Positions 1 to 64,000 of a DNA stretch of 64,000 bases are shown here, one piece after another. The translations under genes were made by a program, and so were the position numbers. Where the stretch lies: positions 2,022,312-2,086,311 of the forward strand of contig NC_087084.1 in NCBI RefSeq assembly GCF_026151205.1, given 5' to 3'. The DNA is from Bolinopsis microptera. Lineage: Eukaryota; Ctenophora; Tentaculata; Lobata; Bolinopsidae. Numbering within the stretch: position 1 is the first letter of the stretch; each line of letters opens with the position of its first letter. Under the pieces are notes generated by a model that was not told the DNA's origin, ran no database searches, and worked only from the letters and a program-made list of their open reading frames with translations.

Positions 1-90
1 CGATATAAAAAACAGCTGTTGTAGTAAAGAAGTAGAAAGTTACGCTTTACAAATCCTCTGAATCACTAACTAAAACGTTAGATTTTACAG

Positions 91-3000
91 ATTGTGACAC
101 GTGTGACATGAGGGAGGTAACACAAGGGTTTGTTACGTGTAACAGGCCGGAGGATGCTAAACCGATGGGAAATCTAGAGACTGCTTCTCAAGCCTTACTT
201 CTCGCTGCTCTCAAAGGTAAACTTAAAATTGTTAAGATTTATTCAATTGAAAGAGAGGCTGCGTGATAAAAAGTCATAGTAGGCAATTTATTTCTGAAAT
301 GACGAATTGAAAAAAGGTAAAAACGACTCATTTAACAACATCTAATCTTGTGACTTCATGGTAGAAGATAGGCACACTGAATTATTTCTGAAATAAAAAT
401 CCGAATAAATGTATAAAACGACTACTTTACTAACAGGTGATAACGCAGCTACAGTCTACTTACTTCAACACACATGTGTAAGACCTGACGTCGCTGATTT
501 CAACGGACTTACCCCTCTGATCGCTGCAAGCGTGAGTATAACATAACACTTAAAACTGAAATGAAAGTAAACATTCTCGGTGTACCCCTAAAGCCCTAAC
601 GTGACGTCACAATTAATCACTGACGTCACACTTTATCACGTGACGTCACACTTAATCACGTTACGTCACACTTAATCACGTGACGTCACACTTAATCACG
701 TGACGTCACACTTTATCACGCTCCGGCACCCCGCAGGTATTCTGCAAAACAAAGATAGTGAACATCCTGTTAGATAACGGAGCAAACGTGAACCAGTTGA
801 CAGATAGTGGGGTGTCAGCTCTGGTGGCGTGTCATCTTCACCTCTACTTCAACTCCCAGTGTGGGTATAGTCTCAGACACAGGAAAGGTAGGTGTTTATT
901 GTAACATATTATTATGTTTGTTTATTATAACATATTATTATATTTGTTTATTGTAACTAAATATTATTATTATGTTTGTTTATTGTAACATATTGTTATG
1001 TTTGTTTATTGTAAAATATTATTGTGTTTGTTTATTGTAACATATTGTTATGTTTGTTTATTATAACATATTATTATGTTTGTTTATTGTAACTAAATAT
1101 TATTATTATGTTTGTTTATTGTAACATATTGTTATGTTTGTTTATTGTAACATATTATTATGTTTGTTTATTGTAACATATTACTTTGTTTGTTTATTGT
1201 AACATATTATTATGTTTGTTTATTGTAACATATTACTTTGTTTGTTTATTGTAACATATTATTATGTTTGTTTATTGTAACATATTACTTTGTTTGTTTA
1301 TTGTAACATATTATTATGTTTGTTTATTGTAACATATTATTATGTTTGTTTATTGTAACATATTACTTTGTTTGTTTATTGTAACATATTATTATGTTTG
1401 TTTATTGTAACATATTATTATGTTTGTTTATTATAACATATTATTATGTTTGTTTATTGTAACATATTATTATGTTTGTTTATTGTAACATATTATTATG
1501 TTTGTTTATTGTAACATATTATTATGTTTGTTTATTATAACATATTGTTATGTTTGTTTATTATAACATATTATTATGTTTGTTTATTATAACATATTAT
1601 TATGTTTGTTTATTGTAACATATTATTATGTTTGTTTATTATAACATATTATGTTGTTTGTTTATTATAACATATTATTATGTTTGTTTATTATAACATA
1701 TTATGTTGTTTGTTTATTATAACATACGTACTATAACATACGTATTATAACATACGTATTTAATAATAATAATATTTAATTATTATGTTTGTTTCCTGTG
1801 TATTATTATTATGTTGATTTTAACTTTTTTCTGTTTGACGGATTTAAATAATAAAAGCAAGGTTAACCACTGAACATGCACCAATCTAACAGTTTTACAC
1901 GTTTTCAGAGCCTTTACACAAATCTGGAGCTAATGAAACATTAGACGGGCCAATAGAAATGTTCGCTCAGCTCGCTCTTTCCTCTAAAATAGCTAACGAA
2001 TCCGACGACGAGGATCAGGAGGAGGTACTTTCACTTTCACTTTCACTTTCAAAAGTTTCACTTTCATTTCCACATCTATTCTCACCAGTTCGATTTTATT
2101 TTTGAAACGATCTATTAATTGACTTATGATGTTGCTTCGACAGTAGGTCATTTACTACAAAATATATTAGATCGGGATTAAAGATGAGGAAGAAAAAGAA
2201 GTAGAGAAAGAGGTACCACTACAGGGAGAAGTGTCACGGGTTACCTCATCCCTCAGCGGTTATTAATTATCTTTATTTATTGGTATTTATATTATATGCA
2301 ATCATTATTGATCGCGTTAGTCGATACAACAAGTTGTATTTTGATACCTTTGATATGAACTTGTCGTATGAGAACTGATAAGGTTATAATTAGATTCTTC
2401 TTCACTAAATTAAATCACATCCAACAAGCCCCTTTATGAATTGCCATAATATCAATATTATGATAATATATTATTTTATTACCCTAACTTGCTCCTTTAT
2501 AAAATAATCCATTTCCCCTTACAGAACCCACTGACGGGTCTGAATACACCACAGTAGTGGTTTATGGTAAAAGATACTTTGTACGGGGAGCCGACGTTTT
2601 GAAGGATCTTCAGGTACTTTCACTTTTTCAGTTTTTCTGTAATCTTAAATTTACCGTCATATATATATTAAAATGTTATTAACTTCTATTTATCTGTTTT
2701 TGTTTCTGAATTCCTCCTGACCTACAGGTACCGCAATGTTCTACACTCCCCACACCAGAACAACTAAGAGAAACCATCAAACTCTTATTAAGACGAGGTG
2801 CCGACCCAAAAATAGGCTATGTCCCTGTCCCTGCACTGATCCTAGCTATACTAGCACCTGACGTGGAGGCAGTGGAGCTGCTACTGAAGTCAGGTGCTGA
2901 CCCGACTGCGCGGCTCGGGGAGAAGTACGGACATAAGTCTCCCCTGCACGTGGCGGCTGGACTTCACGGTCCTGGTACGTGACTTATTGTTTCATGTTAA

Positions 3001-6000
3001 CTTCAGCTCTGGACTTCAGCTCTGTCTTTTTTGGATACCTTTTGTACTCTTGTAATGTTTGATCAACTTACCGTCTCTTATTGTTATTATTATATTGCCC
3101 ACTAAGTTATGATTTTACACTATAGTTTAACTTCTAAAGATAACTTTTTACTTGGTTACTGAGTCCTGTATTTTCAGATATAATTATATCTATGTATAGT
3201 TTGTATGTAGTGTACACTGTACATAATCTCCTATTCGGATTCCACTCACTTTCTACTTAGTACTGATTCACTTTCCATTTTACTTACCACCTGGCAGCAC
3301 ACGCCACATGTAAGAATAAAGCGGCCACCTACATTAAGTGTTGAGTGTACACTACTAGCAAACATCAGGTTTTGTGTGTAAGTTTCCTTTGTCCTCTACA
3401 GCTTGAAATCTTGCGATGAAGACTTTAGTGTCGGCTCCCTACAATCATCATCTCATTAGTGTAACGTTTTAACGTGCAATCTAATTTAGGGAGAGCTATC
3501 TGTCTTGTTTAGTACATTCCAGGCATATATTCTGGTGAGGCAATATTAGGTATAGGTAATAATAATAGGTAGATTAATATATTATAGACGTTTACTTTCG
3601 CTTTCGCTTTATATGTTTACCACACTTTCTCTTTATAACTCTGTTGTTTTGCAGGCGGACCAGCTATAGTGAAACTCCTGCTACAGGGAGGAGCAGATCC
3701 GAACGTTCAGGACTCTCTCTCATTCTCTAGAAGTGGAGCTCTGCAGTGGAAAACTGTGGATGAAATTGACAGGTTAGTGAAACACAAGGAAATATTTTAT
3801 ACCAGGTCTACTGAGTCTGTTTAAAGTCTGATGAGGACTACGAATGTAGTTTAGATGAGACCGGGTGACGTAGTGAATGATTACACTCGTGCCACCAGTC
3901 ACTGCATTGTAAACTAATGTAATTGTAAACTAATGTAATTGTAAACTAATGTAATTGTAAACTAAAAATATGAAAGACGCCACAACAGGTCTCAACATAG
4001 ATGGGATGTAATAAAGCACATTTCACACACTGACCTTATTTCCACCAGCAAATTTAAAGACGGGTTGTGATGAATTAAAGACGTCGAAGCCTTTAAAATG
4101 ATCAAAATTAAAGCCTTCGCCAAAGTTAACCGTCTTTATATAACGAACTGAGTGTATGTTAATTGTAAAGCTGTACCTGGTCCTGGTTAATGGTTATCAG
4201 AAACAGGGTAGCTTCTGAAACTTGTTAAAGGTCCGTTCCTGGTATTTTTAAAATATGAAGTTGAGTAGATAATATGCGTCTTGAAATAAGTAATGTAATG
4301 AGCAACTATAATAGCACATGCATTCTGAACGTGCGCTCAGTTAGTCATTCAGTCAGTCATCTCCGTTATTACTCACCAATTACAATTCTACAAATCTATT
4401 TATTGAGGACGTTACAGATAAGAAGGAATATATTTAATGTAGTTCGAGGAGTCCCCACTCTCCTCGTATCCTAAGATAGCGTTTCTCTTGTCGCAAATAT
4501 GGAAGGTCGTGAACTGATGAAGAAGAGAGAAAATTTAAGTGCAGTACTCTAAATCTGTTATATTTGTTATATCAGATAGCAACAATTCTTGTTTCTTGAG
4601 ACGTCGTTCTCTGCATTTACATGTGTAACAGATTGATGCAGTGTAATAATGGTATTTATAACTTATGATATTGTTATTGTGGTCTGATGTTGATTAAGTT
4701 TGTGTAATAACTTGAAGTGGTGAAACAGCCACGGTTTGTTGACCCCCCTCCGTAATCAATTTTACACATAGATTTTGTGTAATAATTGCACTAGCGTAAT
4801 CATTTGGAACCCCCCCCCCCCCCCCCCTCGGCTGATTACGTAATATGTGAGCGACCCCTTATTGCCCCATGAAAACTGCGGTTCTCTCTTGACAATGTAT
4901 ACACTCATTCGCTAAGTAAGTAGTGCACCAGAACCGGGCATTGAAGTCTGTATACACATTGTTGTACAATGTACATGATGTAATATGATACTATGTCAGA
5001 TCTGAGATCGGGTTATCTTAAGAACCGATGTATAAAATAATGTGCCCCACTCATGCTCTGCGATCACCTCACTCATCAAGTTTATAAGGTACATATTAAA
5101 AAACGTGTAAAAGCTGTTAAGAAATGTTTTGGTATCGATAATGAAATTCAATAAGGATTAAGTGCACGGTGCATCTCTGTGTAGGAATTCGAAACATATC
5201 TAAATAAACAAATTAAGGTCGAATTATACCTTATTCGGAAGTGAGAGAACTTGGCACAAGCTCTTTGTCCTGTCCCCTAAACACTGTAATTGGGTTCAAA
5301 TTGCTTTAATGAGGATGAGTGTGTATGATGTTTTCTGAATCCAGTCTATTTGTAATTCATAACCGTGCTAAAGTCATTAGTCTCCTGAATCATCTTTTGC
5401 ATGTCTAAACTGTAAGACGCCATGTTAATATGCATGGATAATTTCTTACACTCGACTAATCGCGCATCAGAGTACTAATCTTTCACAGTTTTCGGATCCC
5501 GCACTGAGGTCTAGGGTCTAGCATGTAAACTTGGCACCAAGTTAGCAAGTTATTTATACCTTAGCTTATAGCACTATGTCAACAGCATATTTCTCTGGCA
5601 CTCTGGCAGATCTTCCATCGATACTGACACTTCAGATGGTGTAAAGCTTAGTCTAACACAGTAAACCTAGCTTTCCCTCAAGTTTGTATTCACTCAGTTA
5701 AATCAGGCAGTAGTATGTAATTAAACAACTGAATTGGACGCTGGCTAATGGCTTGTGTTGGCTCTTCTTCAAATTGTTAAGATTACGTAGTCACTCTTTC
5801 AACACGCTGTCAAAAGCGCGCAAGTTATTTTGTAGCCATGGAAACACCGCTAAGTATGAAGAAAGGGTGGTATCGTCATTCTTTTTTTGAGCCGCGCAAA
5901 GGAAAATTTGCATGTTTACCGCATGGTTAAGTTATTAATTTTCAACACAGGTAGTTTTGTTGTTTTGATCGATGTGACAATTCCTGGCCTATCTTATTCG

Positions 6001-9000
6001 TGAAGATAATGAATTCGAGATTAAAACTTATTTTTCAGTGAAGGGAACATGCTCGGCTCAACACCTCTCCAAGTGGCATGCTCCATGGACCAAGACTACG
6101 AAAACAGCACAGAAGTGATAAAACTCCTACTGGAACACGGAGCCAATACTAATGTTGTGTGTAGTGGTCACTCTCCACTTACACTGGCAATATACAGTGG
6201 AAATGATAAGGGTAAATTTAGAATTTTAAATTATAGACTCGGTGCCAATAAAGTAATAAGGACAGGTGTGATTTGTGATCCGAACTCATCAAAAGCTCAA
6301 TTCCATGTGCAGCAAATCACAAAATACATATGGATTTCCACGATATTTAATATTCCGAACACGGCATCTGGTCGCGACTCGGTCATTTTCTTTTTGGCTA
6401 ATCCTTAAATTCGAACACTCCAGCCGTGGAGTTACTGCTACAGAAAGGTGCTAACCCATCTCTGGACCTTGGTTCACCAATTGGATCAGCTTTGTGTGCT
6501 GCAGTGGACACTACTTGTGAACACCGGAGAAGTAACGAACAGAGATTAGGTTTGTTTAATGTACCATTCTTCAAGTTTAACGTTTCTATGAAATATCTTC
6601 AGCATGAATAGATTAGGGATTTTACAATCTATCACCGACTTGTTAATAGTACATCTGTAGGTCTACAATCTACATGGATATTATTTTGTATAATGTTCCA
6701 CCAATGAAGTATGATGGCATTTGTTGAACTGTTATTCCACTAACTAAACCCAATTGTGTCCCCGTGTCTCCACTAACTAAACCCAATTGTGTCCCCGTGT
6801 CTCCACTAACTAAACCCAATTGTGTCCCCGTGTCTCCACTAACTAAACCCAATTGTGTCCCCGTGTCTCCACTAACTAAACCCAATTGTGTCCCCGTGTC
6901 TCCACTAACTAAACCCAATTGTGTCCCCGTGTCTCCACTAACTAAACCCAATTGTGTCCCCGTGTCTCCACTAACTAAACCCAATTGTGTCCCCGTGTCT
7001 CCACTAACTAAACCCAATTGTGTCGTCGTGTCTCCACTAACTAAACCTCCCCACAGCAATAATAAACCAGCTGATGACAGTGGGAGGGGACATAATGTCC
7101 TTGGTTCCCGTGGGAAAGAGTGGGAAACACATGGGAACTGCTGTAGACTACGCTATGCATGTGTTCTATCAGGTTAGTGCTGAATAAGCTTCAGTTCCTT
7201 TTAAAAGCAGAGTGTGAGCTAGCTTTGTTGAAACTTATGATAATGAAATAAACTTTAAATATATATATCCAGGCTTTTATCTGATACAATCACTCACTAA
7301 ATAATTGCGGATCCCTGATAACCCGATCCCACTACACAGGACAAACGAATAGCGCACACTCCATTCCACGCCCTGACCCCGGCCGAGAGGGAGATATACA
7401 TCGCCAGAACCAACCTCCTCAACCACATGTCTACACTTCTCAGGGACGAGGTCCAGAAACGGGAACAGACCATGAGAGAAGAAGCAGGTACTTGATAAAA
7501 TCAATCAGTCCATTAATTAGTTCACTAATTAGTTCACTAATTAGTTCACTAATTTGTTCACTAGTCGATATATATTTCCTTGAGAAGGGTGGTGTTCAAG
7601 CCAAATTTTAAGAATTAATCTTAATAGTATCCTTTAATATTTAATCCTTTAATAATGTTAACACACCATAAGAGTGGAAACCTGCTAAGGTTGAATAGCG
7701 AAGACGAGAAGTATTATTTGTTTGTTGCTATCCATGTTATTTATTTTGCTTAACCCTAATAATATAATTGATGTTGTAGATACTGGCACTCTTGCCAATC
7801 ATCTTTAAAACTGGGGAGAGGGGGGTGCAAACTGTTGCCTGGTGTCGTTAGTAATCAGATGCCCCCACTTCAGGGCCCCATTCTTGGTCCGTTCAATTTA
7901 CCATTATCAATGATGTTCTACATGGCTTATCTGATGTTTCGAATGCTCTGAGATTTATCCATCAATACCTTAAAAGTTAAAATATCTCAAAATTATTTTT
8001 CTCCGTACCCATTTACTAAAAAATCTCTGGAAGTCTGGACAGTCGTTTTACACTAAGAGTTAACGCAGGTCCAGAACAAGATGAAAGTGCTGGAGCAACA
8101 CCCTCAAAGTCCAACAGACGCGCTAGTCGTGCAAAAATTGGCGCTAATGGTGAAAAAGTGGGTGCTAATGGTGAAAAAGTGGGCGCTGATGGTGAAAAAC
8201 TGCGCTCTAGTGGTGAAAAATTGGGCGCTAATGGTGTAAAAATGGGCGCTAATGGTGAAAAATTGGGCGCTGATGGTGTAAAAATGGGCGCTAATGGTGA
8301 AAAAGTGGGCGCTGATGGTGTAAAAATGGGCGCTAATGGTGAAAAAGTGGGCGCTGATGGTGTAAAAATGGGTGCTGATGGTGAAAAACAGGGTAAGAGA
8401 GCTTGTACCGATGGTCCAACAAGGAAAGACGATGAGCTTCACGCTAGTTTCAGCGAAGCCTAATCTCCATCTTCCTTCTATTGATCTGTGCTTTCTTTGT
8501 GCTATCATCATCTTTTCGCACGAAGCATGTTTATCACGTACCATATCCTGAAATACATCTAATAGAAATATCTACATCTAAAGTGTCCACAGTTTTTAAC
8601 CATTCGTGTGTATGTGTGTGTAATTCTTTATTATACTCTGCATACATTTTCCATTCACCTTTAATTTACAAGTAGTCGCAAGCAGAGTTTGCTATTTGTT
8701 TACCGTGTTCGAGATTCCATCATAACCTGGCGGCAATATTTCATGACCGATTTAAAACTTTTCCATGCAAAATAATCCTACAATCTGTCACCTCTCAGAG
8801 TTGATGGAAGCTGAGGGAAAGAAAGGACACAAACCAAAGATGCTGTTCAAGTATTGCTATGAGTGTGGTCGCAGCACTGGTTAGCCGATATTTTCATTGA
8901 TCAGTTGATATTAATTAGTTATTTGGTTGATACAAAATCATTAATAATTGATATATGCCTAGCGAAATTAGGATTTTACAACTTTCTACCTGCTACCTTG

Positions 9001-9606
9001 ATAAGTTGATAGTACCCCAAAAAGTCAATATCCATCCTAATGGTGATATATTTCAGGCGTAAAACTTTCACCCTGTACGAGATGTTTCACTGTTTCCTTC
9101 TGTTCTCAACGGTGTAAACTAAAAGCCTGGACCAGCCGCCACAGGAAGGAATGTACTAAATTAGAGAACAAACAGAAGGAAAAGAAGGAGAGGGGACCTT
9201 CTGTTTCTGTTTCTCCACCCCCTGTTAAAGTAGTGAAAAAGGAGGAGTCTGCCTCAAAATCAGGTCAGTTTATTTAGATTTATTAACTTTAACTTTAACT
9301 TTTTTAAAGCTTCAATTATGGTAGGCGCTAATTTAGGATGTTTCAGCAAACTTTCTCCGGATACAATAATATTGGGTACAATAACAGTTACCTGTTTATC
9401 TATTTCATCATGAGTCTCTACTTTATTTTCAAGCACTCCTTTCTATTTCAGACACGGGCAAAAAAGGCAAAACACGCTCAGTCTCCAAAGATATATTCGG
9501 AAAGAAGAACAAACGGGACAACAGACGAGGCAAGGACGACGACCAGCCGGAGATGATAACCCACGCTCTTCCTAGGATCGTTAACCTGCAGCACAGTAAC
9601 ATCTAG
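91..9606 (+). CDS. ANKMY1: ANKMY1-like ankyrin repeat and MYND zinc-finger protein (5' partial)
   Basis: Sixteen exons join in frame: 91-216, 437-531, 737-887, 1909-2024, 2171-2258, 2525-2613, 2728-2974, 3655-3772, 6039-6211, 6424-6549, 7057-7172, 7340-7487, 8069-8392, 8799-8879, 9057-9263, 9452-9606 (TAG). They give about 785 residues. Exons 2-10 encode ankyrin repeats (patterns such as GLTPLIAAS, LLLDNGANVN, LLLKSGADPT, LLLQGGADPN, LLLEHGANTN). Exons 14-15 encode a MYND zinc finger (CYEC, CTRC, FCSQRC, then HRKEC), followed by a Lys-rich tail. Exon 13 carries a 21-bp coding minisatellite. Ankyrins followed by a C-terminal MYND match animal ANKMY1; its usual N-terminal MORN repeats would lie upstream of the window. 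A scaffold or protein-interaction role is inferred from the domains. The exon 5 donor (GTTATT) is non-consensus, chosen because it alone restores phase to exon 6. The last six exons are repeated downstream in two extra copies. Confidence 0.8.
601..720. repeat. 20-bp tandem array of CRE palindromes (intron 2 of ANKMY1)
   Basis: Six units of about 20 bp each contain the CRE/CREB-ATF palindrome. TGACGTCA is exact at 602, 621, 641, 681 and 701, and TTACGTCA is at 661. Three of the units also form CACGTGACGTCA, an overlapping E-box plus CRE. Whether factors bind is inference. Confidence 0.75.
893..1735. repeat. 26-bp AT-rich minisatellite in intron 3
   Basis: About 32 units of a TGTTTGTTTATTGTAACATA-like motif with period near 26 bp fill most of the intron between exons 3 and 4. 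Variants (TACTTTG, TATGTTG, TAACTAAATA) are interspersed. No coding signal. Confidence 0.85.
3773..6038. other. Long ANKMY1 intron without recognised gene
   Basis: This 2.3-kb intron lies between exons 8 and 9. It contains a short 16-bp array (units of TAATGTAATTGTAAAC, about 3909-3962) and a poly-C run near 4808-4827. I see no convincing exon; a 66-codon open frame near 4274 lacks any protein-like pattern. Confidence 0.5.
6737..7048. repeat. 33-bp minisatellite at the duplication breakpoint (copy 1)
   Basis: About 9.4 units of a 33-bp motif (CCACTAACTAAACCCAATTG then TGTCCCCGTGTCT) occupy the intron just before exon 11, ending in the acceptor tract CTCCCCACAG. The period being divisible by three makes it open on both strands, which is not evidence of coding. 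The same array begins every duplicated unit. Confidence 0.9.
7826..7960 (+). pseudogene. Decayed non-LTR reverse transcriptase fragment in an ANKMY1 intron
   Basis: Reading across two frames gives pieces matching the RT block around the second catalytic motif: QGPILGPFN, then INDVLHGLSDVSNALRFI, which resembles the usual QGSILGPLLF..INDL...ADD layout. The frames are broken and the catalytic Asp pair is not visible. Copies are carried in unit 2 (about 15012-15148) and unit 3 (about 22313-22449). Confidence 0.5.
8137..8392 (+). repeat. 21-bp coding minisatellite in ANKMY1 exon 13
   Basis: A 21-bp unit is repeated about 12 times in frame and encodes the heptad G-A-N/D-G-E/V-K-V/M/L. Alternate units carry GEK and GVK. 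Because the period is a multiple of three, copy-number change keeps the frame. The array ends at the exon's splice donor. The heptad is too regular to be an ordinary globular fold; its role is unknown. Confidence 0.8.
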
Positions 9607-11362
9607 GAATTTCAAGAATTACCGCCTCCAGAGATCTCAGATCTTCCACTGACTATTATGAGGGCTGATGTGTAGCGCGGACTGCAGCTGCTTTTATGCG
9701 AAGTTCATACCGCGGCGCGGAGCTCTGATTGAGATCGGAATTCTTGCGATCAATTCTTTTAGTAATCATATCAGACGGATGGATTTTGAAACATGCTCAT
9801 ATTAACAAATGAAGTCAAGGGTTATTTAGTTGAATATATTTATTAACAAGAAATGATGATCGTAATAAAATTAGTAATTCGCACAATTATTGAAGAATTA
9901 TGGAATTGAGGTGAATTGATTAATATATCCGCCGGGCCGACCGTTACCCTTTCCGGCCTTACACACAATTTTGATTAAAAATTATGATGATCATAACGGT
10001 ATTTTTTACTTCATTGAGGAATGAGGATCAATCTCTTTTGTAATATTTTTCCAGAATTTACAAGTGTCATTACAGCATTACGATTTTAAAGGCACCAAAA
10101 GAGACTTCACGGGCCTAATGTAAATTATTATCCACTTAAATGTATTTATATATGTTTAAACTTTAAAACTAATCATGAGCACACTCACTCACAAATATTT
10201 GATGTATGATGTAAATTTTGTATATATGTTCAGAATCAGATGTGAATTATACCACTTCCTCAGAAAAACTTTTATCCCGCTATGTAACGCCTTTTTCTTG
10301 TTATAATTATATTATACTAAGTTGAGAAATGTTCTTGATTTTGGAGTCATGAAGTATCTAAGTATTAATTGAATCATCAAGTACATCGGTCACTGTAATA
10401 AAACGAAATGCTCAAGAGCTCAAGTAGTTTAAGTAGTCATGTCCAGAGCCATGGCCTTACAGCTAGTTATCGCTTCAGTCAATTTATTAAACGAATATCT
10501 TTGCTTGGAAAAAGATTAACTGTCACTGACAAAATATGTGGTAATAATTTTCATTATCCTGATCCTATTGACCATCCTTGGCTGATTCAACCGGGCCGTC
10601 ACCCATGTAAGGTGTCACATTAATTGTCAGACGCTGCCCGCCACATCATTTCATTGATTCCGGGTCGCGAATCTAATCTGGGGGGGGGGGGGGGGTGCAG
10701 GGGATACTGCACGCGCACGTGCAGTATCTTCCACATCACCACTAAATGTTATTGTTAGAGTTTTGCGTTACACGTTAGTTTTTGTTGTATACTATCTGCA
10801 TATAGTTATCGTACTAAACTCGCTACCTGTTCATTAGTATAGATTGTTAGCAATCCTCTTCCATTTATTAAATATCTTCCGGCTAGGAGCTGCATCTCTC
10901 ATCCATGGTTTGTGGTTCCATGCTACATTGCTACTGCTGCTGCTACTACTAATACGATCATGTTGTATTCAAATTGAAGATATAAAGGAATAGTACACCC
11001 TGTGATTGAGCTTTTCATTTAGAAGTGAAACAAATTCTTCGCATTAATATTGTGGAGCCAGGGTACACCTGGTTATTGGTTAAAACGCTTCCACCCGATA
11101 TATTTTACCCGATAAATGTATTTAATTGCAGTTGTGAAATAAATTTAAACTGTGACTTTGAACTCTGAACCAGTTTAACGATATTTTGCCGGTAAGTTCA
11201 TGTGAAAGAACCTTTATGACTATAGTAACTATAGCTAACGTCAGAACTAATCGGCCGCGCAAATAATGATTTTTGCAATCCACAAATTCGGCGTAAGATC
11301 GGCGAGATGCTATTGCTAACCTGCCGGGTTCTCATGCTATTAGTATTATTTATTTATATTTC
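9607..11362. other. ANKMY1 3' flank, no gene seen
   Basis: This region follows the ANKMY1 stop codon. An AATAAA hexamer occurs near 9865 and could serve polyadenylation. A G run at about 10681-10695 is followed by a perfect hairpin at 10703-10728 (11-bp stem GATACTGCACG with a 4-nt loop). I see no supported exon; open frames near 9338 and 10408 are an overlap with exon 16 and non-descript sequence. Confidence 0.5.
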
Positions 11363-11535
11363 TGTTCATAATCATATGAATAGATATTAGGCGGAATGAC
11401 AGGTTACTGGGCGGCGCTCAGCCTGTCATTCCGCCAAATCTTTAATATTATGTTTATGAACATAATAGCCTGGGGTCCCCAGGTAATATGACAGGCTGAG
11501 CACGGCCCAGTAACGAAATTCACCACTGGGCCACG
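11363..11535. repeat. Nested inverted repeat (foldback-like) in unit 1
   Basis: GGCGGAATGACAGG and CCTGTCATTCCGCC form a hairpin. A second arm reads GACAGGCTGAGCACGGCCCA and is complementary to the GTTACTGGGC..GCTCAGCCTGTC stretch. AT-rich arms (GTTCATAATCAT / ATGTTTATGAACATAAT) lie outside. It looks like a small MITE or its remnant. It is also present in unit 2 near 18660-18815. Confidence 0.5.
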
Positions 11536-11569
11536 CCGCGCCGAGCTGCGAAAGATTGACATCGTGAAT

Positions 11570-12020
11570 CATAGTTGGTCAGTTCGTACAAAATTTGTAA
11601 AAAATTCGTACAGTTTGGCACCTTTTAAAAGTTCGGGATTAGTTCGGGAAAAATTTGCCTCATAAATTTTCGAAAAGCTAACTACAAGAATTTTATAATT
11701 TGAAATATGAGGGGTTTAAGTTTTGTGTTTTGACCAATAATACAAATTGTATAACTGAAGTATTAGTACGCATGAAAATCACTTTTCAACTTTATCAAGG
11801 AAATCAATGCAATAAATCACATCAACTTTGCTATCATTATCACCTAAACTTGTAGTGTCCGACTCAGAAATCTGATTTAACAGTTTGAGGTTTCAATTTT
11901 TCGGACTGAAGTAATCAAAAAACAAAACTTTTTTTCTTAAAATTCGGTAAAAATTCCTCGACAGCTTTTTAAAATTCGTACAGTTCGGCACCTTTTAAAA
12001 GTTCGTACAGGCCAACTATG
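11570..12020. mobile_element. Non-autonomous hAT-type MITE (unit 1)
   Basis: The element is 451 bp with inverted ends CATAGTTGGTC / GGCCAACTATG and inner arms containing GTTCGTAC and CACCTTTTAAAAGTTCG. It is flanked by a perfect 8-bp direct repeat TCGTGAAT (11562-11569 and 12021-12028). An 8-bp target duplication and CA...TG ends are typical of hAT transposons. No transposase is present, so it is non-autonomous. Confidence 0.8.
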
Positions 12021-12417
12021 TCGTGAATATAAAAAATCAACAGGGAGAATATCAATAAACATGCACCCGTACCTGTCATGTCCTGCCATATAAACTAGCT
12101 CTTTCACTCTCCACCAGGTTCACCAGTTCTTCCAGTTCTAAAGCGTAAAGGAAATTAGAAATCTAGATCTAAGAAATTTGATGATATTACTACAACATAC
12201 AAATATGCCTATTTTGTCGCTAAAAATGTTACCTTTAGTTTTACCTCGAAAATTAGAAATTTTCAGAAAATGTGTTATTGGTCTGGTTTGGGGAGCGGCC
12301 TAGGGCGCTTTAATTATTCTTGCCCATCATCAGCCGCTTCCCCGGTCCCCGAGACTTCATCTTTACTTTCGTCTGGTTTTCCACTCTCTGTTCAATCACC
12401 AAGTTACTAGCTAGGTA

Positions 12418-12545
12418 ACATGATAATCGAGCTGAGTTACAGTTTTCAACGTAACAACGATTTCGAGGATGGTTCAGACAAATCCTCGCTCTCACCCATC
12501 TGAGCAACAAACCAGTGCACTGCCAACTATGCTACCTCACACTTG
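12418..12545 (-). repeat. Possible tRNA-derived SINE remnant (unit 1)
   Basis: On the minus strand, TAGCATAGTTGGCAG resembles a pol III A box, followed by a 7-bp stem (CGAGGAT / ATCCTCG) at the place of a T arm. A canonical B box is not visible, so this is weak. A copy is in unit 2 near 19717-19844. Confidence 0.28.
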
Positions 12546-13349
12546 CATGTTTATATCCAAGCAAAAGTTAACTTTATACTAACATTGTTTACAAAATATT
12601 TACTTGCACGCACGCAATTATATATTGATTATACCGTATATGGCGCGTAATTGGCTGTGCAAATATCACGTGCTATATGCCGCCACTAAGCGCGCTCAAT
12701 CCCTACCTCGTGACTCTCGGGCGACCCTCACGTGACCGATTACACACCGATCTCGGTGTGTGACGGAAACTAGGAAAAAGCTAGTTTGAGCATCAAATAG
12801 GCACCTCTCACTCAGCAGCTGCAGAGTTTAATATCTTACACCTGTCACTCGCTTTCCGGACCCCGGACCGGATTGTGGGAAAACTCTTCAGTCTGATAAT
12901 GTTAGTCGGACTGACTGGAAACGGCTTTGCGTTCCTTTTCGAAAAAAGAAAGTTTTGAAGATGCAGAAATCAACAAATTTATCATTATCACGCAACCAGC
13001 TCGGTATAGCTAAACATCTCTAAATTTCAACTATATACCTACATTTACAATTTCATCCTCAAAGATTTGAACTGTGGATTAGTAAATATCTGTCTTAAGC
13101 TGTCATAACATCCAAGCGAACATTCTAGAAGACACAGTACTAGCTGTTTCATATTTGGCGGGAAATCATTATATCAGCTCATGGTTATTTATTACCACTA
13201 GTGCCCGTCGGAGCCGCGCACACGTGCACACTCGTACATTGAGCTACCTATACTTTACACCCTTCTTACTTTCTTACACCCGCTCGGAATCACTTCTTGT
13301 ATTTTCTCTGTCAGCTGTTTCGTCTGCTCGATCGTCTGCTTGGTGACGG
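12546..13349. other. Non-coding part of unit 1
   Basis: No gene is supported. The notable element is a short perfect palindrome CACACCGATCTCGGTGTG near 12745-12762, with CACGTG boxes close by. The stretch repeats in unit 2. Confidence 0.4.
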
Positions 13350-13826
13350 AGCCCCTGTGTCATGTATATATCATGTGCAATTCTGTAAAGTGTAAACCGG
13401 CTGCTATTCATTTTCTGTAACTCAATACATTGTTTTGACGATGTAACTGCTATCATCTTCATCATCGCTCTCAGCGAGTATAACCTCAGTCTTGCAGCAG
13501 AGGACAATAAGACAGTAAGTTTATAACATCTCAAATTTTATATATAGCGTTGTTTGATGGAGGCATGGTTTTGGGACTGTATAGTCAGTATATAGTGTTA
13601 GCTGTGCGGGGTACCTTGTGTTCTGGTGTTTTGTAGGACTAGCTGAGATCACACTGTTTGCTACTAACTTTCTGGATCTCAGCGAGATAGACCCTTATAT
13701 TAGTTTTGGTAGAGTTGGTGGGAACTTGTGTCAGAATATATTAGGAGGGTGCGATGTAGCGGGGACTCACTGTACCCAGGGAATAGCTTGTACTTTTATC
13801 CTGACCCTACTGATACCCCTCATGGT
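13350..13826 (+). other. Unrecognised exon-like segments at the end of the duplicated unit
   Basis: Two stretches look exon-like. One ends at a perfect donor GTAAGT near 13514, with an open frame ...ALSEYNLSLAAEDNK. The other follows TTTTGTAG near 13635 and stays open to 13833 (...FATNFLDLSEIDPYISF...). I do not recognise either, and their phases do not join cleanly, so they may be remnants of the gene that originally lay downstream. Copies are at 20651-21127. Confidence 0.22.
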
Positions 13827-13827
13827 C

Positions 13828-14239
13828 CACTAACTAAACCCAATTGTGTCCCCGTGTCTCCACTAACTAAACCCAATTGTGTCCCCGTGTCTCCACTAAC
13901 TAAACCCAATTGTGTTTCCGTGTCTCCACTAACTAAACCCAATTGTGTCCCCGTGTCACCACTAGCTAAACCCAATTGTGTCCCCGTGTCTCCAATAACT
14001 AAACCCAATTGTGTCCCCGTGTCTCCACTAACTAAACCCAATTGTGTCCCCGTGTCTCCACTAACTAAACCCAATTGTGTCCCCGTGTCTCCACTAACTA
14101 AACCCAATTGTGTCCCCGTGTCTCCACTAACTAAACCCAATTGTGTCCCCGTGTCTCCACTAACTAAACCCAATTGTGTCCCCGTGTCTCCACTAACTAA
14201 ACCCAATTGTGTCCCCGTGTCTCCACTAACTAAACCTCC
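13828..14239. repeat. 33-bp minisatellite (copy 2)
   Basis: About 12.4 units, with the same variant units (TTTCCG, CACCACTAGC, CCAATAAC) in the same order as copy 3. The junction with the preceding DNA is CCTCATGGT / CCACTAAC. Confidence 0.9.
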
Positions 14240-14245
14240 CCACAG

Positions 14246-16917
14246 CAATAATAAACCAGCTGATGACAGTGGGAGGGGACATAATGTCCTTGGTTCCTGT
14301 GGGAAAGAGTGGGAAACACATGGGAACTGCTGTAGACTACGCTATGCATGTGTTCTATCAGGTTAGTGCTGAATAAGCTTCAGTTCCTTTTAAAAGCTGA
14401 GTGTGAGCTAGCTTTGTTGAAACTTATGATAATGAAATAAACTTTAAATATACATATATATCCAGGCTTTTATCTGATACAATCACTCACTAAATAATTG
14501 CGGATCCCTGATAACCCGATCCCACTACACAGGACAAACGAATAGCGCACACTCCATTCCACGCCCTGACCCCGGCCGAGAGGGAGATATACATCGCCAG
14601 AACCAACCTCCTCAACCACATGTCTACACTTCTCAGGGACGAGGTCCAGAAACGGGAACAGACCATGAGAGAAGAAGCAGGTACTTGATAAAATCAATCA
14701 GTCCATTAATTAGTTCACTAATTAGTTCACTAATTAGTTCACTAATTTGTTCACTAGTCGATATATATTTCCTTGAGAAGGGTGGTGTTCAAGCCAAATT
14801 TTAAGAATTAATCTGTTGGATGAGAAATAGTATCCTTTAATAATGTTAACACACCATAAGAGTGGAAACCTGCTAAGGTTGAATAGCGAAGACGAGAAGT
14901 ATTATTTGTTTGTTGCTATCCATGTTATTTATTTTGCTTAACCCTAATAATATAATTGATGTTGTAGATACTGGCACTCTTGCCAATCATCTTTAAAACT
15001 GGGGAGAGGGGGGTGCAAACTGTTGCCTGGTGTCGTTAGTAATCAGATGCCCCCACTTCAGGGCCCCATTCTTGGTCCGTTCAATTTACCATTATCAATG
15101 ATGTTCTACATGGCTTATCTGATGTTTCGAATGCTCTGAGATTTATCCATCAATACCTTAAAAGTTAAAATATCTCAAAATTATTTTTCTCCGTACCCAT
15201 TTACTAAAAAATCTCTGGAAGTCTGGACAGTCGTTTTACACTAAGAGTTAACGCAGGTCCAGAACAAGATGAAAGTGCTGGAGCAGTGGCGTAACGTTGC
15301 CTGTTGGCGCCCCCCTGCCGAAAAAGGCGCCCCCCTGTTGGCGCCCCCTCCCCTTTTGGTGCCCCTCCCTAAAATTGAACAAATTAGGTGATTTAAAGAA
15401 AACACCCTCAAAGTCCAACAGACGCGCTAGTCGTGCAAAAATTGGCGCTAATGGTGAAAAAGTGGGTGCTAATGGTGAAAAAGTGGGCGCTGATGGTGAA
15501 AAACTGCGCTCTAGTGGTGAAAAATTGGGCGCTAATGGTGTAAAAATGGGTGCTAGTGGTGAAAAAGTGGGCGCTGATGGTGTAAAAATGGGCGCTAATG
15601 GTGAAAAAATGGGCGCTGATGGTGTAAAAATGGGCGCTAATGGTGAAAAAGTGGGCGCTGATGCTGTAAAAATGGGCGCTAATGGTGTAAAAATGGGTGC
15701 TGATGGTGAAAAACAGGGTAAGAGAGCTTGTACCGATGGTCCAACAAGGAAAGACGATGAGCTTCACGCTAGCGAAGCCTAATCTCCATCTTCCTTCTAT
15801 TGATCTGTGCTTTCTTTGTGCTATCATCATCTTTTCACACGAAGCATGTTTATCACATACCATATCCTGAAATACATCTAATAGAAATATCTACATCTAA
15901 AGTGTCCACAGTTTTTAACCATTCGTGTGTATGTGTGTGTAATTCTTTATTATACTCTGCATACATTTTTCATTCACCTTTAATTTATATGTTAGGCGCC
16001 CAAGTAGTCGCGAGCAGGGTTTGCTATTTGTTTACCGTGTTCGAGATTCCATCATAACCTGGCGGCAATATTTCATGACCGATTTAAAACTTTTCCATGC
16101 AAAATAATCCTACAATCTGTCACTTCTCAGAGTTGATGGAAGCTGAGGGAAAGAAAGGACACAAACCAAAGATGCTGTTCAAGTATTGTTACGAGTGTGG
16201 TCGCAGCACTGGTTAGCCGATATTTTCATTGATCAGTTGATATTAATTAGTTATTTGGTTGATACAAAATCATTAATAATTGATATATACCTAGCGAAAT
16301 TAGGATTTTACAACTTTCTACCTGCTACCTTGATAAGTTGATAGTACCCCAAAAATTCAATATCCATCCTAATGGTGATATATTTCAGGCGTAAAACTCT
16401 CTCCCTGTACGAGATGTTTCACTGTTTCCTTCTGTTCTCAACGGTGTAAACTAAAAGCCTGGACCAGCCGCCACAGGAAGGAATGTACTAAATTAGAGAA
16501 CAAACAGAAGGAAAAGAAGGAGAGGGGACCTTCTGTTTCTGTTTCTCCACCCCCTGTTAAAGTAGTGAAAAAGGAGGAGTCTGCCTCAAAATCAGGTCAG
16601 TTTTTTAGATTTATTAACTTTAACTTTAACTTTAGGCGCTAATTTAGGATGTTTCAGCAAACTTTCTCCGGATACAATAATATTGGGTACAATAACAGTT
16701 ACCTGTTTATCTATTTCATCATGAGTCTCTACTTTATTTTCAAGCACTCCTTTCTATTTCAGACACGGGCAAAAAAGGCAAAACACGCTCAGTCTCCAAA
16801 GATATATTCGGAAAGAAGAACAAACGGGACAACAGACGAGGCAAGGACGACGACCAGCCGGAGATGATAACCCACGCTCTTCCTAGGATCGTTAACCTGC
16901 AGCACAGTAACATCTAG
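14246..16917 (+). pseudogene. Duplicated 3' end of ANKMY1 (unit 2), disrupted
   Basis: Copies of exons 11-16 lie at 14246-14361, 14533-14680, 15257-15717, 16131-16211, 16389-16595 and 16763-16917, all with conserved GT-AG borders. There is no upstream ankyrin exon or start codon in the unit. The exon 13 copy contains a 116-bp insertion (15286-15401) that brings an in-frame TAA at 15292 and shifts the frame. The MYND cysteines remain intact. It could act as alternative 3' exons, but as a stand-alone gene it is broken. Confidence 0.8.
15286..15401. other. 116-bp insertion in the exon 13 copy (unit 2)
   Basis: Compared with unit 1, extra sequence begins GTGGCGTAACG and includes several GGCGCCCCCC-like blocks. 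It starts after GGAGCA and ends before ACACCCTC. Its length is not a multiple of three and it contains an in-frame TAA. Its origin is not recognised; no clear target duplication is visible. Confidence 0.8.
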
Positions 16918-18660
16918 GAATTTCAAGAATTACCGCCTCCAGAGATCTCAGATCTTCCACTGACTATTATGAGGGCTGATGTGTAGCGCGGACTGCAGCT
17001 GCTTTTATGCGAAGTTCATACCGCGGCGCGGAGCTCTGATTGAGATCGGAATTCTTGCGATCAATTCTTTTAGTAATCATATCAGACGGATGGATTTTGA
17101 AACATGCTCATATTAACAAATGAAGTCAAGGGTTATTTAGTTGAATATATTTATTAACAAGAAATGATGATCGTAATAAAATTAGTAATTCGCACAATTA
17201 TTGAAGAATTATTGAATTGAGGTGAATTGATTAATATATCCGCCGGGCCGACCGTTACCCTTTCCGGCCTTACACACAATTTTGATTAAAAATTATGATG
17301 ATCATAACGGTATTTTTTACTTCATTGAGGAATGAGAATCAATCTCTTTTGTAATATTTTCCCAGAATTTACAAGTGTCATTACGATTTTAAAGGCACCA
17401 AAAGAGACTTCACGGGCCTGCTGTAAGTGTAAATTATTATCCACTTCAATGTATTTATATATGTTTAAACTTTAAAACTAATCATGAGCACACTCACTCA
17501 CAAATATTTGATGTATGATGTAAATTTTGTATATATGTTCAGAATCAGATGTGAATTATACCACTTCCTCAGAAAAACTTTTATCCCGCTATGTAACGCC
17601 TTTTTCTTGTTATAATTATATTATACTAAGTTGAGAAATTTTCTTGATTTTGGAGTCATGAAGTATCTAAGTATTAATTGAATCATCAAGTACATCGTTC
17701 ACTATAAAACGAAATGCTCAAGAGCTCGAGTAGTTTTAAGTAGTCATGTCCAGAGCCATGGCCTTACAGCTAGTTATCGCTTCAGTCAATTTATTAAACA
17801 AATATCTTTGCTTGGAAAATGATTAACTGTCACAGACAAAATATGTGGTAATAATTTTCATTATCCTGATCCTATTGACCATCCTTGGCTGATTCAACCG
17901 GGCCGTCTCCCATGTCAAGTGTCACATTAATTGTCAGACGCTGCCAGCCACATCATCTCATTGATTCCGGGTCGCGAATCTAATCTGGGGGGGGGGGGGG
18001 GTGCAGGGGATACTGCACGCGCACGTGCAGTATCTTCCACATCACCACTAAATGTTATTGTTAGAGTTTTGCGTTACACGTTAGTTTTTGTTGTATACTA
18101 TCTGCATATAGTTATCGTACCAAACTCGCTACCTGTTCATTAGTATAGATTGTTAGCAATCCTCTTCCATTTATTAAATATCTTCCGGCTAGGAGCTGCA
18201 TCTCTCATCCATGGTTTGTGGTTCCATGCTACATTGCTACTGCTGCTGCTACTACTAATACGATCATGTTGTATTCAAATTGAAGATATAAAGGAATAGT
18301 ACACCCTGTGATTGAGCTTTTCATTTAGAAGTGAAACAAATTCTTCGCATTAATATTGTGGAGCCAGGGTACACTTGGTTATTGGTTAAAACGCTTCCAC
18401 CCCGATATATTTTACCCGATAAATGTATTTAATTGCAGTTGTGAAATAAATTTAAACTGTGACTTTGAACTCTGAACCAGTTTAACGATATTTTGCCGGT
18501 AAGTTCATGTGAAAGAACCTTTATGACTATAGTAACTATAGCTAACGTCAGAACTAATCGGCCGCGCAAATAATGTTTTTTGCAATCCACAATTTCGGCG
18601 TAAGATCGGCGAGATGCTATTGCTAACCTGCCGGGTTCTCATGCTATTAGTATTATATTT

Positions 18661-20650
18661 CTGTTCATAATCATATGAATAGATATTAGGCGGAATGACA
18701 GGTTACTGGGCGGCGCTCAGCCTGTCATTCCGCCAAATCTTTAATATTATGTTTATGAACATAATAGCCTGGGGTCCCCAGGTAATATGACAGGCTGAGC
18801 ACGGCCCAGTAACGAAATTCACCACTGGGCCACGCCGCGCCGAGCTGCGAAAGATTGACATCGTGAATCATAGTTGGTCAGTTCGTACAAAATTTGTAAA
18901 AAATTCGTACAGTTTGGCACCTTTTAAAAGTTCGGGATTAGTTCGGGAAAAATTTGCCTCATAAATTTTCGAAAAGCTAACTACAAGAATTTTATAATTT
19001 GAAATATGAGGGGTTTAAGTTTTGTGTTTTGACCAATAATACAAATTGTATAACTGAAGTATTAGTACGCATGAAAATCACTTTTCAACTTTATCAAGGA
19101 AATCAATGCAATAAATCACATCAACTTTGCTATCATTATCACCTAAACTTGTAGTGTCCGACTCAGAAATCTGATTTAACAGTTTGAGGTTTCAATTTTT
19201 CGGACTGAAGTAATCAAAAAACAAAACTTTTTTTCTTAAAATTCGGTAAAAATTCCTCGACAGCTTTTTAAAATTCGTACAGTTCGGCACCTTTTAAAAG
19301 TTCGTACAGGCCAACTATGTCGTGAATATAAAAAATCAACAGGGAGAATATCAATAAACATGCACCCGTACCTGTCATGTCCTGCCATATAAACTAGCTC
19401 TTTCACTCTCCACCAGGTTCACCAGTTCTTCCAGTTCTAAAGCGTAAAGGAAATTAGAAATCTAGATCTAAGAAATTTGATGATATTACTACAACATACA
19501 AATATGCCTATATTGTCGCTAAAAATGTTACCTTTAGTTTTACCTCGAAAATTAGAAATTTTCAGAAAATGTGTTATTGGTCTGGTTTGGGGAGCGGCCT
19601 AGGGCGCTTTAATTATTCTTGCCCATCATCAGCCGCTTCCCCGGTCCCCGAGACTTCATCTTTACTTTCGTCTGGTTTTCCACTCTCTGTTCTCTCACCA
19701 AGTTACTAGCTAGGTAACATGATAATCGAGCTGAGTTACAGTTTTCAACGTAACAACGATTTCGAGGATGGTTCAGACAAATCCTCGCTCTCACCCATCT
19801 GAGCAACAAACCAGTGCACTGCCAACTATGCTACCTCACACTTGCATGTTTATATCCAAGCAAAAGTTAACTTTATACTAACATTGTTTACAAAATATTT
19901 ACTTGCACGCACGCAATTATATATTGATTATACCGTATATGGCGCGTAATTGGCTGTGCAAATATCACGTGCTATATGCCGCCACTAAGCGCGCTCAATC
20001 CCTACCTCGTGACTCTCGGGCGACCCTCACGTGACCGATTACACACCGATCTCGGTGTGTGACGGAAACTAGGAAAAAGCTAGTTTGAGCATCAAATAGG
20101 CACCTCTCACTCAGCAGCTGCAGAGTTTAATATCTTACACCTGTCACTCGCTTTCCGGACCCCGGACCGGATTGTGGGAAAACTCTTCAGTCTGATAATG
20201 TTAGTCGGACTGACAGGAAACGGCTTTGCGTTCCTTTTCGAAAAATTAACGTTTCGGAAGTGCAGAAATCAACAAATTTCTCAACATCACGCAACCAGCT
20301 CGGTAGCTAAACATCTATAAATTTCAACTATTATAATACCTACATTTACAATTTCATCGTCAAAGATTTGAACTGTGGATTAGTAAATATCTGTCTTAAG
20401 CTGTCATAACATCCAAGCGAACATTCTAGAAGACACAGTACTAGCTGTTTCATATTTGGCGGGAAATCATTATATCAGCTCATGGTTATTTATTACCACT
20501 AGTGCCCGTCGGAGCCGCGCACACGTGCACACTCGTACATTGAGCTACCTATACTTTACACCCTTCTTACTTTCTTACACCCGCTCGGAATCACTTCTTG
20601 TATTTTCTCTGTCAGCTGTTTCGTCTGCTCGATCGTCTGCTTGGTGACGG
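18661..20650. other. Non-coding part of unit 2
   Basis: Apart from the hAT-type MITE and the SINE-like remnant, this matches unit 1 position for position and contains no supported gene. A short divergent patch lies near 20240-20340, where unit 1 and unit 2 differ at many bases over about 100 bp. Confidence 0.4.
18869..19319. mobile_element. Non-autonomous hAT-type MITE (unit 2 copy)
   Basis: This is the same 451-bp element as in unit 1, with the same 8-bp flanking repeat TCGTGAAT (18861-18868, 19320-19327). Identical insertion site shows it was copied with the segmental duplication rather than inserted twice. Confidence 0.8.
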
Positions 20651-21128
20651 AGCCCCTGTGTCATGTATATATCATGTGCAATTCTGTAAAGTGTAAACCG
20701 GCTGCTATTCATTTTCTGTAACTCAATACATTGTTTTGACGATGTAACTGCTATCATCTTCATCATCGCTCTCAGCGAGTATAACCTCAGTCTTGCAGCA
20801 GAGGACAATAAGACAGTAAGTTTATAACATCTCAAATTTTATATATAGCGTTGTTTGATGGAGGCATGGTTTTGGGACTGTATAGTCAGTATATAGTGTT
20901 AGCTGTGCGGGGTACCTTGTGTTCTGGTGTTTTGTAGGACTAGCTGAGATCACACTGTTTGCTACTAACTTTCTGGATCTCAGCGAGATAGACCCTTATA
21001 TTAGTTTTGGTAGAGTTGGTGGGAACTTGTGTCAGAATATATTAGGAGGGTGCGATGTAGCGGGGACTCACTGTACCCAGGGAATAGCTTGTACTTTTAT
21101 CCTGACCCTACTGATACCCCTCATGGTC

Positions 21129-21540
21129 CACTAACTAAACCCAATTGTGTCCCCGTGTCTCCACTAACTAAACCCAATTGTGTCCCCGTGTCTCCACTAA
21201 CTAAACCCAATTGTGTTTCCGTGTCTCCACTAACTAAACCCAATTGTGTCCCCGTGTCACCACTAGCTAAACCCAATTGTGTCCCCGTGTCTCCAATAAC
21301 TAAACCCAATTGTGTCCCCGTGTCTCCACTAACTAAACCCAATTGTGTCCCCGTGTCTCCACTAACTAAACCCAATTGTGTCCCCGTGTCTCCACTAACT
21401 AAACCCAATTGTGTCCCCGTGTCTCCACTAACTAAACCCAATTGTGTCCCCGTGTCTCCACTAACTAAACCCAATTGTGTCCCCGTGTCTCCACTAACTA
21501 AACCCAATTGTGTCCCCGTGTCTCCACTAACTAAACCTCC
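21129..21540. repeat. 33-bp minisatellite (copy 3)
   Basis: This array is identical in unit number and variant order to copy 2, as expected from a very recent duplication or from an assembly duplication. Confidence 0.9.
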
Positions 21541-21546
21541 CCACAG

Positions 21547-24218
21547 CAATAATAAACCAGCTGATGACAGTGGGAGGGGACATAATGTCCTTGGTTCCTG
21601 TGGGAAAGAGTGGGAAACACATGGGAACTGCTGTAGACTACGCTATGCATGTGTTCTATCAGGTTAGTGCTGAATAAGCTTCAGTTCCTTTTAAAAGCTG
21701 AGTGTGAGCTAGCTTTGTTGAAACTTATGATAATGAAATAAACTTTAAATATACATATATATCCAGGCTTTTATCTGATACAATCACTCACTAAATAATT
21801 GCGGATCCCTGATAACCCGATCCCACTACACAGGACAAACGAATAGCGCACACTCCATTCCACGCCCTGACCCCGGCCGAGAGGGAGATATACATCGCCA
21901 GAACCAACCTCCTCAACCACATGTCTACACTTCTCAGGGACGAGGTCCAGAAACGGGAACAGACCATGAGAGAAGAAGCAGGTACTTGATAAAATCAATC
22001 AGTCCATTAATTAGTTCACTAATTAGTTCACTAATTAGTTCACTAATTTGTTCACTAGTCGATATATATTTCCTTGAGAAGGGTGGTGTTCAAGCCAAAT
22101 TTTAAGAATTAATCTGTTGGATGAGAAATAGTATCCTTTAATAATGTTAACACACCATAAGAGTGGAAACCTGCTAAGGTTGAATAGCGAAGACGAGAAG
22201 TATTATTTGTTTGTTGCTATCCATGTTATTTATTTTGCTTAACCCTAATAATATAATTGATGTTGTAGATACTGGCACTCTTGCCAATCATCTTTAAAAC
22301 TGGGGAGAGGGGGGTGCAAACTGTTGCCTGGTGTCGTTAGTAATCAGATGCCCCCACTTCAGGGCCCCATTCTTGGTCCGTTCAATTTACCATTATCAAT
22401 GATGTTCTACATGGCTTATCTGATGTTTCGAATGCTCTGAGATTTATCCATCAATACCTTAAAAGTTAAAATATCTCAAAATTATTTTTCTCCGTACCCA
22501 TTTACTAAAAAATCTCTGGAAGTCTGGACAGTCGTTTTACACTAAGAGTTAACGCAGGTCCAGAACAAGATGAAAGTGCTGGAGCAGTGGCGTAACGTTG
22601 CCTGTTGGCGCCCCCCTGCCGAAAAAGGCGCCCCCCTGTTGGCGCCCCCTCCCCTTTTGGTGCCCCTCCCTAAAATTGAACAAATTAGGTGATTTAAAGA
22701 AAACACCCTCAAAGTCCAACAGACGCGCTAGTCGTGCAAAAATTGGCGCTAATGGTGAAAAAGTGGGTGCTAATGGTGAAAAAGTGGGCGCTGATGGTGA
22801 AAAACTGCGCTCTAGTGGTGAAAAATTGGGCGCTAATGGTGTAAAAATGGGTGCTAGTGGTGAAAAAGTGGGCGCTGATGGTGTAAAAATGGGCGCTAAT
22901 GGTGAAAAAATGGGCGCTGATGGTGTAAAAATGGGCGCTAATGGTGAAAAAGTGGGCGCTGATGCTGTAAAAATGGGCGCTAATGGTGTAAAAATGGGTG
23001 CTGATGGTGAAAAACAGGGTAAGAGAGCTTGTACCGATGGTCCAACAAGGAAAGACGATGAGCTTCACGCTAGCGAAGCCTAATCTCCATCTTCCTTCTA
23101 TTGATCTGTGCTTTCTTTGTGCTATCATCATCTTTTCACACGAAGCATGTTTATCACATACCATATCCTGAAATACATCTAATAGAAATATCTACATCTA
23201 AAGTGTCCACAGTTTTTAACCATTCGTGTGTATGTGTGTGTAATTCTTTATTATACTCTGCATACATTTTTCATTCACCTTTAATTTATATGTTAGGCGC
23301 CCAAGTAGTCGCGAGCAGGGTTTGCTATTTGTTTACCGTGTTCGAGATTCCATCATAACCTGGCGGCAATATTTCATGACCGATTTAAAACTTTTCCATG
23401 CAAAATAATCCTACAATCTGTCACTTCTCAGAGTTGATGGAAGCTGAGGGAAAGAAAGGACACAAACCAAAGATGCTGTTCAAGTATTGTTACGAGTGTG
23501 GTCGCAGCACTGGTTAGCCGATATTTTCATTGATCAGTTGATATTAATTAGTTATTTGGTTGATACAAAATCATTAATAATTGATATATACCTAGCGAAA
23601 TTAGGATTTTACAACTTTCTACCTGCTACCTTGATAAGTTGATAGTACCCCAAAAATTCAATATCCATCCTAATGGTGATATATTTCAGGCGTAAAACTT
23701 TCTCCCTGTACGAGATGTTTCACTGTTTCCTTCTGTTCTCAACGGTGTAAACTAAAAGCCTGGACCAGCCGCCACAGGAAGGAATGTACTAAATTAGAGA
23801 ACAAACAGAAGGAAAAGAAGGAGAGGGGACCTTCTGTTTCTGTTTCTCCACCCCCTGTTAAAGTAGTGAAAAAGGAGGAGTCTGCCTCAAAATCAGGTCA
23901 GTTTTTTAGATTTATTAACTTTAACTTTAACTTTAGGCGCTAATTTAGGATGTTTCAGCAAACTTTCTCCGGATACAATAATATTGGGTACAATAACAGT
24001 TACCTGTTTATCTATTTCATCATGAGTCTCTACTTTATTTTCAAGCACTCCTTTCTATTTCAGACACGGGCAAAAAAGGCAAAACACGCTCAGTCTCCAA
24101 AGATATATTCGGAAAGAAGAACAAACGGGACAACAGACGAGGCAAGGACGACGACCAGCCGGAGATGATAACCCACGCTCTTCCTAGGATCGTTAACCTG
24201 CAGCACAGTAACATCTAG
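21547..24218 (+). pseudogene. Duplicated 3' end of ANKMY1 (unit 3), disrupted
   Basis: Copies of exons 11-16 lie at 21547-21662, 21834-21981, 22558-23018, 23432-23512, 23690-23896 and 24064-24218. It shares with unit 2 the 116-bp insertion (22587-22702) and its stop. The only coding difference from unit 2 that I noted is a synonymous base early in exon 15. This is the 3'-most MYND-coding copy. Confidence 0.8.
22587..22702. other. 116-bp insertion in the exon 13 copy (unit 3)
   Basis: Same sequence and position as in unit 2, so the insertion preceded the split of units 2 and 3 but is absent from unit 1. Confidence 0.8.
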
Positions 24219-25812
24219 GAATTTCAAGAATTACCGCCTCCAGAGATCTCAGATCTTCCACTGACTATTATGAGGGCTGATGTGTAGCGCGGACTGCAGC
24301 TGCTTTTATGCGAAGTTCATACCGCGGCGCGGAGCTCTGATTGAGATCGGAATTCTTGCGATCAATTCTTTTAGTAATCATATCAGACGGATGGATTTTG
24401 AAACATGCTCATATTAACAAATGAAGTCAAGGGTTATTTAGTTGAATATATTTATTAACAAGAAATGATGATCGTAATAAAATTAGTAATTCGCACAATT
24501 ATTGAAGAATTATTGAATTGAGGTGAATTGATTAATATATCCGCCGGGCCGACCGTTACCCTTTCCGGCCTTACACACAATTTTGATTAAAAATTATGAT
24601 GATCATAACGGTATTTTTTACTTCATTGAGGAATGAGAATCAATCTCTTTTGTAATATTTTCCCAGAATTTACAAGTGTCATTACGATTTTAAAGGCACC
24701 AAAAGAGACTTCACGGGCCTGCTGTAAGTGTAAATTATTATCCACTTCAATGTATTTATATATGTTTAAACTTTAAAACTAATCATGAGCACACTCACTC
24801 ACAAATATTTGATGTATGATGTAAATTTTGTATATATGTTCAGAATCAGATGTGAATTATACCACTTCCTCAGAAAAACTTTTATCCCGCTATGTAACGC
24901 CTTTTTCTTGTTATAATTATATTATACTAAGTTGAGAAATTTTCTTGATTTTGGAGTCATGAAGTATCTAAGTATTAATTGAATCATCAAGTACATCGTT
25001 CACTATAAAACGAAATGCTCAAGAGCTCGAGTAGTTTTAAGTAGTCATGTCCAGAGCCATGGCCTTACAGCTAGTTATCGCTTCAGTCAATTTATTAAAC
25101 AAATATCTTTGCTTGGAAAATGATTAACTGTCACAGACAAAATATGTGGTAATAATTTTCATTATCCTGATCCTATTGACCATCCTTGGCTGATTCAACC
25201 GGGCCGTCTCCCATGTCAAGTGTCACATTAATTGTCAGACGCTGCCAGCCACATCATCTCATTGATTCCGGGTCGCGAATCTAATCTGGGGGGGGGGGGG
25301 GGGGGGGTGCAGGGGATACTGCACGCGCACGTGCAGTATCTTCCACATCACCACTAAATGTTATTGTTAGAGTTTTGCGTTACACGTTAGTTTTTGTTGT
25401 ATACTATCTGCATATAGTTATCGTACCAAACTCGCTACCTGTTCATTAGTATAGATTGTTAGCAATCCTCTTCCATTTATTAAATATCTTCCGGCTAGGA
25501 GCTGCATCTCTCATCCATGGTTTGTGGTTCCATGCTACATTGCTACTGCTGCTGCTACTACTAATACGATCATGTTGTATTCAAATTGAAGATATAAAGG
25601 AATAGTACACCCTGTGATTGAGCTTTTCATTATGAAGTGAAACAAATTCTTCGCATTAATATTGTGGAGCCAGGGTACACCTGGTTATTGGTTAAAACGC
25701 TTCCACCCCGATATATTTTACCCGATAAATGTATTTAATTGCAGTTGTGAAATAAATTTAAACTGTGACTTTGAACTCTGAACCAGTTTAACGATATTTT
25801 GCCGGTAAGTTA

Positions 25813-26480
25813 AGTTGGTAATGTTTGCAATGATAAACGATCAATCATAATTTCATGTCAGTACTTGATTCGCCCTGTCGCTCAACGTGAAATTTAGAAA
25901 TACTTGGTTCTAATCAGATCCAGGCTCGAACTATAGCTGCATGGTCAGGATCCAGGAGGTAGGCATCGGTAACACAATAGAATTATAAGTGGTCGCTGTC
26001 AAACTGTAACATCGCAGGGGTAGTTTTAATTAGCTCTACAGTATAAAAGTTTCATATAATATGATATCTATGAACATGATCCTGTACTGCAGTGAGTTTA
26101 TAGCTTTTAATTACTGCTCGATTGATATGAACGCATACTTACTTATTACTTCTCCGCGTTCCATGCACTCAGCTCTCGGTAAGCATTACGTAATCACCAC
26201 GTGACTATAAACCACGTGCAAATCTTCAAGCGTGCAAAACGACCCTCATTTTTTTATACGCTTTAATATAATTAATAAACCAAATCAACGTTTTTGACAA
26301 TACAAGGGGACGAACTTTTGCTACATCTCCAAACCGATGACCACAAGGAACTGAAACCGAGGGGTTCCGTTCAGGCCCTTCACACTTTGTTTCTGTCTAG
26401 TTCTAATGTACCGTCACAATAGTGACATTAATATAGAAAGTCCCGCTGGCGATCATTCACTGTAAACAGAATATAATATG
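25813..26480. other. Single-copy DNA after the duplication, no gene seen
   Basis: The sequence departs from the duplicated unit here. No exon with protein-like content or flanking splice sites could be supported. Confidence 0.4.
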
Positions 26481-26490
26481 TTTGATGTCG

Positions 26491-26607
26491 GTCATGTGAC
26501 TTATACAGCACGTGACCCAGTGTATAGTCACGTGACTTATACAGCACGTGACCCAGTGTATAGTCACGTGACTTATACAGCACGTGACCCAGTGTATAGT
26601 CACGTGG
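26491..26607. repeat. 36-bp array carrying six CACGTG E-boxes
   Basis: Three units of about 36 bp each contain two CACGTG palindromes (26509, 26529, 26545, 26565, 26581, 26601), separated by ACTTATACAG and ACCCAGTGTATAGT. CACGTG is the binding site of Myc/Max, USF and related bHLH factors. Function is inference. Confidence 0.8.
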
Positions 26608-27693
26608 TATACACATAGAGCTCTACATTGTGTTGTACATGATGATAATTACCAGATCTGCTGTATTAGTTGTACTGGTGGAATGTAGTTGTAAATGCTT
26701 AAATGTATAACTCAATAAGTTGTACTTTCGCGGATGGTTATATATTTATATTATCTGTTTAGCTGCATTTACCATATACCTTCAGTCTCTGATATAGATG
26801 TATTCTGTGTAAAATTATCTTTATCCCGGTTGTTGCGACAAGTGAAAATGCTCTTATTAGGGAAAGGAGTTTACTCTGAAATATAGACTTTGCTTATAAA
26901 TAGGTCAGTTTTGATACAAGCCTTTGTTTACGCTTCTTTTTTATTTGCTGCACAATTATATAATATGATATTCTCCAGCCCAAACTTGATAAATGCGTTT
27001 AATGAAAATAAATCTTAATCACCCGAAACAATCACATTTGCATGTGCACAATAATTATACTTACTATACTTACTATCCGTGGAGTTTAAATTCCCAATTA
27101 GTCAGACTGAGCAGGTTGAGCTGTAGTAATACACAGTACTGAGGTGTTAAAATATTTTCATTACTATCTTCAGTAACATCCTGAATCAGAAACTCGGTTA
27201 ATATCAGTTACTATCCGTATAATATACTTGCTGGTAAACATTATTAGTTGAGAAGCACTGAACTGTTGACTTGTCCTCAAAGTAATGAACACTGTACAGT
27301 ATAATATATATTATATTATACACAGTATATATTTATTGTCCTCAAAGTAATGAACACTGTAGGTACAGTATATAATATATACACAGTATATAATATATAT
27401 TATACAGCACACTGTGTGTACTGACAATACTGGACGCTAAGCTATAATAACACACATAAACGATGTAATAGTAGTATATATCATCTCACTACAGTGTACA
27501 TTATATAGCTGTACATTCTCCTTGTATAGCCAGCTGCTGCCTGTACCTCCGTGTGGTATGTGTATAGTAGTTGTAGCTTTGTTTACTTGCTCATGTGTTG
27601 TGCTGTTTTAGTATATGTTATAACTTATAGCTGGGTTTATCTCGGTTCCCGCCCCAATATAACCTGTATTCCCGCCTCAATAATATGCTAGTA
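26608..27693. other. AT-rich DNA, no gene seen
   Basis: Contains a diverged duplicate of a stretch with TCCTCAAAGTAATGAACACT (about 27273-27295 and 27338-27360), each followed by TATA-rich palindromic DNA. A degenerate lead-in to the 47-bp array begins near 27596. Confidence 0.4.
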
Positions 27694-28662
27694 ATATGTG
27701 TAATCTGCTGTTGTGCTGTTTTAGCTCTGTTCCCACCCCAATATGTGTAATCTGCTGCTGTGCTGTTTTAGCTCTGTTCCCACCCCAATATGTGTAATCT
27801 GCTGTTGTGCTGTTTTAGCTCTGTTCCCACCCCAATATGTGTAATCTGCTGTTGTGCTGTTTTAGCTCTGTTCCCACCCCAATATAATGTGTAATCTGCT
27901 GTTGTGCTGTTTTAGCTCTGTTCCCACCCCAATATGTGTAATCTGCTGTTGTGCTGTTTTAGCTCTGTTCCCACCCCAATATGTGTAATCTGCTGTTGTG
28001 CTGTTTTAGCTCTGTTCCCACCCCAATATGTGTAATCTGCTGTTGTGCTGTTTTAGCTCTGTTCCCACCCCAATATGTGTAATCTGCTGTTGTGCTGTTT
28101 TAGCTCTGTTCCCACCCCAATATGTGTAATCTGCTGTTGTGCTGTTTTAGCTCTGTTCCCACCCCAATATGTGTAATCTGCTGCTGTGCTGTTTTAGCTC
28201 TGTTCCCACCCCAATATGTGTAATCTGCTGTTGTGCTGTTTTAGCTCTGTTCCCACCCCAATATGTGTAATCTGCTGTTGTGCTGTTTTAGCTCTGTTCC
28301 CACCCCAATAAGTGTAATCTGCTGTTGTGCTGTTTTAGCTCTGTTCCCACCCCAATATGTGTAATCTGCTGTTGTGCTGTTTTAGCTCTGTTCCCACCCC
28401 AATATAATGTGTAACCTGCTGTTGTGCTGTTTTAGCTCTGTTCCCACCCCAATATAATGTGTAATCTGCTGTTGTGCTGTTTTAGCTCTGTTCCCACCCC
28501 AATATGTGTAATCTGCTGCTGTGCTGTTTTAGCTCTGTTCCCACCCCAATATGTGTAATCTGCTGTTGTGCTGTTTTAACTCTGTTCCCACCCCAATATG
28601 TGTAATCTGCTGTTGTGTTGTTTTAGCTCTGTTCCCACCCCAATATGTGTAATCTGCTGTAA
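27694..28662. repeat. 47-bp minisatellite
   Basis: About 20 units of a 47-bp motif (TGTGTAATCTGCTG.TGTGCTG, then TTTTAGCTCTGTTCCCACCC), a few units being 50 bp by an extra AAT. Every unit contains CTGTTTTAG, a plausible 3' splice-acceptor string. No spacers, so it is not a CRISPR array. Confidence 0.88.
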
Positions 28663-28713
28663 CCCCACTAGTCACTTAAATCAGCATCAGGATAGTTGAA
28701 TCTTTCCCGACCT

Positions 28714-29904
28714 GGCAACTTGGTCGTTTAGCTCCGGACAGTCTATGCAACGTCTATGCAACGTCCATGCAACAACAAAAGAACCGTCTATGCAACGTCT
28801 ATGCAACGTCCCTGCACAATGAACACTCTATGCACACTCCCTGCACGGTCAGTCTATGCAACGTCTATGCAACGTCTATGCAACGTCTATGCAACGTCCC
28901 TGCACAGTACCATATGAACACCGGCTACTAGCCGGCTACTAGCCGGCTACTAGCCGGCTACTAGCCGGCTAGTAGCCACTTTTGTAATAACAGCTCCTCA
29001 ACTTCACATTACCAACCGGCTACTAACCGGCACTTGAAAAGTGGTCACTAGCCGGCTACTAACCGGCTACTAGCCGGCTAGTGACCACAAAGTGGCTACT
29101 AACCGGCTACTAAGCGGTCACTAGCCGGCTATTAGCCGAGCTCTAAAGCAGACCTACTAGTAGCCGGTTCCAAACCGGCTACTAGCCGGCACTTAGAAAG
29201 CGGTCACTAGCCGGCTACTAACCGGCTACTAACCGGCTAGTAACCACCAAGTGGCTACTAACCGGCTACTAACCGGTCACTAGCCGGCTCTTAAGCGGAC
29301 CTACTAGCCGGCACTCGAAAAGCGGTCGCTAGCCGGCTACTAACCGGCTACTAACCGGCTAGTAACCACCAAGTGGCTACTAACCGGTCACTAGCCGGCT
29401 CTAAAGCGGACCTTCTAGTTCCAAACCGGCTACTAGCCGACACTTGAAAAGCGGTCACTAGCCGGCTACTAACCGGCTACTAACCGGCTAGTAATAGGTC
29501 TGCTTTAGAGCTCGGCTAATAGCCGGCTAGTGACCGCTTAGTAGCCGGTTAGTAGCCACTTTGTGGTCACTAGCCGGCTAGTAGCCGGTTAGTAGCCGGC
29601 TAGTGACCACTTTTCAAGTGCCGGTTAGTAGCCGGTTGTTAATGTAAAGTTGAGGAGCTTATATTACAAAAGTGGCTACTAGCCGGCTAGTAGCCGGCTA
29701 GTAGCCGGTGTTCATATGGTACTGTGCAGGGACGTTGCATAGACGTTGCATAGACGTTGCATAGACTGACCGTGCAGGGAGTGTGCATAGAGTGTTCATT
29801 GTGCAGGGACGTTGCATAGACGTTGCATAGACGGTTCTTTTGTTGTTGCACGGACGTTGCATAGACGTTGCATAGACTGTCCGGAGCTAAACGACCAACT
29901 TCCC
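28714..29904. mobile_element. Foldback transposon with 8-bp target duplication (copy 1)
   Basis: A 1191-bp element with long inverted arms. The ends read GGCAACTTGGTCGTTTAGC and, inverted, GGGAAGTTGGTCGTTTAGC, and it is flanked by 8-bp direct repeats CCCGACCT (28706-28713, 29905-29912). Each arm carries an outer block of GTCTATGCAAC 11-mers and an inner block of CCGGCTACTAG-type 11-mers that are themselves near-palindromic. It encodes no protein. The 8-bp duplication fits hAT, P, Merlin or Zisupton-like elements; the family is not settled. Confidence 0.85.
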
Positions 29905-29912
29905 CCCGACCT

Positions 29913-30398
29913 TGAATAAATCTCTTCTTCGTGGTTTTATTGTGTCGTTGGTTTTCTGTTTTGGATTTAGATTAATTCGATGTAATGGGTTACTGCGGAC
30001 ATAGTTCACTATGTGTTTACCGTGTTTGGGTGCCCATTATATTTTACAGATGGGGGCGATATTTTGAACGATTCTATTTTATATTCATCTATTGCTGTAC
30101 TCTGTAAAATTTGAAAAGTATTTAATTTTTTTAAAATGTTTTAGTGTCCTCTGTACGACTGTGCCTGTTATAGTTAATCTCAGATCCTTGTACCTTTTAC
30201 TGTGTCCATGATGGTCTATACTACTAGACTACTATACTGTAGGTTTACTTTTAGATACCTTGATTATACACTTCCTTGTCGTCGAGAAAAACTAACACTA
30301 AGTCCCTTAAGTATATGTAGTATGTGTGTAAACTTTACTAGCCTATATACTCAGTATGTAGGAGAGTGAGTGGGTTTCTCAGCTGTACACGGTACACA
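29913..30398. other. Gene-free flank of foldback element
   Basis: AT-rich DNA with no supported exon or repeat. Confidence 0.4.
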
Positions 30399-31885
30399 GC
30401 TTTTGCTATAGCTGTACATTATTGCTATAGCTGTACACTATTGCTATAGCTGTACACTATTGCTATAGCTGTACACTATTGCTATAGCTGTACACTATTG
30501 ATATAGCTGTACACTATTGCTATAGCTGTACACTATAGCTATAGCTGTACACTATTGCTATAGCTGTACACTATTGCTATAGCTGTACACTATTGCTATA
30601 GCTGTACACTATTGCTATAGATGTACACTATTGCTATAGATGTACACTATTGCTAAAGCTGTACACTATTGCTAAAGCTGTACACTATTGCTATATCTGT
30701 ACACTATTGCTAAAGCTGTACACTATTGCTATAGCTGTACACTATTGATATAGCTGTACACTATTGCTATAGCTGTACACTATAGCTATAGCTGTACACT
30801 ATTGCTATAGCTGTACACTATTGCTATAGCTGTACACTATTGCTATAGCTGTACACTATTGCTATAGATGTACACTATTGCTATAGATGTACACTATTGC
30901 TAAAGCTGTACACTATTGCTAAAGCTGTACACTATTGCTATATCTGTACACTATTGCTAAAGCTGTACACTATTGCTATAGCTGTTTACTATTGCTATAG
31001 CTGTACACTATTGCTATAGCTGTTTACTATTGCTATAGCTGTACACTATTGCTATAGCTGTACACTATATTGCTATAGCTGTACATTATTGCTATAGCTG
31101 TACACTATTGCTATAGCTGTACACTATTGCTATAGCTGTACACTATTGCTATAGCTGTACACTATTGATATAGCTGTACACTATTGCTATAGCTGTACAC
31201 TATAGCTATAGCTGTACACTATTGCTATAGCTGTACACTATTGCTATAGCTGTACACTATTGCTATAGCTGTACACTATTGCTATAGATGTACACTATTG
31301 CTATAGATGTACACTATTGCTAAAGCTGTACACTATTGCTAAAGCTGTACACTATTGCTATATCTGTACACTATTGCTAAAGCTGTACACTATTGCTATA
31401 GCTGTTTACTATTGCTATAGCTGTACACTATTGCTATAGCTGTTTACTATTGCTATAGCTGTACACTATTGCTATAGCTGTACATTATTGCTATAGCTGT
31501 ACACTATTGCTATAGCTGTACACTATTGCTATAGCTGTACACTATTGCTATAGCTGTACACTATTGCTATAGCTGTACACTATTGCTATAGCTGTACACT
31601 ATTGCTATAGCTGTACACTATTGGTATAGCTGTTTACTATTGCTATAGCTATACACTATTGCTATAGCTGTACATTATTGCTATAGCTGTACACTATTGC
31701 TATAGCTGTACACTATTGCTATAGCTGTACACTATTGCTATAGCTGTACACTATTGCTATAGCTGTACACTATTGCTATAGCTGTACACTATTGCTATAG
31801 CTGTACACTATTGCTATATTCATACACTATTGCTATATTCGTACACTATTCACTATTGCTATAATTATATTCATACACTATTGCT
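30399..31885. repeat. 19-bp satellite array with higher-order structure
   Basis: About 77 units of TGCTATAGCTGTACACTAT. Unit variants (GATATAG, ATAGATG, TAAAGCTG, TATATCTG, GTTTAC) recur in the same order, with the GATATAG landmark at about 30500, 30748 and 31168, showing blocks of many units duplicated together. Confidence 0.88.
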
Positions 31886-32467
31886 ATAGTTGTTAAAAAT
31901 ATAATGTGTTGTACTGCATTGGATATGTATATTGTGTTGTGCATGTTTTTGTCTGCTAACTTTGCAACCGATAGAATATGCTTATGAGTTTCTTATCTTA
32001 AACGTAGTAAATTGTTGTACGGAACTTGCCGTATAGAGTATGTGGTATCTTGCGTTGTATTCTCGTAGTTTGACGTATACAAATATTTGTTAACCAATAT
32101 TACAACAATAACAAAAGACATGTAAAACACCGAACGAACGGATATATTTCGAATAACACCTGATCACAGTTCAAAGTCTCAGCAGACCACGAAACTCGAG
32201 TGCTGACACGTGCATTTTAATTCCTATTAAGAAGAAGATGCTTCAATTTCAACAGAGCATCAAAATACAGTTTCTTGGAAATACCAATCATGTTCCCGGA
32301 AACTAACTAAGTGTCTATTAGAGTATTTATAGTCTAATGTCTATTGGTTAACTGGTATTAATATTCTGGTTTTCGTTCAGTATTCTCAATCAGTTATAAC
32401 CCGGACCCCTGGAATCTTTAATTTAACAATGTAATATGAGGCTGTTAATTAATCCCAAAAAATAGTT
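31886..32467. other. AT-rich DNA, no gene seen
   Basis: No supported coding or repeated feature. Confidence 0.4.
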
Positions 32468-32669
32468 CTCACTAAGCTTTAATTACCTTACTTGGGAATA
32501 TTATAGCGGGTTAATTTTAATAATCTGACTCGGCGGGTTTTATTATGACTGGTAAAATTTTTGACCGGGAAAAATATGGCGGAATTTTCCAAAACCCACC
32601 ACTTTATCCCAGTCATAATATTCCCGAGTAAGGTAGACTTTATTCGTTACTTAATTAAAGCTAAGCGAG
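32468..32669. mobile_element. Small inverted-repeat element (MITE-like)
   Basis: The left arm (CTCACTAAGCTTTAATTA, TACCTTACTTGGGAATATTA) is matched in inverse orientation by the right arm (TAATATTCCCGAGTAAGGTA, TTAATTAAAGCTAAGCGAG). The element is about 200 bp with an imperfect interior. No clear target duplication was identified, so it may be a MITE or an old palindrome. Confidence 0.5.
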
Positions 32670-34280
32670 ATTTTTCGTCTCAGATTGAAAAAACAAGACC
32701 GTCTACGATGTGACGAAATTAAACCTTGTCCTCGACCCAAGACCTGTTCTTACTCAATCTCGATCACAGACTAGTGTAGTCCTATTTGATAGTTAAAAAA
32801 TAGAATTCAAAGTTCGAACAACACACACACACATATAATGTCAGTAATGTTTACTAACCAGCGTCCAGCTATAATGTTTAAATAAAATAATTAATTTACA
32901 AACTTAAACTGGCCCTAATATCATTTCCACAAGGCCTCCCCCCAGTAAGCGCCGTTACAACCTCCTAGCAACATCACCAGGTTGCTAGGCAGCAGTATTG
33001 ACTTCCGTCACAACTTAGCCACAGAGTGGAGAACTACTTCCTAAAAACGTATCAAAAGACAAAATGCTCTTCCTAAATATACTACAACCTACCTCACAGC
33101 GAACTCTGTGTATAACAACCCTTTGCCGTTAGCCTTGTCAGTACACCTCGTCCGTCGAGCTGACCACATTTTTAGTCGAAAAGATTGAATTTTATTTTGT
33201 CGTTTTCGCGTTGGATAGATACATGGTCACGTGATACGAGGATGGTCTTGGTAAGTGTGACAGCTCAATACTGGCTTCTCTATGACGCTCATGGCACTAA
33301 CAACAAATATTTTGCATAGTATAATACGTGTTCACAACATAACATATCGTAAAGTGACTAGAGTCTAGAGTTTTTAGTTGGCTGCTGCAAGCTTAGTTTT
33401 TTTAAAAGATTGTCATGTGAAATAATAATTCAGCTTCATGTCCACATTCCGCAGCCGTAGTCAACTTGTCTAGCTATTCGATCTAGAGATTTAGTAGTAG
33501 GTTTTTTTAGGTAGTAAAATTCAAATCTGTTCATCTCTGATCTCTCGTCATGTATTATGTAATGTTTCAAAATGTTACTGATAATTTAGTTTACTTTTTC
33601 GTAATATAATGACCCGGCAAGCATTATGTGGCCATATTCATCATCACTAATGATATATATTAATAAAATATCACAGCTTCGTCGTTCACAAATATTGCGC
33701 ACGATGACTGATGAGTGATGGACGGTTCTCGAATTACAAATTGAGGCTTCGAGTCTCGAAAGTAAAAGCTTATCGGGTTATTCTCACAACTTAATCTTTT
33801 TTATTTGTGTTATCAGTAAAATTTGAAGGTTTATCTCACCATGTTAATAATGGTCGTGTCTTTGTTTTTTCAAATCTCTTTCTTTTCTTTATTAAACACT
33901 TCTTTTTTTCGTTCCCTTTGTAGTTGTAACCTAAGTGTCATTTATCTGTTAAAGTTGATACTTATACTACTACTACTATTGTATTAACGTTAATAGGTTA
34001 ATAATGTGTAGGTCTTTTGTCGCAACATATATTCCGATAATGTATAATCCCTTACGTTGTAAATGCAATTTTGTCAGTACCGAAAAGTTCATTATTTCCA
34101 TATTTCAGCATAATAAGACTGATTTGTCGCTCGTTTCAAATAACAATTACTTTATCAAATCATTAGTTAACTATTGCATTATTTATTATGATAGTCATCA
34201 TTGTTCAGTATCTTCACCAAGATGTACGTTATGGTGCAATTACCGCTTTAGCCTGTCATTTGTTGATTTAACCAGTTTCT
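32670..34280. other. Gene-free stretch
   Basis: The longest open frame (34004-34282, +, 92 codons) has no recognisable domain and biased composition. A CTGATGAG string near 33706 does not fold as a hammerhead. Nothing else supported. Confidence 0.4.
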
Positions 34281-34530
34281 AGAATCTAGATAATGCTAGA
34301 ATCTAGATAATGCTAGAATCTAGATAATGCTGTAGGGAATTGAGCTAGCAAACTAGATAATGCTAGAATCTAGATAATGCTAGAATCTAGATAATGCTGT
34401 AGGGAATTGAGCTAGCAATCTAGATAATGCTGTAGGGAATTGAGCTAGCAATCTAGATAATGCTGTAGGGAATTGAGCTAGCAATCTAGATAATGCTGTA
34501 GGGAATTGAGCTAGCAAACTAGATAAGCTA
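34281..34530. repeat. 33-bp array with TCTAGATAATGCT units
   Basis: Alternating short (TAGAATCTAGATAATGC) and long (with TGTAGGGAATTGAGCTAGCAA) units; the long unit is 33 bp and is repeated about four times in a row at the end. Confidence 0.8.
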
Positions 34531-34690
34531 GATGGACCAGGAACACTAACTAAGTAACTAGTAACTAGGAACTCATTTGCATTGAACACTAACTAAATAA
34601 CTAGTAACTAGTAGGAACTCATTTGCATTGAATACAAGTTTTCTATACTTGATTTGAACAGCTGACGAGTGATCCTATTCGTGATATTGT

Positions 34691-35098
34691 TTTGCAGTTT
34701 AGCTGCAGTTAAGCTGCAGTTAAGCTGCAGTTAAGCTGCAGTTAAGCTGCAGTTAAGCTGCAGTTAAGCTGCAGTTAAGCTGCAGTTAAGCTGCAGTTAA
34801 GCTGCAGTTAAGCTGCAGTTAAGATGCAGTTAAGCTGCAGTTAAGCTGCAGTTAAGCTGCAGTTAAGATGCAGTTAAGCTGCAGTTAAGCTGCAGTTAAG
34901 CTGCAGTTAAGCTGCAGTTAAGATGCAGTTAAGCTGCAGTTAAGCTGCAGTTAAGCTGCAGTTAAGATGCAGTTAAGCTGCAGTTAAGATGCAGTTAACC
35001 TGGAGTGAAGCTGCAGTTAAGCTGCAGTTAAGCTGCAGTAAAGCTGCAGTTAAGCTGCAGTTAAGCTGCAGTTAAGCTGCAGTTAAGCTGCTTCAGCT
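34691..35098. repeat. 11-bp satellite (AGCTGCAGTTA), block A
   Basis: About 36 units of AGCTGCAGTTA, most with CTGCAG. Variants AAGATGCAG and ACCTGGAGTGA mark the higher-order pattern shared with block B. The block ends at GCTGCTTCAGCTCACGAGAT. Confidence 0.88.
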
Positions 35099-35147
35099 CA
35101 CGAGATCAGCTAACCTCATATATTCACTGCTTTTAACTTTAACATGC

Positions 35148-35470
35148 AAAAGCTGCAGTTAAGCTGCAGTAAAGCTGCAGTTAAGCTGCAGTTAAGCTGC
35201 AGTTAAGCTGCAGTTAAGCTGTAGTTAAGATGCAGTTAAGCTGCAGTTAAGCTGCAGTTAAGCTGCAGTTAAGCTGCAGTTAAGATGCAGTTAAGCTGCA
35301 GTTAAGATGCAGTTAACCTGGAGTGAAGCTGCAGTTAAGCTGCAGTTAAGCTGCAGTAAAGCTGCAGTTAAGCTGCAGTTAAGCTGCAGTTAAGCTGCAG
35401 TTAAGCTGCTTCAGCTCACGAGATCAGCTAACCTCATATATTCACTGCTTTTAACTTTAACATGCAAAAT
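35148..35470. repeat. 11-bp satellite (AGCTGCAGTTA), block B
   Basis: This block repeats the last part of block A including its non-repetitive tail (GCTTCAGCTCACGAGATCAG at about 35090 and 35407), so a segment of about 317 bp was duplicated as a whole. Confidence 0.85.
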
Positions 35471-36012
35471 TAGACTCACTTCAGATTCAATCTATGATCT
35501 GCTGATAATTTCATAGATCCACTTTAAGAGGTGAAATTTGACTACGATTTTTAAGCTCCTTATTTTATATTATAAACGGTTTGCATTCAATTATTTCATT
35601 TTTCTCCCTAACATACTCCTTTAACCACCTGGTGAGAATGCATTATAACTGTTCAAACGTGTACATAACAATTTACACAGATAAATACCTTAACTTTTAC
35701 TATTTAGCCTCTCCTCAGTAACCTTTACAACTGAACATTCTCCCTCAAACGAACAAAAACATGACCTGTTTTTAAAAAAACCTTTCTCTATGCCTGCGAT
35801 ACTGTGGATATGTAAGTGCCCTAAGCCGGTACTCTAGACTCTAGTTCGAAAACTTAAGTTCGCCAGAATTGAAATCACCTCTGTCGAACTTCGGTACGTG
35901 TCGAACTAGAGTACTTGAATCCCCTAGACACTCCTGGCGATACCCTAGAAATTTAATAACCTGCCTAATTTAATTGAGTGCCCAACATATTCCAGTCGGG
36001 TAACACTACTCT
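35471..36012. other. Gene-free stretch
   Basis: AT-rich, with no supported exon. Confidence 0.4.
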
Positions 36013-36390
36013 AACAGCAGCATATAGGCCCTGAAACAGGCATTTCGCCCAGCATATTCCAGCAGCATATAGGCCCTGAGACAGGAATTTCGCCCAGCAT
36101 ATTCCAGCAGCATATAGGCCCTGAAACAGGAATTTCGCCCAGCATATTCCAGCAGCATATAGGCCCTGAAACAGGAATTTCGCCCAGCATATTCCAGCAG
36201 CATATAGGCCCTGAAACAGGCATTTCGCCCAGCATATTCCAGCAGCATATAGGCCCTGAAACAGGCAATTCGCCCAGCATATTCCAGCAGCATACATGCC
36301 CTGAAACAGGAATTTCGCCCAGCATATTCAAGCAGCATATATGCCCTGAAACAGGAATTTCGCCCAGCATATTCCAGCAGGGTAACACTA
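36013..36390. repeat. 45-bp minisatellite
   Basis: About eight units of a 45-bp motif (AGGCCCTGAAACAGGAATTT, CGCCCAGCATATTCCAGCAG, CATAT). The period is divisible by three, so all three minus frames stay open; that openness is arithmetical, not evidence of a protein. Confidence 0.88.
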
Positions 36391-36975
36391 CTCTAGCGTG
36401 AAACACAATACTGGCCGAGTAACTTGACACTACTTGCTAACTGTATATAGTGTAACGGTGTTCTCTCCCCGCGGCGGACTGTTTTTAGCTTTGTTGACAA
36501 GTCAGTGGGCTGTAATATCAGATTAGTGAGGGCTTTGTGTGCTGTGTACTCGCGACTAAGTGTGTACTTATTCAATCCTTTATTTGTTAATTGGTTTCAC
36601 GGTTTGTTGCTTTGGTGATTGTAAAACGGGTGCATTCTCGCTATTGGAAACAGGCTGCAGTAAGAAACTACATGATTGTAACACGAAAGGCCTGCGCCCT
36701 GTAACAGTATTAATTTTCTAATGGAACAGTTCTTCAACTATAGAAAATTAAGCTTTATTTATTGACGCGAGCGGCTGGATTTTTGATATTCTAGTTATTC
36801 GATATTTGACGCCAGACACGATGCAGGTTATAATAAAATTGTAAGGTATTGGCGAGCTTCTGTCGGCACTTCTAAAATCCATGACAATTATTAGCTGAAT
36901 TATAAGCTAATGAATCTAGTGAATAAGTACGTGCCTGTAAAGCTCCGTCTGGCGACTCTACTTGTAAAATGTATA
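36391..36975. other. Intergenic DNA upstream of the Kelch gene
   Basis: No supported exon or repeat. A putative promoter begins just after. Confidence 0.35.
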
Positions 36976-36980
36976 GTATA

Positions 36981-37065
36981 AGACACGTGACAGTGATTAT
37001 TGGGTTTGATTGGTTAATAGTGGATCCTGATTGGCTAACTGCTGTCACGTGTCGATATATACCTC
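36981..37065 (+). promoter_or_regulatory. Putative promoter: paired E-boxes and inverted CCAAT boxes
   Basis: GACACGTGACAG (36982) and its inverse CTGTCACGTGTC (37042) flank two ATTGG (inverted CCAAT) boxes, followed by GATATATACC at about 37054 as a TATA-like element. The nearest downstream gene on this strand is the BTB-Kelch gene, whose ATG is about 700 bp away. The assignment is inferred; a 5' UTR or 5' non-coding exon would fill the gap. Confidence 0.4.
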
Positions 37066-37761
37066 ACTTCCCCCAAGAGAACCCACATCTATAATCTCCA
37101 GAACTTATTTGTGAGAAAATATATCAGGAGGCCTTCTTTTAAACAGTTATTATGAGAGTGTATATCTTTTGAAGGTTTCCAATTGTTTCAGCGTGGTTTC
37201 CCGAGGGAATAGTTGATGGTTTACATGGTTTCCCTTGCAATGTTTCAAGTTTGTCGATTCGATATTAGTCCATATTTGCCTATGCAGTTTTGAACTATAT
37301 TACATTTTATATAATATGTATGTTTTCCGAAGTTACGCAATAGTCAGTGTTTCTCATAGCAGCAGTACTAAGTGAGGTAGTGTTAAGGGCATTATTATTG
37401 ATTATCATGGTAGATCTAATTGAATAAATAGAAAGCAGTACTACCAACACGTTTCCGTGCTTACGCATGAGTTGGGATGGCTAGAGATCCACTGGAGCTC
37501 CGCTCTCAAATGTTCCGATTTATTGTAAACCCTTTTATTTTTCGTTATCTCTTTTTGGTAGTGCTATGTAATGTGATTTACTTATTTAACCAGGCTGCAT
37601 ATCCCAGAGCACTTGATTTGATAAACTTTGAAATGACTTGAGCCATCACTCGAGTGAGTGTATGTAGGATTTTTTGGAAGGACCAACTAGTTGTAGTTAG
37701 AAATACCATACTCACCAATTAATTAATGATAACTTAAAATATCGCTCTGTTTAGCGGCAAA

Positions 37762-40700
37762 ATGCCTATACAAATGGAAGGTAAAAAAGTAAAGAAGACT
37801 CTACCCCTACAGAGAAGCTCCAAACCTCCCACTATTGATCTGTCACGTGATAAAGTGTTAGATGATCCTTTCCCTCTCGTCTTCGAGAAATCGGTGGGTG
37901 GTGTTTTGCTCGCTATAAAACTGACAAATTTGTATCGAAACTTTCAAGCTGATGATGGTTAGCTAGTTGCTAATTTACGCTTTATTTGAAAGCCAAGTGA
38001 CACAACAAAATCCTTTAATTTATACATCACGTGAAAAAAACGAAACTGTATAATTCACACGTCACGTAATAATTACACAGGTCCTGAAATCAGAGCCACC
38101 AGGGCTGACAGAACCGCGGGGGGCACCCAACAACGATATATCGTACATGGCCCAGGACTACGCCAAACAGATACTTGAGATTATGAACGATTTGAGGAAG
38201 ATAAAGAAGTTTTGCAATGTGGTGCTTATTGTTAATGATGCTGTGAGTGCGGATATTTTATATTAAATTTATAATCACATTTTTTAAACATTTTTGCCCC
38301 AGGAATTACAATTGTGTGTCCCAGCTGGTGTGCCCCAAGTGTGCCTAGCTAGATTAGCAACTGGCGGAGCTTTACTATTTACAATTACAGGAGATACTGG
38401 CCCACAAGTCAGTGCTAGCTGCTAGCTCCACCTTCTTTCGTGCTATGTTCGAGAGTAAACAAGCGGAGAATCAGAGTGCATCTGTTACTATATCCGTGAG
38501 TAAAATATTAAATTAATTTATTAATTTATTTTAATATTTTATTATTAAAATATTAAATATTTTATAATTTTAAAATGAGGCAACGGGTTGTGCTATTTTA
38601 TTTTGTGCGAATCGTAGAAAACAGTGAACTTAAGCGATCAGAGTACTGCAAGTTACAACTATCGATTTCATTAAATAACCTAAATTAAATTAAATAAACT
38701 TAAATTGAATAAACTTAAATTAAATAAACTTAAATTAAATAAACTAAATTAAGAATTGAGTTTATTTTAAACCAAGTGATTCATACCTATACACGTTGTT
38801 TGTATACTTACGTGGTTTGTATACTTACACTTTACAATTTACAGATCGAATGGTGCACAATGAGCGCATTGTCCATATCTATCGTTTTTAGTTAGGACCT
38901 GCTAAACCGTGTGGTTTATATACTTACACTTTACAATTTACAGAGCGAATGGTGCACAATGAGCGCATTGTCCATATCTATCGTTTTTAGTTAGGACCTG
39001 CTAAACCATGTGGTTTATATACTTACACTTTACAATTTACAGATCGAATGGTGCACAATGAGCGCATTGTCCATATCTATCGTTTTTAGTTAGGACCTGC
39101 TAAACCGTGTGGTTTATATACTTACACTTTACAATTTACAGATCGAATGGTGCACAATGAGCGCATTGTCCATATCTATCGTTTTTAGTTAGGACCTGCT
39201 AAACCATGTGGTTTATATACTTATTACTTACACTTTACAATTTTGGTGCCCTGATAGTTTTCTTTAACTACTTTGGGTTTGTTTTAAAGTTCGATAATAA
39301 TTACAATTTACAGGGTATATCCGAGACAATAGTGGTGCAGCTGATAGAGTTTGCATACACTGGTAATATTGCAGTGGGTAAAGAAAACGTGAAGGACCTT
39401 CTGAGCGCAGCCAGTAAGTGTACAATAAAACTGTTTTTTTAAATCATAGCACGCATACCTACCAAATTTAAGGTATCCTCTTATTATTGTTAAACTTTCC
39501 TCAAATATTTCCACCAGTACAGATTCTGATTAGCTGTCCCTTTGACATATTATAGTATTATATGAGACAGGAAAAATGCCATCTTACTAGGAAGCTTACT
39601 AGGACGTGAGGAGAGTTAGAACTCCTCGGACTACATTAAATCAATTCCTTCTGTAACGTACTGAAGAAATGTAATTACGAATTAATAAATCATAAAATAT
39701 GTTATCTGAACATGTTATCCACTCCCAGGTTCACTAAAGTTTCTTCCTGTCCGGGATGCTTGCTGTGATTTCCTTCACCGTCACTTTAGTGCCAGCAACA
39801 CTGTGGGGATACGCTACTTTGCGTTGCTGGAGGTAATTGGAACAGTTTGTTAAGAGTGATTTTAGTTTGAATATTCGGTATCATGATATTATCTGGTTGT
39901 AATATAACATCTCAATCGTGAATACTGTTTTCATAGTAACCACAGTAACCACAGTAACCACAGTAACCACAGTAACCCCAGTAACTACAATAGCCATAGT
40001 AACAACAGTAACCATAGTAACCATAGTAACCACAGTAACTACAGTAACTGCAGTAACCACAATAACCACGGTAACCACGGTAACCACAATAACCACAATA
40101 ACAACAATAACAACAATAACAACAATAACAACAATAACAACAATAACAACAATAACAACAATAACAACAATAACAACAATAACAACAATAACAACAATAA
40201 CAACAATAACAACAATAACAACAGCAATAATCACAATAACCACAGTAACCACAGTAACCACAGTAACCACAGTAACCCCAGTAACTACAATAGCCATAGT
40301 AACAACAATAACCACAATAACAACAGTAACCACAGTAACCACGGTAACCACAATAACAACAATAACCACAGTAACCACGGTAACCACAATAACAACAATA
40401 ACAACAATAACAACAATAACAACAATAACAGCAATAACCACAGTAACCACTAATCCTCCTCCGCAGGACTGTTCAGACTTGGTCCAGAAATCGGAGGACT
40501 TTATTGCCCGTAACTTTACAGACGTAGCGAAAAGTGAGGAGTTCTTCATGTTGTCGTACAACCAAGTGTGTGAGATAATAAACCTTCAGAAGTACCCTTT
40601 CAGAAACGAACAAGTCAGTGAACTACATAATATTATATATAATATATTATATATATATATATATTAATATATTATATAATATATTATATAGTAATCGCAA

Positions 40701-40843
40701 GGTTGCTGGATCGATACCCGCCATCGGTAAAACCAACCCTGATAATTTGAGCCATACTGATGAGTCCTAATAGGACGAAACACTGTGTCTATGGATAATA
40801 TGTTATATATAATATATTATATTATATATACATACTTTATTAT

Positions 40844-40878
<35 letters not shown>

Positions 40879-43800
40879 GAGGCTGGGCCTGGTTGGCCCA
40901 CGAGAGGATAGCATATGAATGCTTTGCCTACCTCTGGGGTATGGCAGTCCTGTGGGAGGATGCCAGTGGAATCAAGATGTGTAATCAAGGATGATGGTAA
41001 GTGTTGTGGGGTGTGTCATAGATAAACGCTTAAGTGGTGGTTGAGTGTGGAAGAGAGAGGCGAAATAAGACGGCGTTAAAGTAGTCGCTATGTTACACCT
41101 GTCTGGTCCAACTCCTCTGGCACCACTAAGCGTTTAGTGTGGTTTGTAAAGTTGACAATGGTGGAGATGTGTTGGTTGTCGAATATGTCATTGACAGAGA
41201 GGTAGTAGTCCCGGAAATATTGACCTCTTATTTGGGCAATAGCCGGGCACTGTCCGAGAAAGTGTGAGACAGTCTCCTCTTCGTCGCCGCATTTAGGACA
41301 AGCACTTGTGTCTGATTTGCGAATGGTGTGTAGATGTTTGTTGAGGCCACAATGTCCCGTGATGAGGTGCACTGCAGTTCTATAATTTTGTCTGTTGTTA
41401 CTGAGTGTAGTGTTGAGATTTTTGATGATGTTGATGTTTTTATGTCCAAGTGTCAGTTTAGTGTGTCTGGGACCATCAGTAATCCATGATTCTTGATTAA
41501 GTTTTGTGACTTTGTCGTTGATCAGGCGTTTGATGTAAGATTGTGGAATTGGGCAATTCAAAGTGGATTCACTGGTTGTACCATTTTTGGCCAGCTCGTC
41601 TGCTTTTTCATTACCCCACAATCCAATGTGTGCAGCTATCCATCTGATCTCTAAGGTGTTAGTGGATCCGAGTGTATTGAGGGTGTCGTAACAGTCTCTA
41701 GTAGTCCTACTCCTCGTTGAAGGTGAGGATATGGCTTGAATAGAGGAGAGACTGTCTGACCATATGATGATGTGTGTGTTTGTATAAGTTGATAGATATT
41801 TACAAGCTTCGATGATGGCAGTGAGTTCTGTTTGATAAACGGTGCAATAATCGGGAAGCTTGAATGATCTTTCATCTAGTGTAGTGTTGTTGTTGTCTGT
41901 GGTGATAATATAACCAGCCCCGCTACCTGAGTCTGTGCGTGACCCGTCTGTGTAGCAGGTGATGGTTTCACTGGGGATGTTGTCGATGGTGTTTTGGAGT
42001 GAGCCTCTATATCCAATGTTGTCAGCTCCAGGAGTGGTGACCGTGAAGCGTCGTTCAAGCATCATGGTTGGTATAGATAGGTCTCTCTCTGCTTTGGGTG
42101 GTATGTTGAGATCTACCATGAATTGTTTGTTGATAGTGGTGTGAGTTGTGATGGTACCTTTTCTGGGGGCGATAGTTTCGAGGGTTAGGCTTCCATAAGC
42201 TTGAAGCCTGGCTGTGCCCTTTGCTTCACCTCTCAGGAAAAGTATGATATCTGGAGTGTTAGTGAGGTGGTTCAGTGCGATGAAGGGAGTACTAGGCATG
42301 GCACCAGACATCATTCTCAATGCCAATGCCTGAACTCGTTTGAACTTCCTCGCGTTGGTGTCTGTTTGGGTTGCTCTAATCCATATACTACAGCAGTATG
42401 ATAGAATAGGTCTGATGACAGCGGTGTACATCCATTTGCATGTTTTAGGGCTCATACCCCAAGTGGGGCCGACAGCTCTTCTACATTGCATAAGGGATGC
42501 CGTAGCTTTTTTGGTGGTATTGGTGATATGTTCATTGAAATTGAGCTTGCTGTCGAGGGTCACTCCTAGGAATTTGGCAGATTTGGATAGACCTATAGTG
42601 GTGTTACCCACCACCACAGGTCTTAGTGTCCATTTCTTATTCCAGGTAAACATGACTATTTGTGTTTTGAGTGCGCTTATGGATAGATCTTTGGTTTGGC
42701 ACCATTTTTCTATTGTGTTGATGGTTTTGCGTGTTCTGTTCCAGATGATGTCTAAATCATTCCCCTCCGCTAGAGAGAGCAGATCGTCTGCAAAAGCTTG
42801 CAGATAACCTGGTATGTCTCTTGCGGTGTAGGCCAGGAGATCATCGACTACCAGGTTCCAGAGGAAAGGGGAAAGGATGCCACCTTGAGGGCACCCTCTC
42901 CGGATCCGAACCCTTGTCGACTTATCCTTATGATTTAATGTGATGAATCTGTTAGTTACCATGTTGATAATCCATTGTGCTGTGGCCAGATCCACTTTCG
43001 TGGTCTTGATAGCGTCAGAAATAGCCTTGAAAGAGACATTATCAAAAGCTCCCTCTATATCTAGAAAGACGCCTAGGACATATCCCTTCTTAGCTATCCT
43101 GCGCTCGATGGTGTGAGTAACTTTATGAAGGGCTGCTTCGGTTGAACATCCTTTCTTAAAGCCAAATTGTCGTTTGTTGATGTCTTTAGCGATATTAAGG
43201 TCGTGTTGCATATGCCACAGTATCACCTTCTCCTGTAGTTTTAACATCACTGGAGAAAGGGTGATAGTGCGAAATGACTTTGGTTGGTTGTAGTCAGTTT
43301 TTCCAGGCTTTGGGAGAAAGATTCCAAGGGATTCTTTCCACAAAGTTGGAATGTGTTGGGTTTCATGATTTTTTGTCATAATGGTTCTGGTGATGTCTTT
43401 GATGTGTGTCCAAGCTTTCTGTATGATGATAGGTTTGAGGGTGTCGGGTCCAGCAGCTTTCAACGGATCGAAGGATTTAAGAGCCTCCTCGATTCTGTCT
43501 GGGCTGTAGATGGTATTGAGTAAGGTGGTGGTGATTGGTAGAGGACCAGGTGGAGGCACTGGCGGATCAGTGACACTATCCTTGAAGTGGGTTCGTGTCA
43601 TGACCTCCAATGTCTCCTCTGCATTTTTGGTGATGTCTCCGTTTGGTTTGTAAACGGCTTCTAGTGTATGTTTGTTGTCGTTACAGGATTTCAGAATCTT
43701 ATTCATCCTTCCGGATTCCTTAACAGACTCTGTTTCCTGACAAAAAGTTCTCCAGGCATTACGCTGGGAGTTGGTTATAAGTCTGTTGTATTGTTTGTTG

Positions 43801-46800
43801 CTCTCTCTAAGAGCGAGCCACAGGGCATCAGTCTTCTTTTTGCGGGCAGTAATCAGTTTTTGTCTTATTCCCCTCTGTGCTTCCTCTACTTCTTGAGTTA
43901 GCCAGGGGGGTTTGCGGACGGAACTTGAGATGTAAGTAATGGGGCATGCCTCCTCGAAGGCTTCCTTTAGTGCAGTATTGATTATGTCTATTTTGTGATC
44001 AATTTCAGTCGTAGTGTTGATTTGTGTGTTGTTAAGGTTGGGGTTATTCGATAGGATCTCATCAAATCTGTCCAGTCAGTGTTTTTGACTAGTCGGATCT
44101 GTTTGGGTTCCTTCTTTGGCCCTGTAGTTATATCGAACATAATATAGCGATGGTCAGAGTTGGAGTAAAGGTCACTAACATGCCAGTTACTAATGAGACC
44201 TCCTCCCAACTGGTTTGTTATTGTGAGATCGATAATTGAGTTGTGGCCTCGAGAGTTGAGGAAGGTTGGGGATGATCCTTTGTTGGCACATGACAGCCCT
44301 AGGGAGGAGAGAAAGTCAAGAAGCTCCTCTCCCCTTTTATTGCATGCCTTGTTCCCCCAAAGGGTGTGGTGGGAATTGGTGTCCGACCCTATAATGAGCG
44401 GGATGTTGTTATCATTTGCGTATTTTGCTAGAGGTGATGTTTCTTGTGGCGGTACCGGCCCATTTATATCCATGTATGAAGCTGCCAGAATGAGTTCTGT
44501 CGAGCTGAGTTGGATTTTAATGGCCACTTGATCGGGTGTTGTGAATTGTGTAAGTTCCCAACATTTTACTGTCAGGTTTTTGTGCAGTACAATAGCGGCA
44601 CGGGGTCTTTTATCCCCGACCTTGTAGTAATATTGGGTGAGATCCTTATTGATGGGTGGTATTAGGTTTTTGTTATTAGAGTACGGTTCTGTTGCAAGAA
44701 TGATTGGATTTCTCCGGCCGTGAGTGTTGATAAGGAGGGTTTTCCATGCATTGAACTTGCGTTTGAGATTAATTTGGGTGACAGAGTAAGTTTCAGACTG
44801 CTTATTGCGTGCTGCAATAGTAGTTTTTAACTTTTTTTGGCGTCTCTTCTTTTTTGTGCTAGTTTGAGCGTCATTGAGCGGAGTGGAAGCCGTCCCTCCC
44901 CCTAGACAGGTATTATGACCTATCATTGCCGGTGGGGCGCTGAGGAGTTGGACAGGGTCGGGTAGCAGCAGCTGGCCCTCCAGAAGGTACGCATGGTCCC
45001 TTCCAGACAAACAGCCCCCGCCAGACCTTCCCTGAACATGGCTCCCACAGTCCGCTCAATAGACGTTTGTGTGTGAAATTGTGTTTGTTGTTATCTTTTG
45101 TTTGTGACCATATGTTCTCACGTGGGTGCGCGCACCCGCGCGAAGATATGATTTTTTTAGCTTTTAACACAATAATGTCGTATGTCGGTTGGACCATTGA
45201 GACTTGCCGAGAGTCAAAAGTGTCGGTTGAAAGTAGTTGTTGGTCTGATCGCAATGCCAACTGTCGATTCAAAGTCCCCATCCGGCCCGACTGCAAACAA
45301 CTTTACTTGCTTTAGCTGGTCGTTATGGATAGTGACCGTCCCTCCAGTTGGCACCACTGTTGGTAGTAAAGGTTGGTTTTTGTGTTGTTACAGTATATTA
45401 CTTTATAGGGTTCGTGGACGGTGCACAAAGTGCATGAGTCAGACCCAAGAGTCCGTGCACATACATTCGTGTTTGCCGAAGCACACTCTATCCCACGATC
45501 TATAAAGCAAATGGTTGATCAGTGAGGGTGTATCGTGAGTTTTAACACTTTCTGCGAATCGTAGAAAGATGCTGAGAAATACTACGACGACAGTGTTGAA
45601 ATGCCGCCCAATAAAACAGGGAAAATGGGTGCTAATGATCGCATTAAGGCCCGACCTGAAGCGCACACCTAAACTTCAAAAACCCTATAGCTCAATGTGA
45701 ATGAAAGCTGTGAGTGCTCAGGGAGGAAGGATCAGGTGAGTTAAATAGCCAAAAGAAGTGCACGTGCGACTTATGTCCAGTGATGCCCAGCTGGACAGTA
45801 CGGCTTAGTTTCGGCAGGTCGAGTGAAGCCGAGTAAGCCCCCTTACCACGTCAAGGTCACTTAACCGACTCCAGGCTGCAGTTCCAATCAATCCAAGAAT
45901 GAAAGACACGAACAAGAAGTGGGTTGAAAGGAATTACAGTCAGATAAATCAGAGTAAGTGGGCGGAGTCTTCACGAATGCTATGGTGCTCAGGACTGACT
46001 CCGCCGCCGTACTTATAATCCCAGCAATTCTAAAGCGTCCAGGAGGCCCCAGACGAGAGGCGGGAGCCCAAACTCCCCGTGCTAGCCCCGAGAAACGGGT
46101 CCAAGGCCCGAGAGTTTGACAAGAGCCAGGATCGCAATGCTAACTGTCGATTCAAAGTTCCCATCCGTCCCGACTGCAAACAACTTTACTTGCTTAAGCT
46201 GGTCGGTATGAATAGTAACCGTCCCTCCAGCCAGCACCACTCACCCATCCCCGCCGCACCCCCGTGCCAACCCCCAGATCTCAGACCATACCACGAGGAG
46301 CACGAACCCACACCAATCCCGCCCAGGACCCACCCAGCCGCTCGAATTACCGGGAAGCTGCCTGGCTAATGCTCTGGACCAGAACAAAAGGGGGATGTTG
46401 GCTCACGTGCACAAGAATTCAATATATAGATAAGATATACCATATCACGTGTTCAATGTTAATGTAGCACACGGAAATGAGTGGTTGGAATACATTTCAC
46501 AAAACTAACTGTTTCCTTATGGGCTAAATCCCTATTATATTTCTATTTCGTAAATTTTATGACTTTTCGTTAGGGAATCGTTCCGCAATACCAGAGTTAA
46601 GAAGTGGAAACTAGATTTTGAAATCGTTAGTTCTTGAAAGTTTCGGTCTTATTAGTGATATAATGAAAAAGATCCATCAGAAACATGGACCTGGCTTCCA
46701 GTAAATAGTTGATTATTTGTCCAGCATGTCTTAACATGACAATAGGAAACGTGAGTTGTCTACCAAACATACGTGGTTTCCTCCAGGCGAACGTGATTCC

Positions 46801-49800
46801 CTGATCATCAATCAAGCATCTAGAATTAGAACTTACAATTAGCCTTAAATACAAGTAAATTATGAAGCAAAGTATATTGGATTAGTTGGTCTATTGAATT
46901 TAAACCACAATATCATTAAAATTGAAACGTACGGTCATTAAGATAGAATCATAAAAGGTTTTAAATTTGAATAATTAGTGTAGTGCCACGGATAATTCCA
47001 GACGAACCATGCAAATCTTGTGTGGGCAAATGAGCGATTACAGGCTACAGAGGGTTCCGGTAAAGACTATCTCTCCGCTCGTACTCGCAAACTTTATGAA
47101 AGATTGTTTCTTAGAGTTAGGGGGTCTCTTTCTCAACCTATTGAAGACTATCTATTTGATCTTATTCGGGAAATTCATAGAAGATCGTTTCTTGGAATAA
47201 GATTGTCTCGTTCTCAACCATTACCAATTGAAAGACCAGATTTTACCATCCAGAAAACTCAAATGTAATGGATAACACAACTGCTTAGTGCTTAGTTGGG
47301 TATTGTCAGAGTATCCCCCCTGTACATCTCATAATATTGAACTCCTTGATCCTGTGGCTGTGTTATATAACGTGAAAACTCTTCACAGACTCTTCACGAT
47401 CTCTTCACAGACTATTCACAGACTCTTCAAAGACTAGCCTGTTCACAGCCTCTCAAGATGCACCTTACCACTCCGCTCCTTCCCCTGCTGTTAACTGAAC
47501 AGAATTCAATAAAACCTGCCCTTACAGTTAACCGCAATAACACTGCAGATCAGTGCATAGGACTCCTTCTTACAGGAATGCTATTGGTTGCAGTTCTGGG
47601 AAACATGGCTGCTCTCTCCTACTTCTGGCCCATCCGACGCAAATCTATCACTTCAAACTCTACATTCTGATCGTATTCGTGGATATTTCAACTGGACTGT
47701 CAACAATTCCCGTGATAGCATCCCTCCTCAACGACCGAGAACCCATGATGTTTAGTGGCTCCACTCTCTGTGCCATCCACATCTCAGCTGCCAACTTTTT
47801 GATAAAATTCTCCATGTTTCTGGTTGCTTTACTGAGTGTGACCAGAGCTGTTGCCATTGCAAGCCCACACAACCTGCAGGGATTCACCACCTTTGCTGTG
47901 TCTTTAGTGGTTGTTGGTTATGGTTTCCTACTCCTATTCACCGATGTGAGTTACTTGGCTTTTGGGTGGATTCAGCCTAAGTATATAGTGATGATTGCGG
48001 CTTGTGCAGCCACTAAAGGCGACCAAGAAAATTTCTTGGCTCTTACACTTTATCGTGTTGCCATAGAGATTGAGATACTCCTACCAATACTTATTGTCTT
48101 CATCACTTTCACTGTCTCCTTAATTGCGCTAAAAAGGAACAGGAACCGTCTGAACACATCCAACAACAATATTGATCATATACAGAGAAGATTCCGTCAA
48201 GTGTCCATCACCATCACCCTCTTCGCAGCCATATTCCTGCTTTGCAACATTCCTGTATTCCTCTACTACACCCTGCATTTGCTAGCAAGGTATTTTCCTG
48301 ATACTGCAAGCAAACTAGTAGCTATAATCCATGAAAAGCTAGCTTGGTACGGAGATCTGATGCTTGTCTACTTCCCTGTGGTCCTCAATGCTGCTATCAA
48401 CCCATGTCTGTACCTACTCAGGATGCCTGTTTACTATGCTAAATTCATCCATGTTTCTTATGGGGTCTCTAGGAAAGCCAGCACGGTGATTACTTATCTT
48501 GCTGGCTTGCAGGGTGGTAGAGGTTCTCTTTCTGTGACTGGAGACTCTGAGGTCGTTAATCAGGGCTATGACGTCATCAACAGGAGCCATGTTGAGGTGG
48601 ATCCTCCTCTGGAGGTCGGGGGAGAAGAGGCGAATGAAGCTATTTGCTTACAAAGACTGTCTACTAAATTAAAGTATATTGAGGCGAACTCTGTTGAGTC
48701 GAACTCTATTGAGTCGTACTCTGTTGGGTTGAACTCTGTTGAGTCGAACTCTGTTGGGTCGAACTCTGTTGGGTTGAACTCTGTTGAGTCGAACTCTGTT
48801 GGGTTGAACTCTGTTGGGTTGAACTCGTTGAGTCGAACTCTGTTGGGTTGAACTCTGTTGGGTTGAACTTTGTTGGGTTGAACTCTGTTGAGTCTAATTC
48901 TGTTGAGTCGAACTCTGTTGGGTCGAAATCTGTTGGGTTGAACTCTGTTCTTTCAAGATTCAAAGGATTCTGTGAAGGGAAATGTGTGAATTTCTCTTCT
49001 TAAAATCATTTGCTTAAAGTTGAAAACGAGTCAGAATCTGTTAAGTTAAACTCTGATGACTCAAATTCTATCGTGATCAGTATAATTTGCTGGAAACGGA
49101 AAAACATGTTGATCGAAATTTTATGCTACACATATCAACCTCTGCTTGTATTTACATATCATTTATATTTTATTTCTGTGTAAGACGTTCACGGTTCATA
49201 TATCGACTCAGTGCTTTTTGCTCGTCGATTTGATTTTAATATATGTTTTTATGTGTACTAATTGGTTCACAAGTTATCAATATTATGGCAATTTTGCACC
49301 GTTTTCATTGTTTTTCGAGCGCAATAATTGGATTGCAATCGAGGATGAGAAAGTTAAATGTTACCTACCAATGTCATCTATGTTGAGATTCGTTAAGCTT
49401 TAACAGGGCCATCATTTAAAATGCCCTCGGTCGCCGATGCAATTCAGATGGTAAGGCATTGCATTCCACGGGATATGACTGGAAATGAATTATCATACAG
49501 TGACTGGTTTGCTGCTGAGCTGTGTCTGCATACAGATGAAATGACTGCAAGGTTTCAAAAACATTGCCTGGAGACAAACTGCACGTTAATGTCGTTGCTG
49601 GTATGGTGATGGAGAATCGTCCACATATGAAGTAGAATAAACTGATCCCTGCGACGCTGTAGAGACATCAGAGATAGCCGTTGAAGAAGGTCCCAATAAT
49701 GAAGATCACGTATTCCAGTTATCCGCGCGGTGAAAGCTTTCTGTACGCTTTCAAGCTCCTAGATATCACTTATCTTGGAGGGGTGCCAAAGCGGGCAACA

Positions 49801-52800
49801 ATGATCCAGCAGACTACGAACCATCGACTTGTAAAGTGTGATAATCATGACTAGTGATCGCATGATTATTGATTATGTATCCTTGGGCGAAACTGTCGTT
49901 TTGAGAATCTGACATGATGAATCAGATCACGTCACTGATTGGGAACTGTTAATGGCCTGTTAAGGTGTGGAAAATAGGCGCAACTGTCGGTAGGCCGATT
50001 TTGTTCAATAATCCAACTGGAGCAATGAGTTAATTTAATTGATTTAAAGTGAAAATTAAATAAAACTACAACTTAATCGGGCTCGATCTTCATCTTGCTC
50101 AAATTTGCTCCATTGCTCAATTGATAACTTCTTAAGAGTTACTATTGACTACCATATATTGACTTTAATTTTATTAATTTGATTAATTTTCAGGTTGTGG
50201 CTATTGCCTTGTTTTGTTGGATACATCATGATCTAGACGCTAGAAAACACTTCTTCAAAGATCTGTTTAAACTGGTACGTCTGAAATATTCTTCTTTTTA
50301 ATACGTTATTTAATACTGTTCAATTATGTTAACATATTTCTTACATATTTAACATATTTCTTTATGACAAGGATTAATGACCATACTGCCAACTTACTAT
50401 AACTGCGTTTTACTCTGCTACTGAATAGTTTAACAAGAATTCAAATTGTTTACAATTTATCTTTAACGATTCCACTATGTATTTCTACAGATAAAGCTGG
50501 ACATGTTGCCCGCCCCCTTCATAATGACAAGTTTAACCCACAACGTGATGGTTAACGACTGCCCAGAGACGAAGGAAGCGGTTCTTTTAACGGTTGCTAA
50601 ACTCAAACTTCTCTCAGAAGATGTCTCAAAGGTACTTTATATAATTATATAAAGGACTAGCTTCAGAACATTCCCTAAGTTGGATTTTCGTTTTGTTTTT
50701 CAATCCAATCGATTACCCAAGCTAATTAGGAAGGTTGGTTCATATCTCTTATCTCTTATCCCTTATCTCTTATCTCTTATCTCTTATCTCTTATCTCTTA
50801 TCTCTTATCTCTTATCTCTTATCTCTTATCTCTTATCTCTTATCCCTTATCTCTTATCTCTTATCTCTTATCTCTTATCTCTTATCTCTTATCTCTCATC
50901 TCAAAACATAACAGGTAACACTAGACAGCGTACTGGGGACAGAACCCACAATAATCCAGCCAGTAGCTGTTCTACCTAAACGAAGGAACTGCAGTCCGCC
51001 CACTAGGAAGCGGAACAACAGTCACATTTCATCACCCAGAGCTCCCCCAAAAATAACTCTCGATAATGGTAACTACAATGTACATATTATTAGTGAATAA
51101 CTATTGTTTTTGAAGCTTTCTTGGAATTTTTTGGAATCTTTATCACGTTGTGTTTATTATCCATGAATAATGGACATTCCGCATCCTTTCTTTGGTCTGA
51201 GAATGGACTCAATTTTGTACATAATACATTCATTCCGCTACGCACTCGGATTTAACCAAAATTGAACAAATCTCTGTCTAGTGATGGTTGCCGATCTAGT
51301 TGTTTTGATAGATCAAGCAGGTACAAGGTTATCCAATATCCATTATAACTTAACCATATAACAAGTGAAAGGCTTAGTTGAGGTTCACAAACTTCAGATT
51401 GTGCATTGGTGACTTAAACTAGTTTTATAACTAAAGTAACTAACTAAAGTAACATCCACACCGTTTCAGGATCCGCCTTTAAACGGAAAACACCCAGTAA
51501 AATCCCAGTAACAGTTGGTGAAGTAACCAGTGCAGTGCATACCTCCGACTCTCACAGCTCCAGAGATCACCTCAGGTCTTGTTCCTATATCTAGATATTG
51601 AATTGGTGTTAAATTTTATGGAGTTCGTTTTGGAATTTCGAGTTTTTTAAATTTTCACTCATTAACACTTTGCTACCATCCTTGTATAGTCTATACGGTA
51701 ACGTTAGTGCTCCCTCTGACAAATTAATGTTTAATTCCTGTTTAATTCCTATCAGGACACTGCGAGATAACGGGGGGACAAAACGAGATCATCTGTCAGT
51801 AAGGGATCACGTGACCAAGAGGGATCACCTGACGGGGGATGTTGATCAGAAGAGACAGGGAGAGTTTGTTAGGGGTTGTGGTAACGCTATGTTCGTTGTT
51901 GGTAGGTTTTCAGTGAACTTACTTTTCTAATAAACTAATTAATTTTCCTGTGCTATCCCCTCAGATCTAGGATCGTCTTCTAAGATCGTCTTCTAAACTA
52001 TTGTATCCCTCGAAAACACATATTTAATATTTGATCACTAAATTCTCATCTCAACTAAAACCTCACGTATTTGCACAGGGGGCGCGTGTAACGTTAACAT
52101 GACAGATGCTATAAACAAAGTAGAGTACTACAACCCCACGCTGGACAAGTGGTACGAGGCAGGTCCTCTGAAGAAGAGTAGAAGTCTGGTGGGAGTTACT
52201 GTTCTTAGGGGGACACTCTACGCTGTGAGTATATTAAAGTAACTTTGATTGATTTGGACACGAAGGGAAACACACAAATTTGGCTTGGAAACTTCGTTTA
52301 ATACATCGCTAGAGCCTACAAAAAAGAAATAAATTAGTCAGATAAAATCAATCATAATACTCAGTCTACGCTGTGAGTTTTAAACTAATTACAACACTAC
52401 AAATCTATTACATTTATTATAGTATATATATAGTATATTAAAGTAACTTTTTTTTAAATCAAGACACTTATTTTACTTCGGTGTATTCCAACAGCCACAT
52501 TGTTACACAAGTGCAACCAGCCAATTATAACAGGAAGCCGAAGGACTTATTTGGCCAGTGACGGTTAAGGTAGTGTGTACCATACTTTCTTCGCCCGAGA
52601 CTTTGCTGCAATGTGCAGCTCCTCATTTAACCCTTATTTTTAACCAACTGTGCTACCTGGCCGTGATATTAGTATATGATATACGAGTATCTTAGTTGTG
52701 GAACACAACAACAAAATTCAGAATAATCTTAAGGGTAGGGACCCAGATGTCGTTTCTAACCCAAATAAACTTTAAGGAGGCTTTTATTAGTAACTTTGAT

Positions 52801-55800
52801 ATACGAGTAACTTAATTGAATAATTAACTCTCTTAAAGTTAAAACTTTCAAATACGACTTTAACTCTTTTCTATTATAATTAGGGGTCAAGGGTAGTAAC
52901 AAGTGGGAATCTATAGATTCTAGCTTACTTGCTTTTATCGAGCAGTAAAACAATCTTTTTTCGGTGTTTAAGTTGCTTATAAAAATGTAAGCACACATTT
53001 ATTAATTGAAATTATTTGCAACCCATCACCAAAATCATAAATTCAATCCGTAAAAGCTCTCACGAAATGTATATTAATGTACACATGTACTCATTCCGCA
53101 AGGTATGCTGTTTCAAATCTTCCCGCAAAGTTTGGATGCATTATTTATTTATTTAGATAGTTATTAATTAAATGCCAGTTTTTCAATATCGTTTGATGCC
53201 AGTTACAGTTCATCAGAGGCTAATTTGGGTTAGAGCAAGTTATCTTTACTGCCCGGTTTCATGCTTTGCTGCAGACTCAAACCACTTCTTCATGTACTCC
53301 ACAACTTGTGATTTTCCTCCGCATTTTTGTCGCATATGCTCGCATATCCGTCTTTCTCGCCAAATAAACAACCGGATTACATGCAGAGTTCAGTGGAAGT
53401 AACAGGAAGTTGAACAAGAGTTCCAGATGGTATTTATGAGTCTTTATGTAGACATCTTTAAAGAAAATACCTAAACCGTAGACAACAAAAGATCCAATAT
53501 TGCAAAGACAGAAGAGTGTTGAAACCATAATTACAGTCACAGCTTCTCGCCTTGCTATTTCTCCTAAAGCTGACTGTGAATTGGCCTGGCAAATGTTCAT
53601 TATACTCAGTGCGTTAGACATTATCACCATCAGGAATATCCAAGTAAAAATGAGAAATTCATTCGGTAGGACCACATTTTCAGTTGTATAACTATCACAA
53701 GAACACGCGGAAAACTTATAACAAGTCTCAAAAATGAGAACAATCACTCCAAAAACTAAAACTGAGGCATAAATTGCTTTCTGATCCACTATGTAGAGAG
53801 GTGAAGCAACGTTTACAGCTGCAATTACAGCGAGCAATGATGTGATAAAACCTGTGATAAAGACACACACCTTGAAAATATTCAGAATCATCGAGACATC
53901 TACCTTGTGGTCAGAAGGGATATCAACTGCAATGGAGATCCCGACAGCCAAAACGCATACCAGCAGATCAATGATACTTAGCAGAATATAAAGTCGCAGT
54001 TTTGATCCCTCGGAGTTTGCTGAACGAACGTTTGATCTGAGTATTTTTCCGATAAAGTAAGAAATGGAAACTGAGTTGGAGATTGTACCCAAAACCCCTA
54101 TCACTCCACTGGACACTTTAATTGCGGCTAAGATAGTTGCCATTATTCTCTGGATAATGGTAGTTCTGTTGGGTAAGATTACTTCGACCAAAGAGCTTGT
54201 GCTGCCTTTGTGTTCTAGGTCTTCAAGGTATTGATCTTTTCCCTAGATTAATAACTGTTAAGTAAAGTAAATCGTTTGATAATTGATTACAACTTCAATT
54301 TTTTAAATAACCTAATCGTGACTCAGTATAACCTAATTGTGATTCAATTTTTTACCTATTTTTTATCATTAAACTTTTAAAATTGTTACACAAATAAGAA
54401 CATCATCTTATTACATATAAAATTCGCCGAAAGACCTGTACATGCCTTGACAAGTGACCGAGTGTAAACAAAATTAATTAAGGACACCGAAACACCAGAT
54501 GACCAGTAAACTGGTCATAGCAATTACATCGGGCCCTATGTGCACCTTTTAGTGAAGCGATGCTGCAACCAAGGCATGCAAAGTTTGTTCCAATTGACTA
54601 CAAAGGTTACTGCTTAAAATATAGATATCAACAACAAAAATTACCATAAAGACTTAAAGATTTAAATATTTGATTGATCTGATATTTAAATACAATCAAT
54701 TGAAAGATAAAAATATACTCAGAATAAACAAAAATAATGATTTCATTATCTATAACAGGAAATGTAGAGCACTGATTAAGGATTTGTACGAGGTTTTAAT
54801 CTCTTTAAAAAGAAATCAAATCAAAATACTAACTTTTCCGTGAAATTAATAACAGGAATGCGCACAAATCTTTAATCAGTAAAAGACAGTCTTGAAATAC
54901 TGCAAAGAAAAGGAAATAACTATAAAGTAAAGTAAATCGTTTGATTATAACTTTAATTCCCAAAATAACCTAATCGTGATTCGAGGTTCCAGCTATCTTA
55001 GTACTAAAAATAGAACTGATTGATTATTGATTACAAAGAAATTTAATGGTATGCTTTGATATCCGGAGACCGAAGCTAAGTCCAGAGACTTTACAGATTT
55101 AATTAAAATAATGCTAATTAAAATCTATAAGGGTTTACAGAATACCAGGAACATAATTTAGATAATTAATACAACAGACATAATATGTGTAGTAATGAGA
55201 CAGTTATGCATCAATCTTTCATAATTCCTGGAATATATTATAATGTTATCATAAAACCACTTAATATCTATTATTGATGAGTAATTGTCTTGGAATCCAA
55301 GATAATTTACAACATTACTGGGCAGCTGCTTCTAATGAGATTATGTTGTCTCTCAGTTCCAAGTAAAACTTTTGATTTGGAACTGCAACTACCAAAATGA
55401 CTATGAAACATAATATTATTCTCCTTATTAAAATTTAAGGCGGTTTCTTGAGAGTTGAGTCAAACCCCGACTATGGGAATTTGGACAGTTTAATTGGTCA
55501 AATTTTGGGGTTTTTTCATACTAAAATTATAAAAAGGAGAAAGTGAGAATTTCCTGGGAAATAGGGCACGGTAAATCAGGACACTGTAAATCGACTCGCA
55601 TAACAAAATAAAAAGGAATCAATTTAATGTTTAAAAGACGACTCCGTAGAATTACGAAACATTTGCTACCCCACTCCTATGCGGCAAAAATATTGTATAA
55701 GGTATATATAAGTTATATATAAGTTATATATAAGTTATATATAACTGAATAATGTACACAATACGGTGCCCATGTCTAAACAGTGGCTCTCCTTAAAACC

Positions 55801-58526
55801 TCTCTCCTCATCGGAGCAAAAAGTTTAAACCAAACACGGCCACTGGTCTCATAAAATTTATAAAAAAACCAAATAAGGTTAAATTAATTAACACACATTT
55901 GAAAGCAACTCAACTAACAGCCTCAAGAGTCAAGAATCCGCGGTATCACTCATATTCAATTGTCTACTGTGGCTTCCATCGCGCATCTAATAGCGTACTA
56001 TAAATTTAACTTATTTGATATATTTAACATATTTAATATAATATATTATTTAATATAATATAATATATTTAACATATTTATTATTTATTTTGACATATAT
56101 CGTGTTTCAGGTAGGAGGGTTTGACGGTATCTCCCCAATTGACACAGTAGAATGCTACAACCAGTCCACCAACACGTGGAGTAGTATGGGGAGGATGATC
56201 TCAGCTAGAAGGGGAGCTGGGGTTACTAATCTTAACGATAAGATATACGCTGTCGGGGGTTATGATGGTGAGTAGTAGTGAGGGGGGACGAAGTTTAGAG
56301 AGATGAGGTTTAGAGAGATGAGGTTTAGATAGTCGAGGTTTAGAATTGACACAGTAGAATGCTACAACCAGTCCACCAACACGTGGAGTAGTATGGGGAG
56401 GATGATCTCAGCTAGAAGGGGAGCTGGGGTTACTAATCTTAACGATAAGATATACGCTGTCGGGGGTTATGATGGTGAGTAGTAGTGAGGGAGGACGAGG
56501 TTTAGAGAGACGAGGTTTAGAGAGATGAGGTTTAGAGAGATGAGGTTTAGAGAGATGAGGTTTAGAGAGATGAGGTTTAGAGAGATGAGGTTGAGAGTGA
56601 TGAGGTTTAGAGAGACGAGGTTTAGAGAGATGAGGTTTAGAGAGATGAAGTTGAGAGAGTTGAGGTTTAGAGAGATGATGTTGAGAGAGATGAGGTTGAG
56701 AGGGATGAGGTTTAGAGAGATGAGGTTTAGATAGTTAGGTTGAGAGAGATGAGGTTTAGATAGTCGAGGTTGAGAGAGATGAGGTTTAGAGAGATAAGGT
56801 TTAGAGAGATGAGGTTGAGAGAGATGAGGTTGAGAGAGATGAGGTTTAGAGAGATAAGGTTTAGAGAGATGAGGTTGAGAGAGATGAGGTTTAGAGAGAT
56901 GAAGTTTAGATAGATGATGTTTAGAGAGATGATGTTTAGAGAGATGAGGTTTAGAAAGATGAGGTTTAGAGAGATGAGGTTTAGATAGATGATGTTTAGA
57001 GAGATGAGGTTTAGAGAGATGAGGTTTAGAGAGATGAGGTTTAGAGAGATGAGGTTGAGAGATGAGGTTTAGAGAGATGAGGTTTAGAGAGATGATGCTT
57101 AGAGAGATGAGGTTTAGAGAGATGAGGTTGAGAGAGATGAGGTTTAGAGAGATGAGGTTTAGAGAGATGAGGTTGAGAGATGAGGTTTAGAGAGATGAGG
57201 TTTAGAGAGATGATGCTTAGAGAGATGAGGTTTAGAGAGATGAGGTTGAGAGAGATGAGGTTTAGAGAGATGAGGTTTAGAGAGATGAGGTTTAGAGAGA
57301 TGAGGTTGAGAGAGATGAGGTTTAGAGAGATGAGGTTGAAAGAGATGATGCTTAGAGAGATGAGGTTTAGAGAGATGAGGTTTAGAGAGATGAGGTTTAG
57401 AGAGATGAGGTTTAGATAGTCGAGGTTTAGAATTTTAATGTGTGGCTTTAACCTGCGTCTCATGAAATAATTGAGTTAGAGCTTTGAAATTCCGATTGCC
57501 TTTTAGAGTCAACTAGTTGATGACGATGTATCATTCTCTTACCGTAATTATCTGCTGAATATGAATAGCCATTGTACTGTTAGCGTTAAGCTCGAAAACA
57601 TATAAACTAGTTCAGTAAATTTTATGCAATATGAATTTGTGGACTACGTTAGCTGACGTTGAGTATGAATATTGAATTCGACAAGTCAGTAATGACTGAT
57701 GATGCTATTAAGCTGCATTATTTTTCATGTCTTCATGATCATCAGCATTCTTACTGAATATCTCTTCTTATATCTCTACTTATATCTTGTTACTTAAGTT
57801 ATATCCTTTACTCTAACCAATCCCACAGGCACTAAATTATTGAGTCAGTGTGAGGTGTACCACGACAATACCAACAGTTGGGAGCCCATTGCTACACTCC
57901 AAACCTGCAGATTTGCACTCGGAGCTGCATCCCTCGATAAAAAAATCTACGCTGTTGGTATGTGCCCTTTTTTACTCTATCTGATGCAGTAGGCGGGTGG
58001 GGGCAGGCCATTATTATATGCACCGGTTATTTGAAGGCTATTCCCAATCCTAAATCTCGCCCCAATCCTAAATCAACCTTTTAAAAAAATTTTAATTCTA
58101 CTTCTAGCCCTCCATAAATCATAAATAATTTTACTATTGCATTAATAACACAATTGATTAAATTTAATCAAAATATATTAAATCTAAAAATATCAAATTT
58201 ACTGATACAAAGCTTATCAAAAATATAAAGCTAATCAAAAATAATTTAATCAAAGTAGATTAAATCTATAAATATCAAATTTACTGATACAAAGCTAATC
58301 AAAAATATAAAGCTAATCAAAAATAATTTAATCAAAGTTACAATATCAAATTTACTGATACATAGCTAATCAAAAATAATTTGGTTCAATATTTATTAAT
58401 TAACCAATTAATCAACTAATTTTACCTCCCAGGCGGGTTTGACGGGCTATCCCACTTGTCTACAGTTGAGATGTATGACCCTTATTCGAACTCTTGGAAT
58501 AACGTCGCTTCTATGAGCATGAGCAG
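37762..58526 (+). CDS. BTB-BACK-Kelch (KLHL-type) protein, 3' incomplete
   Basis: Fifteen exons join in phase: 37762-37893, 38081-38242, 38391-38495, 39314-39413, 39729-39832, 40467-40613, 50194-50274, 50491-50631, 50915-51068, 51470-51575, 51756-51901, 52079-52224, 56111-56267, 57829-57957, 58433-58526. About 634 residues result. BTB starts near residue 88 (FCNVVLIVNDA, AHKSVLAASSTFFRAMF, EFAYTGNI). BACK spans about 167-324 (FLPVRDACCDFLHRHF...NTVGIRYFA). Kelch repeats begin near residue 443 (VEYYNPTLDKWYEAGPL, IYAVGGYDG, IYAVGGFDG, VEMYDPYSNSW). Three blades are complete and a fourth is partial, so about two blades should lie beyond 58526. Proteins of this build are usually Cul3 ubiquitin-ligase adaptors. 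A basic low-complexity linker of about 120 residues between BACK and Kelch is unusual. ATG 37762 has a good context (GCAAAATGC). Confidence 0.82.
38676..38756. repeat. Short TTAAATTAAATAAAC array
   Basis: Four to five AT-rich units of about 14-15 bp in the intron between Kelch-gene exons 3 and 4. Confidence 0.6.
38812..39250. repeat. 99-bp tandem repeat carrying splice-acceptor strings
   Basis: Four full units (starts 38812, 38911, 39010, 39109) and a partial fifth at 39208. Each carries ACACTTTACAATTTACAG, resembling the real acceptor of exon 4 (AATTACAATTTACAG at 39313). None is followed by the exon; the next string is ATCGAATGGTGCACAATGAG. Confidence 0.85.
39927..40452. repeat. Trinucleotide/9-bp microsatellite (AAC/CAGTAAC)
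   Basis: AACAACAAT and AACCACAGT triplet runs fill the intron before exon 6 of the Kelch gene. A roughly 90-bp motif containing AACCCCAGTAACTACAATAG is duplicated (about 39973 and 40272). Long open frames on both strands encode only Thr/Ile/Val runs and are not genes. Confidence 0.85.
40691..40797 (+). mobile_element. SINE-like insertion with hammerhead ribozyme
   Basis: A non-AT block of about 107 bp interrupts a long (AT)n tract. It begins GTAATCGCAAGG. GGATCGATACCCG at 40708-40720 resembles a tRNA B box (GGTTCGANTCC). The hammerhead follows 31 bases later, and the AT tract resumes after it. This order (pol III-like box, then hammerhead) is known from SINE-like satellites such as schistosome Sm-alpha. 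No clear A box or target duplication is visible, so the element may be partial. Confidence 0.55.
40752..40794 (+). ncRNA. Type I hammerhead ribozyme
   Basis: Helix I is CCATA (40752-40756) paired with TATGG (40790-40794). The core CTGATGA is at 40757-40763. Helix II is GTCC/GGAC (40764-40767, 40773-40776) with loop TAATA. GAA follows at 40777-40779. Helix III is ACA/TGT (40780-40782, 40786-40788) with loop CTG, and C17 is at 40789, where self-cleavage would occur. All conserved core bases, the A15.1-U16.1 pair and H17 = C are present. The 3-bp helix III is minimal, as in metazoan retroelement hammerheads that often work as dimers. Activity is inferred. Confidence 0.9.
40846..45058 (-). mobile_element. 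I-superfamily non-LTR retrotransposon in a Kelch-gene intron
   Basis: On the minus strand the order is endonuclease, reverse transcriptase, RNase H, 3' UTR (41087-40876), then a 30-base poly(A) tail, seen here as poly(T) at 40846-40875. The 5' end is not certain; the GC-richer DNA up to about 46380 may be its 5' part. RNase H after RT, with APE-type endonuclease before it, is the layout of the I group (I, LOA and relatives). It is antisense to the host gene. Confidence 0.85.
41088..45058 (-). pseudogene. Non-LTR ORF2 (endonuclease-RT-RNase H) with one frameshift
   Basis: The endonuclease frame is open from about 45055 to the shift and shows TEPY, GSDTNSHHTLWG, IIDLTI and SDHRYI, matching the APE-type fold. 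A one-base loss near 44070-44075, just after the residues NTDW, moves coding into the frame that runs to TAA at 41088. That frame continues upstream of the ATG at 43706 (for example NAWRTF just before it), so 43706 is not the true start. RT motifs are LDIEGAFDNV, GCPQGGILSPFLW and FADD. RNase H has all four catalytic residues (YTDGS, TEL, SDS, AAH). A CX2CX8HX4C motif (CPKCG...) lies near the C terminus. Apart from the shift it looks intact and young. Confidence 0.85.
45246..45357. repeat. 110-bp direct repeat, copy A
   Basis: Matches 46132-46240 with about ten differences (shared core GATCGCAATGC, ACTGTCGATTCAAAGT, GACTGCAAACAACTTTACTT). On the minus strand both copies read GGTVTIH.DQLKQVKLFAVG with few changes, but stops lie near on each side. 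It could be a duplicated part of the retrotransposon's 5' region or of an ORF1. Confidence 0.6.
45358..46131. other. Unassigned DNA between the direct repeats
   Basis: Not recognised. Possibly the 5' untranslated part or a degraded ORF1 of the adjacent retrotransposon; no convincing coding frame in either direction. Confidence 0.3.
46132..46240. repeat. 110-bp direct repeat, copy B
   Basis: Second copy, 886 bp from copy A, in a GC-richer region (about 46050-46380). The differences are spread over all codon positions in both candidate frames, so selection for a protein cannot be argued from these two copies. Confidence 0.6.
46990..47268 (+). other. Open frame of about 90 codons, unrecognised
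   Basis: Stop-to-stop frame from about 46996 to TAA at 47266 with protein-like composition (WANERLQATEGS, YLSARTRKLYERLFLRV, IEDYLFDLIREIHRRSF). There is no ATG near its start. It could be an exon or transposon remnant. I do not recognise a family. Confidence 0.25.
47361..47440 (+). promoter_or_regulatory. Putative promoter/5' leader of the 7TM gene with CTCTTCACAGACT repeats
   Basis: TTATATAA at 47363 is a TATA-like box about 95 bp before the ATG at 47458. Between them lie four or five diverged CTCTTCACAGACT units. Inference only. Confidence 0.35.
47458..48851 (+). pseudogene. Class A 7TM receptor with a frameshift after TM1
   Basis: The first frame starts at ATG 47458 and encodes an N terminus with a glycosylation site and TM1 (LLLTGMLLVAVLGNMAAL). 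It shifts by one base near 47640-47650 into the frame holding TM2-TM7 (KLYILIVFVDIS..., NFLIKFSMFLVALLSVTRA, ..., LLCNIPVFLYY in TM6, NAAINPCLY as NPxxY in TM7). The DRY motif is replaced by TRA. No GT-AG intron explains the shift, so it is an indel or sequencing error. The C-terminal tail runs into a 15-bp repeat array, where a second one-base loss near 48827 changes the frame and ends the protein with SLSRTLLG. It lies within an intron of the Kelch gene, on the same strand. Confidence 0.65.
48676..48955. repeat. 15-bp minisatellite (GAACTCTGTTGGGTT/GAGTC)
   Basis: About 18 units, the first 11 translated as alternating NSVES and NSVGL at the receptor's C terminus, the rest after its stop. 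Degraded units continue to about 49070. Confidence 0.85.
49380..49880 (-). pseudogene. Decayed non-LTR retrotransposon 3' coding end
   Basis: One minus-strand frame starting near 49850 reads LYKSMVRSLLDHCCPLWHPS, then (after a stop) ELESVQKAFTARITGI, LQRLSLMSLQRRRDQFILLH, and further down SLYDNSFPVISRGM. This is the typical post-RT region of Jockey/CR1-like elements (SLL.YC.PLW.P....I..LE.VQ..FTRRI). Several in-frame stops make it a relic. The plus-strand open frame at 49421-49609 is its shadow. Confidence 0.7.
50735..50905. repeat. Heptamer TCTTATC array
   Basis: About 23 units of TCTTATC, some TCCTTATC-like variants, directly before the acceptor of Kelch-gene exon 9. The pyrimidine-rich strand could act as a long polypyrimidine tract. 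Confidence 0.85.
52225..53270. other. Kelch intron 5' part; weak SINE-like remnant near 52560-52665
   Basis: No gene is seen before the minus-strand receptor. On the minus strand GGCCAGGTAGCACAGTTGGT (near 52660) looks like a tRNA A box, suggesting an old SINE; no B box follows. Confidence 0.25.
53277..54242 (-). CDS. Class A 7TM receptor nested in a Kelch-gene intron
   Basis: The frame is open from 54242 to TGA at 53277. The first ATG is at 54143, directly at TM1, but an N-glycosylation site (NRT) and open sequence upstream, plus an acceptor-like ATTAATCTAG next to 54242, suggest a 5' exon. Seven hydrophobic segments are visible: GVIGVLGTISNSVSISYFIG (TM1), LYILLSIIDLLVCVLAVGIS (TM2), VFITGFITSLLAVIAAVNVA (TM3), ASVLVFGVIVLIFETC (TM4), FTWIFLMVIMSNALSI (TM5), VIMVSTLFCLCNIGSFVVYG (TM6) and LLPLNSACNPVVYLARK (TM7 with NPxxY). 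DRY is absent from TM3; the VASPxx string there is shared with the 47.5-kb receptor, suggesting one family. The ligand is unknown. It lies antisense inside the intron between Kelch exons 12 and 13. Confidence 0.7.
   Translation of the reverse strand, partial: GKDQYLEDLEHKGSTSSLVEVILPNRTTIIQRIMATILAAIKVSSGVIGVLGTISNSVSISYFIGKILRSNVRSANSEGSKLRLYILLSIIDLLVCVLAVGISIAVDIPSDHKVDVSMILNIFKVCVFITGFITSLLAVIAAVNVASPLYIVDQKAIYASVLVFGVIVLIFETCYKFSACSCDSYTTENVVLPNEFLIFTWIFLMVIMSNALSIMNICQANSQSALGEIARREAVTVIMVSTLFCLCNIGSFVVYGLGIFFKDVYIKTHKYHLELLFNFLLLPLNSACNPVVYLARKTDMRAYATKMRRKITSCGVHEEVV
54243..56110. other. Kelch intron 3' part, AT-rich, no gene seen
   Basis: Contains a few 11-bp AAGTTATATAT repeats near 55705-55745. 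No exon supported. Confidence 0.4.
56281..57432. repeat. 15-bp minisatellite GAGGTTTAGAGAGAT
   Basis: About 70 units in the intron after Kelch exon 13, with variants (GAGGTTGAGAGAGAT, GATGCTTAGAGAGAT, GTTTAGATAGTC). Long open frames on both strands (MRFREMRFRE... and its reverse) are products of the 15-bp period. The array encloses a partial copy of exon 13. Confidence 0.88.
56344..56488 (+). pseudogene. Partial duplicate of Kelch exon 13
   Basis: Identical, as far as I can read, to 56140-56281 (from ATTGACACAG through the donor GTGAGTAGTAGTGAGG). It is preceded by GGTTTAGA from the minisatellite instead of the true exon start, so an acceptor-like AG exists but the phase is wrong; inclusion would meet a stop at once. 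It arose by a local duplication together with minisatellite units. Confidence 0.85.
57433..57828. other. Kelch intron remainder
   Basis: AT-rich sequence between the 15-bp array and exon 14; nothing else seen. Confidence 0.35.
58144..58385. repeat. AT-rich imperfect repeat before exon 15
   Basis: Three diverged copies of a unit of about 85 bp containing TCAAATTTACTGATACAAAG and CTAATCAAAAATAATTTAAT. Confidence 0.65.
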
Positions 58527-59764
58527 GTTAGTCCTTACTTCTTTTACCCCTCACGAGGTCACGATATATATTCACGATATTGAAAACTAGTTTTGGTATT
58601 CTAGTTATTATTGGTGTTTGCAGTGGGTGTATGATATCTCCCTATAAGGATATCAATTATCAGGTTAAGTATCAGGTTAACATGCCTTTTACCTTAGCTT
58701 ACATAATAAATTGTCATGTCTTCATGTGAATAATACCTCCGGCGGACTTATCTCTGTGACTGTTAAAATACTCTTACTTTATAAGTACCACATCATTGTG
58801 TTCTTTGTAGATGAGTTTTATGTTTGAGTATTCTCTCAAAGGGTTCAAATTGTTTCCGACATATTCATCATTACATTTATAATTTATCTAACTAGTGACT
58901 AGTACTCTGCTCTACAGGTGTTTCACATATTCCATTCGACATTCATTTTATACATGATGTAGGTATGTGACACTGAGAATGGAAGGAAATTTGATATTCG
59001 GAGAAAATTACCTCCTTTAATTATCGTTTTGAATAAATGCTGAAATTTAATCCTTTACAATTCTCACTGCTTACCTGAGCACGTCTGTGTATTGATAGTT
59101 GGATAATATCCGGTTGGAAGAGATAAGGACAAATAAAACAGGAAGTTAAGAATGTAGGCAAATTTTCGGCGTCAACACCATCTTCAGGCTAAAATTGGTA
59201 TAAATGTTAGTATACAATTATAAATGGTTCTATTCTAGTTAAAATGCTAAATTAATTGGTATTATGTATTACATAAAATGGTGATGTACACACGTTTTAC
59301 ACTCTGTCCAAGTACATAATATCTACCGTAAATAAGGTATACTGTTTGTTGTTTGTTTGTTTATAGAACCCGTCCCAGTCTCGTATCGGAAACTGACGAA
59401 ACTCAATTTTGAGTGTGAATACGGGTGGTACCTGCAAAAGTGTTCATTATGCATTTGGAGTTATGTAAAACTGCAGTTATATTACAATAATTGTGCTAGT
59501 GTATTTTTATTATTTACGATCGATATCAGATCGGTATCCTTGCATATGCTTCCAAAATTGTAAATATTGAACTTTATGCACAATGTACTGGAATGGTTTG
59601 AAAGAGAAAAATATATATATATATTATATAGATTAATAAATTTCTTTCTTTTTTTTTTAAGTCGGGGAAAACATAGTATGTAACGTCGATACCAAACTAA
59701 TTATTGAGCGAATGAGTTGTTGATTTCTGGGTTGCAGAGTCCTCCTGTTTCCTCAGTCTTTGAA
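58527..59764. other. DNA after the last supported Kelch exon
   Basis: No continuation of the fourth Kelch blade could be supported here. An acceptor-like TTTATAG near 59366 gives only 14 codons before a stop (TRPSLVSETDETQF) and no Kelch pattern. The remaining exons are probably beyond the window, across the foldback element. Confidence 0.35.
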
Positions 59765-60636
59765 TTAGTTGCGGCAACTTGGTCGTTTAGCTCCGGACAG
59801 TCTATGCAACGTCTATGCAACGTCCATGCAACAACAAAAGAACCGTCTATGCAACGTCTATGCAACGTCCCTGCACAATGAACACTCTATGCACACTCCC
59901 TGCACGGTCAGTCTATGCAACGTCTATGCAACGTCTATGCAACGTCTATGCAACGTCCCTGCACAGTACCATATGAACACCGGCTACTAGCCGGCTACTA
60001 GCCGGCTAGTAGCCACTTTTGTAATAACAGCTCCTCAACTTCACATTACCAACCGGCTACTAACCGGCACTTGAAAAGTGGTCACTAGCCGGCTACTAAC
60101 CGGCTACTAGCCGGCTAGTGACCACAAAGTGGCTACTAACCGGCTACTAAGCGGTCACTAGCCGGCTATTAGCCGAGCTCTAAAGCAGACCTACTAGTAG
60201 CCGGTTCCAAACCGGCTACTAGCCGGCACTTAGAAAGCGGTCACTAGCCGGCTACTAACCGGCTACTAACCGGCTAGTAACCACCAAGTGGCTACTAACC
60301 GGTCACTAGCCGGCTCTTAAGCGGACCTACTAGTAGCCGGTTCCAAACCGGCTACTAGCCGGCTAGTGACCGCTTAGTAGCCGGTTAGTAGCCACTTTGT
60401 GGTCACTAGCCGGCTAGTAGCCGGTTAGTAGCCGGCTAGTGACCACTTTTCAAGTGCCGGTTAGTAGCCGGTTGTTAATGTGAAGTTGAGGAGCTGTTAT
60501 TACAAAAGTGGCTACTAGCCGGCTAGTAGCCGGCTAGTAGCCGGTGTTCATATGGTACTGCGCAGGGACGTTGCATAGACGTTGCATAGACGTTGCATAG
60601 ACTGAAGTTGCAGGGAGTGTGCATAGAGTGTTCATT

Positions 60637-63600
60637 GGGATTACACAGGATTTACACAGGATTACACAGGATTAAAATTAAATTATAGATCCATTATCAT
60701 GGACCGTCATAATTGTTTACAGAAGTTAATGAAAACAATCATCTTTGCTTGAAGTCAGGGCCAGGGTTATCCTTGAGTCTTAATTATGACTAATTCGCGA
60801 GGTTCTCACCAAATTGATAGTAAAATTGTTTAAGTTTCGTGCATTTGAATTACGCTGACGCGTATCTTCGGTGAAGCTATTTCGCTCTTCGGAGCAGCGA
60901 AGGAAAAAAGTGCACACACAGTTGACAGCATAGGAGCGCCTTTCTTGAAATTGAGTATACTGTGGGGTGTTTGGTTGAATATCAAGTGAGCGGTGGCAGT
61001 GAATATGGAGGCTCTGGTGATTTTGAGGAATTACAGTTGAGTAAGGAGACAAAATTTCCATGAGATGATCTTTGAGATTTGTTTCATTGATATTGCTGGA
61101 GTCGGTGATTTCATTGCTTATTTCAATGATTGGCATTTGAGAAAGATTTTTGACTAATTTCGACCTCTGTTTTGAATACAAGTCACAAATGTAAAGAACA
61201 TGCGACTCGTCTTCGATGGTCTCAACGCCCATACTTGATTGGCACCAACCACATAGTCTTTGCTCACGGGGTGTGTTGGAGTATCTGCCTCTTTCAATAT
61301 GGAGATCATGTGCGCTGATTCTAAGTTTTGTGGTACTGTAACGACGAGAAAAGCCTTTGCATAAGTATAAGTAGGGCTCTCGGTTGAAGGTGTGTTTGAT
61401 TGAGTGATAGAATGAGAGTTTAGAAGAAGTAGATTTTTGATATTGCCAACATTTTTTGAATTGATTGGTTAGAGCTTCGATGATTTTAGGAATTCTATAC
61501 TTTTTGCTGCATAGTGGTTTGATGGATTGACTAAAATTTGACTGATTTATGAGGGAGTCTTTTAATAATTTGTGATCACTTACAGGGTTGGGCGCGGCTT
61601 TGTTAGCTGCATTTGTATTGAGAATTCGGTGCGCAGTTACGTGATCTAGTTTGTAAATTTCATCTAGTTCAAGGAGTGGTTTTATGTATCGATACCAAGG
61701 TAAGTTTAGTGATTTTTGTTCTTTTACGGCTGCAGTGACAAACGAATTCGACTTTGATTTTGTATTTAGCCTTTTGAAGTAATTTAACGTTAAGCGAATT
61801 GATTGATAAATCAGAGGAACTCTTCCTGTTTCTCCCCAAACACCTACATTTGATGCTTTACGATGGACTCCCAATGCCCATTTTAGGAATGAAATATGCA
61901 CTCTTTCTTGCAGAGAGGCGCTGATTTTTTTAAGTAAGTTAGTAGCGGTTGCTTCTGTCGAGTTAATCGTTTTGCAAAGAGATTTATTGATCGTACTAGT
62001 GGGTGTCCATATCGGAGCACCATATAATAGAATGGGCTTGATGAGAGAGTCGAACAGTGTAAGGAGTGCTTTAAAAGATAACTTTGAACGCATGACAACC
62101 CTTTTCAGGCCAAAAAATGCACGCATTGCTTTGGTTTTAAGGTTTTGTTGAGCGATCTGTACTTGACCCGATTGATGAAGTTCAAATCCAAGGTAACAAT
62201 AACTGTCAACAATTTCAAGATTAGATCCGTTGAGTGTAAATTTGATGTTTTGTATGTCCTGTTTTAACGTTTTCTTACCAAAGATGACTGCTTGAGTTTT
62301 GAGTTCATTGATTTCAATGCCCCACTCCTTACAAAAATTACCGAGAATATTAAGTTGCTTTTGAGTGGTTTCCTGGTCGAGTGAAAGGAGTATAAGGTCA
62401 TCCGCCCACAGTAGGTGGCTAACAGTCAAATTTGAAAGTACGGGGCAATTTGGAAAATCTAGGAGGCAGGACATATCACTGAGAAAAACTTTAAAAAGAT
62501 CAGGTGAGAGTGGGTGACCTTGTTCTGTACCTTTACGTATCTGGAAGCGTTTACTGAGGTGACCAGATAATTTTATGTAAGCGTACGAGTTTGAGTACAT
62601 ATTTTTGAGGACATTGTAGAAGTTTCCAGTTATGCCATTTTTTGCGAGTTTGAGGAAAAGGGCTTGACGGCAGACTGAGTCGAATGCTTTTTTAAAATCA
62701 ACAAATACTGCATATACAGGTTTCCCCAAAAGTTTATATTTTGAAGCTATAGTTTTCATGGTTAGTATGTGATCGTATGTTTGAGCTTTCTTTGTGAAGC
62801 CTAGTTGGTTAGGTGGATCAGGGCAGTTTTCAGAGCGGAAGCGAATGAGTCGTTCTAAGAGAATAGTTGAAAATAGTTTTCCTATGACACTGCTGACAGC
62901 AACTGCACGGTAGTTGTCAGGATCTGATTTATTACCCTTTTTATGAAGTGGAGATATAATGCTGACGTTCCAGGGATAAATTCCTTGTGAGAAGCAGGCG
63001 TTGAAGAGGTTCAACATAATCAATTTATGATTGGTGTCCAGAGATTTTATAATTTCGTTATTAATCATGTCGAGTGAGGAAGCTTTACCATTTTTTAGGG
63101 ATTTTATACTAGAGTCAAGTTCTGTTTTGGTGATTAAGGAGTTGAGTGACTCAGGATGAGTTGCACCTTGATTTATCAAGTCAGCTTGATCAATCATAGA
63201 AACTTTTTTATTTTCATTTATTGTTTTGTGGTTATCGGAATATAGGTTACCAAAAAAAGTCTCGAATCTATTCATATCATGACTGTCAAAATTTAAAGTT
63301 TCCTTTTTCTGATTTTTTAGTTTTTTGAAAGATTGCCAGTTGAGAATTTTCCCCCCCTCTATGTCCTCATTCATACGTGCGAAGAATTCGTTTTTGGCAG
63401 AGTTCTTCAAACGCTTATAGCTACCCTTGACAAGATAATAGTTTTCACGTATAAGGTTGTTTGACGGGAATTTTGAGGTTGCATCTGTAGCTTTACGAAA
63501 TTCTCTTTTACCTAATCTCGTTTTCCAGTTAAACCAAGGTTTGTTTGAGGTGTGAGATTTTTTGGGTGGTTTGGTTTGTTTGAAACACTTCGAGGCCATG

Positions 63601-63825
63601 TCGCGAAGGTGTTCTGAAAGTCGTTTGTTAATGTCTTTGAGTTCAGTTTCATAATTACGGTCATTGTCTGCTAAAATATTTTGATTGGTGAGTAAGTCGA
63701 TGTTCGATTGAAGTTCATGGATTAAGGTCAATGATAGATTTTCTGACTGAGCTTCGAAAAAGTCGTCTTTGTTCTCTTCGTTGATAATGTATCTGGTTGG
63801 CGCTGTCTGATAAGTGACCTGTAAT
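60637..63825 (-). mobile_element. 5'-truncated CR1/Jockey-like retrotransposon nested in the foldback element
   Basis: Comparison with the intact foldback copy (GTGTTCATT joined to GTGCAGGG near 29801) shows that 3189 bp have been inserted between 60636 and 63826. The 3' end on the minus strand carries AATCCTGTGT short tandem repeats instead of poly(A), as in CR1-like elements. No clear target duplication is visible, also common in that group. The endonuclease domain is missing. Confidence 0.8.
60780..63825 (-). CDS. Reverse transcriptase ORF, 5' partial
   Basis: Open over about 1015 codons to TAA at 60780. The frame also continues upstream through 62 bases of foldback arm to an ATG at 63887, so the first 21 or so residues from that ATG are not retrotransposon-derived. 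Counting from it, RT motifs are VDFKKAFDSV (about 396-405), EQGHPLSPDLF (about 455-465), LLWADDL (about 492-498), YLGF (about 565) and YGAPIW (about 622). A CX2C...HX4C zinc-knuckle-like motif (CGWC...HVLYIC) lies near residue 910. There is no RNase H and no endonuclease. The long undamaged frame suggests recent insertion, but the truncated copy should be unable to move by itself. Confidence 0.85.
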
Positions 63826-64000
63826 GTGCAGGGACGTTGCATAGACGTTGCATAGACGGTTCTTTTGTTGTTGCACGGACGTTGCATAGACGTTGCATAG
63901 ACTGTCCGGAGCTAAACGACCAACTTCCCTTAGTTGCTGTTCTCGTTCAGTTCTGTCCATATTTTATGATCAATGGTTTGGAGTGTCATGTTGTCCTCAA

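Follow-up and report, generated by a model that had tools for sequence, protein, structure and literature searches.

Non-LTR retrozymes have been described in metazoans (Cervera and de la Pena, 2020, PMC7229834), and Penelope-like elements are considered strong candidates for their mobilisers, based on the co-occurrence of the two and on their tandem habit (PMC7229834). According to a review of the same year, 2020, metazoan retrozymes seem to be promoterless, and their transcription is left to read-through (PMC7761336). Poseidon of Anolis is one of the Penelope-like elements that bear minimal type I hammerheads (PMC11167929). Many such elements have been reported to carry this minimal hammerhead within their pseudo-LTR, although its presence is not treated here as obligatory. 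The Anolis protein is reported to extend both strands, with a preference for AT-rich DNA and a start inside its own RNA (PMC11167929). In Schistosoma, the repeat SMalpha is SINE-like and contains a type I hammerhead (Ferbeyre, 1998, as cited in PMC8490949).

Then, which enzyme could move the metazoan retrozymes, and from which promoter could they be transcribed? Here, we follow up a hammerhead motif in a stretch of 64,000 nucleotides of the ctenophore Bolinopsis microptera, which is called the window throughout. The reading that we prefer, with a probability of about three in four, is that the motif forms the 3' end of a truncated non-LTR retrozyme copy, which would have arisen by a cycle involving an internal promoter, a circular RNA and a Penelope-like family of the same genome, termed PLE-D.

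The hammerhead motif

The sequence-only reading had claimed a complete type I hammerhead ribozyme and had proposed its check by a covariance model. When this check was run, Rfam RF00163 (Hammerhead_1) matched positions 40750-40796 of the forward strand over the full model (1-45), reaching 35.9 bits where the gathering threshold is 34, with an E-value of 2.6e-5 for the whole 64-kb window. The core bases named in that reading (CTGATGA, GAA, A15.1-U16.1 and C17) are all present according to both the pairs in the sequence and RF00163, the same pairs confirm the helix I of 5 bp and the helix III of 3 bp, and the hammerhead model places the predicted cut at the same position, after C40789 (Table 1). 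RF00163 is the only Rfam family that reaches its gathering threshold in the 64-kb window, and a relaxed structural scan of these 64 kb found no second hammerhead. For the isolated RNA, a competing fold is favoured by ViennaRNA (-9.4 vs. -6.8 kcal/mol for the hammerhead), the non-canonical core and the loop-loop contacts lying outside the model of this program. The window hammerhead is a genuine motif of the self-cleaving type, with cleavage predicted from its structure.

Across the genome, 69 matches to RF00163 were found, almost all of which have the sequence of the window motif. For type III hammerheads the genome search gave no match, and the control search likewise matched nowhere. A search for COX1 also had no hit; the assembly may lack the mitochondrion. 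One exact match to the core, CTGATGAGTCCTAATAGGACGAAAC, was seen among viral contigs, in a phage-like contig (IMGVR_UViG_3300008220_002440, L090:7214-7238) with other flanking helices; it is apparently a separate phage hammerhead, and the viral contigs were set aside.

The ribozyme is also under constraint. Counted over one full unit per array, mismatches to the consensus amount to 19/874 in the ribozyme vs. 333/4332 elsewhere in the repeat (Fisher P 4e-11, which is nominal, since related copies are not independent). In nine arrays that have diverged by more than 5%, a count from which two decayed arrays were left out, the corresponding values are 4/414 and 212/2052. All of the units counted were also found by the whole-unit search; therefore, the constraint is not solely a product of ribozyme-first sampling.

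The repeat element, its predicted promoter and its host intron

Inspection of 30 of the 69 matches placed the motif at the 3' end of a repeat unit, 277 bp (~278) long, that recurs head to tail, and a DNA search with this unit gave 78 matches in the genome. Both junctions are visible in 53 distinct insertions, among which a few may be segmental duplicates: 35 consist of a single unit and 18 of multiple units (two units in 13 cases, three to seven in the other five). The insertions are spread over all 13 large contigs, which hold about 97.5% of the 264.65 Mb of the assembly, with about 1-7 units each, and none of the 53 has an LTR or any terminal repeat other than the unit itself. At the 3' side, 48 of the 53 stop within consensus positions 272-277 (43 of them exactly at 277); the 5' start, by contrast, varies from consensus 1 to 245. 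The fixed 3' end sits 7-8 nt past the predicted cleavage site and is followed by (TA)n. Over 24 nt, the mean fraction of TA/AT steps is 0.64 in the 3' flank and 0.53 in the 5' flank, compared with 0.18 window-wide and 0.19 a few hundred bases off. A fixed 3' end combined with variable 5' truncation is, as judged from these junctions, a mark of target-primed reverse transcription. A cluster of 5' ends at 130-133, near the expected Pol III start, was set aside because the ends are ambiguous with TA flanks.

The circular fold of the unit RNA has an energy of -86.9 kcal/mol with 66% of the bases paired, vs. -66.3 +/- 5.7 kcal/mol for simple base shuffles, and the identities within and between arrays do not separate rolling-circle copying from homogenisation. 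Several insertions can share one (TA)n landing site, with CAACAGATTGTCGTGAAG and GACGCTTTTGCAGTC among the flanking words (the flanks of L002, L023, L026, L032, L052, L064 and others). More generally, many repeats seem to have collected in (TA)n tracts, often convergently, making these tracts hubs of insertion.

The copy in the window lies between two (TA)-rich tracts (Table 1) that have the stretch TATATAATATATTATAT in common. This stretch is a possible target duplication, one that is not provable within a microsatellite. Since the motif is the end of a truncated copy of a dispersed, tandem element, the ribozyme has not evolved for the intron in which it lies. The element in the window is almost certainly a copy of a metazoan-type retrozyme, and the insertion is probably dead. 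The sequence-only reading had named SINE-like elements, retrozymes and Penelope-like elements as possible relatives. The 277-bp repeat, its tandem units and the tRNA-type boxes of complete monomers bear out the kinship to retrozymes and, through the predicted promoter, to SINE-like elements; the Penelope-like option stands only in the altered role of a probable mobiliser. The Penelope-like families inspected have no detectable hammerhead.

Table 1. Coordinates of the ribozyme, the retrozyme copy and the host-gene exons in the window.
Feature	Position	Strand	Basis and remarks
BTB pieces	~38388-38492 and ~39320-39430	+	Pfam; upstream of the element
BACK-domain exon of the BTB-BACK-Kelch gene	~40455-40612	+	Pfam PF07707, E 1.8e-8; upstream
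(TA)-rich tract, 5' junction	40630-40689		Tandem Repeats Finder, junction reading
5'-truncated retrozyme copy, 108 bp	40690-40797	+	Element 171-278 of 278, 96% to consensus; C13:2063001-2063108
B-box-like GGATCGATACC, remnant of tRNA-like head	40708-40718	+	Consensus boxes and spacing; A box gone by truncation
Type I hammerhead ribozyme	40750-40796	+	Rfam RF00163, 35.9 bits, gathering score 34
Helix I, 5' strand CCATA	40752-40756	+	Sequence pairs; RNA CCAUA/UAUGG, 5 bp
Core CTGATGA (CUGAUGA)	40757-40763	+	Sequence, Rfam
Helix II and loop 2, GTCCT AAT AGGAC	40764-40776	+	Pairs 40764-40768/40772-40776, 5 bp, triloop
Core GAA	40777-40779	+	Sequence, Rfam
Helix III, ACA CTG TGT	40780-40788	+	Pairs 40780-40782/40786-40788, 3 bp including A15.1-U16.1, triloop
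C17, predicted cleavage after it	40789	+	Hammerhead-model position
Helix I, 3' strand TATGG	40790-40794	+	Sequence pairs
(TA)-rich tract, 3' junction	40797-40836		Sequence
Kelch-repeat exon, downstream	~52042-52239	+	Pfam PF01344, E 7e-6; assigned by order and strand

In the consensus of the unit, TGGCCCAGTGG agrees with the A box at 11/11 positions and GGATCAATACC with the B box at 10/11 (11/11 in some copies, e.g., L019), and the 43 nt between the boxes are as in tRNA genes. A comparable pair of A and B boxes was absent from both strands of the window and from 91 kb of sequence elsewhere in the genome. The Rfam tRNA model RF00005 aligns over its full length, weakly (15.8 bits, with the gathering threshold at 29; E 0.44 for 106 bases), and ARAGORN called no tRNA gene. 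The head of 82 bases matches retrozyme copies alone among the 40 scored, and an ordinary SINE with the same head was rejected on this ground. On the sense strand of the monomer consensus there is no run of four T. Judging from the boxes, the tRNA-type internal promoter of complete monomers is quite likely to be real, and Pol III would be the polymerase that uses it. The window copy starts 3' of the A box, retaining the B box, and would thus probably be unable to drive its own transcription.

The placement in an intron of a BTB-Kelch gene agrees with Pfam: BTB and BACK are found upstream and Kelch downstream, all on the forward strand, so that the motif lies in sense orientation within a large intron. 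The window copy could cut the BTB-BACK-Kelch intron.

Several other features were seen in the window. A LINE on the minus strand of the same intron (41088-45055), with reverse transcriptase and RNase H, adjoins the retrozyme copy, and its 30-base poly(A) appears as the T run at 40846-40875. In the same gene, a tandem array with a unit of 99 bp (4.3 copies, 38812-39239) lies just ahead of the second BTB exon, and a long open frame at 47541-48851 (+), within the BTB-BACK-Kelch span, resembles a rhodopsin-type receptor by eye and has the repetitive tail NSVGLNSVES. A second LINE-type reverse transcriptase ORF (1043 aa, Pfam RVT_1) is located at 60780-63911 (-). In addition, a block is present three times at spacings of about 7.3 kb (6670-8571, 13713-15890 and 21014-23191), each copy containing minisatellites in which both strands are open (KPNCVPVSPLT; GEKVGADGVKMGAN).

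Penelope-like families and the proposed cycle

A search for GIY-YIG brought up PLE-D, a Penelope-like family that is abundant in this genome. Its ORF of 1013 aa has a C-terminal GIY-YIG at residues 886-931 (E 4.4e-7) and reverse-transcriptase motifs that were read by eye, Pfam RVT_1 giving no score. PLE-D occurs in partial tandems; for example, in L091 a truncated copy is followed by a complete one, with a repeat of 883 bp (pseudo-LTR) at 99.9%. Its fixed 3' end, CAGCCATGAAAT or GTACAGCTACAAAAT, passes directly into (TA)n in 38/38 sampled copies, and truncated copies have (TA)n ahead of them. Landing-site words of 12 bases are common to 18/48 retrozyme and 8/38 PLE-D insertions; for family A, the sharing with retrozymes is 1/11 insertions. 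Among the score-selected matches listed, three retrozymes lie less than 1 kb from a PLE-D match where about 0.06 would be expected, a count that was calculated after the pattern had been noticed. In some cases, a retrozyme and the 3' end of a PLE-D copy face each other from the two sides of a single (TA)n tract, oppositely oriented, an arrangement that would be allowed by the both-strand extension, AT preference and internal start of the Anolis protein.

PLE-D itself has no hammerhead by an Rfam search up to E 5 or by the relaxed scan, and its 3' end has a weak resemblance to that of the retrozyme, with no clear sequence homology. Consequently, the link between the two rests on junctions, landing sites and proximity, and on balance these point to PLE-D as the mobiliser of the retrozyme.

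Three further Penelope-like families, A, B and C, have an N-terminal GIY-YIG by position and no hammerhead detected by Rfam or the relaxed scan. Family A (PLE-A), which serves as a control, has the fixed end CATAATATA with no (TA)n after it and a TA score of 0.22, and for families B and C the one copy scored of each has an intermediate TA score. The N-terminal GIY-YIG, the 3' ends lacking a (TA)n tract and the lack of a hammerhead led us to reject these families as partners. A Penelope fragment adjoining a retrozyme in L001 was judged to be a broken neighbour rather than a chimera. In family B, both copies of the pseudo-LTR contain a sub-threshold match to Twister-P5 in element sense (26.8 and 30.1 vs. 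37.6 bits), at L049:474-518 and 3789-3833 (+) and at L050:2281-2325 and 5599-5643 (-), these copies not being independent; if real, this would be a notable case of a Penelope-like element with a ribozyme from a different class.

The proposed cycle would begin with the tRNA-like internal Pol III promoter of a complete monomer, which would drive transcription through the tandem array. By analogy with published retrozymes, the RNA monomers may be circularised by tRNA ligase. A Penelope-like protein, for which PLE-D is the best candidate, would open a (TA)n tract, the target being the one observed at the junctions. Reverse transcription would then begin 7-8 nt past the cleavage site, on a circular or multimeric RNA reading GGAU-AAAUAU at this point, a stretch that could pair with the nicked (TA)n target. 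Copying round the circle or along the multimer with a random stop would yield arrays that share a fixed 3' end and are truncated to varying extents at the 5' side, and the window copy would be one such truncated product. In full, the proposal is that of a retrozyme that would carry a Pol III promoter of its own and be moved in trans by PLE-D, reverse transcription starting where the TA-rich joint of a circle made by the ribozyme would pair with a (TA)n target, and all this in a lineage often placed as sister to all other animals; we hold this full version to be somewhat less likely than not.

Could another retrotransposon using (TA)n, such as a LINE, move the retrozyme, with PLE-D merely using the same tracts? 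These (TA)n tracts have several other repeats at their edges and could serve several machineries as a common sink, a LINE with poly(A) adjoins the window copy, and PLE-D has neither a hammerhead nor more than a weak resemblance at its 3' end. However, that neighbouring LINE ends in poly(A) and the retrozyme does not, while PLE-D has the same type of junction in 38/38 sampled copies, landing sites in common with the retrozyme and three retrozymes within 1 kb among the matches listed, a pattern that PLE-A is without. Movement by such an element is therefore considered unlikely, and PLE-D is retained as the preferred mobiliser.

Tandem arrays of similar units, in which a unit is not clearly nearer to its array mates than to the best unit from outside, could also be satellite DNA grown by unequal crossing-over, with the hammerhead as a passenger and no circular RNA step. 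Dispersal over 13 large contigs in 1-7 units, the fixed 3' end with variable 5' truncation, the (TA)n targets and the ribozyme as the most conserved region all argue against satellite growth, which is thus very improbable. Still harder to sustain is a co-option of the ribozyme for regulating the BTB-BACK-Kelch gene from its intron: the sense orientation, the intact core and the 96% identity to the consensus would suit it, but the truncated copy, inserted in a microsatellite, looks recent and resembles dozens of others. As for a hammerhead-like sequence arisen by chance, the score exceeds the gathering threshold by a mere 1.9 bits; nevertheless, this origin is refuted by the 69 genomic matches, by the position of the motif inside a conserved element and by the constraint on the motif, the most conserved part of the repeat, and its probability is negligible. 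The truncated retrozyme copy accordingly remains our reading of the motif.

Comparison with known systems

The element belongs to an already known kind, the metazoan non-LTR retrozyme. What is new here is the ctenophore host, the A and B boxes in monomers, the junctions of a fixed 3' end with (TA)n and PLE-D as a partner candidate. A literature search for ctenophores and hammerhead ribozymes found no ctenophore retrozyme, which is not proof of absence, and the present host would extend retrozymes to a very early animal branch. If true, a tRNA-type promoter in each unit would explain how such elements get transcribed. As to the enzyme that moves metazoan retrozymes, a specific candidate family is available here, one that agrees with the retrozyme in end structure, target and landing sites, alongside a control family that does not match; the retrozyme and PLE-D, if this is true, would constitute a complete autonomous/non-autonomous pair for metazoan retrozymes.

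Like the metazoan non-LTR retrozymes, the element has a type I hammerhead in a repeat within the range of ~170-400 bp, occurs as monomers to multimers, is low in GC, has no LTR and no ORF, and is dispersed. Unlike the retrozymes of PMC7229834, it has A and B boxes in each complete monomer and a fixed 3' end on (TA)n, and its host phylum is Ctenophora, which the main text of that paper does not mention. With tRNA-derived SINEs it shares a tRNA-like internal promoter (predicted here), the non-autonomous state and possible 5' truncation, and it differs from them in the ribozyme, the tandem arrays and the (TA)n junction. By description, it is also like SMalpha, another SINE-like repeat with a type I hammerhead, in a host of a different phylum. 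SMalpha reportedly has a Pol III-type promoter. Poseidon resembles the present system in an internal start of reverse transcription (deduced here from the junctions), AT-rich targets and tandem or partial-tandem copies; however, the element here is non-coding, and PLE-D has no detectable hammerhead. Moreover, the Anolis element starts at a site that is not homologous to the cut DNA, whereas here the RNA at the putative start point is itself TA-rich.
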